Below, in pieces: positions 1 through 64,000 of a DNA stretch of 64,000 nucleotides (position 1 is its first letter; each line of letters starts with the position of its first letter). The position numbers were made by a program, and so were the translations under genes. Source of the stretch: Microlunatus flavus (GTDB lineage Bacteria > Actinomycetota > Actinomycetes > Propionibacteriales > Propionibacteriaceae); assembly GCF_900110855.1 (NCBI RefSeq), contig NZ_FOFA01000003.1, positions 62,001-126,000 on the forward strand, given 5' to 3'. The notes beneath the pieces are model-generated. The model was not told the origin of the DNA and searched no databases. It saw only the letters and a program-made list of their open reading frames with translations.

Positions 1-115
1 GCCGCCGGGTCCGGGGGCTCGGTCTCGAACGAGACCGCCGTGCCGAGCACGTACGGGGCGTAGACCTCGGCGCACCCTGCGGCGTCGCGCACCGTGGCCG
101 GGCGGACGTGCAGGC

Positions 116-119
<4 letters not shown>
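1..119 (-). CDS. GNAT family N-acetyltransferase, 5' part (runs off left edge)
   Basis: Only the first 39 codons are inside the window. The start is GTG at 119-117, and GTGA overlaps the galK stop by 4 bp, so the two genes are probably translated together. The visible N-terminus (VRPATVRDAAGCAEVYAPYV, then TAVSFETEPPD) resembles the start of phosphinothricin/methionine-sulfoximine-type acetyltransferases, which transfer acetyl from acetyl-CoA to a small amine. The acetyl-CoA binding region lies outside the window, so the substrate cannot be judged. Confidence 0.7.
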
Positions 120-1309
<1,190 letters not shown>

Positions 1310-1334
1310 CCCGGCAGCCTAGTGGGCGCCTTCC

Positions 1335-1340
1335 TAGAGT
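1335..1340 (+). promoter_or_regulatory. putative -10 element (TAGAGT) of a leaderless transcript
   Basis: TAGAGT fits the TANNNT -10 consensus of actinobacterial housekeeping promoters and lies exactly 6 nt before the GTG start at 1347. No Shine-Dalgarno sequence is present, so transcription probably starts at the start codon. Confidence 0.45.
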
Positions 1341-1346
1341 GGGCTC

Positions 1347-2399
1347 GTGGAGCATCGCAGCCTCGGACGTACCGGAATGATGGTCAGCCCCCTCTGCCTG
1401 GGGGCGATGATGTTCGGCCCCTGGGGGGAGCCGGACCACGCGGAGAGCACGCGGATCATCCACCGCGCCCTCGACGCGGGCATCAACTTCATCGACACCG
1501 CCGACGTCTACTCCGCCGGGGAGTCGGAGGTCATCGTCGGGGAGGCGCTGGCCGGCGGCCGTCGCGACGACGTCGTCCTGGCCACCAAGTTCCACGGGCA
1601 GATGGACGCCGGACCCGACGGCTCCGGCGACGTGAACCACAAGGGCAACTCACGGCGCTGGATCGTCCGGGAGGTCGAGAACAGCCTGCGCCGGCTGCAG
1701 ACCGACTGGATCGACCTCTACCAGGTGCACCGGCCCGAGACCGAGGCCTCGCTGGAGGAGACGCTGTCGGCGCTGACCGACCTGCAGCGCCAGGGCAAGA
1801 TCCGGGCGTTCGGCTCCTCGACCTTCCCGGCGCACCTCACCGTCGAGGCGCAGTGGGTGGCCGAGCGGCGGGGGCTGGGCCGCTTCGTCACCGAGCAGCC
1901 GCCGTACTCGATCCTCGTCCGCGGCATCGAGGCCGACCTGCTGCCCGTCGCCGAGCAGTTCGGGATGGGCGTCATCCCGTGGAGCCCGCTGGCCGGCGGC
2001 TGGCTGAGCGGGCGCTTCCGCAAGGGCCAGGACATCGGCGAGACCAACCGGGCCAAGCGGGTGCCGGCGCGCTACGACCTCTCGCTGCCGGGCAACCAGG
2101 CCAAGCTCGACGCGGCCGACGCGCTGGCGCAGCTCGCCGACGAGGCCGGGCTGAGCCTCGTGCACCTGGCGGTCGCCTTCGTGCTGGCGCACCCCGCGGT
2201 GACGGCGCCGATCATCGGGCCGCGGACCATGGAGCAGCTCGAGACGCAGCTGGGGGCCGCCGACGTGGTGCTCACCAGCGACGTGCTCGACCGCATCGAC
2301 GAGATCGTCCCGCCCGGCGTCACCCTGTCGCGGGCCGACCTCGGCTACGTCCCGCCGGCGCTCGCCGACCCGTTCCTGCGTCGGCGGCGCACCGCCTGA
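1347..2399 (+). CDS. aldo/keto reductase
   Basis: NADPH-dependent oxidoreductase of the AKR superfamily, 350 residues, cytoplasmic TIM barrel. The catalytic tetrad can be placed: Asp50 and Tyr55 (NFIDTADVY), Lys81 (VLATKFHG) and His128 (LYQVHRPE). The C-terminal part carries a typical AKR cofactor loop (PIIGPRTMEQLE). It resembles the YhdN/YajO-like group of general aldo/keto reductases; the substrate cannot be read from sequence. GTG at 1347 is the start because the N-terminus MEHRSLGRTGMMVSPLCLG matches the usual AKR beginning. It stands alone between divergent galK and the downstream MmcQ gene. Confidence 0.9.
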   Translation: MEHRSLGRTGMMVSPLCLGAMMFGPWGEPDHAESTRIIHRALDAGINFIDTADVYSAGESEVIVGEALAGGRRDDVVLATKFHGQMDAGPDGSGDVNHKGNSRRWIVREVENSLRRLQTDWIDLYQVHRPETEASLEETLSALTDLQRQGKIRAFGSSTFPAHLTVEAQWVAERRGLGRFVTEQPPYSILVRGIEADLLPVAEQFGMGVIPWSPLAGGWLSGRFRKGQDIGETNRAKRVPARYDLSLPGNQAKLDAADALAQLADEAGLSLVHLAVAFVLAHPAVTAPIIGPRTMEQLETQLGAADVVLTSDVLDRIDEIVPPGVTLSRADLGYVPPALADPFLRRRRTA

Positions 2400-2429
2400 C
2401 CGACCCTGGCGGGTCCCGGCCGCTCGTCC

Positions 2430-2435
2430 TAGGCT
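2430..2435 (+). promoter_or_regulatory. putative -10 element (TAGGCT) of a leaderless transcript
   Basis: TAGGCT lies 6 nt before the ATG at 2442, the same spacing as in front of the genes at 1347 and 59657. There is no ribosome binding site between it and the start. A CTGGCG about 18 nt upstream could be a weak -35 element. Confidence 0.4.
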
Positions 2436-2441
2436 CCGCCC

Positions 2442-2867
2442 ATGGGCAGGTCGCGAGCCGGGCGGGTGGCGGACGTGCACGCGCTGGCGCAGGCGATGCC
2501 GCACGTCGCCGAGGTCTCCGGGGGCCGGGGCAACGCGGTGTACCAGGTGGGCGGCAAGAGCTTCGTGTTCTTCCGCACCGCGCGCCCGGACGCGTACGAC
2601 CCCGTGACCGGCGAGCGCTACGACGACGTCATCGTCATCTGGGTGCCCGACGAGCAGGACAAGCAGGCGCTCGTCGAGGACCCGGCCAACCCGTTCTTCA
2701 CCACCCCGCACTTCGACGGGCACCCGTCGGTGCTCGTCCGCGGCAGCCGGGTCGGCGAGCTGACGCTCGCCCAGCTGCGGGAGGTGGTGGAGGACGCCTG
2801 GTGCTCGCGCGCCTCGAAGCGGCGGGTGGAGACCTGGCTCGCCGCCCAGGGGCGGGTGTCCGCGTGA
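2442..2867 (+). CDS. MmcQ/YjbR family DNA-binding-like protein
   Basis: A 141-residue protein of the MmcQ/YjbR (DUF419-like) family, small cytoplasmic proteins with a CyaY-like fold whose role is not established. The family features visible are the early PHVAEV segment, the central GGKSFVFFRTARPDA strand, FFTTPHFDGHPSVLVR near residue 85 and the terminal helix DAWCSRASKRRVETWLAA. Length is normal. The stop overlaps the GTG of the next gene (GTGA), so the pair is co-transcribed. Confidence 0.85.
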   Translation: MGRSRAGRVADVHALAQAMPHVAEVSGGRGNAVYQVGGKSFVFFRTARPDAYDPVTGERYDDVIVIWVPDEQDKQALVEDPANPFFTTPHFDGHPSVLVRGSRVGELTLAQLREVVEDAWCSRASKRRVETWLAAQGRVSA

Positions 2868-3358
2868 GCGTCGAGGTCCGCGTCCCGCGGGCCGACGAGG
2901 CGGAGGCGGTGGCCCGCTGCCAGCTCGACTGCTGGCGCGACGCGTACGCCGGGCTCGTCGACCCGGCCCGGCTCGGACCGTCGCTCGACGACGTGGCCGC
3001 GAACGTCGAGCGCTGGCACGCGATCCTCGCTGGTCCCGCCCGCGTACGCGTCGCGGTGGAGGACGGTCGGCTCGTGGGCTTCGCGACCGTGCGCCCCGGG
3101 GCGGACGGTGCGCCCGACCACCTCGCCGCGCTCTACACGCGGCGCGCGCACTGGAGCACCGGCCTGGGGCAGCGGCTCCTCGACGCCGTCCTCGGTGGCG
3201 CGCCGGCCACGCTGCGGGTGTTCCGGGACAACGAGCGAGCGGTGCGCTTCTACGCCCGCAACGGCTTCGTCCCCGACGGCTACGAGGGCGAGGAGCCCCA
3301 CTGGGGCGGCGTGGAGATCGGCATGGTGAGGACCGGCCGCTCGGCCCACCCTCGCTGA
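2864..3358 (+). CDS. GNAT family N-acetyltransferase
   Basis: A 164-residue acetyltransferase starting at the GTG that overlaps the previous stop by 4 bp. The GNAT core is visible: a first strand and helix with EAVARCQLDCWRDAYAGL, the VEDGRLVGFATVR strand, an acetyl-CoA loop region HWSTGLGQRLLDAVL with a weak Q/RxxGxG/A match, and the terminal NERAVRFYARNGFVPDG. The DCWRDAYAGL segment is shared with uncharacterised ribosomal-protein-type acetyltransferases. Substrate unknown. Confidence 0.88.
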   Translation: MSVEVRVPRADEAEAVARCQLDCWRDAYAGLVDPARLGPSLDDVAANVERWHAILAGPARVRVAVEDGRLVGFATVRPGADGAPDHLAALYTRRAHWSTGLGQRLLDAVLGGAPATLRVFRDNERAVRFYARNGFVPDGYEGEEPHWGGVEIGMVRTGRSAHPR

Positions 3359-3386
3359 GGCCCCGCCGGGCGGTCCCGCGACCTCA

Positions 3387-3473
3387 GGTTCTTCACGTTC
3401 ACGGGAAACTCCGGTACTCCACCCAGCAGATCTGGCGTGGGAGGTGTCGGTGTCTCACGTGAACGTGAGAACC
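3387..3473. repeat. spaced inverted repeat with internal hairpin
   Basis: The arms GGTTCTTCACGTTCACG (3387-3403) and CGTGAACGTGAGAACC (3458-3473) are complementary apart from one extra T. Inside the right arm a 7-bp stem TCTCACG/CGTGAGA (3453-3459 and 3464-3470) closes on a TGAA loop. It lies between convergent genes and could be a bidirectional terminator or a remnant repeat. Confidence 0.5.
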
Positions 3474-3521
3474 AGGGGCTGAGGACGGGCGCGGGGGCGG
3501 GCTCGCGGTACGGGAGGAGGG

Positions 3522-3698
3522 TCAGTCGTCCTCGTCGTCGAGGCGGGCGAGCCAGGTGGCGAGGCGTTCGACGGGGACCTCGAACTCGGGGTTGAGGTCG
3601 ACGAAGGCCTGGAGCTGCTCGGCGAGCCAGGCCAGGGTGACCTCGTCGTCGCCCCGGCGGGAGCTCAGCTCCTCGATGCCGCGGTCGGTGAAGTACAC
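3522..3698 (-). CDS. DUF6104 family small protein
   Basis: A 58-residue acidic protein, starting at GTG 3698, with the segments YFTDRGIEELSSRRGDDE and LNPEFEVPVERLATWLARL. These match a small actinobacterial family (DUF6104) that I recall lying beside the 2-oxoglutarate enzyme gene, as here. Function unknown. A longer reading from ATG 3773 would add 25 residues that run through the hairpin at 3722-3761 and look non-conserved, so the GTG start is preferred. It follows kgd on the same strand. Confidence 0.75.
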   Translation of the reverse strand: MYFTDRGIEELSSRRGDDEVTLAWLAEQLQAFVDLNPEFEVPVERLATWLARLDDEDD

Positions 3699-3721
3699 GG
3701 TGTGCTCCGGCTCGGGTCGGT

Positions 3722-3761
3722 GGTGCGGATCCTGCCGGGATGTCGCGGCAGGATCCGCACC
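3722..3761 (-). terminator. strong hairpin between kgd and DUF6104
   Basis: A perfect 16-bp inverted repeat (3722-3737 with 3746-3761) with an 8-nt loop, 16 bp after the kgd stop. No U-tract follows on either strand. It may terminate most kgd transcription or act as an mRNA-stabilising 3' end, while allowing some read-through into the small gene. Confidence 0.6.
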
Positions 3762-3776
3762 GGCGTGCGTCACGGG

Positions 3777-6700
3777 TCAGGCGAAGGCCTTGTCCAGCAG
3801 CTCGCGCTGCTGGGCCTCGCTCACCTTGGCCGACCCGACCGACGGCGCGGACGAGGCGGGCCGGGTGACCGAGTGCAGCTCCCACGTCGTGTCGGGCGCG
3901 GCCTCGCGCAGGGCAGCCGGCAGGTTGAGCGCCATGAACGGCCAGGCGCCCTGGTTGCACGGCTCGTCCTGCACCCACGTCACCGACGACACCTGCGAGA
4001 AGGTCCGCAGCTGCTCGGCGATCTCCTGGGCGGGCAGCGGGTAGAGCCGCTCGACCGGGACGATCGCGACGCGGCCCTCCAGGCCGGCCTGCTTGCGCCG
4101 GTTGACCAGGTCCCAGCGGACCTTGCCGGAGCACAGCAGCACCTTCTCGACGCGGCCCGGGTCGGTGATCGACGGGTCGGCGAGCACCGGCTGCCAGGAG
4201 CCCGAGGTGAAGTCCTCGGGCATGGAGGTCGCCAGCTTGTTGCGCAGCATCGACTTCGGCGTCGCGATGATCACCGGGCGGTGCCGCTCGTTGAGCGCGT
4301 GGCGGCGCAGCAGGTGGAAGTGGCTCGCCGGCGTCGAGGGCTGCGCCACGACGAACGCATCCTCCGCGGCCAGCGTCAGGAACCGCTCGATGCGCGCCGA
4401 GCTGTGGTCCGGCCCCTGGCCCTCGTAGCCGTGGGGGAGCAGCAGCACGACGCCCGACTTCTGCGTCCACTTCGCCTCGCCCGAGGCGATGTACTCGTCG
4501 ATGATCGTCTGCGCGCCGTTGGCGAAGTCGCCGAACTGCGCCTCCCACAGCACCAGGGCGTCGGGCCGGGCCACGGAGTAGCCGTACTCGAAGCCCATCG
4601 CCGCGTACTCGCTGAGGAGGGAGTCGAAGACGTGGAACTTGCCCTGGTCGTCGTCGAGGTGCTTCAGCGGCACCCACGACTCGCCGGTCTGCCGGTCGAC
4701 CACCGCGGCGAAGCGCTGCACGAACGTCCCGCGCCGGGTGTCCTGGCCGGTGAGGCGGACCGTCCGGCCCTCCAGCAGCAGCGAGCCGAGCGCGAGGATC
4801 TCGCCGGTGGCCCAGTCGATCGGGCCCTGGGCGATCGCGGTGGCGCGCCGCTGGAGCTGCGGCATCACCTTGGGGTGCACCGTGAAGCCCTCGGGGAACG
4901 TCGTGTGCGCGTCCGCGATCTTCTTCATGTCCTCGAGCGTGATCGCCGAGCTGCCCTGCGTGGCCTGCGGGCTCTTGCTCGGGTACGCCGGGACCGACCG
5001 GCTGACCGCGTCGCGCGGCGGCAGCTCGGGGTCGCGCACCTCGCGGAACACGCTCTCGAGCCGCTCCTGGAAGCGGGTCAGCACGCCCTCGGCGTCCTCG
5101 ACGGAGATGTCGCCGCGGCCGATGAGCGCCTCGGTGTAGAGCTTGCGCGTCGAGCGCTTCTTCTCGATGAGGTCGTACATCTTCGGCTGCGTGAAGCTCG
5201 GGTCGTCGCCCTCGTTGTGCCCGCGGCGGCGGTAGCAGATGAGGTCGATGACGACGTCCTTGTTGAACTCCTGACGGAACTCGAAGGCCAGCCGCGCCAC
5301 CCGGATGCAGGCCTCGGGGTCGTCGCCGTTCACGTGGAAGATCGGCGCCGCGACCATCCGCGCCACGTCGGTGCAGTAGACGCTGGAGCGCGACTCGGTC
5401 GGCGAGGTGGTGAAGCCGACCTGGTTGTTGACGATGATGTGGACCGTGCCGCCGGTGCGGTAGCCCCGCAGCTGGGACAGGTTCAGCGTCTCCGCCACCA
5501 CGCCCTGGCCGGCGAACGCCGCGTCGCCGTGCATGAGCACGGGCAGCACGGGGAACTCGGCGCCGCGGTCGAGGAGGTCCTGCTTGGCCCGGGTGATGCC
5601 CTCGAGGACCGGGTTCACGGCCTCGAGGTGGCTCGGGTTGGCGGCGACGGAGGTCTTGATCGTCGCGCCGCTGAGCGCGGTGAACTCGCCCTCCGAGCCC
5701 AGGTGGTACTTCACGTCGCCCGAGCCCTGCACGGTGCGCGGGTCGATGTTGCCCTCGAACTCGCGGAAGATCTGCGCGTACGACTTGCCCACCACGTTGG
5801 CCAGCACGTTCAGCCGGCCGCGGTGCGGCATGCCGATGCAGACCTCCTCCAGGCCGGCGTCGGCCGCCAGCTCGCACACCTCGTCGAGCAGCGCGATCGC
5901 GGACTCGCCGCCCTCCAGGCTGAAGCGCTTCTGCCCGACGAACTTCGTCTGCAGGAAGGTCTCGAAGACCTCGGCCTCGTTGAGCTTGTCGAGGATGCGC
6001 AGGTGCTGCTCGCGCGGCAGCGACTCGTGCGGGCGCTCCACGCGGTCCTGGATCCAGCGCCGCTGCACCGGGTCGGAGATGTGCATGTACTCGATGCCGG
6101 TGGTGCGGCAGTAGGAGTCGCGCAGGATCCCGAGGATCTTGCGCATCTTCATCAGGCCCTGGCCGCCGGCGAAGGCGCCGGTCGCGAACTCGCGGTCGAG
6201 GTCCCACAGCGTCAGCCCGTGGCTCTGCACGTCGAGGTCGTGGTGGCGGCGCTGGCGGTACTCCAGCGGGTCGGTGTCGGCCATCAGGTGGCCGCGGACC
6301 CGGTAGGCGTTGATCATCTCCATGATCCGCGCCTGCTTGGGGATCTCGTCCTCGTGGGCGGTGCTGACGTCCTGCGCCCAGCGGATCGGCTCGTACGGGA
6401 TGCGCAGGGCCGCGAAGACGTCGTCGTAGAAGCCGTCCTCGCCCAGCAGCAGCGCGTGCAGGCGGCGCAGGTACTCGCCCGACTGCGCGCCCTGGATGAC
6501 GCGGTGGTCGTAGGTCGAGGTGAGCGTGAGGATCTTGCTGACCCCGGAGTCGGCGAGCCGGTCGGGGTTGGAGCCCTGGAACTCGGGCGGGTAGTCCATC
6601 GACCCGACGCCGATGATCGTGCCCTGGCCCTCGACCAGGCGCGGCACCGAGTGGTTGGTGCCGATCGTGCCCGGGTTGGTCAGCGTGATCGTGGTGCCGG

Positions 6701-7754
6701 CGAAGTCGGTGACCGCCAGCGTGCCCTTGCGCGCCTTGCCGACCATCGTCTCGTACGCCGCCCAGAACTGCGCGAAGTCGAGGTTCTCGCAGCTCTTGAT
6801 GCTCGGCACCAGCAGCTGGCGGGTGCCGTCGGGCTTGGGAAGGTCGATGGCCAGGCCGAGGTTGATGTGCGCCGGCTGCACCATCGTCGGCTTGCCGTCG
6901 CGCACCTCGTAGCTGTTGTTCATGGCCGGGACGCTCTTGAGCGCCTGGACCATCGCGTAGCCGATGAGGTGGGTGAAGGAGACCTTGCCGCCGCGCGAGC
7001 GACGCAGGTGGTTGTTGATGACGATGCGCTGGTCGATGAGCAGCTTGACCGGCAGCGACCGGACGCTGGTCGCGGTCGGGATGGACAGCGACGCGTCCAT
7101 GTTCTTGGCGGTGCGGGCCGGGGCGCCGCGCAGCGTGGTGCGCGTCGGCTCCTCGTTGCCCACCTCGGGCCGGTCGGACGGGTTCGGCGGGTCGGCGGGC
7201 ACGGCGCCGCGGGCGCCGGGGCGGCCCTCCTTGGCCTGCGTGGCCGTCTCGACCGTGGGCTGCCGGCGTCCGGTCGGGGTGTCGGCCGTGCTGGAGGTCC
7301 CGGGGGAGCGCGGCGGGTCGGGCGTCACCTCGGCCCGCGGGGCGGGCCGGCCGGTCGCCGGATCGTTCGACGGGACGCCGGCGCCGGAGCTGGCGCTCGG
7401 GCTGGCCGCCGCGTCGCGGGCGGGCTGCCCCGCGCCGCCGTCCTGACCGGCCTTCGCGCCGTTCGTCCCGCTGGAACCGTTCGTGCGGGCCGGCGTCGCG
7501 GCGGTCGTGGGCTGCGTCGAGCCGTTCGAGCCGTTCGAGCCGGTCGCGGGCTTCGGCTGCTGCTGGGCGGCGGGCTGGTCGCCGGCCGGCGCGCCGTGCG
7601 CGGCGAAGTACTCGGCCCAGCTCGGGTCCACCGACGAGGGGTCGGCGCTGAAGCGCTCGTACATCTCCTCCAGCAGCCAGTCGTTGGCCCCGAAGTCGTT
7701 CTCGACGCCCTCGCCCGTCCCGCTCGTCGCGGATGTCCCTGGCGCGATGGCCAC
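3777..7754 (-). CDS. kgd: multifunctional 2-oxoglutarate metabolism enzyme (2-oxoglutarate dehydrogenase E1/E2, Kgd/OdhA type)
   Basis: The actinobacterial fusion that supplies the E1 (thiamine-diphosphate decarboxylase) and E2-like succinyltransferase activities of 2-oxoglutarate dehydrogenase in the TCA cycle. Order: short E1 N-terminal segment (NDWLLEEMYERFSADPSS), a long Ala/Pro/Gly/Thr linker of about 150 residues, an E2 catalytic core (NMDASLSIPTATSVR to TYDHRVIQG), then the E1 part with GDAAFAGQGV ... VNNQVGFTTSPTES for thiamine diphosphate. As in this family there is no lipoyl domain. I chose GTG 7754 because AAGAAGG lies just upstream; ATG-type starts up to 7919 would add 55 non-conserved residues. 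About 1325 residues, longer than mycobacterial Kgd because of the linker. Confidence 0.92.
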   Translation of the reverse strand: MAIAPGTSATSGTGEGVENDFGANDWLLEEMYERFSADPSSVDPSWAEYFAAHGAPAGDQPAAQQQPKPATGSNGSNGSTQPTTAATPARTNGSSGTNGAKAGQDGGAGQPARDAAASPSASSGAGVPSNDPATGRPAPRAEVTPDPPRSPGTSSTADTPTGRRQPTVETATQAKEGRPGARGAVPADPPNPSDRPEVGNEEPTRTTLRGAPARTAKNMDASLSIPTATSVRSLPVKLLIDQRIVINNHLRRSRGGKVSFTHLIGYAMVQALKSVPAMNNSYEVRDGKPTMVQPAHINLGLAIDLPKPDGTRQLLVPSIKSCENLDFAQFWAAYETMVGKARKGTLAVTDFAGTTITLTNPGTIGTNHSVPRLVEGQGTIIGVGSMDYPPEFQGSNPDRLADSGVSKILTLTSTYDHRVIQGAQSGEYLRRLHALLLGEDGFYDDVFAALRIPYEPIRWAQDVSTAHEDEIPKQARIMEMINAYRVRGHLMADTDPLEYRQRRHHDLDVQSHGLTLWDLDREFATGAFAGGQGLMKMRKILGILRDSYCRTTGIEYMHISDPVQRRWIQDRVERPHESLPREQHLRILDKLNEAEVFETFLQTKFVGQKRFSLEGGESAIALLDEVCELAADAGLEEVCIGMPHRGRLNVLANVVGKSYAQIFREFEGNIDPRTVQGSGDVKYHLGSEGEFTALSGATIKTSVAANPSHLEAVNPVLEGITRAKQDLLDRGAEFPVLPVLMHGDAAFAGQGVVAETLNLSQLRGYRTGGTVHIIVNNQVGFTTSPTESRSSVYCTDVARMVAAPIFHVNGDDPEACIRVARLAFEFRQEFNKDVVIDLICYRRRGHNEGDDPSFTQPKMYDLIEKKRSTRKLYTEALIGRGDISVEDAEGVLTRFQERLESVFREVRDPELPPRDAVSRSVPAYPSKSPQATQGSSAITLEDMKKIADAHTTFPEGFTVHPKVMPQLQRRATAIAQGPIDWATGEILALGSLLLEGRTVRLTGQDTRRGTFVQRFAAVVDRQTGESWVPLKHLDDDQGKFHVFDSLLSEYAAMGFEYGYSVARPDALVLWEAQFGDFANGAQTIIDEYIASGEAKWTQKSGVVLLLPHGYEGQGPDHSSARIERFLTLAAEDAFVVAQPSTPASHFHLLRRHALNERHRPVIIATPKSMLRNKLATSMPEDFTSGSWQPVLADPSITDPGRVEKVLLCSGKVRWDLVNRRKQAGLEGRVAIVPVERLYPLPAQEIAEQLRTFSQVSSVTWVQDEPCNQGAWPFMALNLPAALREAAPDTTWELHSVTRPASSAPSVGSAKVSEAQQRELLDKAFA

Positions 7755-7955
7755 TGTCGCCTTCTTCCCGTCGCTCGTCACCGCGGTTGCCGCGGCCCTC
7801 CCGTGCGTGCCGCGGGCCGGGGTCACCGCCGTCGCCGGACGGGCTCCCGCGAGGGGTGCCCGGAAGGGGTCAGCGGCGTCCGGACCAGACCGGTCGCGCC
7901 GGTGGTCCACCATACCCACACGACCTCGTGCGCCGGTGGAGGAGCCGCGGACCCG

Positions 7956-9221
7956 TCAGGCGGGTTCGTCGGCCGCGCGACGGCGGCCCAGGGCCATCCA
8001 CGCGTGGCGGCACAGCTCGACGGTGATGACCAGCAGGGCCAGGTTCCGCAGGCTGGTCACCGTGGTGGACACGACCATGAAGGCGTGGCTCCCGCGGCCG
8101 AGGATCCCGTTGTAGAGGAGCGGGTAGGTCAGCTGGGTCAGCAGCGCGAGGACGAGCAGCTGCACGGCGAGGCGCCCGAGCGTCCGCTCCCAGCCTGGGC
8201 CCTCGGAACCCCGGGACAGCAGCAGCGCCGCCGCCGGGCCGCCGAGCCAGAGGAGGTACTGCGGCGACAGCGTCTTGTTGGTGATCGTCGTGATCGCGAT
8301 CGTCGCCAGGACGAGCAGGCCGAGGCCGACCGCGCCGACCTCGGGGGCGCGGAAGCCGCGCACGAAGAGGGCGAGCGTCACCAGCAGGCCGACGACCGTG
8401 GCCGCCGTGCTCACGGTGAGGAAGGCGGGCACGCCCGGCCCGAACACCTCGTACGCCTGGAACGCCGAGTAGCGCACCTGCCAGGTGGAGGGCGAGGCGG
8501 CGCGCGCCACCATCAGCGGCGTGGCCCAGACCGACTCGATCTGCAGGCCGCGTCCCGACTGCCAGGTGAGCGGGGAGAAGAGCCGGCTCACCCCGCCGGT
8601 CACCAGGCTGAGGCCGGCCAGTCCGAAGCCGACCCCGACGAACGCACCCAGCATGGCGCCGCGGCCGCGGCGGCGCACCGCGAAGGCGCCCGCGAGCAGC
8701 GCGGGCCAGAGCTTGATGGCCGCCCCGAGCCCGGTGAGCGCCCCGGTCAGCCAGGGCCGGCGCCGGGCGGCGAGCAGCGCGCCCCCGGCGAGGACGGCCG
8801 GCACCATGTCGAAACGGGTGTAGCAGAGCGGGCCGACGAGGAAGACGTAGAGGATCCAGAAGTCCAGGGCGCGGTCGCGACGTCGCCCGGCGGAGCGCCA
8901 CAGCGCGTAGGTGAGGGCCGCGTCCAGCGCCAGCATCAGCACGACGAAGCCGACCAGGTAGCCGGTGCGGGACCCGCCGCCGAGCACGTGGGGGATCGAC
9001 AGGAACCAGACGACCGGGGTCGGGTACTCGCGCAGCGTCCCGGGCAGCCCGGCCTCGGCGAGCGCGCTGATCTTGCGCCAGTAGTAGAAGACGTCGCCGA
9101 CCACGAGCCGTTCGGCGGTGGCCAGCAGCACCATCGAGAGCGCCCGGGCGAGCACCCACGTCCCGGCGACGGCCAGGCCGCCGTGGCGACGCGGCTCCTC
9201 CTCGGGCACCTGCTCCTCCAC
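7956..9221 (-). CDS. GT87-like polyprenol-phosphate mannosyltransferase, membrane protein
   Basis: A 421-residue protein with about ten hydrophobic segments and the GT-C architecture of the GT87/DUF2029 family, which transfers mannose from polyprenyl-phosphate-mannose to envelope lipids or glycans. Recognisable pieces are the acidic loop VGDVFYYWRK after the first membrane segment, the YTRFDMVPA and GLGAAIKLWPAL segments, and NKTLSPQYLLWL near the C-terminus. The specific acceptor (for example phosphatidylinositol mannosides or lipomannan) cannot be told. Gene stands just upstream of kgd on the same strand, about 200 bp away. Confidence 0.85.
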   Translation of the reverse strand: MEEQVPEEEPRRHGGLAVAGTWVLARALSMVLLATAERLVVGDVFYYWRKISALAEAGLPGTLREYPTPVVWFLSIPHVLGGGSRTGYLVGFVVLMLALDAALTYALWRSAGRRRDRALDFWILYVFLVGPLCYTRFDMVPAVLAGGALLAARRRPWLTGALTGLGAAIKLWPALLAGAFAVRRRGRGAMLGAFVGVGFGLAGLSLVTGGVSRLFSPLTWQSGRGLQIESVWATPLMVARAASPSTWQVRYSAFQAYEVFGPGVPAFLTVSTAATVVGLLVTLALFVRGFRAPEVGAVGLGLLVLATIAITTITNKTLSPQYLLWLGGPAAALLLSRGSEGPGWERTLGRLAVQLLVLALLTQLTYPLLYNGILGRGSHAFMVVSTTVTSLRNLALLVITVELCRHAWMALGRRRAADEPA

Positions 9222-9361
9222 CTTGCGTCGACGTGCGTCAGGCCCAACGCCTGGCCCGGCACCGGTGGCCAGGTCGGCGCGACGGTACCAGGGGCGGACC
9301 CGGCGGACGGTCCGGCGAGCGGGCGCGGGCGCGTCGGCCCGGGGCGCGCAGACTGGGAGAC

Positions 9362-10345
9362 GTGAGGCCCGACCAGCCGCGGCGCGCGCGGCGCCGGCTC
9401 CGACGCGCGGTGCTCGCGCTGCTCGCCCTCGCCGGGCTCGTCACCGCCGCCAGCGTCGTCGTCGACGTGGCGACGCGGACGCCGCCGGCGCCGCCGGACG
9501 GACTGCGGTTCGTCCAGGCGGGCGACGTCCGTACCCGCTTCCTCGCGTGGGGCGACCACGGGTCGCCGGTGGTGCTCGTGCCGGGTGCCTTCGAGACCGC
9601 GGACTCCTTCACCCAGCTCGGCGAGGTGCTGGGCGAGGACCACCGGGTGTTCGCCTTCGACCTCACCGGCCAGGGCTACAGCGACGCCGTCGCGCCCTTC
9701 GACGTCGACCACGACGCGCGCCAGACGGTGGCCTTCGCGGCCGCCCTGGGGCTGACGGGATCCGACGCCCCGGTCCTGGTCGGGCACTCGTCGGGCGCCG
9801 CCGTCGTCGGGCTCGCCGCGCTGGCCGCGCCGCTCGACGTGGCGGGCGTCGTCTTCCTCGACGGCGACGCGCTGCCGCTCGACGTGGGCGGCGGCCCGCG
9901 CCTGCTGGTCGACCCCTACAAGACGTCGCTCGTGCGGCTGGCCCTGCGCTCGGACTCCTTGATCCGGCGGCTGTACGCCAGCCAGTGCGGCCCGACCTGC
10001 GCCCCGCTCGACGCGGCCGGCGTCGACCGCTGGCGCCGTCCCCTGCAGCAGGGCGGGACCGAGCGGGCCCTGCTCGCCAACGCGACCCGCGGCGTGATCC
10101 CCGCGATGTCGTCGGAGCAGCTCGACGCGCTGCGCCGCTCGGACGTCCCGCGGCTCGTCGTCTGGGGCCGCGACGACGTCGACGGCGCCTACACGCCCGA
10201 GTCGCCGGCCTCGACCGCGCGGGCGATCGGGGCTCCGCCGCCGGTCGTCGTGCCCGGCCGGCACCTGACGATGATCAGCTCGCCGCGCGAGGTGGCCGCG
10301 GCGATCCGCCCGCTGCTGCGCCGAGGGTCCGGGCTCAGGCGGTGA
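9362..10345 (+). CDS. alpha/beta fold hydrolase, membrane-anchored
   Basis: A 327-residue protein starting at GTG 9362, preceded by GGGAGAC. Residues about 12-32 form one hydrophobic segment after an Arg-rich start, so it is probably anchored with the hydrolase outside. The fold is shown by the oxyanion strand VVLVPGAFE, the nucleophile elbow GHSSGAA, the acid strand LVVWGRDDVDGAY and the terminal His in PGRHLTMIS. Substrate unknown. It converges with the next gene and their 3' ends overlap by 11 bp. Confidence 0.85.
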   Translation: MRPDQPRRARRRLRRAVLALLALAGLVTAASVVVDVATRTPPAPPDGLRFVQAGDVRTRFLAWGDHGSPVVLVPGAFETADSFTQLGEVLGEDHRVFAFDLTGQGYSDAVAPFDVDHDARQTVAFAAALGLTGSDAPVLVGHSSGAAVVGLAALAAPLDVAGVVFLDGDALPLDVGGGPRLLVDPYKTSLVRLALRSDSLIRRLYASQCGPTCAPLDAAGVDRWRRPLQQGGTERALLANATRGVIPAMSSEQLDALRRSDVPRLVVWGRDDVDGAYTPESPASTARAIGAPPPVVVPGRHLTMISSPREVAAAIRPLLRRGSGLRR

Positions 10346-10889
10346 ACGCGACCTCGGCGGACGGCACGACCGCAGCCGTGCGTCCGGGTGCCCGCTGGTA
10401 GCTCCAGTAGAGGTTGGTGTGCGCGACGACCCCCGCGGGCGGAGGTGAGCCGTAGGCCGACAGGTCCTCGGTGGTGTGCGCGTCGCCCACGAGGGTGACG
10501 TCGTAGCCGCGGGTGAAGCCGCTGTGGATGGTCGAGCGGATGCAGGCGTCGGTCTGGGCGCCCGCGACGACCAGCCGGCCGGCACCGGCCGCGGCCAGCA
10601 CGTCCTCGAGGTCGGTGTCCTCGAAGGCGTCGCCGTACTGCTTGTGCACCAGCGCCTCGCCGTCGGCCCGCTGCAGCCCGGGGACGTACTCCCACTGCTC
10701 GCTGCCGCGGGGCAGCTCCTCGGAGGAGTGCTGCACCCACACCACGGGCACGCCCTCCTCCCGGGCGCGCTCGACCAGTCCCGCGATGCGCTCGACGACG
10801 GCGGCGCTGTCGAGCGAGGCCGCCATCACCCCGTTCTGCACGTCGATCACCAGCAGGGCGGTGCCCGGTCGGTCGGTCAAGGTGGTCAT
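10335..10889 (-). CDS. isochorismatase-like cysteine hydrolase
   Basis: A 184-residue cysteine hydrolase. The family triad is placed at Asp16 (LLVIDVQNG), Lys83 (ALVHKQYGDAF) and Cys116 (GAQTDACIRSTIHSGF). Family members cleave amides or vinyl ethers such as nicotinamide, carbamoylsarcosine or isochorismate; this sequence does not show which. The start ATG at 10889 follows GGAGACCGCC and matches the usual MxxxLLVIDVQ beginning. It overlaps the convergent alpha/beta hydrolase gene by 11 bp. Confidence 0.88.
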   Translation of the reverse strand: MTTLTDRPGTALLVIDVQNGVMAASLDSAAVVERIAGLVERAREEGVPVVWVQHSSEELPRGSEQWEYVPGLQRADGEALVHKQYGDAFEDTDLEDVLAAAGAGRLVVAGAQTDACIRSTIHSGFTRGYDVTLVGDAHTTEDLSAYGSPPPAGVVAHTNLYWSYQRAPGRTAAVVPSAEVAFTA

Positions 10890-10956
10890 GGCGGTCTCCT
10901 CGTCGGGTGCTGGCGTCGTGCTCACCGTAGGACCGGGGACTGACAGAACCGCCGGT

Positions 10957-11916
10957 CTAGCCCCAGGCGCTGCGGTCGCCCGGCCCGGGCGGCGCGAGGC
11001 GGGGTCTGAGGCGCGTCCCCGGGAGGGCGGGCGCGGGCAGGCGCTGGACCGCGCCGGCGTACCCCTCGACACGCCCGTAGCGCCCGCCGTCGACCTGCCG
11101 GGCGCCGTCCTCCCAGTCCTGGCGCAGCGCGACGATCTCCTCGTGGGTGCGGGCGACCAGGTTCCACCACATGAGGACGGGCTCGGTGAACGGGGTGCCG
11201 CCGAGGAGCATCACGCGCGCCGCGCGGTCGCCGGGGTTGGTCAGCGTCAGCCGGTCCCGGCCGGGCGCGGCGTAGCCGAGCTCGCTCACCGCGAGCGTCG
11301 TCGCGTCGAGCGCGACCGGCCCGCGGTCGACCAGCACCCCGTGCTCGAACGTCGCGTCCACCTCGAGCGTCACCGACGCGGCCGGGTCGAGCACGACCTC
11401 GGCGGCCAGCAGCGGCGTCCAGGTGGTGACGGGCGAGGTGTCGCCGGCCAGGCTGCCGAGGAGGACCCGGACCTCGCCGCCGGGCACGGCCACCGGGGCG
11501 GGGACGTGGTGGTCGAAGCCGCGGGGACGGTGCCGCGCGGCGTCGGGCAGCGCCACCCACAGCTGCACGCCGTGCAGCACGGTCGTCGTCGGCGTCGAGA
11601 CCTCGGAGTGCGCGACGCCGGAACCAGCGGTCATGAGGTTCAGCTCGCCGGGCCGGACGAGGGCGTGCACGCCGCCGCTGTCGCGGTGCTCGACCTCGCC
11701 GGTGAAGAGCCAGCTGACCGTCTGCAGCCCGGTGTGCGGGTGCGGCGGCACGTCCATGCCACCGCTGGTCGCGACGTCCTCGGGCCCGTAGTGGTCGACG
11801 AAGCACCACGCGCCGACCAGCGAACGTTCCCGCTGCGGCAGCGTGCGTCGGACGATCATGGCCCGCGGCCCGCCGAGCGGGACCTCGCGGCTGGTGACGA
11901 CCTGGACCTCGCCCAT
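10957..11916 (-). CDS. pirin family protein
   Basis: A bicupin pirin of about 319 residues. The N-terminal cupin has the iron-binding pattern PPHPHTGLQTVSW followed by the second metal motif SGVAHSEVS. The C-terminal pirin domain carries RVMLLGGTPFTEPVLMWWNL and the HEEIVALRQDWEDG tail. Some bacterial pirins open quercetin, others modulate central enzymes; the role here is unknown. The start is taken at ATG 11916, with GTG 11925 also possible. Confidence 0.9.
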   Translation of the reverse strand: MGEVQVVTSREVPLGGPRAMIVRRTLPQRERSLVGAWCFVDHYGPEDVATSGGMDVPPHPHTGLQTVSWLFTGEVEHRDSGGVHALVRPGELNLMTAGSGVAHSEVSTPTTTVLHGVQLWVALPDAARHRPRGFDHHVPAPVAVPGGEVRVLLGSLAGDTSPVTTWTPLLAAEVVLDPAASVTLEVDATFEHGVLVDRGPVALDATTLAVSELGYAAPGRDRLTLTNPGDRAARVMLLGGTPFTEPVLMWWNLVARTHEEIVALRQDWEDGARQVDGGRYGRVEGYAGAVQRLPAPALPGTRLRPRLAPPGPGDRSAWG

Positions 11917-11947
11917 GGCCCCCACTGTGCCAGCGGGCCGGCGGCGG

Positions 11948-12799
11948 TCAGCCGGCGAAGGGACGGACGGGCCGGCCGCGGACCCCGACCTCGGCCACGA
12001 ACAGGCATCCGGCCAGCGGGTCCGCGTCGAGGTCGGCGTTCTCCTTCGACGTGGTGATGAAGAGCTGGTCGAGCGCCTCGCCGCCGAAGGTGCAGGCGGT
12101 GGTGTTCGCCGCGCCGACCTCGACGCGCTCGACGAGGCGCCCGTCGGGGCTGAAGCCGTAGACGAGCCCGGCCCCGTACGCGGCCGCCCACACCCCGCCG
12201 TCGGCGTCGACGGTGAGGCCGTCGGGGCGTCCGTCGTCCGGCAGCGCGGCGAACCTGCGGCGGTTGGTGAGGCCGCGCCCGCGGTCGTAGTCGAAGACGG
12301 CGATCTCCCCGGTCGGGGTGTCGTCGTAGTAGGCGAGCGTGCCGTCCGGGCTCCACTCGAGGCCGTTGGACACGGTGACGCCCTCGAGGACCACCGACGT
12401 CGACCGGTCGGGGTCGAGCCGGAAGAGCTTCGCCGCGCCCGGCGTCTGGTCGTACGCCATCGAGCCGCAGTACATCCGGCCGTCGGGGTCGCAGCCTCCC
12501 TCGTTCATCCGGACGTCCGTGGTGCCCCACAGCTCGGGGAGGGTGGTGATGGTGCCGTCCGGTTCCTCCAGCGCGAAGCCCCGCTCGACGCCGACGACCG
12601 CGCCACCGCCGACCCGCGGCCGGACGACGGCGGCCACCGACCCGACGTGCTTGCGGTCGAGCCCGCCGTCCGCCCGCAGCGTCATCACGTCACCCGCGAG
12701 CATGTCGACGAACCGCAGCCCGCCCCAGCCGTGGTGCCACACCGGTCCCTCGCCGTGGAACACCTCGGGCCCGGTCACCTGCTGCGCGCGCATGATCAC
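11948..12799 (-). CDS. SMP-30/gluconolactonase/LRE family protein
   Basis: A 283-residue six-bladed propeller lactonase. The metal-binding and catalytic positions of the family are present: Glu in FHGEGPVWHH near residue 17, Asn in RMNEGGCDPDGRMYCGS, Asn in VSNGLEWSPDG and Asp in GRPDGLTVDADGGVW. Such enzymes hydrolyse sugar lactones. Its position downstream of the arabinofuranosidase genes suggests an arabinono- or galactonolactone substrate, but this is inference. It could be separately transcribed, since 149 bp with a strong inverted repeat separate it from the upstream gene. Confidence 0.87.
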   Translation of the reverse strand: MIMRAQQVTGPEVFHGEGPVWHHGWGGLRFVDMLAGDVMTLRADGGLDRKHVGSVAAVVRPRVGGGAVVGVERGFALEEPDGTITTLPELWGTTDVRMNEGGCDPDGRMYCGSMAYDQTPGAAKLFRLDPDRSTSVVLEGVTVSNGLEWSPDGTLAYYDDTPTGEIAVFDYDRGRGLTNRRRFAALPDDGRPDGLTVDADGGVWAAAYGAGLVYGFSPDGRLVERVEVGAANTTACTFGGEALDQLFITTSKENADLDADPLAGCLFVAEVGVRGRPVRPFAG

Positions 12800-12836
12800 G
12801 AGTCTCGCCCCCGGCGCGGCCCGGGCACGGGGTGAT

Positions 12837-12927
12837 CTGCTGGATCGGGGTCGCTCGATCGTGCGCCCGGGCGAGGACGACGCTCAGCGAGGACGCCACT
12901 CCCGATCGAGCGACCCCTTCTCAGCAG
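12837..12927. repeat. large imperfect inverted repeat in the gap upstream of the lactonase gene
   Basis: Arms GGGGTCGCTCGATCG (12847-12861) and CGATCGAGCGACCCC (12903-12917) pair perfectly over 15 bp. A further CTGCTG/CAGCAG pair (12837-12842 with 12922-12927) extends them after a short mismatch. The loop is 41 bp. The gap 12800-12948 holds nothing else recognisable. Confidence 0.6.
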
Positions 12928-12948
12928 AACCTCCGGCGCTGCCGGCTC

Positions 12949-14529
12949 TCAGGGCGTACGGCGCGACCAGGAGCGCCCGACCAGTCGCCAGGGCAGGTCG
13001 TGGGCCGCGGGCGCGAGGACCTCACCCGCGGCGTAGGGGAGCGGGAGCGGGAGGTCCACGAACGTGACCGAGTGCGGCGGCAGGAGCAGCGAACCCTCCG
13101 TCACCTCGACCCGGACCCGCTCGGGCGCCACCCGCGACGGGTGCTCGACGTCGTTGTACGCGTCGGGCCCCGGCCCGTCCAGGACCGTCGCGTCGAACGT
13201 CCCCGTCGGCGCGTGGCCGCCGAGCGTCAGCACGCACGCCACCGCGTCGGTCGGGTGCCGGTTGGTCAGCGCGACGGTCACCCGACGACCGTCGTCGTGC
13301 AGCGTGGCCAGGTGGTCGACGACCGGCACCGCGCCGCCCTCGAGGTCCGCGCCCGCCGCCGTGCTCTCGAGGACGCGCTCGCCGAGCGCCTGCGCGTACA
13401 GGGCGAGGACGTGGAACGTCGTGCGCCGCACGACCCCGCCCGGGTGGACGAAGAGCGGTCCGCGGGTGTTGACGGTCGGCGCGACGTTGGCCATCCGCAC
13501 GACGTCGGCGTTGCGGAGGCAGGCGTTGAGGAACCCGGCGGTGAAGACCGCGTCGGCCATCGTGTACGTGCTGTTGTCGTCGTTGCGGTCGCGCGCGGCG
13601 ATCGCCTCGGCGCTGGTGCCGTCGGGGTGGTGCCAGCCGCGGAGGTTCCACTCGTCGAAGGCGATGCCGACGCCGGAGAGGTCGACCGCGCCGAGGATGT
13701 TCCGCGTCCGCTCGATCTCGGTCTGCGGCCCGAGCGAGCGCGAGACCGCCGGCCCGTACGCCGACGGCTCGTCGGCCTGCCAGAGGTCGTCCCAGTAGCC
13801 GTGGATCGAGATCATGTCGAGGTAGCGGCCGGCCTCGGTCAGCAGCGGCAGCGTCCAGCCGAGCTCGGCGCGGGCGGCGGTCAGCAGGTGGATGCCCTCG
13901 TCCACGCGGAGCATCATCTTGGCCGACTCGCGCACGAGGACGGCCCACTCGGCCGCCGTCTTGGCGCCGATCTCCCAGTCGCCGTAGTTCTCGTTGCCGA
14001 TGCTCCACCAGCGCACGTCGAACGGCTCCGGGGAGCCGTGCTCGGCGCGCAGGTCGGCCCAGCGTCCCCGTCCGGCGGGAGCGTTGGTGTACTCGACCCA
14101 GGCGCTCATCTCCTCCGCCGTGCCGGTGCCGGCGTTGGTGCAGAGGTACGGCTCGGCGCCGACCGCGCGGCACCAGGCGACGAACTCGGCCGTGCCGAAC
14201 GTGTTCGGGTCGGTGACGCGCCAGGCGGGGTCGTAGTGCGGCCGCCGCTGCGGTCCGACCCCGTCGAGCCAGTGGTAGGCGGACACGAAGCAGCCGCCCG
14301 GCCAGCGCACCACGGGCGGTGCGAGCTCACGCACCGCCTGGATCACGTCGAGGCGGAACCCGCGCTCGTCGCTGAGGTCGGAGCCCGGCTCGAACAGCCC
14401 GCCGTAGACCTGCCGGTGGAAGTGCTCGACGAAGTGCCCGAAGACGTCGCGCGCGTACCGGGTGCCGGGCGTCGCCAGGCTGACGTCGATCCTGGCCCCG
14501 ACGGCGGTCCCGACCCCGCTGCTGCTCAC
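12949..14529 (-). CDS. alpha-L-arabinofuranosidase, GH51 (second of a tandem pair)
   Basis: Removes terminal alpha-L-arabinofuranose from arabino-oligosaccharides by a retaining mechanism. The 526-residue protein shows the GH51 barrel: acid/base Glu180 in WWSIGNENYGDWE and nucleophile Glu293 in GIAFDEWNLRGWH, followed by the C-terminal beta domain. There is no signal peptide, so it acts in the cytoplasm on imported sugars. The start lies 4 bp after the stop codon of the other GH51 gene, so they are one transcription unit. The two are distant paralogues, which suggests different linkage or chain-length preference. Confidence 0.92.
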   Translation of the reverse strand: MSSSGVGTAVGARIDVSLATPGTRYARDVFGHFVEHFHRQVYGGLFEPGSDLSDERGFRLDVIQAVRELAPPVVRWPGGCFVSAYHWLDGVGPQRRPHYDPAWRVTDPNTFGTAEFVAWCRAVGAEPYLCTNAGTGTAEEMSAWVEYTNAPAGRGRWADLRAEHGSPEPFDVRWWSIGNENYGDWEIGAKTAAEWAVLVRESAKMMLRVDEGIHLLTAARAELGWTLPLLTEAGRYLDMISIHGYWDDLWQADEPSAYGPAVSRSLGPQTEIERTRNILGAVDLSGVGIAFDEWNLRGWHHPDGTSAEAIAARDRNDDNSTYTMADAVFTAGFLNACLRNADVVRMANVAPTVNTRGPLFVHPGGVVRRTTFHVLALYAQALGERVLESTAAGADLEGGAVPVVDHLATLHDDGRRVTVALTNRHPTDAVACVLTLGGHAPTGTFDATVLDGPGPDAYNDVEHPSRVAPERVRVEVTEGSLLLPPHSVTFVDLPLPLPYAAGEVLAPAAHDLPWRLVGRSWSRRTP

Positions 14530-14533
14530 GCGC

Positions 14534-16045
14534 TCAGCCGAGCGAGACCGCGGTCCACGACACGGCCGGCAGCTCGACGCTCAGCCGGCCGTCGACCACC
14601 CGGGCGCTCGCGTTCTCGGACACGCCGACCCGCTCCGGCTCGGCCAGGGTGTTCTTGGCGTAGACGTCGTCGTCGGCCAAGGTGTGCGTCTCCAGCACCG
14701 CCACGTCGCCGAGCCGGCCGACGTCGACGGTCACCGTGGTGGCCGCGTCCAGCGAACGGTTGACCAGGAACACGGCCGTACGCCCCGTCTCCGGGTCGTG
14801 CGTCGCCACGGCGTCGACGAGCGGGACCTCGCCGTAGAGCGCGGTCTCGTAGGTGTCCGACGTCAGCCGGACCTCGAGCGCCTCGCCGACGGCGAGCCGG
14901 GAGGTGATCGCGAAGGGGAAGAACGTCGTCTGGCGCCAGGCCGGGCCACCCGGCTCGGTCATGATCGGCGCGATGACGTTGACCAGCTGGGCGAGCGACG
15001 CCGCGGTCACGCGGTCGGCGTGCTTGAGCAGCGAGATCAGCAGGTTGCCGACGACGACGGCGTCGATGACCGAGTACGCGTCCTCGAGCAGGCGCGGCGC
15101 GGTCGGCCAGCGCTCGATGTCGGTGATCTGCTCCTCGGCGTGGAAGCGGGTGTTGTACCAGACGTTCCACTCGTCGAAGGAGATGTTGATCCGCTTCGTG
15201 CGGCCGAGCTCGGCGCGCACCGTGTCCGCGGTGGCGACGACCGACTCGATGAAGTGGTCCATGTTCGTGGCCACGGCGAGGAAGCTGCCCGCGTCGCCGC
15301 CGCGCTCCTCGTAGTAGGCGTGGCAGGAGATGTAGTCGACGTCGTCGTAGGTGTGGCGCAGCACGGTGTGCTCCCACGAGCCGAAGGAAGGCATCTGCGC
15401 GTTCGAGCTGCCGCAGACGACGAGCTCGACCTCGGGGTCGAGCTGGCGCATCGCCTTGGCCGTCTGGGAGGCGAGCTTGCCGTAGTCCTCGGCGTTGCGG
15501 TGCCCGAGCTGCCAGGGCCCGTCCATCTCGTTGCCGAGGCACCACATCTTGATGCGGTGCGGGTCGACGCGGCCGTTCTTGATGCGGGCGTCGGACAGCG
15601 CCGTGCCGGAGCGGATGTTGGCGTACTCGAGGACGTCGACCGCCTCCAGCACGCCGCGGGTGCCGAGGTTGACCGCGTACATCAGCTCGCTGCCGACCTT
15701 CTCCAGCCAGCCCGCGAACTCGTCGAGGCCGACCGCGTTGCTCTCCGTCGAGTGCCAGGCCAGGTCGAGGCGCGCCGGCCGCTCCTCGCGCGGGCCGACC
15801 GAGTCCTCCCAGCGGAAGCCCGAGACGAAGTTGCCGCCGGGGTAGCGGATCGTCGAGACGCCCAGCTCGCGCACCAGGTCCATCACGTCGGTGCGGAAGC
15901 CCTCGGGGTCGGCGCTGGGGTGGCCGGGCTCGTAGATGCCGTCGTACACGCAGCGTCCGAGGTGCTCGACGAACGAGCCGAACAGGCGCCGGTTCACGGC
16001 CCCGACGGTGAAGTGAGGGTCGAGCGTCAGGTCGGCTGAGGGCAT
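14534..16045 (-). CDS. alpha-L-arabinofuranosidase, GH51 (first of a tandem pair)
   Basis: A 503-residue GH51 enzyme. Acid/base Glu173 lies in MWCLGNEMDGPWQ and nucleophile Glu292 in NISFDEWNVWY. The N-terminus RRLFGSFVEHLGRCVYDGIY is characteristic of bacterial intracellular arabinofuranosidases. The start ATG 16045 follows AAGGA with a 6-nt spacer. No signal peptide. It follows the ABC permease genes on the same strand with a gap of 115 bp and probably belongs to the same regulon. Confidence 0.94.
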   Translation of the reverse strand: MPSADLTLDPHFTVGAVNRRLFGSFVEHLGRCVYDGIYEPGHPSADPEGFRTDVMDLVRELGVSTIRYPGGNFVSGFRWEDSVGPREERPARLDLAWHSTESNAVGLDEFAGWLEKVGSELMYAVNLGTRGVLEAVDVLEYANIRSGTALSDARIKNGRVDPHRIKMWCLGNEMDGPWQLGHRNAEDYGKLASQTAKAMRQLDPEVELVVCGSSNAQMPSFGSWEHTVLRHTYDDVDYISCHAYYEERGGDAGSFLAVATNMDHFIESVVATADTVRAELGRTKRINISFDEWNVWYNTRFHAEEQITDIERWPTAPRLLEDAYSVIDAVVVGNLLISLLKHADRVTAASLAQLVNVIAPIMTEPGGPAWRQTTFFPFAITSRLAVGEALEVRLTSDTYETALYGEVPLVDAVATHDPETGRTAVFLVNRSLDAATTVTVDVGRLGDVAVLETHTLADDDVYAKNTLAEPERVGVSENASARVVDGRLSVELPAVSWTAVSLG

Positions 16046-16160
16046 GGCTGGTCCTTGTCGGGTCGGTACGGGCGTACGGGGGCGTGCGGTCGGGGGTCGA
16101 GCGGAGGGGTGCGGGAGGGGAGCGGGCCGGGCGGGTCGAGGCCGCCCGGCCGCGGGGGCC

Positions 16161-17102
16161 CTACTTGAGGGCACCGATGGAGAGGCCGCCCTGCCAGTAC
16201 TTCTGCAGGGAGAGGAAGGCGATGATCAGCGGGATGACCGAGACCAGCGAGCCGATGATGATCAGGTTCCACAGCGAGGTGCCGCCGCCGTTGTTCCCCG
16301 AGGCCTGACCCACCCACAGGCCGAGCCCCACCGTGATCGGGAAGAGGCGGGTGTTGGCGATCATCGCCAGCGGGAGGAAGTAGTTGTTCCAGGTGCCGAC
16401 GACCGAGAGCAGCAGCACCGTCACGACGGCCGGGCGCAGCAGCGGGAAGGCGACGCGCAGGAACGTCTTGACCTCGCCCGCCCCGTCGACGCGGGCGGCG
16501 TCGAGGAGCTCGTCGGGCACCGCGTCGGTGGCGTAGACCTGCATCAGGTAGACGCCGAACGGGTTCAGCAGCGAGGGCAGGATCACCGCCCAGATGCTGT
16601 CGGTGAGGTTGAGGTTGCTGAACAGCACGAAGGTCGGGATGACCAGCGCGGTCAGCGGGACCATCACCGAGCCGAGCAGCAGGGCGAGCATGACGCGCCG
16701 CCCGGCGAAGCGGTACTTGGCGAAGCCGTAGCCGGCGAGCACCGCCAGCGCGGTCGCCCCGACGCCGCCGACCAGCGCGTAGAGCAGCGAGTTGCCGATC
16801 CAGCGCAGGTAGATCCCGTCGTTGTAGGTGACGAGCTGCTTGAGGTTCGAGCCGAGGGTGAAGCGCGAGTCGAACCACAGCGCGCCGTGGGCGCCGCCGA
16901 ACAGGCCTTGCGCGTCCTTGGTGCTCGCCACGAACAGCCACCACAGCGGCACGAGGAAGTAGATGACGAGGATCGCCAGGAACAGGTGGGGCAGCAGCGT
17001 GCGCTGACGGGGTCCGCGGACGGCCGGGTCGTGGCGCCGTGCCGACGCCCTGCTGCCGGCCCGGGCGGCGACGGGCGCCGAGGTGGGGGTGGTGGCGGTC
17101 AC
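16161..17102 (-). CDS. carbohydrate ABC transporter permease (MalG type)
   Basis: Inner-membrane permease of a CUT1 sugar importer, 313 residues with six predicted membrane segments. The EAA loop that contacts the ATPase is visible as DELLDAARVDGAGEVKTFLR followed by FPLLRPA. Start GTG 17102 overlaps the stop of the partner permease by 4 bp. The C-terminus ends in QKYWQGGLSIGALK, usual for MalG proteins. With the binding protein and two GH51 enzymes it is inferred to import arabino-oligosaccharides. No ATPase gene is adjacent. Confidence 0.92.
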   Translation of the reverse strand: MTATTPTSAPVAARAGSRASARRHDPAVRGPRQRTLLPHLFLAILVIYFLVPLWWLFVASTKDAQGLFGGAHGALWFDSRFTLGSNLKQLVTYNDGIYLRWIGNSLLYALVGGVGATALAVLAGYGFAKYRFAGRRVMLALLLGSVMVPLTALVIPTFVLFSNLNLTDSIWAVILPSLLNPFGVYLMQVYATDAVPDELLDAARVDGAGEVKTFLRVAFPLLRPAVVTVLLLSVVGTWNNYFLPLAMIANTRLFPITVGLGLWVGQASGNNGGGTSLWNLIIIGSLVSVIPLIIAFLSLQKYWQGGLSIGALK

Positions 17103-18052
17103 GAGATGCTCCCACGCTTGCGGGTGAGGAAGAGGAAGAGGTAGACGGCGATGAAGACGACGATGCCGAGGGAGAAGCTGATCGCCGACGCGTAGTTGAA
17201 GTTGGCGTAGGCGAACGCCTGGCTGAAGGCGTAGATGTTCGGCGTGAAGTCCGGCGTGATCGTGCCGTTGGAGATCAGCCGCAGCGCCTGCGGCTCGGTG
17301 AAGAACTGCAGGGTGCCGATCAGCGCGAAGACCAGGATCAGCAGCAGCGCCGAGCTGATCATCGGGACCTTCACGCGGAAGGCGATCTGCCAGGAGCTGG
17401 CGCCGTCGATGCGGGCGGCCTCGTAGATCGAGGAGTCGATGCCGCGCAGCGCCGCGAAGATGATGATCATGTAGTAGCCGGCCCACTGCCAGGTCACGAC
17501 GTTCATCAGGCCGCCGAAGACGTGGTCGGGGTCGAGCAGGAACGGGGCCTGCGCGCCGAAGAGGTTGGCGATCTGCTGCATGGGGCCGAAGGTCGGGCTG
17601 TAGAGGAAGCCCCACATCAGCGCGCCGATCACCGCGGGGATCGCGTACGGCAGGAAGATCATCAGCCGCGCGAACCGGGCGAACCGGGTGGTCAGGCTGT
17701 CCAGCACGAGGGCCAGGGCGAGCGAGACCAGCATCTGCACCGGGATGAGCACCAGCGCGAACCGCACGACGAACCAGACGCCCTTGAGGAACGAGGGGTC
17801 GGTGAAGGCCGTCGAGTAGTTCTTCAGCCCGGCGAAGACGACGCCGGTGGCGAGGCCCTTGCTGTAGAGGCTGAGGTAGAACGCGTAGAGCAGCGGCGCC
17901 ACGAGGAACGCCAGGAAGACCACGGCGAACGGCAGGACGAAGAAGAAGCCGGTACGCGCGCGCTTGCGCTCGTTCAGCCCCTTTCCTCGACCCGGCCGGG
18001 ACCGGGCGGTGGTGGTCGACGCCCCTGCGTCGACGGCGGTGGCCTGGGCCAT
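17099..18052 (-). CDS. carbohydrate ABC transporter permease (MalF type)
   Basis: Partner permease of the CUT1 importer, 317 residues. The EAA loop reads DSSIYEAARIDGASSWQIAF followed by KVPMISSALLL. A basic N-terminal tail (LNERKRARTG) precedes the first membrane segment FFFVLPFAVVFLAFLVAPLL. ATG 18052 has a good ribosome binding site (GGAGAAGGAG). It is 95 bp downstream of the binding-protein gene, with a strong hairpin in that gap. Confidence 0.92.
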   Translation of the reverse strand: MAQATAVDAGASTTTARSRPGRGKGLNERKRARTGFFFVLPFAVVFLAFLVAPLLYAFYLSLYSKGLATGVVFAGLKNYSTAFTDPSFLKGVWFVVRFALVLIPVQMLVSLALALVLDSLTTRFARFARLMIFLPYAIPAVIGALMWGFLYSPTFGPMQQIANLFGAQAPFLLDPDHVFGGLMNVVTWQWAGYYMIIIFAALRGIDSSIYEAARIDGASSWQIAFRVKVPMISSALLLILVFALIGTLQFFTEPQALRLISNGTITPDFTPNIYAFSQAFAYANFNYASAISFSLGIVVFIAVYLFLFLTRKRGSIS

Positions 18053-18095
18053 CTCGGCTCCTTCTCCTGCGCGGCTTGTCCGAGGCTGGGCCGGC

Positions 18096-18124
18096 CGGTC
18101 CGGGCGCGGAGAGCGCCCGGACCG
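18096..18124 (-). promoter_or_regulatory. intercistronic hairpin between binding-protein and permease genes
   Basis: A perfect 12-bp stem (18096-18107 with 18113-18124) closes on a GGAGA loop. There is no U-tract, so it is more likely to protect the 3' end of the binding-protein mRNA and lower permease expression than to be a full terminator. This is the usual stoichiometry device in sugar ABC operons. Confidence 0.6.
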
Positions 18125-18147
18125 ACCGGTGCGTGGAGCGGGTGGAC

Positions 18148-19530
18148 CTACTGGGTGACCTTGAAGCCCTGGCTCTCGGCGTACTTGACGATGTTGGCCT
18201 GCAGCTCGTCGGCCGCCTGGTCGCCGGTCGCCTTGCCGGCGTTGATCTTGGCCAGCTCGGCCTGGAACTGCGCGTAGTAGTACGTCGTGATCGGGGCGTA
18301 CACGACACCCTTGTACGCGTTCTCCGCCGGGAGGTAGACCTCCTTGTTGGCCTGCTGGCCGCTGAAGAAGTCCGTCTTGTTCTCGGCGAACTCGGGGGAG
18401 TCGAGCACGCTCTTGTTGAGCGGGAAGATGACCTGCTTCTTCCAGCCGTCCTCGAGCGAGGCCGGGTCGGCGTAGATGCCCTTGGCCACCAGGGCGGCGA
18501 GCTTCTTGTCGGTGGCCTGGGTGGTGACCGCGAAGGCCGAGCCGCCCCAGTTCACCGAGACCGGGTTGGCCTCGTCCCACTGCGGGAGCGGGGCGACGGC
18601 CCACACGCCCTTGGAGTCGCCCTTGCCGACGCCCGCGCCGGTCAGGTAGCCGGGGGCCCAGGCGGCGGAGGTGTACGTGGCGTACTTGCCGTTGACCACG
18701 CCGGAGATGTAGTCGGTCGTGAACTGGTCCTGCTTGCCGACGAGGCCCTTGCCCGCGAGGTCGGCCCAGTAGTTGAGCACGTCCTTCGACGCCTGGTCGT
18801 TGAGCTTGACCGTCAGCGCCTGCGGGTTGGCCGGGTCGTAGCCGAAGGGCACCGCGCCCTTCTGGATCTGCAGGGCCATGAAGGCCGCCGGGACGTTGGA
18901 GCCCAGGTCGCCGAACAGCGGACCGCCGGCCGCCTTCACCTTCGCCGCGCTGTCGGCGAACTCCGCCCACGTCTTCGGCGGCGTGATGTTGTACTTCTTG
19001 AAGACGTCGGTGCGGTAGATCAGGCCCATGGGCCCGCCGTCCACCGGGATCGCGTAGACCTTGTCGCCCGAGGAGACGTCCTTCCAGGCGCCCTCGCTGA
19101 AGCTGGCCTTGACGTCGTTCGCGCCGTACGGGACGAGGTCGACGAGCGCGTCCTGGATCGAGTAGCTCGACAGGTGGTCGGCCTCGAGCATGACGACGTC
19201 GGGCAGGCCCTTCTTGGCCGAGATGGCCGTCTGGACCTTGGTGTACTCGTCCTGGCCCTGGCCGACGTTGTTCCAGCAGATCTGGACGTCGGTGTGCTGG
19301 CTGTTGAAGTTGTCGACGACGGTCGCCATGTTCGGGTACCAGCCCCAGACCGAGACCTGCGGCGCGTCGTTCTTCATCTTGTTGGTGCAGTCGGTGAGCT
19401 TGGGGCTGGTGCCCGACTCCTCGGCCGCGCTGGGGGCGCTGCCGCCCGAGTTGTTCGCGCTCGTGGCGCAGGCCGAGAGCGCCAGGGCCAGGGCGATGCC
19501 CGAGGCGCCGGCGAGCAGTGACTTCCGCAT
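18148..19530 (-). CDS. extracellular sugar-binding lipoprotein of ABC importer
   Basis: Solute-binding protein of 460 residues. The first 21 residues are a lipoprotein signal with the lipobox LSAC, so the mature protein is anchored by Cys21. The body has the family 1 extracellular binding protein pattern: VSVWGWYPNMATVVDNFN, LPDVVMLEADH, and the hinge segment YAIPVDGGPMGLIYRTDVFK. It is the first structural gene after the regulator. Ligand inferred to be arabino-oligosaccharides because the same unit encodes two arabinofuranosidases. Confidence 0.93.
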   Translation of the reverse strand: MRKSLLAGASGIALALALSACATSANNSGGSAPSAAEESGTSPKLTDCTNKMKNDAPQVSVWGWYPNMATVVDNFNSQHTDVQICWNNVGQGQDEYTKVQTAISAKKGLPDVVMLEADHLSSYSIQDALVDLVPYGANDVKASFSEGAWKDVSSGDKVYAIPVDGGPMGLIYRTDVFKKYNITPPKTWAEFADSAAKVKAAGGPLFGDLGSNVPAAFMALQIQKGAVPFGYDPANPQALTVKLNDQASKDVLNYWADLAGKGLVGKQDQFTTDYISGVVNGKYATYTSAAWAPGYLTGAGVGKGDSKGVWAVAPLPQWDEANPVSVNWGGSAFAVTTQATDKKLAALVAKGIYADPASLEDGWKKQVIFPLNKSVLDSPEFAENKTDFFSGQQANKEVYLPAENAYKGVVYAPITTYYYAQFQAELAKINAGKATGDQAADELQANIVKYAESQGFKVTQ

Positions 19531-19699
19531 GACTTCCCCTTCGTGCTGCGTGGACTTCGTCGTCTGCCGGCGGGGCCGACCCCTGCCGGGGACGGTCGGG
19601 CCGGTCGAGCATCTCCGGACGCAGAGGTCGCTCTCGCGGGGCGCAGGGGCACGCGATGCACGATCGTCGTCGACCGGCCGGTGGCGGGAACCACCGATT

Positions 19700-19724
19700 T
19701 ACAACGTTATAGGGAAACGTTGTA
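19700..19724. promoter_or_regulatory. putative LacI-family operator pair in front of the sugar operon
   Basis: TACAACGTT and AACGTTGTA form a perfect 9-bp inverted repeat around a 7-bp spacer. Each half is centred on the palindrome AACGTT, with the CG centres 13 bp apart. A central CG is typical of LacI-family sites. On the minus strand a TATAAC inside this stretch could be the -10 element of the operon promoter, so binding would block transcription. The LacI gene begins about 1.1 kb upstream and ends 93 bp away. Confidence 0.55.
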
Positions 19725-19816
19725 GGGACATCCTGCGAGGTGCCCTGAGGGAAGTCAAGCACCGCCTCAGCAACGATTCGGTCTCGGCGCGCCGAGCCCG
19801 ACGGCCCAGCGCGGGC

Positions 19817-20833
19817 TCAGGCCGGCGTGGTCGACTCGCGCTGGATGAGCCGGAACGACGTCAGGTGGTCGCGGGGCGGCACGTCGGCGTCCGAGCCGTC
19901 CATCCGCCCGGTCAGGTAGCGCAGGGCGACCTCGACGATCTCCTCGCGGCCCGGGTCGATGGTCGAGAGCGAGGGGAGCGTGTAGCGCACCTCGTCGACG
20001 TCGTCGAAGCCGATGACGGCCACGTCGTCGGGGACGTGCAGCCCCGCCTCCTGCATGACGCGCAGGGCGCCGAGGGCGATCTGGTCGTTGAAGGCCACGA
20101 CGCCGTCGAAGTCGACGCCCCGGTCGAGGAAGGCCCGCATGCTGTCGGCGCCGGTCCGGCGGTACCAGCCGATCACGTCGACGAGGAGGTCGGGGTCCTC
20201 CTCGATCCCGGCGTGCCGCAGCGCCCGGCGGTAGCCCTCCAGCCGCAGCGCGGCGGAGCCGAGCCCCTGCGCGGGGTCGGAGCCGAGCGCGACGATGCGG
20301 CGCCGGCCGATGCCGATCAGGTGCGCCGTGGCGGCCTCCGAGCCCTCCACGTTGCGCATCGTCACGTGGTCCTTGGGGCCGTCGAGGATGCGTTCGCCGA
20401 GCAGCACCATCGGCGTACGGATGCGGGCCAGCAGGTCGTTGTCCTCGGCGCTGAGGCCGAGGGCGCTGAACAGCACCCCGTCGACCATCTGCATGCGCGG
20501 GCCGACGAGGAGGCTCAGCTCGCGCTCACGCTGGCCGTTGGACTGCGCGACCATCACCGACAGCCCCTGCGCCTCGGCCGCGCGCACGACGATGTCGGCG
20601 AGCTCGGCGAAGTACGGGTTGCGCAGGTCGGGGATGATCAGGCTGACCAGGCCGGTCTTGCCCGAACGCAGGCCGCGGGCGGACAGGTTGGGCTTGTAGT
20701 CCAGGCTCGCGATCGCGTCGAGCACGCGCTGCCGGGTGGCCGGCCGGATGTGCGGGTAGTCGTTCATGACGTTGGACACCGTCTTGATCGACACCTCGGC
20801 GAGCCGGGCGACGTCGTGGATCGTCGGAGTCAT
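19817..20833 (-). CDS. LacI family transcriptional regulator
   Basis: A 338-residue repressor. The N-terminal helix-turn-helix reads TIHDVARLAEVSIKTVSNVM, and the hinge helix is in YKPNLSARGLRSGKTGLV. The rest is a periplasmic-binding-protein-like sensor domain (LIIPDLRNPYFAELA, then VAVIGFDDVDEVRYTLPSLS). It lies directly upstream of the sugar importer and arabinofuranosidase genes on the same strand, so it is inferred to repress them and to be released by arabinose or an oligosaccharide. Confidence 0.93.
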   Translation of the reverse strand: MTPTIHDVARLAEVSIKTVSNVMNDYPHIRPATRQRVLDAIASLDYKPNLSARGLRSGKTGLVSLIIPDLRNPYFAELADIVVRAAEAQGLSVMVAQSNGQRERELSLLVGPRMQMVDGVLFSALGLSAEDNDLLARIRTPMVLLGERILDGPKDHVTMRNVEGSEAATAHLIGIGRRRIVALGSDPAQGLGSAALRLEGYRRALRHAGIEEDPDLLVDVIGWYRRTGADSMRAFLDRGVDFDGVVAFNDQIALGALRVMQEAGLHVPDDVAVIGFDDVDEVRYTLPSLSTIDPGREEIVEVALRYLTGRMDGSDADVPPRDHLTSFRLIQRESTTPA

Positions 20834-20906
20834 CGGTGTCCTTCCGCGGTCCGCTGCGGCAGGAGTGTATGACGACCGGGTCCGGTGACCCCGACGAACC
20901 GGCGGC

Positions 20907-21779
20907 TCACACGAAGAGCGGCTCCAGGCCCCAGGCGCGCTCGAGGCCGGCCATGGCCTCGTCGTCGGGGCGCGTGCCGCCTTCGGCCTCGAAGCGCTCG
21001 ACGGCGTCCAGCACCGTCGGGAGGACGTGGATGTCGCCGACGGTGTTGAGGTGGACGCCGGGCCGGCCGAGCACCCAGGCCACCGCCGTGGCGATCGCGT
21101 CGGGGTCGGTCAGCGGCTCGTACCAGGTGGCGGCGTGGCGCTCGGCGCCCTCCGCCCACGGGGCCTTGGTGATCGCCTTGATCGTCTGCATCGCGACACG
21201 GCGCTCCGCGCACACCGCGGCGAGCTCCTCGAAGTCGTCGAGGTACGCGCGGTTCTGCGACATCGCGTAGTTGTAGGGCAGCAGCACCGACGCGAAGTCG
21301 AAGCGCTCCAGCGAGCGCAGGTGCTGGCGGGCGACGGTCACGCCGTGACCGGTGACGCCGATGGCGCGCACCAGGCCCTCGTCGCGCGCCCGGACCGCGG
21401 CGGCGAGCACGCCGTCGGGCGCGTACGCCTGCTGCCACTCCGCCTCGTCGACGAGGTTGTGCAGCTGCAGGAGGTCGACGTGGTCCACGCCGAGGCGCTC
21501 CAGCGAGCGGTTGATCTCGGCCCACGCGGCCTCCTCGGTGCGCTCGCCGGTCTTGGTCGCGAGGAACACCTCGTCGCGGTGCTCGGCGAGGAACGGCGCC
21601 AGGCGCAGCTCGGACTCGCCGTAGCTGGCGGCGGTGTCGAGGTGGTTGATCCCGTGGCGGCGCACCAGCTCCAGCGTCTGGTCGGCCTCGTCCTGCGTCA
21701 CCTCCGACAGCGCGGCGGCGCCGAAGATCACGCGGGTGCTCTCGTGGCCGGTGCGGCCGAACTGCTGGGTGGACCTCAT
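20907..21779 (-). CDS. aldo/keto reductase
   Basis: A 290-residue AKR family enzyme. Tetrad residues are Asp48 and Tyr53 ([11 protein letters not shown]), Lys76 (FLATKTGER) and His107 (LLQLHNL). It lacks the longer C-terminal loops of the AKR at 1347 and resembles predicted oxidoreductases of the YqkF/related groups. It ends 73 bp before the LacI gene, on the same strand, and could be part of sugar metabolism, but no direct evidence shows this. Confidence 0.88.
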
Positions 21780-21825
21780 GGGGTGAGGCTACGCACAGCG
21801 GCCCGTCCCCGGCGGGCGGCCCGGG

Positions 21826-22236
21826 TCAGGCGCCGTTCTGGCGCCCGACCGTCGTCAGGACGCTGAAGAAGAGGCTGACGCCGAGGGTGATCAGCGGGTA
21901 GAGCCACAGGCCCCAGCGCCGCGTGGACACCCACGCGATGATCGAGGTCACGATCCCCGCGGTCACGCAGCGTCCCAGGATCTCCCCGAAGGCCTCCGGG
22001 CTCGGCGGGGTGCCGGCGGCGATCGTCCCGATCGCGATCAGGACGACGAGGAGCACGACACCGGAGCCCAGCCCGAACAGCCAGGCGTACGGGTTGGCCC
22101 GCTCCTTGGTCCAGAGCTCCCAGCCCTCGGGCGGCGGTCCCCAGGACGGGTCGGGCTGCCACCCGGGCGGCGGCTTCCACCCGGGAGGCGGGTCCGGCCA
22201 GTTCGGGGGCGGGTTGTAGACCGTGCGCAGAGCCAC
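21826..22236 (-). CDS. small membrane protein with proline-rich N-terminus
   Basis: Unrecognised protein of about 136 residues. The first 45 residues are rich in Pro, Trp and Gly (NPPPNWPDPPPGWKPPPGW), a tail common in actinobacterial membrane proteins. Three hydrophobic segments follow (WLFGLGSGVVLLVVLIAIG, TAGIVTSIIAWV, LWLYPLITLGVSLFF). Start GTG 22236 has GAGG 8 nt upstream; longer readings would run through the tRNA gene and are rejected. No function assigned. Confidence 0.65.
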   Translation of the reverse strand: MALRTVYNPPPNWPDPPPGWKPPPGWQPDPSWGPPPEGWELWTKERANPYAWLFGLGSGVVLLVVLIAIGTIAAGTPPSPEAFGEILGRCVTAGIVTSIIAWVSTRRWGLWLYPLITLGVSLFFSVLTTVGRQNGA

Positions 22237-22316
22237 ATGATCAGCCTCGCACGACGGCGGGCCGTGCGAGGCGGCTCGGACGAGACCCGAGCGGGTGCGG
22301 TCGGCCGGCCGTGAGG

Positions 22317-22388
22317 CGCCCCCGGCAGGATTCGAACCTGCGCTCCCGCCTCCGGAGGGCGGTGCTCTATCCCCTGAGCTACGGGGGC
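22317..22388 (-). tRNA. tRNA-Arg(CCG)
   Basis: A 72-nt cloverleaf on the minus strand. The 7-bp acceptor stem is GCCCCCG with CGGGGGC, the D-arm is GCTCAGGGGATAGAGC, the anticodon arm is CCGCC-CTCCGGA-GGCGG with anticodon CCG, and the T-arm is GCAGG-TTCGAAT-CCTGC. The CCA end is not encoded. It reads CGG arginine codons. Confidence 0.95.
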
Positions 22389-22528
22389 TCGTGACGTGCG
22401 TCTCGCGGTGCTCCGCGCGACGTCCGTCCGGCCTGGACCGGAGAAGAATGTACCAGTGCGCCCGCCCGGGTCGCGCCACGAAACCGATCGCGGGACGCCA
22501 CGGCGACCGCCGGAGGACCGTTCACCCC

Positions 22529-23929
22529 ATGACCCACACCCACGTCGCCGGCTCGATCCACGCCGACGCGGCGTCGCGCGCGCCCGGCTGGCTGGCGGTG
22601 CCGGACGACGTCAACGCCCTGATGCCCAAGCTCTGGAGCGACGGCGTGACCAAGGACGCCGACGGCGTGCTGCGGGTCGCGGGCCTGGACGTGACCGAGA
22701 TCGCCGCAGCGGTCGGCACCCCGGCGTACGTCATCGACGAGGCGGACCTGCGCGCCCGGGCCCGGGCCTTCGCCCAGGCGTTCGCGGGCTGGCACGTCTA
22801 CTACGCGGGCAAGTCGTTCCTCTGCACCAAGGTCGCGCGCTGGGTGGCCGAGGAGGGCCTGGGCATCGACACCTGCACCGGCGGCGAGCTGGCCGTCGCC
22901 CGGCGGGCGGGGGTCGACATGGCGACGGTCGGCCTGCACGGCAACAACAAGAGCGTCGCCGAGCTGGTGGCGGCCCTCGAGGCCGGCGTGGGGCGCATCA
23001 TCGTCGACTCGTTCGACGAGATCGCCCGTCTGGGGCACCTGGCCGGCGAGCTCGGGAAGCGGCCGCGTGTCATGGTGCGCGTCACGACAGGCGTCGAGGC
23101 CCACACCCACGAGTACATCTCGACCGCGCACGAGGACCAGAAGTTCGGCTTCTCGATCGCCGGCGGCGCCGCGGCCGAGGCGCTCGACCTGTGCCAGGCC
23201 GACGAGCGGCTCGACCTCATCGGCATCCACTCCCACATCGGCTCGCAGATCTTCGACACCGAGGGCTTCGAGGTCGCGGCGCGCCGCACGTTGCGGCTGC
23301 ACGCCGACTTCGCCACCCGGCACGGGGTCGAGCTGCCCGAGCTCGACCTGGGCGGCGGCTTCGGCATCGCCTACACCAGCCAGGACACCCCGGCCACGCC
23401 GGCGCACCTGGCCGAGGCGCTGAACCGGATCGTGCGCGCCGAGTGCGCCGCGCTGGGCATCGCGGTGCCGCAGCTGTCCATCGAGCCCGGCCGCTCCATC
23501 AGCGGACCGAGCGGCTTCGCCCTCTACACCGTGGGCACGGTCAAGCGCGTCCAGCTCGACGGCGGGGCGAGCCGGCTCTACGTGGCCGTCGACGGCGGCA
23601 TGAGCGACAACATCCGCACGGCCCTGTACGCGGCGGAGTACTCAGCGACCCTCGCGTCGCGCCGTTCCGACGCGCCGCCGACGCTGGCACGGGTCGTCGG
23701 CAAGCACTGCGAGGGGGGCGACATCCTCGTGCGCGACGAGTTCCTGCCGTCCGACGTCGAGCCGGGCGACCTGCTCGCCGTACCGGCTGCCGGCGCCTAC
23801 AGCCGCAGCATGGCCAGCAACTACAACCACGTCCCGCGCCCGCCGGTGGTCGCGGTCCGCGACGGCGAGATCAGCACGCTCGTCCGCCGCGAGACCCTCG
23901 ACGACCTGCTCGCGCTGGACGTCGGCTGA
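22529..23929 (+). CDS. lysA: diaminopimelate decarboxylase
   Basis: Last step of lysine synthesis, meso-diaminopimelate to lysine, PLP-dependent. The 466-residue protein shows the PLP lysine Lys95 in YYAGKSFLC, the His/Gly segments IGIHSHIGSQI and LDLGGGFGI, EPGRSISGPSG for phosphate and substrate binding, and the C-terminal KHCEGGDIL cysteine that acts across the dimer. Start ATG 22529 was chosen over longer readings that cross the tRNA gene; a GGAGG lies 12 nt upstream, somewhat far. It is followed by hom on the same strand, so lysine and threonine branches are linked. Confidence 0.96.
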   Translation: MTHTHVAGSIHADAASRAPGWLAVPDDVNALMPKLWSDGVTKDADGVLRVAGLDVTEIAAAVGTPAYVIDEADLRARARAFAQAFAGWHVYYAGKSFLCTKVARWVAEEGLGIDTCTGGELAVARRAGVDMATVGLHGNNKSVAELVAALEAGVGRIIVDSFDEIARLGHLAGELGKRPRVMVRVTTGVEAHTHEYISTAHEDQKFGFSIAGGAAAEALDLCQADERLDLIGIHSHIGSQIFDTEGFEVAARRTLRLHADFATRHGVELPELDLGGGFGIAYTSQDTPATPAHLAEALNRIVRAECAALGIAVPQLSIEPGRSISGPSGFALYTVGTVKRVQLDGGASRLYVAVDGGMSDNIRTALYAAEYSATLASRRSDAPPTLARVVGKHCEGGDILVRDEFLPSDVEPGDLLAVPAAGAYSRSMASNYNHVPRPPVVAVRDGEISTLVRRETLDDLLALDVG

Positions 23930-24052
23930 GCTGTCCGGAGCCGCCCGGACGGCGTCGCACTGTGGAACATGGGGCGCCGATCGGGCGAGGATGCGGAAGA
24001 ATCGCAGCGCCGCGACCCTCGGGCGGCGCCAACCGGTGCAGGGAGACCCTCG

Positions 24053-25438
24053 GTGACAGTCACTGACGCGCGGAACGACGCGCAGGCCGACGGGCGTGCC
24101 GACGCACGGCCCTCGCCCTCGTCGCGCGACGACGCCGGCCGCCCGCTCAAGGTCGCGCTGCTCGGCTGCGGCACGGTGGGCTCGGAGGTGGCGCGCCTGG
24201 TCGTCGAGCAGGCCGACGACCTCCGGGCGCGCATCGGGCGACCGCTGGAGCTGGTGGGCATCGCGGTGCGCCGCGCCCACCGCGAGCGGCCCGGGCTGGA
24301 CCCGGCCCTGTTCACGACCGACGCGCAGGCCCTGGTCTCACGTCCGGACGTCGACCTCGTCATCGAGGTCATCGGCGGCATCGAGCCCGCCCGCTCGCTC
24401 ATCCTCGCCGCGCTCGCGAACGGCGCCTCCGTCGTCACCGCGAACAAGGCCCTGCTGGCGGAGGACGGCGCGGCGCTGTTCAGCGCGGCCGAGCGGAGCC
24501 AGGTCGACCTCTACTTCGAGGCCGCCGTCGCCGGCGCGATCCCGATCATCCGGCCGCTGCGGGAGTCGCTCGTCGGCGACGAGATCACCGCGGTGACCGG
24601 CATCGTCAACGGCACCACGAACTTCATCCTCGACAAGATGGACACCTCCGGCGCCGGCTTCGCGGAGACGCTGGCCGAGGCGCAGGAGCTGGGCTACGCC
24701 GAGGCCGACCCGACCGCCGACGTCGAGGGCTTCGACGCGGCGGCCAAGGCGGCCATCCTCGCCAGCCTCGCCTTCCACACCCGGGTGACCGGCGCGGACG
24801 TCTACCGCGAGGGCATCGCCGACGTCACCTCGACCGACATCGCCTCGGCCCGCGAGATCGGCTGCGTGGTCAAGCTCGTGGCGCTGTGCCAGCTGTCGGA
24901 GGAGGCCGCCGACGGGTCCGGGCGCAGCGTCTCGGTGCGCGTGCACCCGGCCATGATCCCGCGCAGCCACCCGCTGGCCGGGGTCGGCGGGGCGTACAAC
25001 GCGGTCTTCGTCGAGTCGCGCTCGGCCGGACGGCTGATGTTCTACGGCCCGGGCGCCGGCGGCTCGCCGACCGCCAGCGCCGTCATGGGCGACCTCGTCA
25101 CCGTGGCCCGCAACCGGGTGCGCGGCGCGGTCGGGCCGGGGGAGTCGACGTACGCCGCCCGGCGGGTCTCGCCGATCGGCGACGTGACGACGCGCTACCA
25201 CCTCTCGCTCGAGGTGTCCGACGTGGCGGGCGTGCTCGCCGCGGTGGCGCAGGTCTTCGCCGAGCACGGCGTGTCCATCCAGACCGTGCGCCAGCAGGGC
25301 CGCGGGGACGAGGCGCAGCTCGTCGTGGTCACCCACCGGGCGAGCGACGCCGCGCTCAGCGCCACGGTCGAGGCGCTGCGCGACCTCGCCGCGGTGCGCG
25401 ACGTGACCAGCGTGATGCGGGTCGAGGGAGACGTATGA
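24053..25438 (+). CDS. hom: homoserine dehydrogenase
   Basis: Reduces aspartate semialdehyde to homoserine with NAD(P)H. The 461-residue protein has the nucleotide loop [10 protein letters not shown] (GxGxxG at 38-43), the signature [11 protein letters not shown] with [19 protein letters not shown], and a C-terminal ACT domain ([20 protein letters not shown]) that usually gives threonine feedback control. Start GTG 24053 follows GGGAGA. The stop overlaps the thrC ATG (ATGA). Confidence 0.96.
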
Positions 25439-26541
25439 GCACCGTCAGCGAGGCCGCGGCCCAGCGTTCCGTGGTGGCGCGCGCCACCGTCGGCGTCATC
25501 GCGCGCTACCGCGACTGGCTGCCGCTGGCCGAGGACGACCCGGTGATCACGCTCGGCGAGGGCAGCACGCCGCTGGTCCTGGCCGAGCGGCTGTCGGAGG
25601 AGCTGGGCTGCGAGACCTGGGTCAAGGTGGAGGGCGCCAACCCGACGGGGTCGTTCAAGGACCGCGGCATGACGATGGCCCTGTCGGCCGCGGTGGCCGA
25701 CGGGGCGCGGGCGGTGGTCTGCGCGTCGACCGGCAACACCTCCGCGTCCGCGGCCGCGTACGCCTCGAAGGCCGGCCTGCAGACGATCGTGCTGCTGCCG
25801 GCCGGGCGGATCGCCACCGGCAAGCTCGCCCAGGCGATCGTGCACGGAGCCAAGGTCGTGCAGGTCGACGGCAACTTCGACGACTGCCTCGAGCTGGCCC
25901 GCAAGCTCAGCCACGACTACCCGGTCGCGCTGGTCAACTCGGTGAACCCGGTCCGCATCGAGGGCCAGAAGACCGCGGCCTTCGAGGTGGTGGACGTCCT
26001 CGGCGACGCGCCCGACCTGCACGTGCTGCCCGTCGGCAACGCCGGCAACATCACGGCCTACTGGCGCGGCTACACCCAGTACCGGGCGGCGGGGCACGCC
26101 TCGCGGACCCCGCGGATGTGGGGCTTCCAGGCGGCCGGTGCGGCACCGCTGGTGCTCGGCCACCCCGTGCTCGACCCCGAGACGGTCGCCACCGCGATCC
26201 GGATCGGCAACCCCGCCTCCGCCGACAAGGCGATCGCGGCCCGCGACGAGTCGGGCGGGCTGATCGACATGGTCACCGACGAGCAGATCCTCGCCGCGCA
26301 GTCCTTCCTGGCGGCGCGCGAGGGGATCTTCGTCGAGCCCGCCTCGGCGGCCGGCGTCGCCGGGCTGCTCGAGAAGCGGCGCACCGGCGAGCTCGAGGCG
26401 GGCCGGCAGATCGCCGTCACCGTCACCGGCCACGGCCTCAAGGACATCGACACCGCCCTCGCCGGGCGCGGGCCGGTCCGCGCGGAGGTCGTCGCGCCGG
26501 ACCTGCACGCGGTCGCCGGGGTGTGCGGGCTGCTCGGGTGA
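25435..26541 (+). CDS. thrC: threonine synthase
   Basis: Converts O-phosphohomoserine to threonine; PLP-dependent fold type II. 368 residues, the short class. PLP lysine Lys75 lies in [11 protein letters not shown], the phosphate-binding Gly loop is [13 protein letters not shown], and the substrate region [13 protein letters not shown] is present. ATG overlaps the hom stop, and thrB follows 20 bp later, giving the common actinobacterial hom-thrC-thrB operon. Confidence 0.96.
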
Positions 26542-26560
26542 GGCGCGGGAGCGGGGCGGC

Positions 26561-27448
26561 ATGAGGACGCTCGCGGTCGGCACGCGCGTCAGCGTCGAGG
26601 TGCCGGCGACCAGCGCCAACCTCGGGCCCGGCTTCGACTGCTTCGGCCTCGCGCTCGACTGGCGCGAGCGCGTCGACCTCGAGGTGGCCGCCTCCGGCAT
26701 CAGCGTCGACGTGACGGGGGAGGGCAGCGAGGCGCTGCCCCGCGACGAGACGCACCTCGTCGTGCGGTGCCTGACCGAGGGCCTGGACGACCTCGGCGTC
26801 CGGGTCCCGGGACTCGCCGTGCGCGGGCACAACACCATCCCGCACGGGCGCGGTCTCGGCTCGTCGTCCGCGGCGATCGTCGCCGGCCTGCTCGGGGCGC
26901 GGGCGCTGGCCGGCGCCGGCGACGACCCCGCTTGGCTGCTGCGCCACGCGAACCGCATCGAGGGCCACCCCGACAACGTGGCGGCCGCCATCCACGGCGG
27001 CTTCGTCATGGCGTACGCGCACGGCGACCACGTCGCCGTCGCCCAGGGCCGGGTCCACCCGGACGTGCGCGCGGCCGTCGTGGTGCCGGACCGGCCGGTG
27101 GAGACGCGGGCGGCGCGCCGGCTGCTGCCCGACGCGGTGCCGCACGCCGACGCGGCGGCCGACGCCGGTCGCGCCGCGCTGCTCGTGCACGCCCTCGCGC
27201 ACGAGCCGCACCTGCTGGCCGTCGCCACGCAGGACTGGCTCCACCAGCGCTACCGCGAGCCCGCGATGCCCGAGGCGTACGCCCTGATGTCGCGGCTGCG
27301 GGCCGCCGGCTTCGCCGCGGTCGTCAGCGGGGCGGGCCCGTCGGTGCTCGTGCTGGGCACCGACGCCGAGCTCAACCGGCTCGAGGCCGCCGAGCCGGGG
27401 ACCCGGTTCCGCCGCTCGGGAATCGGCGGCGCGGCGCGCGCGTTGTGA
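26561..27448 (+). CDS. thrB: homoserine kinase
   Basis: GHMP kinase that phosphorylates homoserine. The 295-residue protein has the N-terminal VPATSANLGPGFDCFGLAL, the ATP-binding motif PHGRGLGSSSAAIVAGL at 94-110 and the C-terminal GHMP segment AVVSGAGPSVLVL. Length is normal. It ends the threonine operon, with rho starting about 300 bp further on. Confidence 0.96.
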   Translation: MRTLAVGTRVSVEVPATSANLGPGFDCFGLALDWRERVDLEVAASGISVDVTGEGSEALPRDETHLVVRCLTEGLDDLGVRVPGLAVRGHNTIPHGRGLGSSSAAIVAGLLGARALAGAGDDPAWLLRHANRIEGHPDNVAAAIHGGFVMAYAHGDHVAVAQGRVHPDVRAAVVVPDRPVETRAARRLLPDAVPHADAAADAGRAALLVHALAHEPHLLAVATQDWLHQRYREPAMPEAYALMSRLRAAGFAAVVSGAGPSVLVLGTDAELNRLEAAEPGTRFRRSGIGGAARAL

Positions 27449-27751
27449 TGCTCGACGCGAGTCGATCAGGATCTGGCCGGAACAGTGCTAGCCTGAATCT
27501 CGCCCGACACAGCCGGTGCCTCCCGAGGATCCACGCCAGAGATCCCGGTACGCCCGACGCGCTGATCGTGCAGCGCCTGCCAAGACGGCGCGACGCCAAC
27601 CCTGTGTCAAGCACTGCGTCACCTCCCGCAACCCTGAAGCGCCCGACGGGCGGCAGGCAGCGGGAGGGCCTCACACACCACCGGCCGACGTGACAACGCA
27701 CTCGGCCCTGGACTGGGACACACGTCGTGGCCCACTCCGAAAGGACGAACT
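27449..27751 (+). promoter_or_regulatory. rho leader region (303 bp) with a possible upstream ORF
   Basis: No conserved gene is visible. TGCTAGCCT at about 27486-27494 resembles an extended -10 (TAGCCT), so rho could have its own promoter here with a leader of about 250 nt. The leader is C-rich in places (CACCTCCCGCAACCCTGAAG), as expected for Rho binding and autoregulation. A 79-codon frame from 27516 ends in TGA at 27753-27755, overlapping the rho TTG start by 3 nt, so translational coupling is possible. Confidence 0.4.
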
Positions 27752-29842
27752 TTGACCGACACCCTGACTGAAGCCCAGGTGCCCGCGGACTCTCCCGCCG
27801 AGGGCGGCACCCGTCGGCGTCGGGGCAACGGGCTGGACTCGATGGTCCTGCCCGAGCTCAAGCAGCTGGCCAGCTCGCTGGGCCTCAAGGGCACCGGCGC
27901 GATGCGCAAGGGCCAGCTCGTCGCCGCGATCCAGGCCGCGCAGGGCGGCTTGAACGGCGGCTCCTCGAACGGCGGCTCCTCGGAGGGCGGCTCCTCCAAC
28001 GGCGGGTCGACCCGGCGCTCGCGCCGGGGTGGCACCGGCGACGGTGCCGACCAGGCCCCGGCCGGCGAGGCCGGCGCCTCGAACGGCGGCTCCAACGGTG
28101 AGGGCGACGCCCGCACCCGTACGGCTCCGGCGCGCAGCGACGAGATCGCCAACGCCCTCCACGAGCTCCGCGAGACCGTGCCCCAGACCCGCGAGCCGGC
28201 CGCGTCCGAGCGTCCGGTCCAGGCCGAGGCGCCGGACTCCGGTCGCCAGGACCAGGAGCGCGGCGAGCGGACCGAGCGCGCGGAGCGTTCCGAGCGCTCT
28301 GAGCGTTCCGACGACGACCGCGGCGACGGCGAGCGTCGTCAGCGCCGCGACCGCCAGCAGGGCGACGGCGGCCAGCAGAGCCGTGACGGCGGCCAGCAGC
28401 GCGACCGTCAGGACGACGGCCAGCGTCAGCAGCGAGACCAGAACGGCCAGAACGGCGCTCAGAACCGGCAGGGCGACGGCCAGAACCGCGGCCAGAACAA
28501 CGGCCAGGGCAACGGCCAGAACCGCGACGACCGGAACAACGACCGCGCGAACGACCGGAACAACGACCGCGGCGGCAGCAACGACTACGACGACGAGGCC
28601 GGCGGTCGCCGTGGTCGTCGTCGGCGCAGCCGTGACCGCCAGAACCGGCGCACCGGCGGCCGTACCGGCGGCCAGGGCATGGACCGCTACGAGAGCGAGC
28701 CCACGGTCAACGAGGACGACGTCCTCGTCCCGGCCCGCGGGATCCTCGACGTCATGGACAACTACGCGTTCGTCCGGACCAGCGGCTACCTGCCCAGCCC
28801 CGAGGACGCGTACGTCTCGCTGGCGATGGTGAAGAAGTTCGGCCTGCGCAAGGGCGACGTCGTCACCGGCCAGCTGCGGCTGTCGAAGGAGGGCGAGAGC
28901 AAGGCCAAGTTCAACCCGCTGGTCAAGCTCGAGACCGTCAACGGCGCCGATCCCGAGGCGGCCCGCAACCGTCCCGACTTCGCCAAGCTGACGCCCCTCT
29001 ACCCGCAGGAGCGCCTCAAGCTGGAGACGACGGGCACGCAGCTCGCGACCCGCATCGTCGACCTGATGGCGCCGATCGGCAAGGGTCAGCGCGCCCTCAT
29101 CGTCTCCCCGCCCAAGGCGGGCAAGACGATGATGATGCAGGCCATCGCGAACGCGATCGCCGCCAACAACCCTGAGGTCCACCTCATGGTCGTGCTCGTC
29201 GACGAGCGTCCCGAGGAGGTCACCGACTTCCAGCGCACGGTCAAGGGCGAGGTCATCGCCTCGACGTTCGACCGTCCGGCCGGCGACCACACGACGGTCG
29301 CCGAGCTCGCGATCGAGCGGGCCAAGCGCCTGGTCGAGGCGGGCAAGGACGTGGTGATCCTGCTCGACGGCATCACCCGCCTGAGCCGCGCGTACAACCT
29401 GGCAGCCCCGGCCTCGGGCCGCATCCTGTCCGGTGGTGTCGACTCCGCCGCGCTCTACCCGCCGAAGAAGTTCCTCGGTGCGGCGCGCAACATCGAGGGC
29501 GGCGGTTCGCTGACCATCCTCGCCACCGCGCTGGTCGAGACGGGCTCGAAGATGGACGAGGTGATCTTCGAGGAGTTCAAGGGCACCGGCAACTCCGAGA
29601 TCCGGCTGCGCCGCGACTTCGCCGAGAAGCGGATCTTCCCCGCCATCGACGTGGACGCCTCGTCGACCCGGCGCGAGGAGCTGCTCATGTCGCGCGAGGA
29701 GCTCAACATCGTCTGGAAGCTGCGCCGCGTCATCGGCGGCCTCGACAGCCTCCAGGGGCTGGAGACGCTGCTCGACCGGCTCAAGAAGACCGAGAGCAAC
29801 CGCGACTTCATGGTGGCGATCACCAAGTCGATGCCCGCCTGA
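27752..29842 (+). CDS. rho: transcription termination factor Rho, with long disordered N-terminal insert
   Basis: Hexameric RNA helicase that ends transcription. The 696-residue protein starts at TTG 27752 with AAGGA 7 nt upstream. It has a Rho N-terminal SAP-like helix bundle (VLPELKQLASSLGLKGTG), then about 240 residues of low-complexity Gly/Ser/Asn and Arg/Asp/Gln-rich sequence (NGGSS repeats, GQN/DRNN runs), then the RNA-binding cold-shock domain (RGILDVMDNYAFVRT), Walker A SPPKAGKT at 452-459, Walker B VVILLDGITRL and the Q/R-loop region. The insert is typical of actinobacterial Rho and is thought to add RNA contacts or condensation ability. Confidence 0.97.
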   Translation: MTDTLTEAQVPADSPAEGGTRRRRGNGLDSMVLPELKQLASSLGLKGTGAMRKGQLVAAIQAAQGGLNGGSSNGGSSEGGSSNGGSTRRSRRGGTGDGADQAPAGEAGASNGGSNGEGDARTRTAPARSDEIANALHELRETVPQTREPAASERPVQAEAPDSGRQDQERGERTERAERSERSERSDDDRGDGERRQRRDRQQGDGGQQSRDGGQQRDRQDDGQRQQRDQNGQNGAQNRQGDGQNRGQNNGQGNGQNRDDRNNDRANDRNNDRGGSNDYDDEAGGRRGRRRRSRDRQNRRTGGRTGGQGMDRYESEPTVNEDDVLVPARGILDVMDNYAFVRTSGYLPSPEDAYVSLAMVKKFGLRKGDVVTGQLRLSKEGESKAKFNPLVKLETVNGADPEAARNRPDFAKLTPLYPQERLKLETTGTQLATRIVDLMAPIGKGQRALIVSPPKAGKTMMMQAIANAIAANNPEVHLMVVLVDERPEEVTDFQRTVKGEVIASTFDRPAGDHTTVAELAIERAKRLVEAGKDVVILLDGITRLSRAYNLAAPASGRILSGGVDSAALYPPKKFLGAARNIEGGGSLTILATALVETGSKMDEVIFEEFKGTGNSEIRLRRDFAEKRIFPAIDVDASSTRREELLMSREELNIVWKLRRVIGGLDSLQGLETLLDRLKKTESNRDFMVAITKSMPA

Positions 29843-29863
29843 CCGGTCTGTCCGCTCACTCCG

Positions 29864-29901
29864 CCGAGGTTGCAGGTGCTCTTCCTGCCCTGCAGCCTCG
29901 G
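29864..29901 (+). terminator. hairpin after rho
   Basis: A 13-bp stem (29864-29876 with 29889-29901), containing one G-U pair, with a 12-nt loop, 21 bp after the rho stop. No clear U-tract follows, as is common for actinobacterial terminators. Confidence 0.6.
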
Positions 29902-29909
29902 CAGAGCGC

Positions 29910-29937
29910 GTGCATCTCACGACATCGTGAAATGCAC
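29910..29937. promoter_or_regulatory. 28-bp near-perfect palindrome upstream of rpmE
   Basis: GTGCATCTCACGA and TCGTGAAATGCAC are complementary except at one position, around a 2-bp centre. The size and symmetry suggest a binding site for a dimeric regulator. It lies about 50 bp upstream of the likely rpmE -35 element. It does not match the Zur, LexA or Rex consensus sequences I know. Confidence 0.45.
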
Positions 29938-29985
29938 GACGCACGCCGCGCACCAACCCGCCGGGGCGGGACTAAATCCCCCACT

Positions 29986-30014
29986 TTGGCGTTGTAGAGC
30001 CTGTACGGCAAGAT
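29986..30014 (+). promoter_or_regulatory. putative rpmE promoter
   Basis: TTGGCG (29986-29991) and CAAGAT (30009-30014) are separated by 17 bp, a reasonable match to a housekeeping promoter. The start would be 55-60 nt upstream of the rpmE ATG. Confidence 0.4.
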
Positions 30015-30073
30015 TGATCCTCGGTCCGGTTCACGCCCGTCTGGCGACCCGGCCCACCGACAAGGAGACCCAC

Positions 30074-30295
30074 ATGAAGGCCAACATCCACCCCGCCTAC
30101 GGGGAGACCCAGGTCACCTGCACCTGCGGCAACACGTTCACCACGCGGAGCACCGGCGGCGACAGCATGCGCGTCGACGTCTGCTCGGCCTGCCACCCGT
30201 TCTACACGGGCAAGCAGAAGATCCTCGACACCGGCGGCCGCGTGGCCCGGTTCGAGAAGCGCTACGCCGCCGCTCAGGCCGCGAAGAAGAAGTAG
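30074..30295 (+). CDS. rpmE: 50S ribosomal protein L31
   Basis: A 73-residue ribosomal protein of the large subunit. Four cysteines (TCTCGN and [13 protein letters not shown]) make it the zinc-binding C+ form, so a zinc-independent paralogue may exist elsewhere. ATG 30074 has AAGGAG 8 nt upstream. Next to rho and prfA, as in many actinobacteria. Confidence 0.97.
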
Positions 30296-30305
30296 CACCA
30301 CCGGG

Positions 30306-30341
30306 CGCCGGGGGCGGGGACTGCGGTCCTCGCCCCCGGCG
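30306..30341 (+). terminator. rho-independent terminator after rpmE
   Basis: A 16-bp GC-rich stem (30306-30321 with 30326-30341, one G-U pair) closes on a TGCG loop and is followed by TTTCGTCT. It begins 10 bp after the rpmE stop and ends 38 bp before the prfA start, so prfA may depend on read-through or on a promoter inside the gap. Confidence 0.7.
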
Positions 30342-30379
30342 TTTCGTCTGTCCAGGACCGGTGCGAGGGGAGAACCACC

Positions 30380-31462
<1,083 letters not shown>

Positions 31463-31470
31463 GCGCCGCC

Positions 31471-32355
31471 GTGCCCGCCCACCCGCACCCGGTCCGCGCC
31501 GTGCTGGCCGACGCGGCCGCTCGGCTGCGCTCGGCCGGCGTCGAGTCGCCCGAGGCCGACGCGCGGACGCTGCTCGCGTACGCCTGCGGCATCGAGCCCG
31601 CCCGCATCCCGCTGCTCGACGGCGTGGACGACGACGCCGTGGCCGTGTTCGAGGGGCTCGTGACCAGCCGCTCGGCCCGCGTCCCGCTGCAGCACCTGAC
31701 CGGGCGCGCCTACTTCCGCCACGTCGAGCTCGAGGTGGGCCCCGGCGTGTTCGTGCCGCGGCCCGAGACCGAGGTGATGACGGGCTGGGCGGTCGACGCG
31801 CTGCGGCCGATGATCGCCCAGGGCGGGCGCCCACGCGTCGTGGAGCTCTGCGCGGGCTCCGGCGCGATCTCCCTCTCGCTCGCCACCGAGCTCACGTTCC
31901 TCGACGTGTACGCCGTCGAGCTCTCGCCCGAGGCCGCCGCGTACGCGCGCCGCAACCTCGCGGACACCCTCGTCGAGCTCTACGTCGGCGACATGGCCGA
32001 CGCGCTGCACGTGCTCGACGGCCAGGTCGACCTGGTCGTCGCCAACCCGCCCTACATCCCGCTCGACGCGTACGCCTCGGTCGCGCCCGAGGTGCGCGAC
32101 CACGACCCGCTGCCGGCGCTGTTCTCCGGCGACGACGGGCTCGACGCGATCCGCGTCGTCACCACCGTCGCGACGCGGCTGCTGCGTCCCGGCGGGCTGC
32201 TGTGCTTCGAGCACGCCGACGCGCAGGGGGAGTCGGCCCCCGCGGTCGTCACGCGGAGCCAGGCCTTCACCGGCATCCGTGACCACGTCGACCTGTCCGG
32301 TCGCCCGCGCTTCGTGACGGCGGTCCGCCGGACCGCTGGCAGGATGGCCGGGTGA
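31471..32355 (+). CDS. prmC: peptide chain release factor N(5)-glutamine methyltransferase
   Basis: Methylates the Gln of the GGQ motif in release factors using S-adenosylmethionine. The 294-residue protein has an N-terminal helical domain, the SAM loop VVELCAGSGAISLSLA and the catalytic NPPY motif (VVANPPYIPL). It lies directly after its substrate gene prfA with a gap of 8 bp, and its stop overlaps the GTG of the next gene. Confidence 0.95.
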   Translation: MPAHPHPVRAVLADAAARLRSAGVESPEADARTLLAYACGIEPARIPLLDGVDDDAVAVFEGLVTSRSARVPLQHLTGRAYFRHVELEVGPGVFVPRPETEVMTGWAVDALRPMIAQGGRPRVVELCAGSGAISLSLATELTFLDVYAVELSPEAAAYARRNLADTLVELYVGDMADALHVLDGQVDLVVANPPYIPLDAYASVAPEVRDHDPLPALFSGDDGLDAIRVVTTVATRLLRPGGLLCFEHADAQGESAPAVVTRSQAFTGIRDHVDLSGRPRFVTAVRRTAGRMAG

Positions 32356-33365
32356 GCCAGCACGCCTCGGACCCGGACGACCTCGCCGACGACGGCACGA
32401 GCGCGACCGACGTGCCGGTGAGCGGCCGTTCGGGGAGCACGGCCGTCGAGCTCGACGGCCACGGCGAGGGCACGGCGAGCGCCGGGACCCCGAGCACCGA
32501 GGTCCCGAGCACCGAGGTCCCGGGCGCCGAGGTCCCGGGCACCGGGGCCTCCGAGGACGGCGGGGAGGAGGGGGAGAGCCTGCTCCTCGAGGAGCAGCGC
32601 GACCCCGACGACCACGACGACGACTCGGACGACGACCACGACGACGAGCAGGGCGGTGCGACCTCACCGGCCCATCGGCGCTTCGACGTCACCGACGGCC
32701 AGGACCCCGACGAGGCCATCGACGCCGCGCGCCGAGCGGTCGCCGACGGCGCCTGCGTGGTGCTGCCCACCGACACCGTGTACGGGATCGGCGCCGACGC
32801 CTTCAGCGCGGAGGCGGTCCAGCGGCTGCTCGACGCCAAGGACCGCGGACGCGACATGCCGCCGCCGGTGCTGGTCGGCGACGCCAGCCTGCTGCGTGCG
32901 CTGGCGACCGACGTCCCCGACCAGGCCCACGAGCTGGTCGAGGCCCACTGGCCGGGCCCGCTGACGATCGTGTGCCGCATCCAGCCGAGCCTGCGCATGG
33001 ACCTCGGCGACACCGACGGCACGATCGCGCTGCGCGTCCCGGACCACGCGCTGGCCCGCGAGGTGCTGCGCCGCACCGGCCCGCTGGCGGTGAGCAGCGC
33101 GAACCTCTCCGGCCAGCCCGCCGCGCTCACCTGTGACGAGGCCGTCGCGCAGCTGGGGGACCGGGTGGCGGTCTACCTCGACGGGGGCCCCGCCGGCGTC
33201 GAGGTCGACGGCGCACGCGTGTCGCCGCCCTCGACGATCGTCGACTTCACCCGCCGCGACGAGGGCCAGATCCTGCGCCGCGGCGCCCTCGACCTCGACG
33301 CGCTGCGCCAGACCCTGCCCGGGCTCGCCGACCTCGACGAACCGCCCGCCCCCGGGAGCCCGTAG
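32352..33365 (+). CDS. L-threonylcarbamoyladenylate synthase, Sua5/YwlC/YrdC type, with acidic N-terminal extension
   Basis: Makes threonylcarbamoyl-AMP from threonine, bicarbonate and ATP for the t6A37 modification of ANN-decoding tRNAs. The YrdC core starts near residue 110: AVADGACVVLPTDTVYGIGADAF, the KDRGRDMPPPVLVGD nucleotide region and LAVSSANLSGQPAALTCDEA. The first 105 residues are acidic and disordered, with a tandem 5-residue repeat (STEVP/GAEVP/GTGAS) encoded by 15-bp repeats at 32492-32551. GTG start overlaps prmC by 4 bp. The 5' extension is not part of the known fold. Confidence 0.92.
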   Translation: MSQHASDPDDLADDGTSATDVPVSGRSGSTAVELDGHGEGTASAGTPSTEVPSTEVPGAEVPGTGASEDGGEEGESLLLEEQRDPDDHDDDSDDDHDDEQGGATSPAHRRFDVTDGQDPDEAIDAARRAVADGACVVLPTDTVYGIGADAFSAEAVQRLLDAKDRGRDMPPPVLVGDASLLRALATDVPDQAHELVEAHWPGPLTIVCRIQPSLRMDLGDTDGTIALRVPDHALAREVLRRTGPLAVSSANLSGQPAALTCDEAVAQLGDRVAVYLDGGPAGVEVDGARVSPPSTIVDFTRRDEGQILRRGALDLDALRQTLPGLADLDEPPAPGSP

Positions 33366-34514
33366 GTGCGGGAGTACCTCCTCGTCCTGCTCGTCGCCGC
33401 CGCGGTCACCTACCTCGGCAGTGCGTTCTGCCGGCGCCTCGCCTTCCGCGTCGGCGCGCTCGCGCGGGTGCGCGACCGCGACGTGCACACGATCGAGATG
33501 CCGTACTTCGGCGGGATCGCGATGCTCGGCGGCGTCGGGGCGGCCCTGCTGCTGAGCTGGCAGCTGCCGTTCCTGGGCAGCCAGCCGACCGTCCAGCAGG
33601 ACTCCCGGGCGGTGCTCGTCGCCGCGGCCGTGATCGGCGTCGTCGGCGTCCTCGACGACGTGTACGAGCTGCCGGCGCTGGCGAAGTTCGCGGGGCAGGT
33701 GCTCGCAGCGGGCGTGGCCGTCGGGCTGGGCGTCAAGATGCTGTGGATCCCGGTGCCGGGCAACCCGTGGCTGCTCGACCAGGCCTCGTCGATCGCCATC
33801 ACCGTGTTCTTCATCGTGCTGTGCTCCAACGCGGTCAACTTCGTCGACGGGCTCGACGGGCTCGCGACCGGGGTCGTCGGCATCGGGGCGTTCGCCTTCT
33901 TCGCCTACTCCTACCTGCTGACCGTCGACCAGCACCTGACCCGGGCCACGACGTCCAGCCTGATCAGCGTGGTGATCGTCGGGGTCTGCCTGGGCTTCCT
34001 GCCCCACAACTTCTTCCCCGCCCGCATGTTCATGGGCGACTCGGGCTCGATGCTGCTCGGGCTGCTGCTGGCCACGTCCACGGTGAGCCTGACCGGCCAG
34101 ATCGACCCCTCGCAGCTCGACAGCGACCGGGGCCTGGTGCCGACGATCCTGCCGCTGGTGCTGCCGCTGGCGATCCTGGCGCTGCCCTTCCTCGACCTCG
34201 TCATGGCCTTCGTGCGCCGCACGTACGCCGGCAAGTGGTGGTTCCTGCCCGACAAGCAGCACCTGCACCACCGGCTGCTGCAGCGGGGCCACAGCCAGCG
34301 CCGCGCGGTCCTGCTGATGTACGTCTGGTCCGGCCTGGTGTCCTTCGGGGTCATCGTCCTGGGGCTCGTGCACGGCACCCGCCAGTGGACCGTCGCCGGG
34401 GTCGTCGCCGTGCTCGCCCTGGTGCTGCTGCTGGTCACCCTGGGACGCCGGCCCGCACGGCCGGTCCAGCCCAGCGCCGAGCCCGCGGGCTCCGGGGTGG
34501 CGTTGCGCGACTGA
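33366..34514 (+). CDS. undecaprenyl-phosphate sugar-1-phosphate transferase (MraY/WecA/TagO family)
   Basis: Membrane enzyme that moves a HexNAc-1-phosphate from its UDP form to polyprenyl phosphate, the first step of cell wall polymer or arabinogalactan linker synthesis. 382 residues, about eleven membrane segments. Family motifs include MPYFGGIAMLGG, VIGVVGVLDDVYELP, NAVNFVDGLDGLATG, MFMGDSGSMLLG and the HLHHRLLQRGHSQRR loop. Start GTG 33366 comes directly after the previous stop. It sits upstream of the atp operon, as in other actinobacteria. Confidence 0.92.
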   Translation: MREYLLVLLVAAAVTYLGSAFCRRLAFRVGALARVRDRDVHTIEMPYFGGIAMLGGVGAALLLSWQLPFLGSQPTVQQDSRAVLVAAAVIGVVGVLDDVYELPALAKFAGQVLAAGVAVGLGVKMLWIPVPGNPWLLDQASSIAITVFFIVLCSNAVNFVDGLDGLATGVVGIGAFAFFAYSYLLTVDQHLTRATTSSLISVVIVGVCLGFLPHNFFPARMFMGDSGSMLLGLLLATSTVSLTGQIDPSQLDSDRGLVPTILPLVLPLAILALPFLDLVMAFVRRTYAGKWWFLPDKQHLHHRLLQRGHSQRRAVLLMYVWSGLVSFGVIVLGLVHGTRQWTVAGVVAVLALVLLLVTLGRRPARPVQPSAEPAGSGVALRD

Positions 34515-34568
34515 GCTCGCCGACGCGCACCGGACCACGCGTGAGCTCGCTCGTGATGCGGACCACTC

Positions 34569-34584
34569 CGCGTACTGGTACGCG
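34569..34584. repeat. 16-bp palindrome in the gap before the atp genes
   Basis: CGCGTAC and GTACGCG flank a TG centre. It lies in the 193-bp gap 34515-34707. TGCTAACTT at 34616-34624 in the same gap resembles an extended -10, so the palindrome lies about 35 bp upstream of a possible atp operon promoter and could bind a regulator. Confidence 0.4.
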
Positions 34585-34707
34585 CGAGCCGTGGCGGGGG
34601 AGGGGGGTGAGGTTGTGCTAACTTTCTGGTCCCGCAGCCCCGGCCCCCGTGCCTGCTCGCTCCTCGCGACGCCGCCGCCCCGACCAGCAGAAGGACTGCC
34701 CCGACCC

Positions 34708-35226
34708 ATGCCGAACACTCACGCCGAGCGCACGCGCTCGCGCAGGAGCGCTCCGAGCGTGCACGTCGAGCGGGCCCGCAAGCTGCTCTACGGCGGCCTC
34801 GCCGGCGGCGTCGCGGCCGCGGTGCTGAGCATGATCGGCTTCGGGATCGGCTACGGCGCCCGCGGGCTCGGCTCGGCGGCGCTCGCGTCGTTCCTCGTGC
34901 TCTTCTTCTACACCGCCGGCCAGCTGGTCATGGTCAAGTTCGCCGACGCCGGCGCACGGCTGCTGCTCTCGGTCGCCCTGGCGAGCTACACCTCACGGGT
35001 CGCCGTGCTCGGCCTGCTGCTGCTCGTCTACTCGCGCTTCGCCGACCGCTTCCCGGTCATCCCGGTCGTGGTGTTCCTCGCCACCGTCGCGGTGGTCGTC
35101 GGCTGGCTGGTCGTCGAGGTGGTCGTCTTCTCGCGGCTGCGGATCAGCGTCTTCGACGAGCCGGCAACCTCCGACGACGAGCCGTCGGCCGCCGTCGCCG
35201 AGCACGCGCACGAGGGTGTCCGGTGA
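34708..35226 (+). CDS. ATP synthase-associated small membrane protein (AtpI-like)
   Basis: A 172-residue protein with four hydrophobic segments after a basic N-terminus (ERARKLLYGGLAGGVAAAVL). Position and topology match the AtpI/uncharacterised protein encoded first in actinobacterial atp operons, thought to help c-ring assembly. The C-terminal tail is acidic. The start ATG has AAGGA 13 nt upstream, not ideal. The stop overlaps the GTG of the next gene. Confidence 0.75.
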   Translation: MPNTHAERTRSRRSAPSVHVERARKLLYGGLAGGVAAAVLSMIGFGIGYGARGLGSAALASFLVLFFYTAGQLVMVKFADAGARLLLSVALASYTSRVAVLGLLLLVYSRFADRFPVIPVVVFLATVAVVVGWLVVEVVVFSRLRISVFDEPATSDDEPSAAVAEHAHEGVR

Positions 35227-35563
35227 GCGTGTCGTCGGCGGACGGCCACCGTCGGGCGACTGATAGCGTCGGGCGCGCGATGACGCAGCAGGGACAGCAG
35301 CCGCAGCCGGGCACCGGTGGGTCCGGGCCGGACAAGACGGCCATGGACCAGGGCATGCGCGCGCTGTCGTACCTGATCTCCGGCGTGCTGCTCTACGGCG
35401 CGCTCGGCTGGGTCGGCGACCACTTCCTGCACACCCGTTTCCTGCTGCCGATCGGCATCGTGCTCGGCGCGGCCTTCGGCATCTACAGCACCATCCGTCG
35501 GTTGTCCGTGACCGACCTGGACAGCAAGGCCGGCACCTCGGTCACGACGAAGGAAGGAGGACG

Positions 35564-35567
<4 letters not shown>
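35223..35567 (+). CDS. AtpZ/AtpI family protein
   Basis: A protein of up to 114 residues with two hydrophobic segments (LSYLISGVLLYGALGWVGD and LLPIGIVLGAAFGIYSTIRR), the pattern of the AtpZ/AtpI family (putative F1Fo ATPase assembly or Mg/Ca transport protein). GTG 35223 overlaps the upstream stop; ATG 35280 (MTQQGQQPQ) is an alternative start, and a TAGCGT 10 nt or so upstream of it could be a promoter. The stop overlaps the GTG of atpB. Confidence 0.8.
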
Positions 35568-36623
<1,056 letters not shown>

Positions 36624-36628
36624 TCCGC

Positions 36629-37231
36629 ATGGCTCCTCTCCTGATGCCGTTGGCGGAGAACCCGCTCTTCCCCAACCTGCTCGAGATCATCCTGGCGGTG
36701 GTCTTCGCGCTGCTGCTGTGGTTCCTCATCGCCAAGTACGTCGTGCCGAACTTCGAGCGCACGTACGCCGAGCGCACCGAGGCGATCCAGGGCGGCATCG
36801 AGAAGGCCGAGCGCGCCCAGGCCGAGGCCCAGGCCGCGCTCGAGCAGTACCGCGCGCAGCTCTCGGACTCCCGGGCGGAGGCGGCTCGCATCCGCGAGGA
36901 CGCCAAGACCCAGGGCAGCCAGATCCTGGCCGAGATGCGTGAGCAGGCCCAGGCCGAGGCGAACCGCATCCGCACGCAGACGCAGGCCCAGCTGGAGGCG
37001 GAGCGCGTGCAGGCCATGACGCAGCTGCGCAACGACATCGGCGGCCTCGCGACCACGCTGGCCGGACGGATCGTGGGCGAGAGCCTCGACGACGACGAGC
37101 GTGCGCGCCGTACGGTCGACCGCTTCATCGCCGACCTCGAGTCGCAGGACGTCGCGCGCGACGCCAGCGAGGGCCAGGGCGGCGACGAGGGTCGCTCGGG
37201 TTCGCACGCCTACTCCGCGGACCCGGCGTGA
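36629..37231 (+). CDS. atpF: F1Fo ATP synthase subunit b
   Basis: Peripheral stalk subunit, 200 residues: one membrane segment (LLEIILAVVFALLLWFLIAK) then a long charged coiled coil (Ala/Glu/Gln/Arg-rich) to about residue 165, and a Gly/Asp-rich C-terminal tail not needed for the stalk. Start is 5 bp after the atpE stop. The stop overlaps the atpH GTG. Confidence 0.95.
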   Translation: MAPLLMPLAENPLFPNLLEIILAVVFALLLWFLIAKYVVPNFERTYAERTEAIQGGIEKAERAQAEAQAALEQYRAQLSDSRAEAARIREDAKTQGSQILAEMREQAQAEANRIRTQTQAQLEAERVQAMTQLRNDIGGLATTLAGRIVGESLDDDERARRTVDRFIADLESQDVARDASEGQGGDEGRSGSHAYSADPA

Positions 37232-38016
37232 GCGAGCGGTCCCGCGAAGCGGTCCTCGACGACGCGCTCGACTCCGTCGGGGTCGACGCGCAGTTCGCCG
37301 CCGAGCTCTTCGCGGTCGTCGACGCGCTCGAGACCTCGGTGGCGCTGCGGCGCGCGGTGACCGACCCGGCGGCGTCGGAGGACCGGCGCTCAGGGCTCGT
37401 GCACGCGCTCTTCGACTCCCGCGTCAGCGGGCCGGTGGCGGCGTTCGTCGCCGACGCGGCCCGGCGGCGCTGGAGCAGCGGGCGCACGTTCGTGGACGCC
37501 CTCGAGCGCGAGGCGGTCCGGGCCCAGCTCCGGGCGGCGGACGCCGACGGCAGCCTGGACGACACCGAGGACGGCCTCTTCCGCTTCGCGCGGATCGTGG
37601 CCTCCGACCGCGACCTGCGCACGGCGGTCTCGGACCGGGTCGTGCCGCTGGAGGTGCGCCAGCAGCTGGTGGCCGACCTGCTCGCCGACCGGGCGACGCC
37701 GGCGACGGTGGCGCTCGCGCGCCGTGCGGTCGCGGCGCGGAACCGTTCGTTCGACCTGACGGTCGAGACGTACGTGGACCTCGCCGCCGCGCAGAAGGAC
37801 CGCGTCGTGGCGACGGTCCGGGTGGCCCGTCCCATGACCGACGACCAGCGGCAGCGGATGCGGGCCGCGCTCAGCCGGCAGGCCGGGCGCGACGTGGTCG
37901 TGCAGGAGGTCGTCGACCCGGGCGTGGTCGGCGGGGTGCGCGTCGAGCTCGGCGACGAGGTCCTCGAGGGCACCGTGGCCGCCAAGCTGGACGAGGCCAA
38001 GCGCCTCTTCGACTAG
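37228..38016 (+). CDS. atpH: F1Fo ATP synthase subunit delta
   Basis: Peripheral stalk subunit that joins b to F1. The 262-residue protein, long as in actinobacteria, has an N-terminal helical domain and the C-terminal signature [21 protein letters not shown]. Start GTG overlaps the atpF stop by 4 bp. Confidence 0.95.
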
Positions 38017-38158
38017 GACCACCCCTGCGGCAGGGTTGTCCCACCCGGCCGCAGGACGTAAGCAGGCAGTAGCGGGCGCGCAGCGCACGAGAAGCAGACG
38101 ACACGCCAGACAGACGAACAGTGTTCAGCACACGAGCGACGAGAGCAGGCAGCAGGCG

Positions 38159-39796
<1,638 letters not shown>

Positions 39797-39800
39797 CCCC

Positions 39801-42192
<2,392 letters not shown>

Positions 42193-42210
42193 TCGTGGCT
42201 GAGTCCGTCC

Positions 42211-42230
42211 CGGGGGGGACGACCCCCCCG
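42211..42230 (+). promoter_or_regulatory. GC hairpin between atpD and atpC
   Basis: CGGGGGGG (42211-42218) and CCCCCCCG (42223-42230) form a perfect 8-bp stem with an ACGA loop, 18 bp after the atpD stop. A second GTGGCTGAG at 42195 echoes the real atpC start ATGGCTGAG at 42250. The hairpin may lower epsilon synthesis relative to beta. Confidence 0.5.
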
Positions 42231-42249
42231 AACCCTCCCGAGGTGAGGC

Positions 42250-42654
42250 ATGGCTGAGCCGATGCAGGTCGAGGTCGTCTCCGCCGACAAGGTCATCTGG
42301 TCGGGCGAGTCGACGAACGTCATCGCCAAGACGACCGACGGCGAGATCGGGATCCTCCCCGGTCACGCCCCGGTCCTGGCTGTGCTGCAGCCCAGCGCCG
42401 TGGTGATCTTCTGCGAGGACGGCCGCAAGCGTGAGGTGGTGGCCGTCGACGGCGGCTTCGTCTCCGTCTCGCAGGGCCGGGTCTCGATCCTGTCGGAGTA
42501 CGCCCGGCTGGCCGACGAGCTGTCGGTCGGCGAGGCGGAGCGTGAGCTCGCCGAGGCCCAGCAGCGCCTCGACTCCGGCGACGGGAACGAGGAGGACCGC
42601 AAGCACTTCCAGCGGGCCACCGCGCAGCTTCGCGCGGCGCAGAAACGGCAGTAG
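42250..42654 (+). CDS. atpC: F1Fo ATP synthase subunit epsilon
   Basis: Regulatory central-stalk subunit, 134 residues. N-terminal beta sandwich (MQVEVVSADKVIWSGE, GEIGILPGHAPVLAVLQP) and a C-terminal helical hairpin. Start ATG has GAGGTGAGGC upstream. It ends the atp operon. Confidence 0.96.
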   Translation: MAEPMQVEVVSADKVIWSGESTNVIAKTTDGEIGILPGHAPVLAVLQPSAVVIFCEDGRKREVVAVDGGFVSVSQGRVSILSEYARLADELSVGEAERELAEAQQRLDSGDGNEEDRKHFQRATAQLRAAQKRQ

Positions 42655-42706
42655 CCCTCGAGGGCGCCCGGCGCGCCCGCCGAGGTCCTTCCGGCTGAGC
42701 CCGGAC

Positions 42707-42736
42707 GAACCGCCCGCGTTTTGGCGCGGGCGGTTC
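42707..42736 (+). terminator. terminator-like hairpin after atpC
   Basis: A perfect 12-bp stem (42707-42718 with 42725-42736) with a TTTTGG loop, 52 bp after the atpC stop. No U-tract, but it is the only strong hairpin before the DUF2550 gene. Confidence 0.6.
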
Positions 42737-42790
42737 TCGCTGCCATGCTCGTTGCAGCGCACGTGATCGGACCGACGGCGAGGACGGTGG

Positions 42791-43240
42791 ATGAGCGGTT
42801 TCCTGGGGGTCCTCGAGGTCCTGGGGCTGCTGCTCGTCCTCGCCGTGCTCCTGCTGCTGCTCCTCGCGGTGCGGCGCCGGTGGCTGGCCCGCCGGGGCGG
42901 GACGTTCGAGTGCAGCCTGCGGCTGCGCACCAGCACCCCGGGCGCCGGCTGGGTCCTCGGGGTGGGTCGGTACAACGGCGGACGCCTCGAGTGGTTCCGG
43001 TTCTTCTCCTTCGCCGTCCGCCCGCGCGAGACGTTCCCCCGTGGCGAGGTCCGCGTCCTGGAGAGCCGGTCACCCGATCCCGTGGAGGCGGTGGCGCTCA
43101 CGGCGGACTCGCGCGTCCTCGCCCTCGAGAAGGGACCCCAGACGCGCGAGCTGGCCATGAGTGAGGACTCGCTGCTCGGCCTCCTGGCGTGGCTGGAGGC
43201 CGCGCCCCCGGGCATCACCTCGGGGTCGCGGGCCTCCTGA
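42791..43240 (+). CDS. DUF2550 family membrane-anchored protein
   Basis: A 149-residue protein with one N-terminal membrane helix (LGLLLVLAVLLLLLLAVRRR) and a cytoplasmic or external domain with GWVLGVGRYNGGRLEWFRFF. The family is known from the same place after atpC in many actinobacteria; function unknown. It converges with the Asp23 operon at 43266, leaving 25 bp between the stops. Confidence 0.85.
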   Translation: MSGFLGVLEVLGLLLVLAVLLLLLLAVRRRWLARRGGTFECSLRLRTSTPGAGWVLGVGRYNGGRLEWFRFFSFAVRPRETFPRGEVRVLESRSPDPVEAVALTADSRVLALEKGPQTRELAMSEDSLLGLLAWLEAAPPGITSGSRAS

Positions 43241-43265
43241 GCGCTCGCCGGTCCACCGGCTCGCG

Positions 43266-43904
43266 TCAGTGCACCGGGGCCACCGGGGTGACGGTGATCT
43301 GCCCCTTGCCCGTCTTCGCGCTGCTCACCTCGACCTGCACGCCGAGGCGCTGGAGCCGGGTGTCGAGCGCGCCGGCCAGGTCGCCGGCCACCTCGCGGTG
43401 GACCCGGCCGAGGACGGCCGGGATGTCGGAGCGGTCGTCGACCGTCAGGCGCACGGTGAGGTCGGGCTGCGCGACGCTGCCGCGCAGGACCGCCGACGCG
43501 CCGCTGACGCCCGGCAGGCTCTTGAGCTGGGCCTCGACCGCGTCGGCGACGACCCCTGCGTCGACCCGGGTCAAGCCGGTCTCGGCGTCGTCGTGCAGCC
43601 GGAACGGCTTCGCCTCGCGCTTGCGCGGGACCTGGGCGAGCAGCCACGCGAGGCCGAGCAGGGCCACCACGACCGCGACGAGGGCGACGAGCACGACGAC
43701 CCAGGTGAGGGCGAGCGCGGCGGCGGTGGCCGCGCCGAACAGCCGCTGCCCCGTGTCCGGGGGCGTCCAGCCGATGCCGGCGGCGGAGGCGAGCGGAGCC
43801 GCCTGGCCGGTGGACACCAGGAGCCCTGCGGCGCCCAGCAGGACGAGCAGGACGCCGAGGACGGTGAGCCAGGCGCGGTTCAGGCGGGTGGCGGACTGGC
43901 GCAT
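43266..43904 (-). CDS. AmaP-like alkaline shock membrane anchor protein (left operon, gene 5)
   Basis: A 212-residue protein with two membrane segments (near residues 12-32 and 58-86) followed by a soluble domain with VDAGVVADAVEAQLKSLPGV and LDTRLQRLGVQVEVSS. This matches the Firmicutes AmaP pattern, where a two-helix protein tethers Asp23 to the membrane. It is the last gene of the left operon and overlaps the stop of the previous gene by 1 bp. Its paralogue is at 49294. Confidence 0.82.
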   Translation of the reverse strand: MRQSATRLNRAWLTVLGVLLVLLGAAGLLVSTGQAAPLASAAGIGWTPPDTGQRLFGAATAAALALTWVVVLVALVAVVVALLGLAWLLAQVPRKREAKPFRLHDDAETGLTRVDAGVVADAVEAQLKSLPGVSGASAVLRGSVAQPDLTVRLTVDDRSDIPAVLGRVHREVAGDLAGALDTRLQRLGVQVEVSSAKTGKGQITVTPVAPVH

Positions 43905-44470
43905 CAGAGGTCCTTCGTGGTGACGGTGGCGCTCACCCGCGGGGCGGGGTCGAGGCCGGCGGCGGTGAGGGTGTCGGTGACCCGCTGGACGACGCGGTCG
44001 CGGATCTGGGCCGTCTGCTCCGAGGACGTCGTCAGGTGGAGCCGCACGCGACGGCCGTCGGAGGACGCGGAGACCTTGTCCACGCCGTCCACGCGGTCGG
44101 CCTGCGCCGCGGCCAGGCGGGCGACCGCGCCGTTGGTGATGACGTAGTCGGTCTGCCCGACCAGCTCGCCGGACGGGCCGCGGAGCTGGGTGGAGCGGTG
44201 GCCGCCGGGCTTCAGCCCGGCGAGGAGCAGCACGACGCCGGCGACGACCGCCAGCGCGGCGGCGACGACGACCGCCGGCGAGCCCCAGGTCTGGCCGGCC
44301 ACGGCCGAGGCCGGAGCGGTGGCCTGCGTCGGCCAGGTCCCGGTGGCGAGCCGGCTGATCGCGACGACGGCGGTGAGGGCGCCGAGCCCGAGCAGGAGGA
44401 CGGCGACGATCGTGGCCGGCACGGTGCGGCTGGGTCGGCGGCGCAGCCGCCGGGAGCGGGTGGTGCTCAT
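43904..44470 (-). CDS. DUF6286-like membrane protein (left operon, gene 4)
   Basis: A 188-residue protein beginning with a basic tail (TRSRRLRRRPSRTVPATIVA), then two membrane segments and a soluble C-terminal domain (GVDKVSASSDGRRVRLHLTT). This architecture is the DUF6286 family, found only with Asp23 genes in actinobacteria as far as I recall. The C-terminal fold looks like another Asp23/AmaP-type domain. Overlaps gene 3 by 4 bp. Paralogue at 48725. Confidence 0.78.
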   Translation of the reverse strand: MSTTRSRRLRRRPSRTVPATIVAVLLLGLGALTAVVAISRLATGTWPTQATAPASAVAGQTWGSPAVVVAAALAVVAGVVLLLAGLKPGGHRSTQLRGPSGELVGQTDYVITNGAVARLAAAQADRVDGVDKVSASSDGRRVRLHLTTSSEQTAQIRDRVVQRVTDTLTAAGLDPAPRVSATVTTKDL

Positions 44471-44886
44471 CGCAGGGCCTTTCTGGGAGTCCCTTCCTGC
44501 ACGGGCAGGTAGGTCACGTCGATGTCGACGCGGCGGACGTCGACGCCGGTGAGGGCCTCGACGCGGTGCGTGACGTGCTGGCGCAGGGCGGCCGCCGCAC
44601 GCCGGATGGAGCCCGGGTAGGCGATGCCGACCGCGATCGACAGGTCGGCCGACTCGCTGGAGAGCGTCACGTCGACCTTGGGCCGCGCGGCCGGGTCGGC
44701 GTCGGTGCCGATGCCGAGGAACCCGCCGGACCGGCCGGAGACCTCCGGCACCTCGGTCGCCGCCTGCGCCGCGACCTTCTCCAGCACGCGCTCGGCCACG
44801 ACGAGCGTGCCGCGCGTGCGGAGCGCGGCGTCACCGGCGACGGGCAGCGTGCGCACGCCGTCGTGGGTGGTCACGAGGCTGCTCAT
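44467..44886 (-). CDS. Asp23/Gls24 family protein (left operon, gene 3)
   Basis: A 139-residue Asp23-domain protein. The family pattern is visible in VAERVLEKVAAQAATEVPEV, then LSIAVGIAYPGSIRRAAAAL, then VTHRVEALTGVDVRRVDIDV. Asp23-family proteins are abundant cytoplasmic envelope-stress proteins placed at the membrane by AmaP. This copy differs clearly from the gene 1 protein, so the operon makes two Asp23 types. Overlaps both neighbours by 4 bp. Confidence 0.88.
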   Translation of the reverse strand: MSSLVTTHDGVRTLPVAGDAALRTRGTLVVAERVLEKVAAQAATEVPEVSGRSGGFLGIGTDADPAARPKVDVTLSSESADLSIAVGIAYPGSIRRAAAALRQHVTHRVEALTGVDVRRVDIDVTYLPVQEGTPRKALR

Positions 44887-45065
44887 CGCTTGGCCGTGGC
44901 CCGCCCCAGGAGGCCGGCCAGGTCGAGGCGGCCGTCGAGCACGAGCCCGACGACGAGGCCGACGGCCCCGAAGAGCAGCACGACGACGAACGCGCCGAAC
45001 GTGCCGAAGGCGGCGGTGAGGCCCAGGATCAGGCCGACGAACAGGGCGGTGGTGGTGCGCGACAT
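44883..45065 (-). CDS. DUF2273-like small membrane protein (left operon, gene 2)
   Basis: A 60-residue protein, almost all two membrane helices with a glycine zipper pattern (LFVGLILGLTAAFGTFGAFV and LLFGAVGLVVGLVLDG) and a short basic tail. It matches the DUF2273 type of small integral proteins found in Asp23 operons. It differs from its copy at 48121 at only about ten positions. Confidence 0.82.
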   Translation of the reverse strand: MSRTTTALFVGLILGLTAAFGTFGAFVVVLLFGAVGLVVGLVLDGRLDLAGLLGRATAKR

Positions 45066-45141
45066 GGCGCAGTTCCTTCCTCGGGGTCGGGGCGCGGGGT
45101 GCGCCCGGAGTGGTGGCGGGGTGGTGGTGACGCGGCGAGGA

Positions 45142-45169
45142 GCGGCCGCACCGGGGTCGGTGCGGCCGC
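45142..45169 (-). promoter_or_regulatory. intercistronic hairpin after gene 1 of the left Asp23 operon
   Basis: A perfect 11-bp GC stem (45142-45152 with 45159-45169) with a 6-nt loop, 15 bp downstream of the Asp23 stop. An equivalent hairpin occupies the same place in the right operon (48048-48088). It probably raises the ratio of the first Asp23 protein over the membrane components. Confidence 0.6.
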
Positions 45170-45183
45170 CCGTCAGGGTCGGG

Positions 45184-45684
45184 TCAGCGCAGCGGCGCGC
45201 CGGCGGTGTCGACCGCGTCGTCGTCCTCGTCCGGCAGGTGGACGTCGGAGACGTTCACGTCGACCGAGACGACCTCGAGCCCGGTGCCGAACTCGACCGC
45301 GCGGATGACGTTCTCGCGGATCTGCTCGCTCACGGTGACGATCGAGGCGCCGTACTCGACGACGACGGACACCGACACCGTGGCCTGGCTCTCGCCCTTC
45401 TCGATGCTCACGCCGTCGGACACGCTGGCCTGGCCGGTGCCGCCGGTCACCCGGTTGGTCACCGAGCTGATGGCGCGGCGTGCGGCGTTGCCCATGGCGT
45501 ACACGCCGGGGACCTCGCGGGCCGCCATGCCGGCGATCTTGGCGACGACGGTGTCGGCGATCGTGGTGTCGCCGTGCTCGGTGTGCAGGGCGTCGATCTG
45601 CTTGGGCGCGGGGGCGTCGGCGGCGGCCTTCGCGGCGGCGGACTGGCGCTCCTCGACGGTCTGCGGGATCACGGTGTCGGACAT
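45184..45684 (-). CDS. Asp23/Gls24 family protein (left operon, gene 1)
   Basis: A 166-residue Asp23 protein. The core reads VVAKIAGMAAREVPGVYAMG, then SVSVVVEYGASIVTVSEQI and GTGLEVVSVDVNVSDVHLP, a clear Asp23 domain. The N-terminus is an Ala-rich tail and the C-terminus acidic. Start ATG 45684 was chosen because TAGGAG lies 5 nt upstream and the start aligns with its paralogue at 47534; GTG 45690 is less likely. It is first in the left operon, directly after an ECF-type promoter. Confidence 0.93.
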   Translation of the reverse strand: MSDTVIPQTVEERQSAAAKAAADAPAPKQIDALHTEHGDTTIADTVVAKIAGMAAREVPGVYAMGNAARRAISSVTNRVTGGTGQASVSDGVSIEKGESQATVSVSVVVEYGASIVTVSEQIRENVIRAVEFGTGLEVVSVDVNVSDVHLPDEDDDAVDTAGAPLR

Positions 45685-45753
45685 GGTCACTCCTACGGTT
45701 CGGGCGCTTCTTGGTGTTGCGCTGACACCTGTAGGTCGGAGCCTGCGAGTATT

Positions 45754-45781
45754 TCGTCACGCGGATCCGCGAACTTTTTCC
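45754..45781 (-). promoter_or_regulatory. putative ECF-sigma promoter of the left Asp23 operon
   Basis: On the minus strand GGAAAAA (45781-45775) is the -35 element and CGTGACGA (45761-45754) the -10 element, with 16 bp between GGAA and CGT, the classic ECF layout. The right operon carries the same two elements at 47448-47476. The sigma gene at 45839 runs away from it on the other strand. Confidence 0.6.
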
Positions 45782-45838
45782 GTGCGCGCCCGCTGGACGG
45801 TCGACGAGGACCGCCCGGAGGAAGGAGGAGCACGGCCG

Positions 45839-46453
45839 ATGACCCCCGATGCCGACCCCTCCGTGGTGCAGCCCCTCGACGCGGGCGCGTACGAGGAGTG
45901 GGACGACGCGAGCCTGGTGGGACGTGCCGCCAGCGGGGACGACTCCGCCTTCGCCGTGCTCGTGCGCCGCTACCAGGGCCCGCTGTTCCGCCACGCGCTG
46001 CGCCTGACCCCGGACCGTCGGCTGGCGGAGGACATCGTCCAGGAGGCGTTCCTGACCGCCTGGCGGCGCCTGCCGACGCTGCAGACGCCCGAGGCCTTCC
46101 GCGGCTGGCTCTACCAGATCACCACCCGGCGCAGCATCGACGCCTTCCGCGCGCGCCGGCCCGAGCAGCCGGTCGACACCACCGCGCCGGAGCTCGACGG
46201 GCTGGTCGCCGCCGAGCCGGGTCCCGAGGCGCGGGCCGAGCAGCGCGCCCAGCTCGGCGACCTCGCCGCGGCGCTGCAGGAGCTGCCGGTCGCCCAGCGG
46301 GCCGCGTGGGCGATGCGCGAGGTGGACGGCCTGTCGTACGAGGAGGTCGCCGTGGCCCTCGGGGTGCCGGTCAGCACGGTGCGGGGGCGCATCGCCCGCG
46401 CCCGTCGTGAGCTCGTGGAGAGGATGGGGTCGTGGCAGACGACGCGCGACTGA
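45839..46453 (+). CDS. ECF-type RNA polymerase sigma factor (cassette A)
   Basis: A 204-residue sigma factor. Region 2 has LVRRYQGPLFRHALRLTPDR and AEDIVQEAFLTAWRRLPTL; region 4 has LPVAQRAAWAMREVDGLSYEEVAVALGV then STVRGRIARARREL. A short acidic N-terminus precedes region 2. ATG 45839 has GGAGGAAGGAGG upstream. The next gene starts inside its last codons (22-nt overlap), so the two proteins are made together, typical of a sigma and its anti-sigma partner. Confidence 0.92.
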   Translation: MTPDADPSVVQPLDAGAYEEWDDASLVGRAASGDDSAFAVLVRRYQGPLFRHALRLTPDRRLAEDIVQEAFLTAWRRLPTLQTPEAFRGWLYQITTRRSIDAFRARRPEQPVDTTAPELDGLVAAEPGPEARAEQRAQLGDLAAALQELPVAQRAAWAMREVDGLSYEEVAVALGVPVSTVRGRIARARRELVERMGSWQTTRD

Positions 46454-47046
46454 GCTGCGGGCGCTCCATCGACGACGTGTGGAGCCACCTCGACGGCCCT
46501 CCCGACGAGCACGAGCGCACCTGCCCCTACTGCCTCGAGGCACGGGCGCGGCTGCTGCGGCTCTCCGACGCCGCCATCGACCTCCGCTCCACCGAGGCCG
46601 CCGACCCGGCCCTGCAGCCGGACCCCGGGTTCACGGCGTCGGTGATGGGGCTGGTGCGCGCCGAGGTCCGGCGCGGCCAGGCCATCCCCCTGGACGCCGA
46701 CGAGGTCCCCGGGCTGACGATCAGCGAGCAGGCGGTGGTCGGCCTGGTCTGGGCCGCGGCCGACTCCGTGCCTGGCATCCGGGCGCGCCGCTGCCGAGTG
46801 CGTCCCTTCACGGACGACGACGGCGACGGGGACGGGGACGGCGGGGAGGACGGGTGGCAGCCGCCGGACGAGCACGAGCTGCGGAGCGGCACGCTCGTCG
46901 ACGTGGACCTCGCGCTGGCCGTGGAGCCGGGCACCTCCATCGTCGAGGCCACGGCCACCCTGCGCCGCCGCGTGGCCGAGCAGGTCGCCCGGGAGACGGG
47001 CCTCGGCGTTCGACGGGTCGACCTGACGGTGGAGGACGTGCTGTGA
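46432..47046 (+). CDS. putative anti-sigma factor: zinc motif fused to Asp23-like domain (cassette A)
   Basis: A 204-residue protein. The first 35 residues carry Cys9, His27, Cys31 and Cys34 (C-x17-H-x3-C-x2-C, within HERTCPYC), the layout of zinc anti-sigma factors such as RsrA. The middle and C-terminal parts look Asp23-like: LTISEQAVVGLVWAAADSVPG, then VDVDLALAVEPGTSIVEATA and TGLGVRRVDLTVEDVL. A short run of Asp/Gly is inserted near residue 125. Together with its overlap with the sigma gene this suggests a soluble or membrane-recruited anti-sigma factor that senses the Asp23 assembly. Inference, not shown. Confidence 0.78.
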   Translation: MADDARLSCGRSIDDVWSHLDGPPDEHERTCPYCLEARARLLRLSDAAIDLRSTEAADPALQPDPGFTASVMGLVRAEVRRGQAIPLDADEVPGLTISEQAVVGLVWAAADSVPGIRARRCRVRPFTDDDGDGDGDGGEDGWQPPDEHELRSGTLVDVDLALAVEPGTSIVEATATLRRRVAEQVARETGLGVRRVDLTVEDVL

Positions 47047-47408
47047 CGGGACCGACCCACGCCGAGCTCCGGGCGGCGACCGACGACCTGCGCGACGAGC
47101 TGGCGGCCGCCACCGAGGCGGTTCCCGGGGTCGTCCGGCTCGAGCCCACGCTGCGCAACGCGCTGCGCCGCCTCCAGGCCGGCACGACGGTGCTCGCGAA
47201 CGGTCGGGCCGCCCGCTCGGCCGCCGACGGCATCGAGCTGCACCGCCGCGGCGAGGTCGTCGACGTCCACGTCGACGTCGCGACGGCGGCCGACCGGGCC
47301 GCCGGGGCCACGGCCCGCGAGGTGCGCCAGGCGCTGGCGCGGGTGCTCGTCGCGCACGCCCTGGAACCCGGCTCGCTCACCGTGGCGGTGCTCAGCGTCG
47401 AGCGCTGA
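47043..47408 (+). CDS. small Asp23-like partner protein (cassette A)
   Basis: A 121-residue protein of unknown function. It contains VPGVVRLEPTLRNALRRLQ, GEVVDVHVDVATAADRAAG and a C-terminal LEPGSLTVAVLSVE, matching its paralogue at 52649 (HPGVLRLEPTL ... GRVVDLDVNLAT). The alternating strand pattern resembles one half of an Asp23 domain. Start GTG overlaps the previous stop by 4 bp. Confidence 0.72.
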   Translation: MTGPTHAELRAATDDLRDELAAATEAVPGVVRLEPTLRNALRRLQAGTTVLANGRAARSAADGIELHRRGEVVDVHVDVATAADRAAGATAREVRQALARVLVAHALEPGSLTVAVLSVER

Positions 47409-47447
47409 GCACCCCCTGAGCGCACGACCGCCCCGCGGCGGTCAGCA

Positions 47448-47476
47448 GGAAAAAAAGTGTGTCGTCCGCGTGACGA
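47448..47476 (+). promoter_or_regulatory. putative ECF-sigma promoter of the right Asp23 operon
   Basis: GGAAAAAAA (47448-47456) and CGTGACGA (47469-47476) with 17 bp between GGAA and CGT. CCGCGTGACGA is shared exactly with the promoter of the left operon. Transcription would begin about 50 nt upstream of the ATG at 47534. Confidence 0.6.
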
Positions 47477-47533
47477 TCGCGCACGACCGAACGTCCTCCC
47501 TGGTGAAGGCACTCAACCAGTGAAGGAGTTCAC

Positions 47534-48040
47534 ATGTCGCAGACCGTCGTCCCCAGCACCGGCGAGGAGCGCCGCCACGCCGCCACGCAGGCCGCCAAGG
47601 AGGCCGAGAAGAACGCCCCCAAGGAGCTCGACGCCCTGCACACCGAGCACGGCGACACCACGATCGCCGACGGCGTCGTCGCCAAGATCGCCGGCATCGC
47701 CGCCCGCGAGGTGAACGGGGTCTACGCCATGGGCAACGCCGCGCGCCGCGCGATCGGCAGCCTGGCGCAGCGCATCCCGGGCAGCACCCAGCCCAGCGTC
47801 ACCGGCGGCGTGTCCGTGGAGAAGGGCGAGCGCGAGACCGCCATCGACATCTCGGTCGTCGTCGAGTACGGCGCCCCCATCGTCACCGTGAGCGAGCAGA
47901 TCCGGGAGAACGTCATCTCCGCCGTCGAGTACGGCACCGGGCTCGACGTCGTCTCGGTCGACGTGAACGTCTCCGACGTCCACCTGCCGGAGGACGACAG
48001 CGACGACGCCGGAACCTCCGACGGCGAGTCGCTGCGCTGA
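47534..48040 (+). CDS. Asp23/Gls24 family protein (right operon, gene 1)
   Basis: A 168-residue Asp23 protein, close paralogue of the one at 45184 (shared LDALHTEHGDTTIAD, VVAKIAG, AAREV, GVYAMGNAARRAI, TVSEQIRENVI, VVSVDVNVSDVHLP). The N-terminal tail is Lys/Glu/Ala-rich rather than Ala/Pro-rich. ATG 47534 has GAAGGAG upstream. First gene of the right operon. Confidence 0.94.
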   Translation: MSQTVVPSTGEERRHAATQAAKEAEKNAPKELDALHTEHGDTTIADGVVAKIAGIAAREVNGVYAMGNAARRAIGSLAQRIPGSTQPSVTGGVSVEKGERETAIDISVVVEYGAPIVTVSEQIRENVISAVEYGTGLDVVSVDVNVSDVHLPEDDSDDAGTSDGESLR

Positions 48041-48047
48041 TCCTCCC

Positions 48048-48088
48048 GCCGGCGCCCGGACCGCGCCCCACACGTCCCGGGCGCCGGC
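48048..48088 (+). promoter_or_regulatory. intercistronic hairpin after gene 1 of the right Asp23 operon
   Basis: A perfect 12-bp stem (48048-48059 with 48077-48088) with a 17-nt loop, 7 bp after the Asp23 stop. Its sequence is unrelated to the left-operon hairpin but its place is the same, which argues for function. Confidence 0.6.
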
Positions 48089-48120
48089 ACCCTGCTCCAC
48101 CCGCTCAGAAAGGAACGGGC

Positions 48121-48303
48121 ATGTCCCGCACCACCACCGCCCTGTTCGTGGGCCTCGTCCTCGGCCTCAGCGCTGCCTTCGGCAGCTTCGGCTCGTTCGT
48201 CATCGTCCTCGTCTTCGGGGCGCTCGGCCTGGTCGTCGGGCTCGCCCTCGACGGCCGCCTCGACGTCGCGGGCCTGCTGGGTCGCGCGACCGAGAAGCGA
48301 TGA
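48121..48303 (+). CDS. DUF2273-like small membrane protein (right operon, gene 2)
   Basis: A 60-residue two-helix membrane protein, nearly identical in length and sequence to that at 44883 (MSRTTTALFVG start, LLGRAT-KR end). ATG follows GAAAGGAACGGGC. Its stop overlaps the next ATG. Confidence 0.82.
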   Translation: MSRTTTALFVGLVLGLSAAFGSFGSFVIVLVFGALGLVVGLALDGRLDVAGLLGRATEKR

Positions 48304-48728
48304 GCGCCTCGACCGTCACCCCCGCCGCCGGCGCTGGCGCCGCACCGCGTCGCTCCGCCCCCGCGAGCCGCGGCCGCCTCGTCCTCGGCGACAAGGTCGT
48401 GGAGAAGGTCGCCGGGCAGGCCGCCAGCGAGGTGCGCGGCGTGCTCGGCCGCGAGGGCGGGGTCCTCGGCGTCGGCGCGCACGCCGACGCCGGCGCCCGG
48501 CCTTCCGTCGACGTCGACCTCGGCCGCGAGTCCGCCGACGTGGCGCTCACCGTCGGGCTGACCTACCCCGGCTCGGTCCGGCGCGTGACCTCCGAGCTGC
48601 GCGAGCACGTCGCGCAGCGGGTCGAGGCCCTGACCGGGGTCGCGGTCCACCGGGTCGACGTGGACGTCCGCTTCCTGGTCGTGCCCGGCGCCGACGGTGC
48701 CGACGAGCCCCGGGAGCGGCTGCGATGA
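48300..48728 (+). CDS. Asp23/Gls24 family protein (right operon, gene 3)
   Basis: A 142-residue Asp23-domain protein: LVLGDKVVEKVAGQAASEVR, then DVALTVGLTYPGSVRRVTSE and TGVAVHRVDVDVRFLVV. Paralogue of 44467. ATG overlaps gene 2 by 4 bp and its stop overlaps gene 4 by 4 bp. Confidence 0.88.
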   Translation: MSASTVTPAAGAGAAPRRSAPASRGRLVLGDKVVEKVAGQAASEVRGVLGREGGVLGVGAHADAGARPSVDVDLGRESADVALTVGLTYPGSVRRVTSELREHVAQRVEALTGVAVHRVDVDVRFLVVPGADGADEPRERLR

Positions 48729-49294
48729 GCGCCGCCGCCCGTTCCCCCCGCCTGCGCCGCCGGCCGAGCCGGACGGTCCCGGCCAGCATCGTCGCCGTGC
48801 TGCTCCTCGCGATCGGCGTCCTCGCCGTCGTCGCGGCGGTCGGCCGTCTCGTGGACGGCCGCTGGGCCAGCCAGGTCAGCGCGCCGGCCTCGGCCGTCGC
48901 CGGCGTGACGTGGGGCTCCGCCGCCGTCCTGGCCGCCGCGGCCGTCGTCGCCGTCCTGGGCCTCGTGCTCCTCGTCGCCGCGCTCAAGCCGGGCGGCCAC
49001 AAGGCCGCCGCGCTGCAGGTCGAGGGCGCCGGGGTGGTGGCCGACCGCGAGTACGTGGTCTCCACCCGGGCCGTCGCCCGCCTCGCGGTCGCCCGTGCCG
49101 ACGACGTCGACGGCGTGGACCAGGTGTCGGCCTCCGCCTCCGGCCGTCGTGTGCACGTCGACGTCACCACCTCGTCGCAGCAGCGCGACGTCGTCCGCTC
49201 CCAGGTCCTCGGCGCCGTCTCCGAAGGGCTCACGGGCCTCGGGTTGTCACCCCGGCCGCGCGTCACCGTCGCGGTCCGTACGAGGGAGGTCTGA
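48725..49294 (+). CDS. DUF6286-like membrane protein (right operon, gene 4)
   Basis: A 189-residue protein: basic start RLRRRPSRTVPASIVAVLLL, two membrane segments, then a soluble domain (VARADDVDGVDQVSASASGR). Paralogue of 43904, with a shared RPSRTVPA-IVAVLLL segment. Overlaps gene 3 by 4 bp and gene 5 by 1 bp. Confidence 0.78.
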   Translation: MSAAARSPRLRRRPSRTVPASIVAVLLLAIGVLAVVAAVGRLVDGRWASQVSAPASAVAGVTWGSAAVLAAAAVVAVLGLVLLVAALKPGGHKAAALQVEGAGVVADREYVVSTRAVARLAVARADDVDGVDQVSASASGRRVHVDVTTSSQQRDVVRSQVLGAVSEGLTGLGLSPRPRVTVAVRTREV

Positions 49295-49911
49295 TGCGCC
49301 ACCACGCAGGCGGTCTCAACCGCACCTGGCTCGCCGTCGTGGGCCTCGTGCTCCTCCTGGTGGGCGCGGCCGGCATCGTCGTCGGCGCCGGCCTGCTGAC
49401 CCCGCTCGGTCGGGCCGTCGGCCTCCAGCTGACGCGTCCCGCCCCGGACGACAAGGTCGCCGGCCGGGCGACCGCGTCGGCGTTCGCGAGCACCGGGGTC
49501 GTGACCCTCGTGGTCGTCGTCGGGGTCGTGCTGGCCCTGCTGGGCCTCGCCTGGCTCGTCGCGCAGGTCCCGCGGACCGGCTCGGCCCGCCCGCTGCGCC
49601 TCGAGGACGACCCCGCCCGCGGCCTGACCCGGCTCGAGGCGGGCGCCCTGACCGACGCCGTCGAGGCGCAGATCCAGGCCCTGGACGGCGTGCAGTCGGC
49701 CTCCGCGGTCCTGCGCGGCGACGCCCGGGGACCCGACCTCACCGTCAAGGTGACGGCGGGGGACCGCACCGACGTCCGCCGCCTGCTCCAGGCGATCGAG
49801 GCCGGACCCGTCCGCGACCTCGGCGAGGCGCTCGACACGCAGGTGCGCCGCCTCGGCGTCCAGGTCGAGGTCGACACCGGCCGCCGGCGCACCCACCGCA
49901 TCACCCTCTGA
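49294..49911 (+). CDS. AmaP-like membrane anchor protein (right operon, gene 5)
   Basis: A 205-residue protein with two N-terminal membrane segments and a soluble domain (LEAGALTDAVEAQIQALDGV, LDTQVRRLGVQVEVDTG). Paralogue of 43266; both contain LARG/LLGLAWL-LAQVPR after the second helix. It probably tethers the Asp23 proteins to the membrane, by analogy with Staphylococcus AmaP. Confidence 0.82.
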   Translation: MRHHAGGLNRTWLAVVGLVLLLVGAAGIVVGAGLLTPLGRAVGLQLTRPAPDDKVAGRATASAFASTGVVTLVVVVGVVLALLGLAWLVAQVPRTGSARPLRLEDDPARGLTRLEAGALTDAVEAQIQALDGVQSASAVLRGDARGPDLTVKVTAGDRTDVRRLLQAIEAGPVRDLGEALDTQVRRLGVQVEVDTGRRRTHRITL

Positions 49912-49942
49912 CCCCGCAGCACCCGCACCGAAGGAGAACGAC

Positions 49943-50347
49943 ATGAGCATCTCGGACAAGGCCGAGGACGCCGCCGGCCGCGCGAAGGACGTCGCCGGCG
50001 ACCTCGCCGACAACCTGAGCAGCACGGCCAGGAACGTCGCCGGCGACGCCCGCGGCGCCCTGCACGACGCGCAGCGCACGGCCTCGCGCGCCACCGACGA
50101 CGCCCTCGACCAGCTGCAGCGCGGGCACGGCGTCGTCAACCGCCTGCACCGCCTCGGCGTGCGCAGCGAGTGGATGTACGCCGCCGCGTTCGGCTCCATC
50201 GGCCTCTCGCTCGCCTCCTGGGCGATCAGCCGGAACAAGACCGGTGACAGCAAGGCGCAGTCCGACCGCTGGGGCATCTTCATCGGGCACTGGGCACCCA
50301 CGTTCATGGCCCTCGGCGTGGCGCTCCGGCTCGAGGAGAAGCGCTGA
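49943..50347 (+). CDS. hypothetical stress-associated membrane protein
   Basis: A 134-residue protein with no sure family. The first 75 residues are an amphipathic Ala/Asp/Arg helix rich in repeats such as KAEDAAGRAKDVAGDLAD, similar to CsbD or LEA-like stress proteins. Two hydrophobic segments follow (WMYAAAFGSIGLSLASWAI and FIGHWAPTFMALGVALRL). It follows the right operon after 31 bp and has its own AAGGAG site; no copy exists in the left operon. Confidence 0.7.
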   Translation: MSISDKAEDAAGRAKDVAGDLADNLSSTARNVAGDARGALHDAQRTASRATDDALDQLQRGHGVVNRLHRLGVRSEWMYAAAFGSIGLSLASWAISRNKTGDSKAQSDRWGIFIGHWAPTFMALGVALRLEEKR

Positions 50348-50362
50348 CGCGCTGAACGTCTG

Positions 50363-50388
50363 GTGGCGGCCCCGACCGGGGCCGCCAC
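50363..50388 (+). terminator. terminator-like hairpin at the end of the right Asp23 operon
   Basis: A perfect 11-bp GC stem (50363-50373 with 50378-50388) with a GACC loop, 16 bp after the stop of the 49943 gene. No U-tract. Confidence 0.6.
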
Positions 50389-50406
50389 GGCCCCGGCACC
50401 AGCAGC

Positions 50407-50466
50407 ACCCCGCACGACCCCGCACGACCCCGCACGACCCCGCACGACCGCGCAGGACCCCGTAGG
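50407..50466. repeat. 10-bp tandem repeat ending in a ribosome binding site
   Basis: Four perfect copies of ACCCCGCACG (50407-50446) and two changed ones (ACCGCGCAGG, ACCCCGTAGG). The last copy runs into the AGGAGG of the Asp23 gene at 50475. Copy number changes would alter the spacing between any promoter and that gene. Confidence 0.85.
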
Positions 50467-50474
50467 AGGACCTC

Positions 50475-51302
50475 ATGACCGCCGCACCCGCAGCCACCCC
50501 CGCCACCACCGTCGTGGCTGGGCCCGCCGCGCCGTCCGCGCCCTCGCCGGGCCACGCCCCCCAGCCGACGCGGGCCGGGCGCGTCCAGCAGGCCGCGGCT
50601 CGCGCGGCCGAGCAGGTCGAGGGCGTCCACGCGCTCGGCACCGCCACGGGCCGGGCCCTGGTGCGCGCCATGGGACGGGTGCCGGGCGGGCGCACCACGT
50701 ACGGCGCGGGGGTGAGCGTCGAGGTCGGCGCGACCCAGGCGGCCGTGGACGTGAGCCTCGTCGCCGAGTACGGGACCCCGGTCCCGGCCCTGGCCGACCG
50801 GGTGCGCTCCGAGGTGCGCACACGGGTGGAACGCGAGGCCGGCCTGGAGGTCGTCGAGGTCAACGTCTCCGTGGTGGGGCTGCACCACCCCGACGACGAC
50901 GTGCCGCCCCCGGTCGAGCCCGAGCCCGAGGCGGTCGACGCGGCTCTCGTGGACGCCGCGTCGACCGACCCCGTCCGCGAGGCCGACGAGGACGTCCAGC
51001 GGATCGTCTTCCGCGCCGTGGAGGAGGCCGCAGACGCCGAGGTCGGGGTCGGCGACCCCTCGACGTCGTCCGGCGGGACCACGTCGAGGGTCGAGGACGA
51101 CCGTGCCCCTCGCGACGGCGGTGGCCCTACCGTGGTGCTGAGCGGCCGGGCCGCCGACGGCGAGGGCCCGGACATCGTGGTCGCCGACCGGGTCGTCCTG
51201 GCCGACGAGGTGGTCGTGGTCGACAGCCCGGCGGGGGACCGGGAGCCGATCGAGGAGCAGATCGAGAGGCGGGTCGGGGAGCAGCAGCAGCGTCAGGGCT
51301 AG
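50475..51302 (+). CDS. Asp23/Gls24 family protein with long acidic C-terminal extension
   Basis: A 275-residue protein. The Asp23 domain is at about 25-145: RVQQAAARAAEQVEGVHALG, VAEYGTPVPALADRVRSEV and REAGLEVVEVNVSVVGLHHP. After that come about 130 residues rich in Asp, Glu, Pro and Val with no fold I recognise. ATG 50475 has AGGAGG 5 nt upstream. It is followed 47 bp later by sigma cassette B and is probably co-transcribed with it. Confidence 0.85.
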   Translation: MTAAPAATPATTVVAGPAAPSAPSPGHAPQPTRAGRVQQAAARAAEQVEGVHALGTATGRALVRAMGRVPGGRTTYGAGVSVEVGATQAAVDVSLVAEYGTPVPALADRVRSEVRTRVEREAGLEVVEVNVSVVGLHHPDDDVPPPVEPEPEAVDAALVDAASTDPVREADEDVQRIVFRAVEEAADAEVGVGDPSTSSGGTTSRVEDDRAPRDGGGPTVVLSGRAADGEGPDIVVADRVVLADEVVVVDSPAGDREPIEEQIERRVGEQQQRQG

Positions 51303-51349
51303 GGGTGCTCCAGCCCGCGCCAGCAGGACGGAACGACGAACGGAGTGGT

Positions 51350-52051
51350 GTGGAGATCGAGGACCGTGAGGCGCTGACGGCCCCCGGTGCTGACCCGCAC
51401 GCGGAGCACGAGGCGCGCGGCGGCGTGCCGGGCGAGGGCCGCGGCGAGCCCGAGGGCGTGCCCCGGGCGGGCCAGGCGGGGCCGGCGCCGTACCCCGGCG
51501 GCCTCGCCGAGGCGACCGTCGTCGGGCGAGCGCAGGAGGGCGACCTCGAGGCGTTCGAGCTGATCGTGCGCCGCTACCAGGGGCCGGTGTTCCGGCTCGC
51601 CTACCGGATGCTGGGCGACCGGGGCGAGGCCGAGGACGTCGTGCAGGACTGCCTGGTGCTGGTCTGGCGCAAGCTGCCGAGCCTCACCGACGCGCAGGCG
51701 TTCCACCGCTGGGTCTACCAGCTCGCCACCCGCCGGTGCCTGAGCGTGCTGCGCACCCGGACCCGCCGGCGTACGGACGCCACCGAGCCGGAGGAGCTGG
51801 AGGCGGACCTCCCGCTCGACGAGGCGTCCGACCCGGCGTCGCTGGCGCAGCACCACGCCCAGCTGCGCGGGCTGGACACGTTCCTGCGACGCTTGCCCGA
51901 CGAGCAGCGAGCATGCTGGGTGCTCCGCGAGCTGCACGACCTCTCCTACCCCGAGATCGCCTTCGCGACGAACCTTCCCGTCTCCACGGTCCGGGGACGC
52001 CTCGCCCGGGCGCGCCAGAACCTCGCGAAAGGAATGAGCGCATGGCGGTGA
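51350..52051 (+). CDS. ECF-type RNA polymerase sigma factor (cassette B)
   Basis: A 233-residue sigma factor. Region 2 reads LIVRRYQGPVFRLAYRMLGD then AEDVVQDCLVLVWRKLPSL; region 4 reads LPDEQRACWVLRELHDLSY then STVRGRLARARQNLAKG. It has a longer N-terminal tail (about 60 residues, rich in Gly, Glu, Pro) than the sigma at 45839, with which it shares the RRYQGP-FR core. Start GTG 51350 is the best in-frame choice but not certain. The next gene starts within its last codons (10-nt overlap). Confidence 0.9.
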   Translation: MEIEDREALTAPGADPHAEHEARGGVPGEGRGEPEGVPRAGQAGPAPYPGGLAEATVVGRAQEGDLEAFELIVRRYQGPVFRLAYRMLGDRGEAEDVVQDCLVLVWRKLPSLTDAQAFHRWVYQLATRRCLSVLRTRTRRRTDATEPEELEADLPLDEASDPASLAQHHAQLRGLDTFLRRLPDEQRACWVLRELHDLSYPEIAFATNLPVSTVRGRLARARQNLAKGMSAWR

Positions 52052-52656
52052 GCAGCTCGACCCAGCTCGGCTGCGGTCGCGACATCGACGATGTCTGGGC
52101 CACCATCGACCGCCCGCCGAGCGCGCACGAGCAGACGTGCCCCTTCTGCGGCCCCGCGCGGGCGAGCCTGCTCGAGCTGGAGCGCGCGACCGCCGAGCTG
52201 CGCACCGCGGACGACGAGGACCCCGAGCTGCAGGCCGGTCCGCAGGTCGTGGCCCGCATCCTCGAGGTCGCCCGTTCCGAGGCCCGCCGCAGCCGTCGGC
52301 TGCCGCTCAGCAAGCCGGTCGCCGGAGAGGTGACCGTCGACCTGACGGTGAGCGAGCAGGCGGTCGCGACCGTCGTGCGCCGCGCCGGCGACCGGTACGG
52401 CGGGCTGCAGGTCCGCCGCTGCAGCATCGAGGTGGTCGACGACCCCCAGCCCCCCGAGGTGACGACGGGGGAGCGCCGCCCCGTCCGCATCCCCTCGGAC
52501 GTGCGGGTCTCCTTGCGGGTCAGCGTCGGCGCCGACGTGTCCATCCCCCAGCTGTCCAGCGAGGTCCGGCGCGCGGTCATCGCGGTCGTCGACGAGGAGG
52601 TCGGTTTGAACGTGGTCGGCGTCGACATCGTCGTGGAGGACGTGCACGATGTCTGA
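52042..52656 (+). CDS. putative anti-sigma factor: zinc motif fused to Asp23-like domain (cassette B)
   Basis: A 204-residue protein, paralogue of 46432. Cys11, His29, Cys33 and Cys36 repeat the C-x17-H-x3-C-x2-C spacing (HEQTCPFC). CGRxIDDVW is identical between the two. The C-terminal part has VDLTVSEQAVATVVRRAGDR, DVRVSLRVSVGADVSIPQLS and VVGVDIVVEDV, Asp23-like. The overlap with the sigma gene supports a sigma/anti-sigma pair. Zinc or redox sensing is inference. Confidence 0.78.
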   Translation: MAVSSSTQLGCGRDIDDVWATIDRPPSAHEQTCPFCGPARASLLELERATAELRTADDEDPELQAGPQVVARILEVARSEARRSRRLPLSKPVAGEVTVDLTVSEQAVATVVRRAGDRYGGLQVRRCSIEVVDDPQPPEVTTGERRPVRIPSDVRVSLRVSVGADVSIPQLSSEVRRAVIAVVDEEVGLNVVGVDIVVEDVHDV

Positions 52657-53077
52657 GCTCTCCCAAGACCTCACCACCGCGACCGGGCTGGACCCCGTCG
52701 CGCTCGAACCCGCGGCCGCCGTGGCCGCCCCGGAGGTGCCCGTGGACCCCGTCGACGCGCTGCGCGAGCAGGTCGGCCAGACCGTGCTGGCCCACCCCGG
52801 CGTCCTGCGCCTCGAGCCGACGCTGCTCGGCTCGGTGCACGGGCTGCGCAAGCGCAACGGCGTCGACGGCGTGGCCGTGGCGACGCACGGCCGCGTGGTC
52901 GACCTCGACGTCAACCTCGCGACCCGCGCGGAACGTCAGGCCCGGGCCTCGGTGCTCGAGCTGCACGACCAGCTCGTCGACCTCGTCGCCCGGTGCGGGT
53001 TCGTGCCGGGGACGATCGAGATCAGCGTGCTCGCCATCGAGCCCGCCGTGGAGACCGCAGAGCCCGTCGCCGGCTGA
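52649..53077 (+). CDS. small Asp23-like partner protein (cassette B)
   Basis: A 142-residue protein, paralogue of 47043 with the shared HPGVLRLEPTL and GRVVDLDVNLAT segments and the C-terminal GFVPGTIEISVLAIEP. About 30 extra N-terminal residues are Ala/Pro-rich. ATG overlaps the preceding stop by 8 nt. Confidence 0.72.
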   Translation: MSELSQDLTTATGLDPVALEPAAAVAAPEVPVDPVDALREQVGQTVLAHPGVLRLEPTLLGSVHGLRKRNGVDGVAVATHGRVVDLDVNLATRAERQARASVLELHDQLVDLVARCGFVPGTIEISVLAIEPAVETAEPVAG

Positions 53078-53110
53078 GGCCGGCGACGGGGGTCCACGGG
53101 TCCTGCAGCC

Positions 53111-54444
53111 TCACCGCTCGCAGGCGATGCCGTCCTTGTCGCGGTCGCTCTTGGTGTTGAGCTTGTAGGTCTTGGTGTCGCGGACGAAGTTCGTGACGCT
53201 CCCGCCCTTGTCCTTCGCGCCCGACCGGCCGACGCCGTGCGGGTACACCTTGGTCAGCGCGGTGCAGTTGGCGTACTCCTTCGGCTTCGGCTTGGCCGGC
53301 GGCTTGGGCTTGACGACGAGGTGGTCGGCGCCCGAGGCAGCCGCCTCGGTGGTGCTGCTGCCCGCGTACCGGTAGCGGTACGACCCGGAACCGCTCGGCT
53401 TGACCTTCGCCGAGAGCGTGCCCTTCTTGCTGCTCGTGACGATTTTGACCTTGCTCCAGCCGCCCCCGTCGCGGCGGAACTCGAGCACGGTCTTGGCCTT
53501 CCAGCCCTTGCCCTCGCGCTTGATGCTGCCCTTGACCTTGACCGAGCCGCCCTTCGTCACCGACGCGGGCGCCGCGACCGTGAGGCGGACGGTCGCCTTG
53601 CGGACGTCGACGTGGTCGGCACCCGAGGTGCCGGCCTGGGTCTTGCTGTCACCGGCGAAGCGGTAGCGGAAGCTGCCGGGACGGTCGGCCTTCACCGAGG
53701 CCGACAGCGCCCCCTTCGTGCTGGCCTTGACGGTCTTGACCTTCGCGTACGCGCCGTCGCCGTCGGCCTGGAACTCCAGCACGGTGGACGCCTTGTACGC
53801 CTTGCCGTCGCGCCGGAGGCTGCCCTTGACCCTGATGGTCGAGCCCTTGATCGCGGGCTCGGGCGAGGCGTCGACGGTGAGGACGGCGGCCGGCAGGGGA
53901 GCGGGCGCCGGCGGGTCCGGGGTCGGCTCCGGCGTGGGCGTGGGCGTCGGCTCCGGCGTGGGCGTGGGCGTCGGCTCCGGCGTGGGGGTCGGTTCGTCCT
54001 GCCGGACGACCGTCACCTGCTGTGAGTAGGTGGAGCCGTAGTGCTGCCCGAGGTCCGGGCTGTACAGGTCGACCTCGAGCGTCGCTGCGCCGCTGAAGAT
54101 CTCGTCCCCGTAGCCCAGCCCGAGGGCGATCTCCTCGGTGGTGACGGATACTCCGGTGCAGTCGGCGGGAGCCGTTCCTCCGGCGCTGGCCTGGTACTCG
54201 CCGTTGCCACGGACCTCGCTGACCGTCACCGCCAGGACGACGGGATCGTCCGGGCTGGTGCCGTCGACGAGTCCCGAGCAGTTGTAGCTCACCTCATCGT
54301 GCCGTGGAAGGCGTCGGCGAAGAGGACGTCGTCCTGCACCGGGTCGACCTGCAGGGTCGCCGGGGCCGCGGACGCCGTCGCGGGCGCGAGCGCGAGTCCG
54401 AGGGTGAGGGCGGCGAGGGCAGCCGGGAGCCGGAGTCGTGTCAT
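53111..54444 (-). pseudogene. secreted Ig-like/Excalibur protein with a frameshift after the signal region
   Basis: ATG 54444 starts a clear signal peptide (MTRLRLPAALAALTLGLALA, ending near ATASAAP), but that frame stops at TGA 54291-54289. The downstream domain continues in another frame (EVSYNCSGLVDG onward): a cysteine-bearing domain, a Pro-Thr-Glu linker of PTPTPEP repeats, two copies of an Ig-like repeat of about 85 residues (KGS-KR-GK--KA-TVLEF), and a C-terminal Excalibur calcium-binding motif (DRDKDGIACE). Neither half makes sense alone, so this is a frameshift of the gene, a sequence error, or recoding. Reinitiation at the GTG overlapping the TGA would give a protein without export signal. 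Confidence 0.75.
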
Positions 54445-54726
54445 GGAACCTCTGGTCGTCGAGCCAGGCACGGCGTCGTCCGGGGCACGAGGGCTGACGG
54501 ACGCACGACGGCGCGCTGGCGGGCGGGGGTGTCAACGGTGGCCGACCAGGGGCGTGCAGAAGGAACCATCCCCCGGTGGTCGCCGCACCGTAGCCCGCCG
54601 GGACCGTTCCCTGTGCACATCCTGAGAAGAAACCCTCGTTGGGGTGAGAGGCGTGACGGCGCCGGGGTCCGTGGCGTCCTGGCAGGTGGACCACCCGTCG
54701 ACCCGAACCGCCCACCAGGAGGTGCC

Positions 54727-55131
54727 GTGCCCGCCCGCTTCTCCACGTCCTCCGGAGCCGGTCGCCCCACGGGCGTCCGGGTCGCCCTGGTCGTCGCCGT
54801 GGTCGGCGTGCTGCTGGTGCTGGGCGCTGTGCTGGCTCCCGTCCTCGGCGTGATCGGCTCGGCCGACGGGGCCTCGGCCGGCGCCCTCGACGTGCCGGTC
54901 GGGCGCATCGTCGGCGTCGGGCTGCTCGGTCTCGTCCTGGTGCTCGGTCTGGGTGCCGGCCTCGTCCGCACGCTCCGTACGCCGGTCGCCTGGGCCCTCA
55001 CGGTGCTGGTCGTGGTGATCACCCTCGTCGCCTCGGTCTACCCGCTCCTCTCCACCGCCTCGGCCGCGCTCGAGCAGGGGCGCGACTTCGTGCCGTGGGT
55101 CACCGGGCTGGTCGCGCAGCTGCGCGGCTGA
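54727..55131 (+). CDS. hypothetical membrane protein
   Basis: Unrecognised 134-residue protein with three hydrophobic segments (VALVVAVVGVLLVLGAVLAP, VGVGLLGLVLVLGLGAGLV, VAWALTVLVVVITLVASVYP). Start GTG 54727 has AGGAGG 4 nt upstream; earlier frame extension lacks a good site. Lies alone, divergent from the Excalibur gene. Confidence 0.65.
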   Translation: MPARFSTSSGAGRPTGVRVALVVAVVGVLLVLGAVLAPVLGVIGSADGASAGALDVPVGRIVGVGLLGLVLVLGLGAGLVRTLRTPVAWALTVLVVVITLVASVYPLLSTASAALEQGRDFVPWVTGLVAQLRG

Positions 55132-55167
55132 GGACCGACGCCGACCGCGGCCGACCGCTTGCGCCAC

Positions 55168-55273
55168 GACGCCGACCACTGCGTGGCCCTTCGACGGGCT
55201 CAGGGAGCGTCTCGATTCGCCCACCAAGACGCCGACCACTTCGTGGTCCTTCGACGGGCTCGGGGAGCGTCTC
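55168..55273. repeat. two 46-bp direct repeats containing the CCTTCGACGGGCTC motif
   Basis: Copies at 55168-55213 and 55228-55273 differ at only three to four positions, with a 60-bp period. Read on the minus strand they encode LPEPVEGPRSGRR twice, a peptide that I know from spurious ORFs over dispersed intergenic repeats. It lies in the gap 55132-55284, with no gene. Confidence 0.8.
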
Positions 55274-55284
55274 CTCGGCTCGGG

Positions 55285-56019
55285 TCAGCCGCGCAGCAGC
55301 CGGACCTCGTCGCCGGTGCGGACCGTGCCGGGGCGCTCGACCTCGGCCTTCAGCCCGAGGAACGTCCCGTGCTCGCGGCCGAGGGTCTTCAGCAGCCGTG
55401 GGCCCGGCGCGACGTCGCGGTGCGCGGCGTCGACCATCGCGCAGCGGGGCATCGGAGCCCCGAGCCGGAGCACGACCTCGGGACCGACCGTCAGCCCGGC
55501 GCCCTCCCAGCCGTCCTCGACGAAACCGTCCTCCTCGGTGGCGAGCACCAGGTTGGGCCGGGCGCGGCGCGCGTCGACGGTTCCGCCGGTCAGCTCGGCG
55601 GCCCGGCGCAGGGAGGACGTCGTGACCAGGTGGACCCCGGAGTCGTCGTGGTACGGCGTGCCGGCCTCGTGCTCGACGGTCAGCGGTCGCGCCCAGGCTG
55701 CGCTGAGCGCCTCGTCCAGCGCCGGGTCGCCGGCGCCGAACCGTCGTGCCTCCGGGTCCTCGAGCCAGACCCCGGCGGCCGGGCCGCCGGGTCCGCCGGT
55801 GTCGTCCGCGACGCCGGACCGCCACGTCAGCAGCCCGTCCAGCCTGCGGAACCGTCGCGACGTCTTCCCGCTGCCGATCCCGCCGTCGGCGGTCCGCACC
55901 GCCCACGTACGGTCGAGCACCAGCCCGCGCGCCTCGACGTCGGCGACGTCGAGGGACTCGCCGGCGGTGGACTTCACGGGGTAGCGGAAGATCGCCTGCA
56001 CGGTCCCGACGCGCGTCAC
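55285..56019 (-). CDS. MOSC domain-containing protein
   Basis: A 244-residue protein with an N-terminal MOSC beta-barrel segment (AIFRYPVKSTAGESLDVADV) and the C-terminal MOSC domain carrying the conserved cysteine in GAPMPRCAMVDAAHRDV. MOSC proteins bind molybdenum cofactor or carry sulfur, some reduce N-hydroxylated compounds. Start GTG 56019. No molybdenum genes nearby, so the role is unclear. Confidence 0.88.
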   Translation of the reverse strand: MTRVGTVQAIFRYPVKSTAGESLDVADVEARGLVLDRTWAVRTADGGIGSGKTSRRFRRLDGLLTWRSGVADDTGGPGGPAAGVWLEDPEARRFGAGDPALDEALSAAWARPLTVEHEAGTPYHDDSGVHLVTTSSLRRAAELTGGTVDARRARPNLVLATEEDGFVEDGWEGAGLTVGPEVVLRLGAPMPRCAMVDAAHRDVAPGPRLLKTLGREHGTFLGLKAEVERPGTVRTGDEVRLLRG

Positions 56020-56067
56020 GGGCCCACGATGCCAGGCGATCGTGGCCGGGCGGCGGAGGAGGGGCGG

Positions 56068-56709
56068 ATGGTGGCGTCACCGACGCCCGAGGGCCAGGCC
56101 TGCGCCGTGCTGCAGCCCGCGGTGGCCGACGCGGCCCGGCGGGCCGGGTCGGGCGCGGTCGCGCTCGTCGACCTCGTCGGCGGCCCACGCCCCGGCACCG
56201 ACCTCGACCTGGGGCTCGACGAGGTCTGCACCACCTACAGCGACGGCCGGGTGCTCGGCGACCCCCACGCGTCGGTGCGGCTGACGTGCCGGGTCGTCGG
56301 GGGCCGGGGGGTGCCCGGCACGCCGGTGCCACCGGTGGTGGCCCGGCGGGCGGTCCCGCTCGGGCCGGACCTGGAGACCCGGCTGGCTGCGGCGCTCGCC
56401 GACGGGCCGACCGGCGTGCTCACGGTCCTGCTCACCGCGTGGGCTCTCGCCCGGCTGCCCGCTCCGTGCCGGCGCTCGGTCGTCGACGTGCTCCGCGACG
56501 CCACCGGTCCGCTGGCCTGGGTGTCCGTGGAGGGCGTCGGCGTCGCGCCCGGGGTGCCGACGCTGGGCGACCGGCCCGCGTCCGGGCACAGCATCGTCGG
56601 CCTGACCCTCCTCGACGACCGGAAGGGCGAGCCGCAGGCCCTCGCGCGCTGCTGGTCGCGCGGCCGGGTGCTCGCGTGGCTCGCGGGGACCGCCGACCGA
56701 ACGGTCTAG
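56068..56709 (+). CDS. DUF2332-like protein, possibly shortened
   Basis: A 213-residue protein of uncertain family. The second half (GPLAWVSVEGVGV and SIVGLTLLDD followed by LARCWSRGRVLAWLA) resembles the C-terminus of DUF2332 proteins, which are usually more than 300 residues, so this copy would lack the N-terminal part. ATG 56068 follows GGAGGAGG. Convergent with the next gene, stops overlapping by 4 bp. Confidence 0.55.
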   Translation: MVASPTPEGQACAVLQPAVADAARRAGSGAVALVDLVGGPRPGTDLDLGLDEVCTTYSDGRVLGDPHASVRLTCRVVGGRGVPGTPVPPVVARRAVPLGPDLETRLAAALADGPTGVLTVLLTAWALARLPAPCRRSVVDVLRDATGPLAWVSVEGVGVAPGVPTLGDRPASGHSIVGLTLLDDRKGEPQALARCWSRGRVLAWLAGTADRTV

Positions 56710-57317
56710 TCGTGCACCCGGTCGCCGCACGGCACCCAGAGGATGTCGCCCTCGGGCCCGTTGACGACGCGGATGAGGATGAACAGCAGGTCCGACAGCC
56801 GGTTCAGGTAGAGCAGCGCGGTCACGTTCACGCCGCCGTCGCCCTCGGCTGACTCCTCGGTGCCGTGCGCGTCGACCGCCGCCCACCCGGCCCGCTCGGC
56901 GCGTCGGGTCACCGTACGGGCGACGTGCAGCTGAGCCGCGGCCAGCGACCCGCCGGGCAGGATGAACGAGCGCAGCGTCGGCAGCTCGTCGCCGAAGCGG
57001 TCGCACCAGGTCTCGAGGCGGTCGACGTAGGCCTGCGTGACCCGCAGCGGCTCGTGGTCGTCCGGACCGAGCGGGCGCAGCGGGTTGGACAGGTCGGCGC
57101 CGACGTCGAACATCTCGTTGGAGATGGTCGACAGCACGGCCGCGACCTCGTCGGGCAGCTGGCCCGTCGCCAGCGCGACCCCGATGGCGGCGTTCGCCTC
57201 GTCGACGTCGCCGTACGCCTCGACGCGCAGGTCGTTCTTGCTGACCTCCGTCATGTCGGTCAGGCGCGTCCGGCCGCCGTCGCCGGTCTTGGTGTAGATC
57301 TTCGAGAGCACGACCAC
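56706..57317 (-). CDS. cob(I)yrinic acid a,c-diamide adenosyltransferase, PduO type
   Basis: Transfers the adenosyl group of ATP to cob(I)alamin, giving coenzyme B12. 203 residues; the N-terminal ATP motif KIYTKTGDGGRTRLTD, RVEAYGDVDEANAAIG, and the conserved RTVTRRAER and LNRLSDLLFILIR helices are present. Adenosylcobalamin is used by methylmalonyl-CoA mutase, and the epimerase and MeaB-like genes of that pathway lie 6 kb to the right. Confidence 0.93.
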   Translation of the reverse strand: MVVLSKIYTKTGDGGRTRLTDMTEVSKNDLRVEAYGDVDEANAAIGVALATGQLPDEVAAVLSTISNEMFDVGADLSNPLRPLGPDDHEPLRVTQAYVDRLETWCDRFGDELPTLRSFILPGGSLAAAQLHVARTVTRRAERAGWAAVDAHGTEESAEGDGGVNVTALLYLNRLSDLLFILIRVVNGPEGDILWVPCGDRVHD

Positions 57318-57402
57318 GGGCTCACCCTACGCAGGACCACCGCGCGGCAGGCCTCCGGCTTGTCGGAGCGCCCCGCCCGGCGACGCGTGGCACCCTGGCC
57401 CG

Positions 57403-58158
57403 GTGCCGAGCCCTTCCCCCCGCCGAGCCCTCCGCCTGACGCTGCTCCTGGCCGGCCTGCCGCTGCTGCTCCTGCCCGCCTGCGGGACGGTGCCGACCGA
57501 CCCGACCGGCGGCGCCCCGTCCTCCGCCGCCCCCGCCGCCACGCCGACGCCAGGCGGCCCGGCCTCGGTGGAGCCCGACGGGACCGGCCCGTCGGACGGC
57601 GCCTGCGAGTACACCGTGACCGGCAGCCCGGCCCGCCCGGTGCAGCCGCCCACGACGAGCGACATCTCCAGCAGCGGCACGGTCAGCTACGTCATGCACC
57701 TGAGCGAGGGCGACGTGACGCTCAAGCTGGACCGGGCGAAGGCCCCCTGCACGGTCCACTCGTTCGAGTCGCTGGTGGCGCAGAAGTACTTCGACGACAC
57801 CCGCTGCCACCGGCTCGTGGACTCGGGCATCTTCGTGCTGCAGTGCGGCGACCCGACCGCCACCGGGCGGGGCGGCCCCGGCTACACGTTCCCCGACGAG
57901 ACCGACGGCACCGAGAAGTACACGCGCGGCACGCTGGCCATGGCCAACGCGGGGCCGAACACCAACGGCTCGCAGTTCTTCCTCGTCTGGGACGACTCCC
58001 CGCTGCCGCCCAGCTACACCGTCTTCGGCTCGTTCGACGAGAAGTCGCGCGAGGTCGTGGCCGGCATCGCCTCCCAGGGCCAGGACGGCAGCAGCCCCGA
58101 CGGCAGCGGCGTGCCGAACAGCCCGGCCAAGATCAAGAGCATCACCAAGGCGTCCTAG
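57403..58158 (+). CDS. cyclophilin-type peptidyl-prolyl isomerase, lipoprotein
   Basis: A 251-residue exported protein. The signal LLLAGLPLLLLPAC has a lipobox, so it is attached to the outer face of the membrane. After a Pro/Ala/Ser-rich linker comes the cyclophilin domain: TVHSFESLVAQKYFDDTRCH, FVLQCGDPTATGRGGPGYTF, GTLAMANAGPNTNGSQFFLV. These cover the active-site region (the usual F-R/H motif is RCHRLV here). Predicted role: folding of exported proteins. Confidence 0.92.
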   Translation: MPSPSPRRALRLTLLLAGLPLLLLPACGTVPTDPTGGAPSSAAPAATPTPGGPASVEPDGTGPSDGACEYTVTGSPARPVQPPTTSDISSSGTVSYVMHLSEGDVTLKLDRAKAPCTVHSFESLVAQKYFDDTRCHRLVDSGIFVLQCGDPTATGRGGPGYTFPDETDGTEKYTRGTLAMANAGPNTNGSQFFLVWDDSPLPPSYTVFGSFDEKSREVVAGIASQGQDGSSPDGSGVPNSPAKIKSITKAS

Positions 58159-58166
58159 CCGGGCGT

Positions 58167-58191
58167 GCCGGGCCGGTGCCGGGGGCCCGGC
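58167..58191. terminator. bidirectional terminator-like hairpin
   Basis: An 8-bp stem GCCGGGCC (58167-58174) with GGCCCGGC (58184-58191), loop 9 nt, between the convergent cyclophilin gene and the small gene at 58204. Confidence 0.45.
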
Positions 58192-58203
58192 CGGTCCAGC
58201 GGC

Positions 58204-58431
58204 TCAGCGCGGGCGCGGCCGCGGCGGCGGGGTGTCGCGCGGGTCGTGGCGCTTGGGCCGCATGCTCGTGAGGACCGCCGCGAGCACGATCAGGCCGAGG
58301 CCGAAGAAGCCGCCGAGCACGACGGTGGCGGCGAAGCCGTTGCCGGCGCCCGAGGGACCCACCGGCTGCTGCGGGGTCGGCGTCGCGTCGAGCGGCACCA
58401 GCGTCAGCAGCGTCACGAGCAGGTCGTGCAC
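58204..58431 (-). CDS. hypothetical small membrane protein
   Basis: Unrecognised 75-residue protein with one hydrophobic segment (AATVVLGGFFGLGLIVLAAV) and a Pro/Arg-rich basic C-terminus. A hydrophobic N-terminus (LLVTLLTLVPL) could be a signal. Start GTG 58431. Coding by size and composition only. Confidence 0.55.
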   Translation of the reverse strand: MHDLLVTLLTLVPLDATPTPQQPVGPSGAGNGFAATVVLGGFFGLGLIVLAAVLTSMRPKRHDPRDTPPPRPRPR

Positions 58432-58512
58432 CGGTACCTCCTCAGGCGGTCGTCCCTCACCCTTCCACGCCGCCCCGGCGCCCGGTTGCGCCGGGGGCGC
58501 CGCTGCTGCCCG

Positions 58513-59343
58513 TCAGGTGGCCGCGAGGAACCCGCGGAGGGTCGCCACGAAGACCTCCGGCTGGTCGGCGTGCACCCAGTGGCCGGCGCCCTTGATCCGG
58601 ACGAGCCGGACGCGCGGGAAGAGGGCCCGCATGGCCGGGGCGGCCTCGGGCGTGACGTAGGGCGAGTCGTTCCCGGCGAGCCACAGGACGGGGCCGCCGT
58701 ACGTGCCGAGGTCGCCCTCCGGCCAACCAGCCAGGTCGGGCAGGCGGTCGCCGAGCAGGTCGAGGTTCATCTGCCAGCGCCAGCGGGCCTGCTCGCCGGT
58801 GCCGTCACGGCGCAGGTTCTGCAGCAGGAAGCCACGGATGGTCCGGTCGGGCACGCGCTCGGCGACCACCCGGTCGGCGGTGGCCCGGTCCGGGAGCGCG
58901 GCGAGGTCGACGGCCCGCATGGCCTCGACGTAGGTGCCGAAGCCGCTGACCGCGCTGCTGGTGCCGGGGGCGATGTCGACGACGCAGAGCCGATCCACGA
59001 GGTCCGGGTGGCGCAGCGCGACGAGCATCGCGACCTTGCCGCCCATCGAGTGGCCGACGACCGTCCAGGCCTCGCCGGGCGCCTCGGTCCGCAGCTGGGC
59101 GGCCACCCGGTCGGCCACGCCGAGGTAGGAGACGTCGTCGGTCCACGGCGAGCGCCCGTGGTCGGGCAGGTCGAGCAGCGTCACGCGGGCGCCGGCCGCG
59201 AGGGCCTTGGCCACGCCGGTGAAGTTCCGTCCCTGGCCGAACAGGCCGTGCAGCAGCACGACGTGGGGGCCGGCGTCGCCGTACGTGGTGCTCGCCAGCG
59301 GGGCCGCCCCCGGGATCGGCGCTGCGGCCGGTGCCGCGCTCAC
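58513..59343 (-). CDS. alpha/beta fold hydrolase
   Basis: A 276-residue hydrolase. Oxyanion strand VVLLHGLFGQGRNF, nucleophile Ser in VVGHSMGGKVAML, acid and His at VLWLAGNDSPYV and GAGHWVHADQPE. The HGLFGQGRNF/DLPDHGRSPW pattern resembles the YbfF/EPHX11-type esterases. Start GTG 59343 overlaps the zinc-ribbon gene stop by 4 bp, so they are co-transcribed. Confidence 0.9.
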   Translation of the reverse strand: MSAAPAAAPIPGAAPLASTTYGDAGPHVVLLHGLFGQGRNFTGVAKALAAGARVTLLDLPDHGRSPWTDDVSYLGVADRVAAQLRTEAPGEAWTVVGHSMGGKVAMLVALRHPDLVDRLCVVDIAPGTSSAVSGFGTYVEAMRAVDLAALPDRATADRVVAERVPDRTIRGFLLQNLRRDGTGEQARWRWQMNLDLLGDRLPDLAGWPEGDLGTYGGPVLWLAGNDSPYVTPEAAPAMRALFPRVRLVRIKGAGHWVHADQPEVFVATLRGFLAAT

Positions 59344-59612
59344 GGGCGCCGCTGCCAGCAGCCGGTGTGCCAGTGCCGACGTTCCTCGAGCGCGCTGGGG
59401 CTGGACCAGGAGGGCTCGGCGGGCCAGACCACGACGTGCGGGGTGCCGGGCGGGACGACCTGCTGGCAGCCCGGGCACCGGTACTCCTTCGTCGCCCGGG
59501 CGCCGGCGACGCTGCGCACGACCCAGGCGCCGTCGGCCTTGGTCTGCGCGGACGCGTGGCCCGAGGAGAGGGGACGCGCCGGGCGCAGGTGCTTGCTCGG
59601 TCGACGGGCCAC
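59340..59612 (-). CDS. small zinc-ribbon-like protein
   Basis: A 90-residue basic protein. CPGC (near residue 46-49) and the C-terminal HWHTGCW could bind zinc. The family is often labelled ATP/GTP-binding protein and is found next to nucS in actinobacteria; function unknown. It diverges from nucS with 44 bp between the starts. Confidence 0.7.
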   Translation of the reverse strand: MARRPSKHLRPARPLSSGHASAQTKADGAWVVRSVAGARATKEYRCPGCQQVVPPGTPHVVVWPAEPSWSSPSALEERRHWHTGCWQRRP

Positions 59613-59621
59613 GGTCCAAGT

Positions 59622-59650
59622 CTGGCAGCCGTCCGGAGTCGGCCTAAGGT
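59622..59650 (+). promoter_or_regulatory. putative leaderless nucS promoter
   Basis: CTGGCA (59622-59627) and TAAGGT (59645-59650) are spaced by 17 bp. The GTG start at 59657 is 6 nt beyond the -10 element, so the mRNA probably starts at the start codon. No ribosome binding site is present. Confidence 0.5.
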
Positions 59651-59656
59651 GTCTCG

Positions 59657-60373
59657 GTGCGTCTGCTGATCGCCCGTTGCCAGGTGGACTACGCGGGACG
59701 GCTGTCCGCCCACCTGCCGATGGCCACCCGGCTCATCCTCGTGAAGGCCGACGGCTCGGTCTCCATCCACGCCGACGACCGCGCGTACAAGCCGCTGAAC
59801 TGGATGAGCCCGCCCTGCACGCTCACCGAGCGGCCCGCCCCGCCCGTGCCCGAGCCGCTACCGGGCTCAGCGGCTCCGGCCGAGCCGCTGACCGCGGTGT
59901 GGGAGGTCCGCGGTCGCGACGGGGACACGCTGCAGATCTCCATCGGCGAGGTGTTCAGCGACTCCAGCCACGACCTCGGGGTCGACCCCGGCCTGGTCAA
60001 GGACGGCGTGGAGGCGCACCTCCAGGCCCTGCTCGCCGAGCACCCGGCCAGCCTCGCGCCGGGGCTCTCGCTCGTACGGCGCGAGCACCCCACGCCGATC
60101 GGCCCCGTCGACCTGCTCTGCCGCGACGCCGACCGCGCGTACGTGGCGGTCAAGGTCAAGCGGCGCGGCGAGATCGACGGCGTCGAGCAGCTCACCCGCT
60201 ACCTCGAGCTGCTCAACCGCGACGCCCTGCTCGCGCCCGTGCGCGGGATCTTCGCCGCGCAGAGCATCACCCGGCAGGCCCGCACGCTGGCCGAGGACCG
60301 TGGCCTGTCGTGCGTCCTCGTCGACTACGACGTGCTGCGCGGCCTGGACGACCCGGGGTCGCGCCTGTTCTGA
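59657..60373 (+). CDS. nucS: endonuclease NucS (EndoMS), catalytic Glu replaced by Lys
   Basis: NucS is the mismatch-specific double-strand endonuclease of the non-canonical mismatch repair used by actinobacteria that lack MutS/MutL. The 238-residue protein has the N-terminal DNA-binding half ([19 protein letters not shown]) and a PD-(D/E)xK nuclease half. The family motif D-x13-E-x-K is met at Asp152 (GPVDLLCRD) and Lys168, but position 166 is Lys ([12 protein letters not shown]) where Glu is expected. Codon 166 is AAG at 60152-60154; GAG would need one change. The downstream [19 protein letters not shown] is intact. The protein may still bind DNA but not cut. Confidence 0.93.
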
Positions 60374-60451
60374 GCGACGCTCCCGACCGCGTCGTGCTGG
60401 CGGTCGCGCCCGGAGACGTGGTCTCTGCAGCGCTCGGGGACGCCGGCCGGC

Positions 60452-61681
60452 TCAGGCGCTCCGGCTGTCGAGGTAGCGCACCGTGGTGGCGTCCTCGTCC
60501 CCGTGCGCGTCGTCCCGCTCGTCGTCGTGGCGCGAAGCCTGCTCGTCGCGGGACCCGACGGCTTCCTCCAGCTGCTCCGCCTGCTCCGACCCACCGGCCT
60601 GGTCGGGCTGCTCGGCGGGACGACGCTGCGCGTCCTGGCCTGACGAGACGTTCTCGAACTCGCTGAACAGGATCTCGGGGACCTCGGGAAGGTTCCCGGC
60701 GGTCTCCGCGGCCAGCGCGCTGAGCGAGGTGAGCTGACCGAGGATCGCCGCGCGGCGCTGGTCGAGCAGCGCCTGCTCCTGGCGCATCTGGCGCCGGCGC
60801 CAGGTGTACTCCTGGCGGGCGCGCTCGTCGATCGTCGCGGCCTGCTGCTGGGCGGCGGCGATCATCGCGCGGGCGTCGTCGCTGGCGGTCGTGCGGATCT
60901 GCTCGGCGTCGGCCAGCGCCTGCGCCCGCAGGGCGACCGCCTGCTCGGTCTCGGCGGCGAGATGGGCCGCGGTCGTCGTCTGCTGCCGGTTGGCGTCGGC
61001 CAGCATCGCCTCGACCCGGGACGCCGCCTCCTCCTGGGCCCGGTGCAGCTCGGCGAAGACCGTCTCGCGGTGGGCGGCGACGTCGGCGGCGATGCTCGCG
61101 GCGTCGCGGTCGGCCGCCGCACGGGTCTGCTCGGCGGCGTAGAGCGCCGACTGCGTGAGGTCGCGGGCGCGTGCCTGGGCCTCGGTGGTGACGGACTCGG
61201 CCTCGAGCCGGGCGGCCGCGAGCAGCTGCTGGGCGGAGGCGTGGGCCCGCTCGACCGAGACGCGGGCGTCCTCCTCCGCGCGCTCGCGCAGGTCCTCGAG
61301 CTCCGCCAGCCGCGAGCGGCGCAGCTCCTCGAGCTCGCGGTTCGTGTCGTCGCGCATCCGGTCGGCGTCGCGCTGCGCCCCGTCGACCAGGTCGTCGGCC
61401 ATCGAGCTCGCCCGCTGCGACGTCTCCTTGGCCTGCTCCTCGGCGACGCGCAGGATCTCCTGCGCCCGTCCGCCCAGGGCCGAGAAGTCGGGAGCCGTCG
61501 CCGCCCGCGCGGCCATGGCGCGGTTCTGGCCGGCCAGCGTCTCGATCTCGTGGCTCAGTGCGGCGATCTGGGCCGCCGTCTCGGCGACGAAGCGCTCGAC
61601 CGCGTAGCGGTCGTAGCCCTTGCGCGCCGTGGGGAAGCGACTCGTACCGGAGTCGGAGTCGTCGTGCATGGTCGTGCTCAT
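60452..61681 (-). CDS. DivIVA-like coiled-coil protein (second of a tandem pair)
   Basis: A 409-residue protein. A DivIVA-like N-terminal segment (FPTARKGYDRYAVERFVAE) is followed by a long Ala/Glu/Arg coiled coil to about residue 310, with FSALGGRAQEILRVAEEQAK near residue 70 and EYTWRRRQMRQEQALLDQRR near its end, and an acidic disordered tail. This pattern is seen in actinobacterial polar-growth proteins of the DivIVA/Scy/FilP group. ATG 61681 gives the usual start. The tail is Gln/Glu/Asp-rich. It follows its paralogue on the same strand after about 125 bp. Confidence 0.8.
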   Translation of the reverse strand: MSTTMHDDSDSGTSRFPTARKGYDRYAVERFVAETAAQIAALSHEIETLAGQNRAMAARAATAPDFSALGGRAQEILRVAEEQAKETSQRASSMADDLVDGAQRDADRMRDDTNRELEELRRSRLAELEDLRERAEEDARVSVERAHASAQQLLAAARLEAESVTTEAQARARDLTQSALYAAEQTRAAADRDAASIAADVAAHRETVFAELHRAQEEAASRVEAMLADANRQQTTTAAHLAAETEQAVALRAQALADAEQIRTTASDDARAMIAAAQQQAATIDERARQEYTWRRRQMRQEQALLDQRRAAILGQLTSLSALAAETAGNLPEVPEILFSEFENVSSGQDAQRRPAEQPDQAGGSEQAEQLEEAVGSRDEQASRHDDERDDAHGDEDATTVRYLDSRSA

Positions 61682-61806
61682 CGGGGCCCCCTCGAACGCC
61701 GCCGGGGCCCCCTTGGACGGTGGGGGACCCGTACCACGGCAGGCCGCCAGGCTAGCGGGTCGGGGCCGGGACGCCTGGGTACGCACCGCCGCCCGGGCGT
61801 GCCGCG

Positions 61807-63279
61807 TCAGCGCGGCCGGTTGGGCCTCGAGCCGCCGCGCGGGCGCTTGTCGGGAGCGGCGAGCAGGGTGGGCTCGCCGTCCACCGGGATGTCGTCGACG
61901 TCCTCGACCGGCCGGTCGTTCGGCCTGTCCCGCTGCACGGTCTCCTGCTCGCTCTCGGGCTCGACCGGCCCGGCGGCACCGGACCCGCCCGAGGGCTCCT
62001 CCGCGGACGGCTGCGCCGGCTGCCCGGCCTCGGTGACGACGACCGCCCGGTCGTCGCCGTCCTGGGCCGGCTCGGCCTGCTGCGCCTCCTCGGAGGACGC
62101 GGCCTGCTCGGCCGGGAGGGTGGGGGCGGAGTAGCTCTTGAGGATCGTGCGGTCGTCGCCGTCCTCGGGCACGTCGGCCACCTCGGGCGCCGGCGCCCGA
62201 CCCGACCCGGAGGCCTGCGGCCGGTCCTCGTCGAGGTCGGGGAAGGACGACGCGGTCTGCTGGGCGAGCTCGGACAGGCTCGCGAGCTGGCTGAGCACGG
62301 CCTGCTTGCGCTGCTGGAGCAGCTCGGTCTCGCGCCGCAGCTGCTGCTTGCGCCAGGAGAACTCCTGCTGCGTGCGCGCGGTGATGGCGGCGGCCTGCTT
62401 GCGCGCGGTCGCGATGCGGTTCTCGGCCTCGGCGATGGCGTTCGCGCGGACCTGCTCGGCCTCGCTCACCGCCTCGGCGCGGATGCGCGCGGACTCGGCG
62501 ATGTCGGCCTCGAGGCGCCCGGTGGACTGGGTGTGGTGATCGGCGGCCTCGGCGAGCATCGCCTTGGTCTGGGTGGTCAGCTCGTCGTGCTCGCTGCGGG
62601 CCCTGGCCAGCGCCTCCTCGCGCTCGCGGGCGACGTCGGCCCGCGCCTCGGCGACCTCGCGCTCGACCTCGCGCCTCAGGCCGTCGGTCTCCAGCCGCGC
62701 GCCCTCGCGCAGCGACGCCGCCTCGTGCTGGGCCTGCAGCCGCAGGGACTCGCCCTCGCGCCGCGCGGCGTCGAGCAGCGCGGCCGCCTCGGCCTGCGCG
62801 CGCTCGACCTGGCCCGCGACCTCGCCCTGCAGCCGGGAGCGGAGCTCGCTGATCTCGCTCATGCCGCCGCTGCGCAGCTCGCCGCTGTCGCGCTCGGCCT
62901 GGTCGCGCAGCTGGGCCGCGTCGCGGCGGGCCTCCTCGCGGATGCGCTCGCCCTCGAGGGTGGCCGCGGTGGTCAGGTCGTTCGCCTGCTCCTGGGCCAG
63001 CCGCAGGATCTCGTTCGCGCGCCCGCCGAGCCCGGCGTAGTCGACGTCCTCGGGGTCGACCTCGCGCAGCTTGCTCTCGGACAGCTCGTCCTGCAGGCCG
63101 GTGACCTGGCGCTCCAGGTCGGCGGCGTGCGCCCGCGACTGCACGACGCTCGCCTCCAGCGTGCGGACGTAGTCGTCGACCGCCTGGCGGTCGTAGCCGC
63201 GCAGCGCGCTGGGGAAGTTCCCCGCGGCGCTCGCGGTGTCCTCGAACAGGCCGAGACCGGCGTTCTCCGAACGGGCCAT
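61807..63279 (-). CDS. DivIVA-like coiled-coil protein (first of a tandem pair)
   Basis: A 490-residue protein with the same plan as the one at 60452: FPSALRGYDRQAVDDYVRTL near the N-terminus, YAGLGGRANEILRLAQEQAN near residue 85, a coiled coil of about 270 residues, then EFSWRKQQLRRETELLQQRK, then an acidic Pro/Glu/Ser tail ending in basic RGGSRPNRPR. Probably a membrane-curvature or cytoskeleton-like scaffold. Start ATG 63279 is followed by the usual short MARSENAGLGLFED lead. Confidence 0.82.
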   Translation of the reverse strand: MARSENAGLGLFEDTASAAGNFPSALRGYDRQAVDDYVRTLEASVVQSRAHAADLERQVTGLQDELSESKLREVDPEDVDYAGLGGRANEILRLAQEQANDLTTAATLEGERIREEARRDAAQLRDQAERDSGELRSGGMSEISELRSRLQGEVAGQVERAQAEAAALLDAARREGESLRLQAQHEAASLREGARLETDGLRREVEREVAEARADVAREREEALARARSEHDELTTQTKAMLAEAADHHTQSTGRLEADIAESARIRAEAVSEAEQVRANAIAEAENRIATARKQAAAITARTQQEFSWRKQQLRRETELLQQRKQAVLSQLASLSELAQQTASSFPDLDEDRPQASGSGRAPAPEVADVPEDGDDRTILKSYSAPTLPAEQAASSEEAQQAEPAQDGDDRAVVVTEAGQPAQPSAEEPSGGSGAAGPVEPESEQETVQRDRPNDRPVEDVDDIPVDGEPTLLAAPDKRPRGGSRPNRPR

Positions 63280-63359
63280 GTGTGACGTTCCTTCCCCGAG
63301 CCGCGCTCGCGCCCCGACCCCCCGTCGGGTGCACGTCCGGGTCGACTCCTCCGGTCGCC

Positions 63360-63857
63360 CTACGGAACCGCGACCTCCACCAGCTCGAGCAGGACGCCGC
63401 CGGCGTCCCTGGGGTGGACGAAGTTGATCCGCGAGCCGCGAGTGCCCGATGCGGGCCGATCATAGAGCAGACGCAGGCCCCGGGTGCGGAGCTCGGCGCA
63501 GGCGTGGTCGAGGTCGGCCACGCGGTAGGCGAGCTGCTGCAGCCCCGGGCCGGACCGTTCCAGGAAGCGGGCGAGGGGCGAGGCGTCGTCGAGCGGCGCG
63601 AGCAGCTGGACCTGCGCGGCGCCGTCCACCGGGCCGCCGGGGGAGGCGGGTGCCGGGGCGGCGGCGAGCATGGCCTCGGCGACGCCCTGCTGCTCGTTGG
63701 TCTCGCGGTGCACGAGGACGAGGCCCAGGACCTCGGTGTGGAAGCGGATGGCCTCGTCGAGGTCACGGACTGCGATGCCGACGTGGTCCACGGCGACCAC
63801 GCCGGGGACGCCGGGAACGCCCGCGCCGACCGGTGCGCCCCGCCCCTCGTCCGCCAC
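63360..63857 (-). CDS. mce: methylmalonyl-CoA epimerase
   Basis: Interconverts the (R) and (S) forms of methylmalonyl-CoA in the propionyl-CoA pathway. A 165-residue glyoxalase/VOC-fold protein with metal ligands in VDHVGIAVRDLDEAIRFH and LQQLAYRVADLDHA and the terminal Glu in VLLELVEV. Start GTG 63857; a longer reading from 63920 is possible but adds non-conserved residues. It diverges from the MeaB-like gene, with a shared 61-bp gap. Confidence 0.9.
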   Translation of the reverse strand: MADEGRGAPVGAGVPGVPGVVAVDHVGIAVRDLDEAIRFHTEVLGLVLVHRETNEQQGVAEAMLAAAPAPASPGGPVDGAAQVQLLAPLDDASPLARFLERSGPGLQQLAYRVADLDHACAELRTRGLRLLYDRPASGTRGSRINFVHPRDAGGVLLELVEVAVP

Positions 63858-63918
63858 GGCACCACGGTAGGCCGGGTGCGGGGCCCGGGCGGCGCGGCCC
63901 TGCGAGACTGGGCCGGCC

Positions 63919-64000
63919 ATGGTGACCGTGACCGACCCCGACGCGCTCGTCGACGGCGTCCGCGCAGGCCGGCCCCGAGCCGTCGGGCGGGCGATCAGCC
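63919..64000 (+). CDS. MeaB-like methylmalonyl-CoA mutase-associated GTPase, 5' part (runs off right edge)
   Basis: Only the first 27 codons are visible (start MVTVTDPDALVDGVRAG, then RAVGRAIS). They resemble the N-terminus of MeaB/ArgK GTPases (LVEGVRAG---ALARAIT), which protect and load methylmalonyl-CoA mutase with adenosylcobalamin. The adjacent epimerase gene strongly supports this. The G-domain is outside the window. Confidence 0.65.
   Translation, partial: MVTVTDPDALVDGVRAGRPRAVGRAIS

Follow-up and report, generated by a model that had tools for sequence, protein, structure and literature searches.

Paired Asp23 operons and ECF sigma cassettes in an actinobacterial island suggest a self-regulating envelope-scaffold circuit

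The asp23/amaP operon of Staphylococcus aureus is driven by SigB. Asp23 and its membrane anchor AmaP are encoded together in this operon, and losing either induces a cell-wall stress response; Asp23 is tied there to membrane and envelope homeostasis, its molecular function being described as still open (PMC6954212). Another setting for Asp23-family proteins is found among the ECF sigma factors. In the passages of a review that concern them, ECF286 and ECF292 are encoded beside soluble Asp23-family proteins, which are predicted anti-sigma factors, with Streptomyces rimosus and Mycolicibacterium cosmeticum as named examples (PMC8999054). The review also presents ChrR, a soluble anti-sigma factor composed of a zinc domain and a cupin-like domain, which has an ECF sigma partner (PMC8999054). 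In class I anti-sigma domains as outlined elsewhere, the motif H-x3-C-x2-C lies on helices 2 and 3, followed by a linker and helix 4 (PMC7406223).

A soil-type actinobacterium carries an island with two paralogous Asp23 operons and two ECF sigma cassettes within the 64,000 nucleotides of DNA analyzed here (the window). Each operon has the gene order Asp23, small membrane protein, Asp23, DUF6286 and AmaP-like. The left operon, on the minus strand, encodes Asp23 protein 1 (45184..45690), a 60-aa membrane protein (44883..45065), Asp23 protein 2 (44467..44886), a DUF6286 protein (43904..44470) and an AmaP-like protein (43266..43904); the counterparts on the right, on the plus strand, lie at 47534..48040, 48121..48303, 48300..48728, 48725..49294 and 49291..49911. 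A preliminary description had proposed mirrored five-gene operons, and the open reading frames do lie where it placed them, save that left Asp23 protein 1 starts with a GTG at 45690, the ATG chosen earlier (45684) being two codons inside. In operon order, left and right proteins share 72, 83, 55, 56 and 51% identity, therefore the correspondence goes beyond gene lengths. Cassette 1 (45839-47408) sits between the operons and encodes, all on the plus strand, ECF sigma factor 1 (45839..46453), Zas1 (46432..47046) and X1 (47043..47408). Cassette 2 (51350-53077), also on the plus strand, closes the right-hand run with ECF sigma factor 2 (51350..52051, start uncertain), Zas2 (52042..52656) and X2 (52649..53077), which are 43, 43 and 36% identical to their cassette 1 counterparts. 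Two further plus-strand genes belong to this run, one for a protein with a CsbD-like N-terminus and a conserved C-terminal region (49943..50347) and one for a 275-aa protein that combines a single Asp23 domain with an acidic tail (50475..51302).

The Asp23 family PF03780 was found at six places in the 4.8 Mb genome, all inside the island. Scores exceeded the gathering cut-off for Asp23 protein 1 (left 90.9 bits, right 94.8), Asp23 protein 2 (43.3 and 54), the 275-aa protein (70.9) and Zas1 (30.5), so that the Asp23 assignment of the preliminary description holds for both such genes of each operon; Zas2 stayed below it (20.7 against 28 bits), and X1 and X2 had no match to this family. DUF6286 scored above its cut-off in both copies (PF19803, 80 bits left and 85.7 right, cut-off 35), and the left copy has two hydrophobic stretches by hydropathy. 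The AmaP claim stands in part: the last operon genes match NF033218 best, but their scores of 47.7 (left) and 49.5 bits (right) fall below the cut-off of 55, and these genes are named AmaP-like only; hydropathy gives the left product two hydrophobic stretches, and its C-terminus is Asp23-like. Likewise, the proposed DUF2273 identity of the 60-aa membrane proteins is only suggested, and they are DUF2273-like at most: PF10031 gave 11.5 bits for the right copy (cut-off 25.4) and no match for the left, although 12 of the 18 members of the small-membrane-protein family reached E<=1 in a DUF2273 family search (best 0.00027). The CsbD-like protein scored 20 bits with PF05532 at residues 3-52 (cut-off 40), and the first Asp23 protein had no match among PDB sequences. 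Both sigma genes described earlier are of the ECF type, with Sigma70_r2 (66.2 and 56.5 bits for sigma factors 1 and 2) and Sigma70_r4_2 (57.5 and 49.5) above cut-offs and no region 3 family listed. They have in common a C-terminal helix, PVSTVRGR[IL]ARAR. This helix of sigma factors reads the -35 element.

The middle gene of both cassettes encodes a protein, Zas, with an N-terminal zinc anti-sigma signature, C-x17-H-x3-C-x2-C, followed by an Asp23 domain. In the Zas1 model, H-x3-C-x2-C spans the second and third helices (26-30 and 32-57), a linker leads on to a fourth helix (65-82), and the first helix is short (13-18). In this model, the motif and helix order agree with class I zinc anti-sigma domains, with H27 gone in 3 of 43 rows. 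The top two PDB matches of the N-terminal Zas profile were 3hug_B (E 0.011), which we take to be RslA, and RsiW (5wuq_C, E 0.021), followed among later ones by the zinc-finger protein 2m0d_A (0.085), RAD50 (0.1) and the anti-sigma factor DdvA (0.52); these similarities are marginal. The curated Pfam model zf-HC2 matched one of 35 members, at E 0.54. The C-terminus of Zas1 is an Asp23 domain by both Pfam and hhalign (probability 95.7). Hydropathy shows no hydrophobic stretch in either Zas1 or Zas2, therefore any membrane contact would be indirect. An anti-sigma architecture is predicted from sequence for Zas, which would presumably bind the sigma factor. The alternative that the middle gene encodes a plain Asp23 protein was ruled out by the N-terminal zinc signature, the profile matches and the conserved ligands. 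This signature is the key feature absent from the preliminary description.

The third cassette gene encodes a divergent Asp23-fold protein. X1 aligned with the Asp23 alignment in hhalign (probability 89.5, E 2e-6), its model has a pLDDT of 88.0, and its best PDB folds are those of Zas1; X2, which lacks any Pfam match, was aligned with the X1 family (alignment A3, which omits L096 and L100 and so comprises 27 of the 29 X sequences found). Used in fold searches, the models of Zas1 and X1 both gave MamM C-terminal domains. Because X1 alone gives this match, that of Zas1 is assigned to its Asp23 half; no anti-sigma factor was named among the best 50 matches listed for the Zas1 model. The Asp23-like nature of the third gene is an addition to the preliminary description.

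An ECF-promoter-like element lies ahead of both operons, GGAAAAA-N13-CGTGACGA on the left (45751..45781, minus strand) and GGAAAAA-N14-CGTGACGA on the right (47448..47479, plus strand). The corresponding pattern has two matches in the 4.8 Mb genome and none in a reversed control; since it was derived from these same two sites, only the absence of further matches is informative. Some of the relatives also have the element ahead of their homologous operons. With six genus sites as its training set, a matrix recognized (p<0.01) five of seven untrained genus loci and, outside the genus, 8 of 33 regions upstream of first-Asp23 genes, the other 25 failing at this threshold. CGTGACGA itself occurs in 12 of these 33 regions versus 1.1% of 6,930 tiles, and its reverse complement CGTCACG is somewhat frequent too (5 of 33 versus 3.6% of tiles). 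In L078 and L081 the genes are present and the motif is absent. In G735, which has lost the right operon, the motif lies 280 bases ahead of sig2, and in G738 it ends 60 bases ahead of a homologue of the csbD-like gene. For the sigma genes we do not claim motif copies of their own: the matrix recognized (p<0.01) 2 of 34 of their upstream regions outside the genus and 0 of 8 within it, and the two belong to L107 and to L088, in which sigma is the first gene of a co-directional run. A further pattern search returned 12 distinct sites in eight genomes (control 0), seven at islands or the csbD-like gene and five in G407, G740 and G744. A looser pattern gave 29 matches in 12 genomes versus 17 for its reversed control, six at islands (two in G000, one each in G050, G360, G681 and G107) and 23 elsewhere. 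The element may function as a promoter, and which sigma factor would use it is something we infer.

Read from sequence, the domain composition, the conservation of both zinc ligands and layout, and the recurrent promoter-like element point with reasonable probability to a self-regulating circuit for an envelope scaffold, present in duplicate. The operons would make cytoplasmic Asp23 proteins together with membrane partners (AmaP-like, DUF6286 and the small membrane protein). Each cassette would supply an ECF sigma factor, a soluble anti-sigma protein with a zinc first half and an Asp23 second half, and a small protein of Asp23 fold. In the resting state, sigma would be held by the zinc half of Zas, and the Asp23 half would allow Zas to pair with the Asp23/AmaP-type scaffold. 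Membrane disturbance or a shortage of scaffold may then alter the grip of Zas and free sigma, which would use the GGAAAAA-N13/14-CGTGACGA promoters to transcribe both operons. As the right-hand run includes the csbD-like gene, a third asp23 gene and sig2, positive feedback would result. Docking of Zas on the scaffold and the signal sensed are presumed parts of this circuit. The idea of the preliminary description, that a scaffold is sensed by its own regulators, gains in that Zas carries an Asp23 domain like the neighboring operon proteins, and the fusion offers a concrete candidate part for such sensing. A bolder version, which we put forward tentatively and regard as rather less probable than its opposite, is that Zas counts scaffold because it contains a version of the unit from which the scaffold is built. 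It would co-assemble with Asp23 on AmaP-type anchors and hold or release sigma according to the free or intact lattice, giving feedback on assembly, not on a chemical signal; two such meters would run in the one island, perhaps with one promoter type and with diverged sigma/anti-sigma pairs.

Alternatively, the zinc domain may itself be the sensor. Oxidation of the Cys/His site would then free sigma, a mechanism of the RshA/SigH type, while the Asp23 half would merely stabilize or localize the protein. Soluble proteins with a zinc anti-sigma domain normally respond to oxidative stress (PMC8999054), and among class I anti-sigma factors that are soluble, about 72% are reported to have the zinc motif (PMC7406223). 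The Zas ligands are conserved: counted over all 43 Zas sequences, C9 is present in 41, H27 in 40, C31 in 42 and C34 in 43. However, a pure redox sensor needs no Asp23, yet the Asp23 domain is recognized in 27 of 35 Zas members at E<=1 and a first-Asp23 gene lies within the stretch around 43 of 46 cassettes. Moreover, L084, L096 and L097, which lack one to three ligands, still have sigma and a nearby Asp23 gene (neither L084 nor L097 is in alignments A2 and A5, which comprise 35 and 34 of the 43 Zas sequences). Sensing by the zinc domain itself seems improbable.

The double island is rare, as the preliminary description supposed. Within the genus, three of the 20 genomes have two cassettes in one island (those of the window and of two close relatives only), and among 47 distinct loci only L077 and L157 have two; G296 and G738 have two and three copies at separate loci. 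The coupling of sigma to Asp23, which had also been thought uncommon, is more widely distributed, as the published ECF286 and ECF292 groups also indicate (PMC8999054). At E<=1e-9, 24 of 196 genomes surveyed in the order and 19 of 296 in the class contain the single module, sigma and a zinc/Asp23 protein beside an Asp23 operon (one of the 19, G508, matching in the Asp23 part only), and its distribution across several actinobacterial families is patchy. These surveys of genus, order and class rule out a coupling unique to the island. At 45 of the 47 loci, sigma lies immediately upstream of zas in the same orientation (L007 and L158 share a single record, which enters this count once and that of the 46 cassettes twice). 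Ordinary duplication, leaving the second operon and cassette as redundant spares with no separate function, would suit the union of the two first-Asp23 genes within the genus (98/93), the relatives L078 and L157 that miss one operon or cassette, and the recognition helix common to both sigmas. It is nevertheless an unlikely account, given that the cassette genes are more diverged (36-43% identity) than the operon genes (51-83%), that Sig1 and Sig2 are not sisters in a tree whose deep forks are weak, and that G735 keeps both cassettes despite the loss of one operon.

That the middle protein is a co-activator or adaptor carrying sigma to the membrane scaffold, not an anti-sigma factor, would suit the low PDB and Pfam scores of its zinc domain but is unlikely, the zinc motif and helix order agreeing with class I anti-sigma domains and the sigma and zas genes overlapping with sigma first. 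An overlap in this order is usual for sigma/anti-sigma pairs.

The occurrence of a zinc anti-sigma/Asp23 fusion by Asp23 operons in several families provides a direct handle on Asp23 function. The fusion predicts binding partners, a responding promoter and control of transcription by the state of the scaffold, and it gives a concrete architecture to ECF groups listed with unknown mechanism in the text of the review (PMC8999054). The layout is suggestive of a cell that monitors the condition of its envelope scaffold and adjusts expression of the scaffold genes accordingly.

Compared with the anti-sigma domains of RslA and RsiW, H-x3-C-x2-C and the following helix of Zas align, although the similarity is marginal (E 0.011 and 0.021) and Zas has no hydrophobic stretch. 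As in the S. aureus asp23/amaP operon described in PMC6954212, Asp23 and AmaP-like genes share one operon; however, the window operons have two Asp23 genes, DUF6286 and adjoining ECF sigma cassettes, and an AmaP score below the family cut-off. Zas resembles ChrR, as outlined in PMC8999054, in its N-terminal zinc anti-sigma domain, separate C-terminal domain and ECF sigma partner, but its second domain is Asp23, related to proteins encoded next door. The island's sigma genes adjoin a soluble Asp23-family protein like those of ECF286 and ECF292, a likeness of gene neighborhood, and the single module fits the predicted arrangement published for these groups (PMC8999054). The description of these groups names zinc proteins for ECF270 and ECF271 and mentions no zinc domain for the Asp23 proteins, nor a third Asp23-fold gene, promoter element or double island (PMC8999054). 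Relative to that description, a sigma gene beside an Asp23-family protein was already known in outline, and the window adds the zinc/Asp23 fusion, the third Asp23-fold gene, the promoter element and the double island.

The island at 43266-53077 of the window, which lies in a G+C-rich genome of 4.79 Mb, comprises 18 genes and holds all six Asp23 matches of the whole genome. Its left operon (minus strand) and right operon (plus strand) have a common gene order: Asp23, a 60-aa membrane protein, Asp23, DUF6286 and AmaP-like. The right-hand run carries in addition a CsbD-like gene and a 275-aa Asp23 gene (the names CsbD-like and AmaP-like stand for scores below the family cut-offs). Two cassettes, one between the operons and the other at the right end of the island, each encode an ECF sigma factor (Sig1, Sig2), a 204-aa protein (Zas1, Zas2) and a small protein (X1, X2). 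The stretch at 36629-43240, directly adjoining the island, holds genes that look ATP synthase-like from their sequences and one further small gene. An ORF at 53111-54715 (minus strand) encodes Pro-Thr-Glu repeats and a repeated domain, and its product appears to be exported.

Both Zas proteins begin with CGR-x-IDDVW followed by HE-x-x-CP-x-C. The zinc anti-sigma class is described as having H-x3-C-x2-C across helices 2 and 3, while helix 4, on a flexible linker, touches sigma region 2 (PMC7406223). Across all 43 family rows the ligands are retained in 41/43 (C9), 40/43 (H27), 42/43 (C31) and 43/43 (C34), with losses confined to three loci. The relatives there have lost one to three ligands (L097:9418-9999, L084:9791-10384 and L096:9715-10305), and these loci retain the sigma gene and a nearby Asp23 gene despite the loss. 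A structure model built from 35 of the 43 family sequences (pLDDT 86.4, pTM 0.62) places helices at 13-18, 26-30, 32-57 and 65-82, followed by the Asp23-type order of strands and helices. The best two PDB-sequence matches in a profile search are 3hug_B (E 0.011) and RsiW (E 0.021), with unrelated zinc proteins ranking just behind them. The Asp23 identity of the C-terminal half comes from a Pfam match in Zas1 and from profile comparison. Profile comparison shows X1, too, to be Asp23-like (prob 89.5, E 2e-6); its best fold matches are identical to those of Zas1.

With both Zas proteins as queries, matches at E<=1e-9 occur in 24/196 genomes of the order and 19/296 of the class, one of the latter (G508) spanning the Asp23 part only; within the genus, 10 of 20 genomes match. 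At E<=1e-3, 81/296 genomes of a phylum sample match, the zinc part being covered in only 6 of these 81. The 47 distinct stretches read (L007, L077-L116, L157, L159-L163) were picked by Zas-profile match, so the neighbours of zas are an independent observation. A sigma gene lies directly upstream of zas in 45 of them; the exceptions are L093, outside the distance limit, and L098, without either gene. An orientation tally with a stricter distance limit covered 48 loci (one record entered twice; none scored in L091, L093, L098 or L100). Of its 46 cassettes, 30 are divergent from the Asp23 operon, 11 come after it, 2 come before it and 3 have no first-Asp23 gene in the stretch read. Two cassettes per island are found only in the window and in genomes G398 (L077) and G735 (L157). 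G398 has the full double island adjoining ATP synthase, with homologues of atpD and of the window's small neighbour gene next to it. Copies of zas at separate places occur in G296 (two) and G738 (three).

An ECF-promoter-like element, GGAAAAA-N13/14-CGTGACGA, precedes both first-Asp23 genes (45751-45781, minus; 47448-47479, plus). These are the only two whole-genome matches to the pattern, and the reversed control gives 0. A matrix was built from six sites within the genus and tested against 5,320 tiles taken from these loci. It scores p<0.01 in 8/33 first-Asp23 regions from other genera, where 0.33 would be expected, in 5/7 untrained genus loci, and in sigma upstream regions at 2/34 outside and 0/8 inside the genus. 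Of the 33 regions, 12 contain CGTGACGA (1.1% of tiles do), 5 contain the reverse complement of its initial seven bases (3.6% of tiles do) and none contains its reversed control; the motif is absent from L078 and L081. G735 represents a natural deletion (L157:9092-12362): it keeps both sigma cassettes but lacks the right operon along with the csbD-like and 275-aa genes, and a motif copy stands between X1 and sig2, 280 bases ahead of sig2. In G738, a motif ends 60 bases upstream of a csbD-like gene (L159:921-1550), which is likely a further member of the regulon. This gene sits ~5 kb before an Asp23 operon.

Identity between copies is 51-83% for operon genes and 36-43% for cassette genes. The left and right first-Asp23 genes are joined inside the genus in the tree (98/93); Sig1 and Sig2 are not joined, in a tree with weak deep forks and long branches. 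The C-terminal sigma helices, PVSTVRGR[IL]ARAR, differ by one residue over that stretch, and both sigmas may therefore use one promoter type.

The anatomy of the island suggests a mechanism in which the zinc half of Zas would hold the sigma factor and the Asp23 half would read an Asp23/AmaP-type scaffold. Sigma release would turn on both operons, and the right operon could feed back on sig2. In Staphylococcus aureus, Asp23 is held to the membrane by AmaP and assembles into filaments when AmaP is absent; cells that lose either protein induce their cell-wall stress response (PMC6954212). Two further reports give hints on expression: ethanol lowers an Asp23 gene in Streptomyces venezuelae (PMC9769785), and drying raises Asp23 and CsbD genes in Curtobacterium (PMC12029717).

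Neither the zinc/Asp23 fusion nor the promoter element nor the double island is described in the paper listings and excerpts that were searched. The kind of system is already known, since PMC8999054 lists ECF286 and ECF292 as encoded beside soluble Asp23-family proteins that are predicted anti-sigma factors of unknown mechanism.
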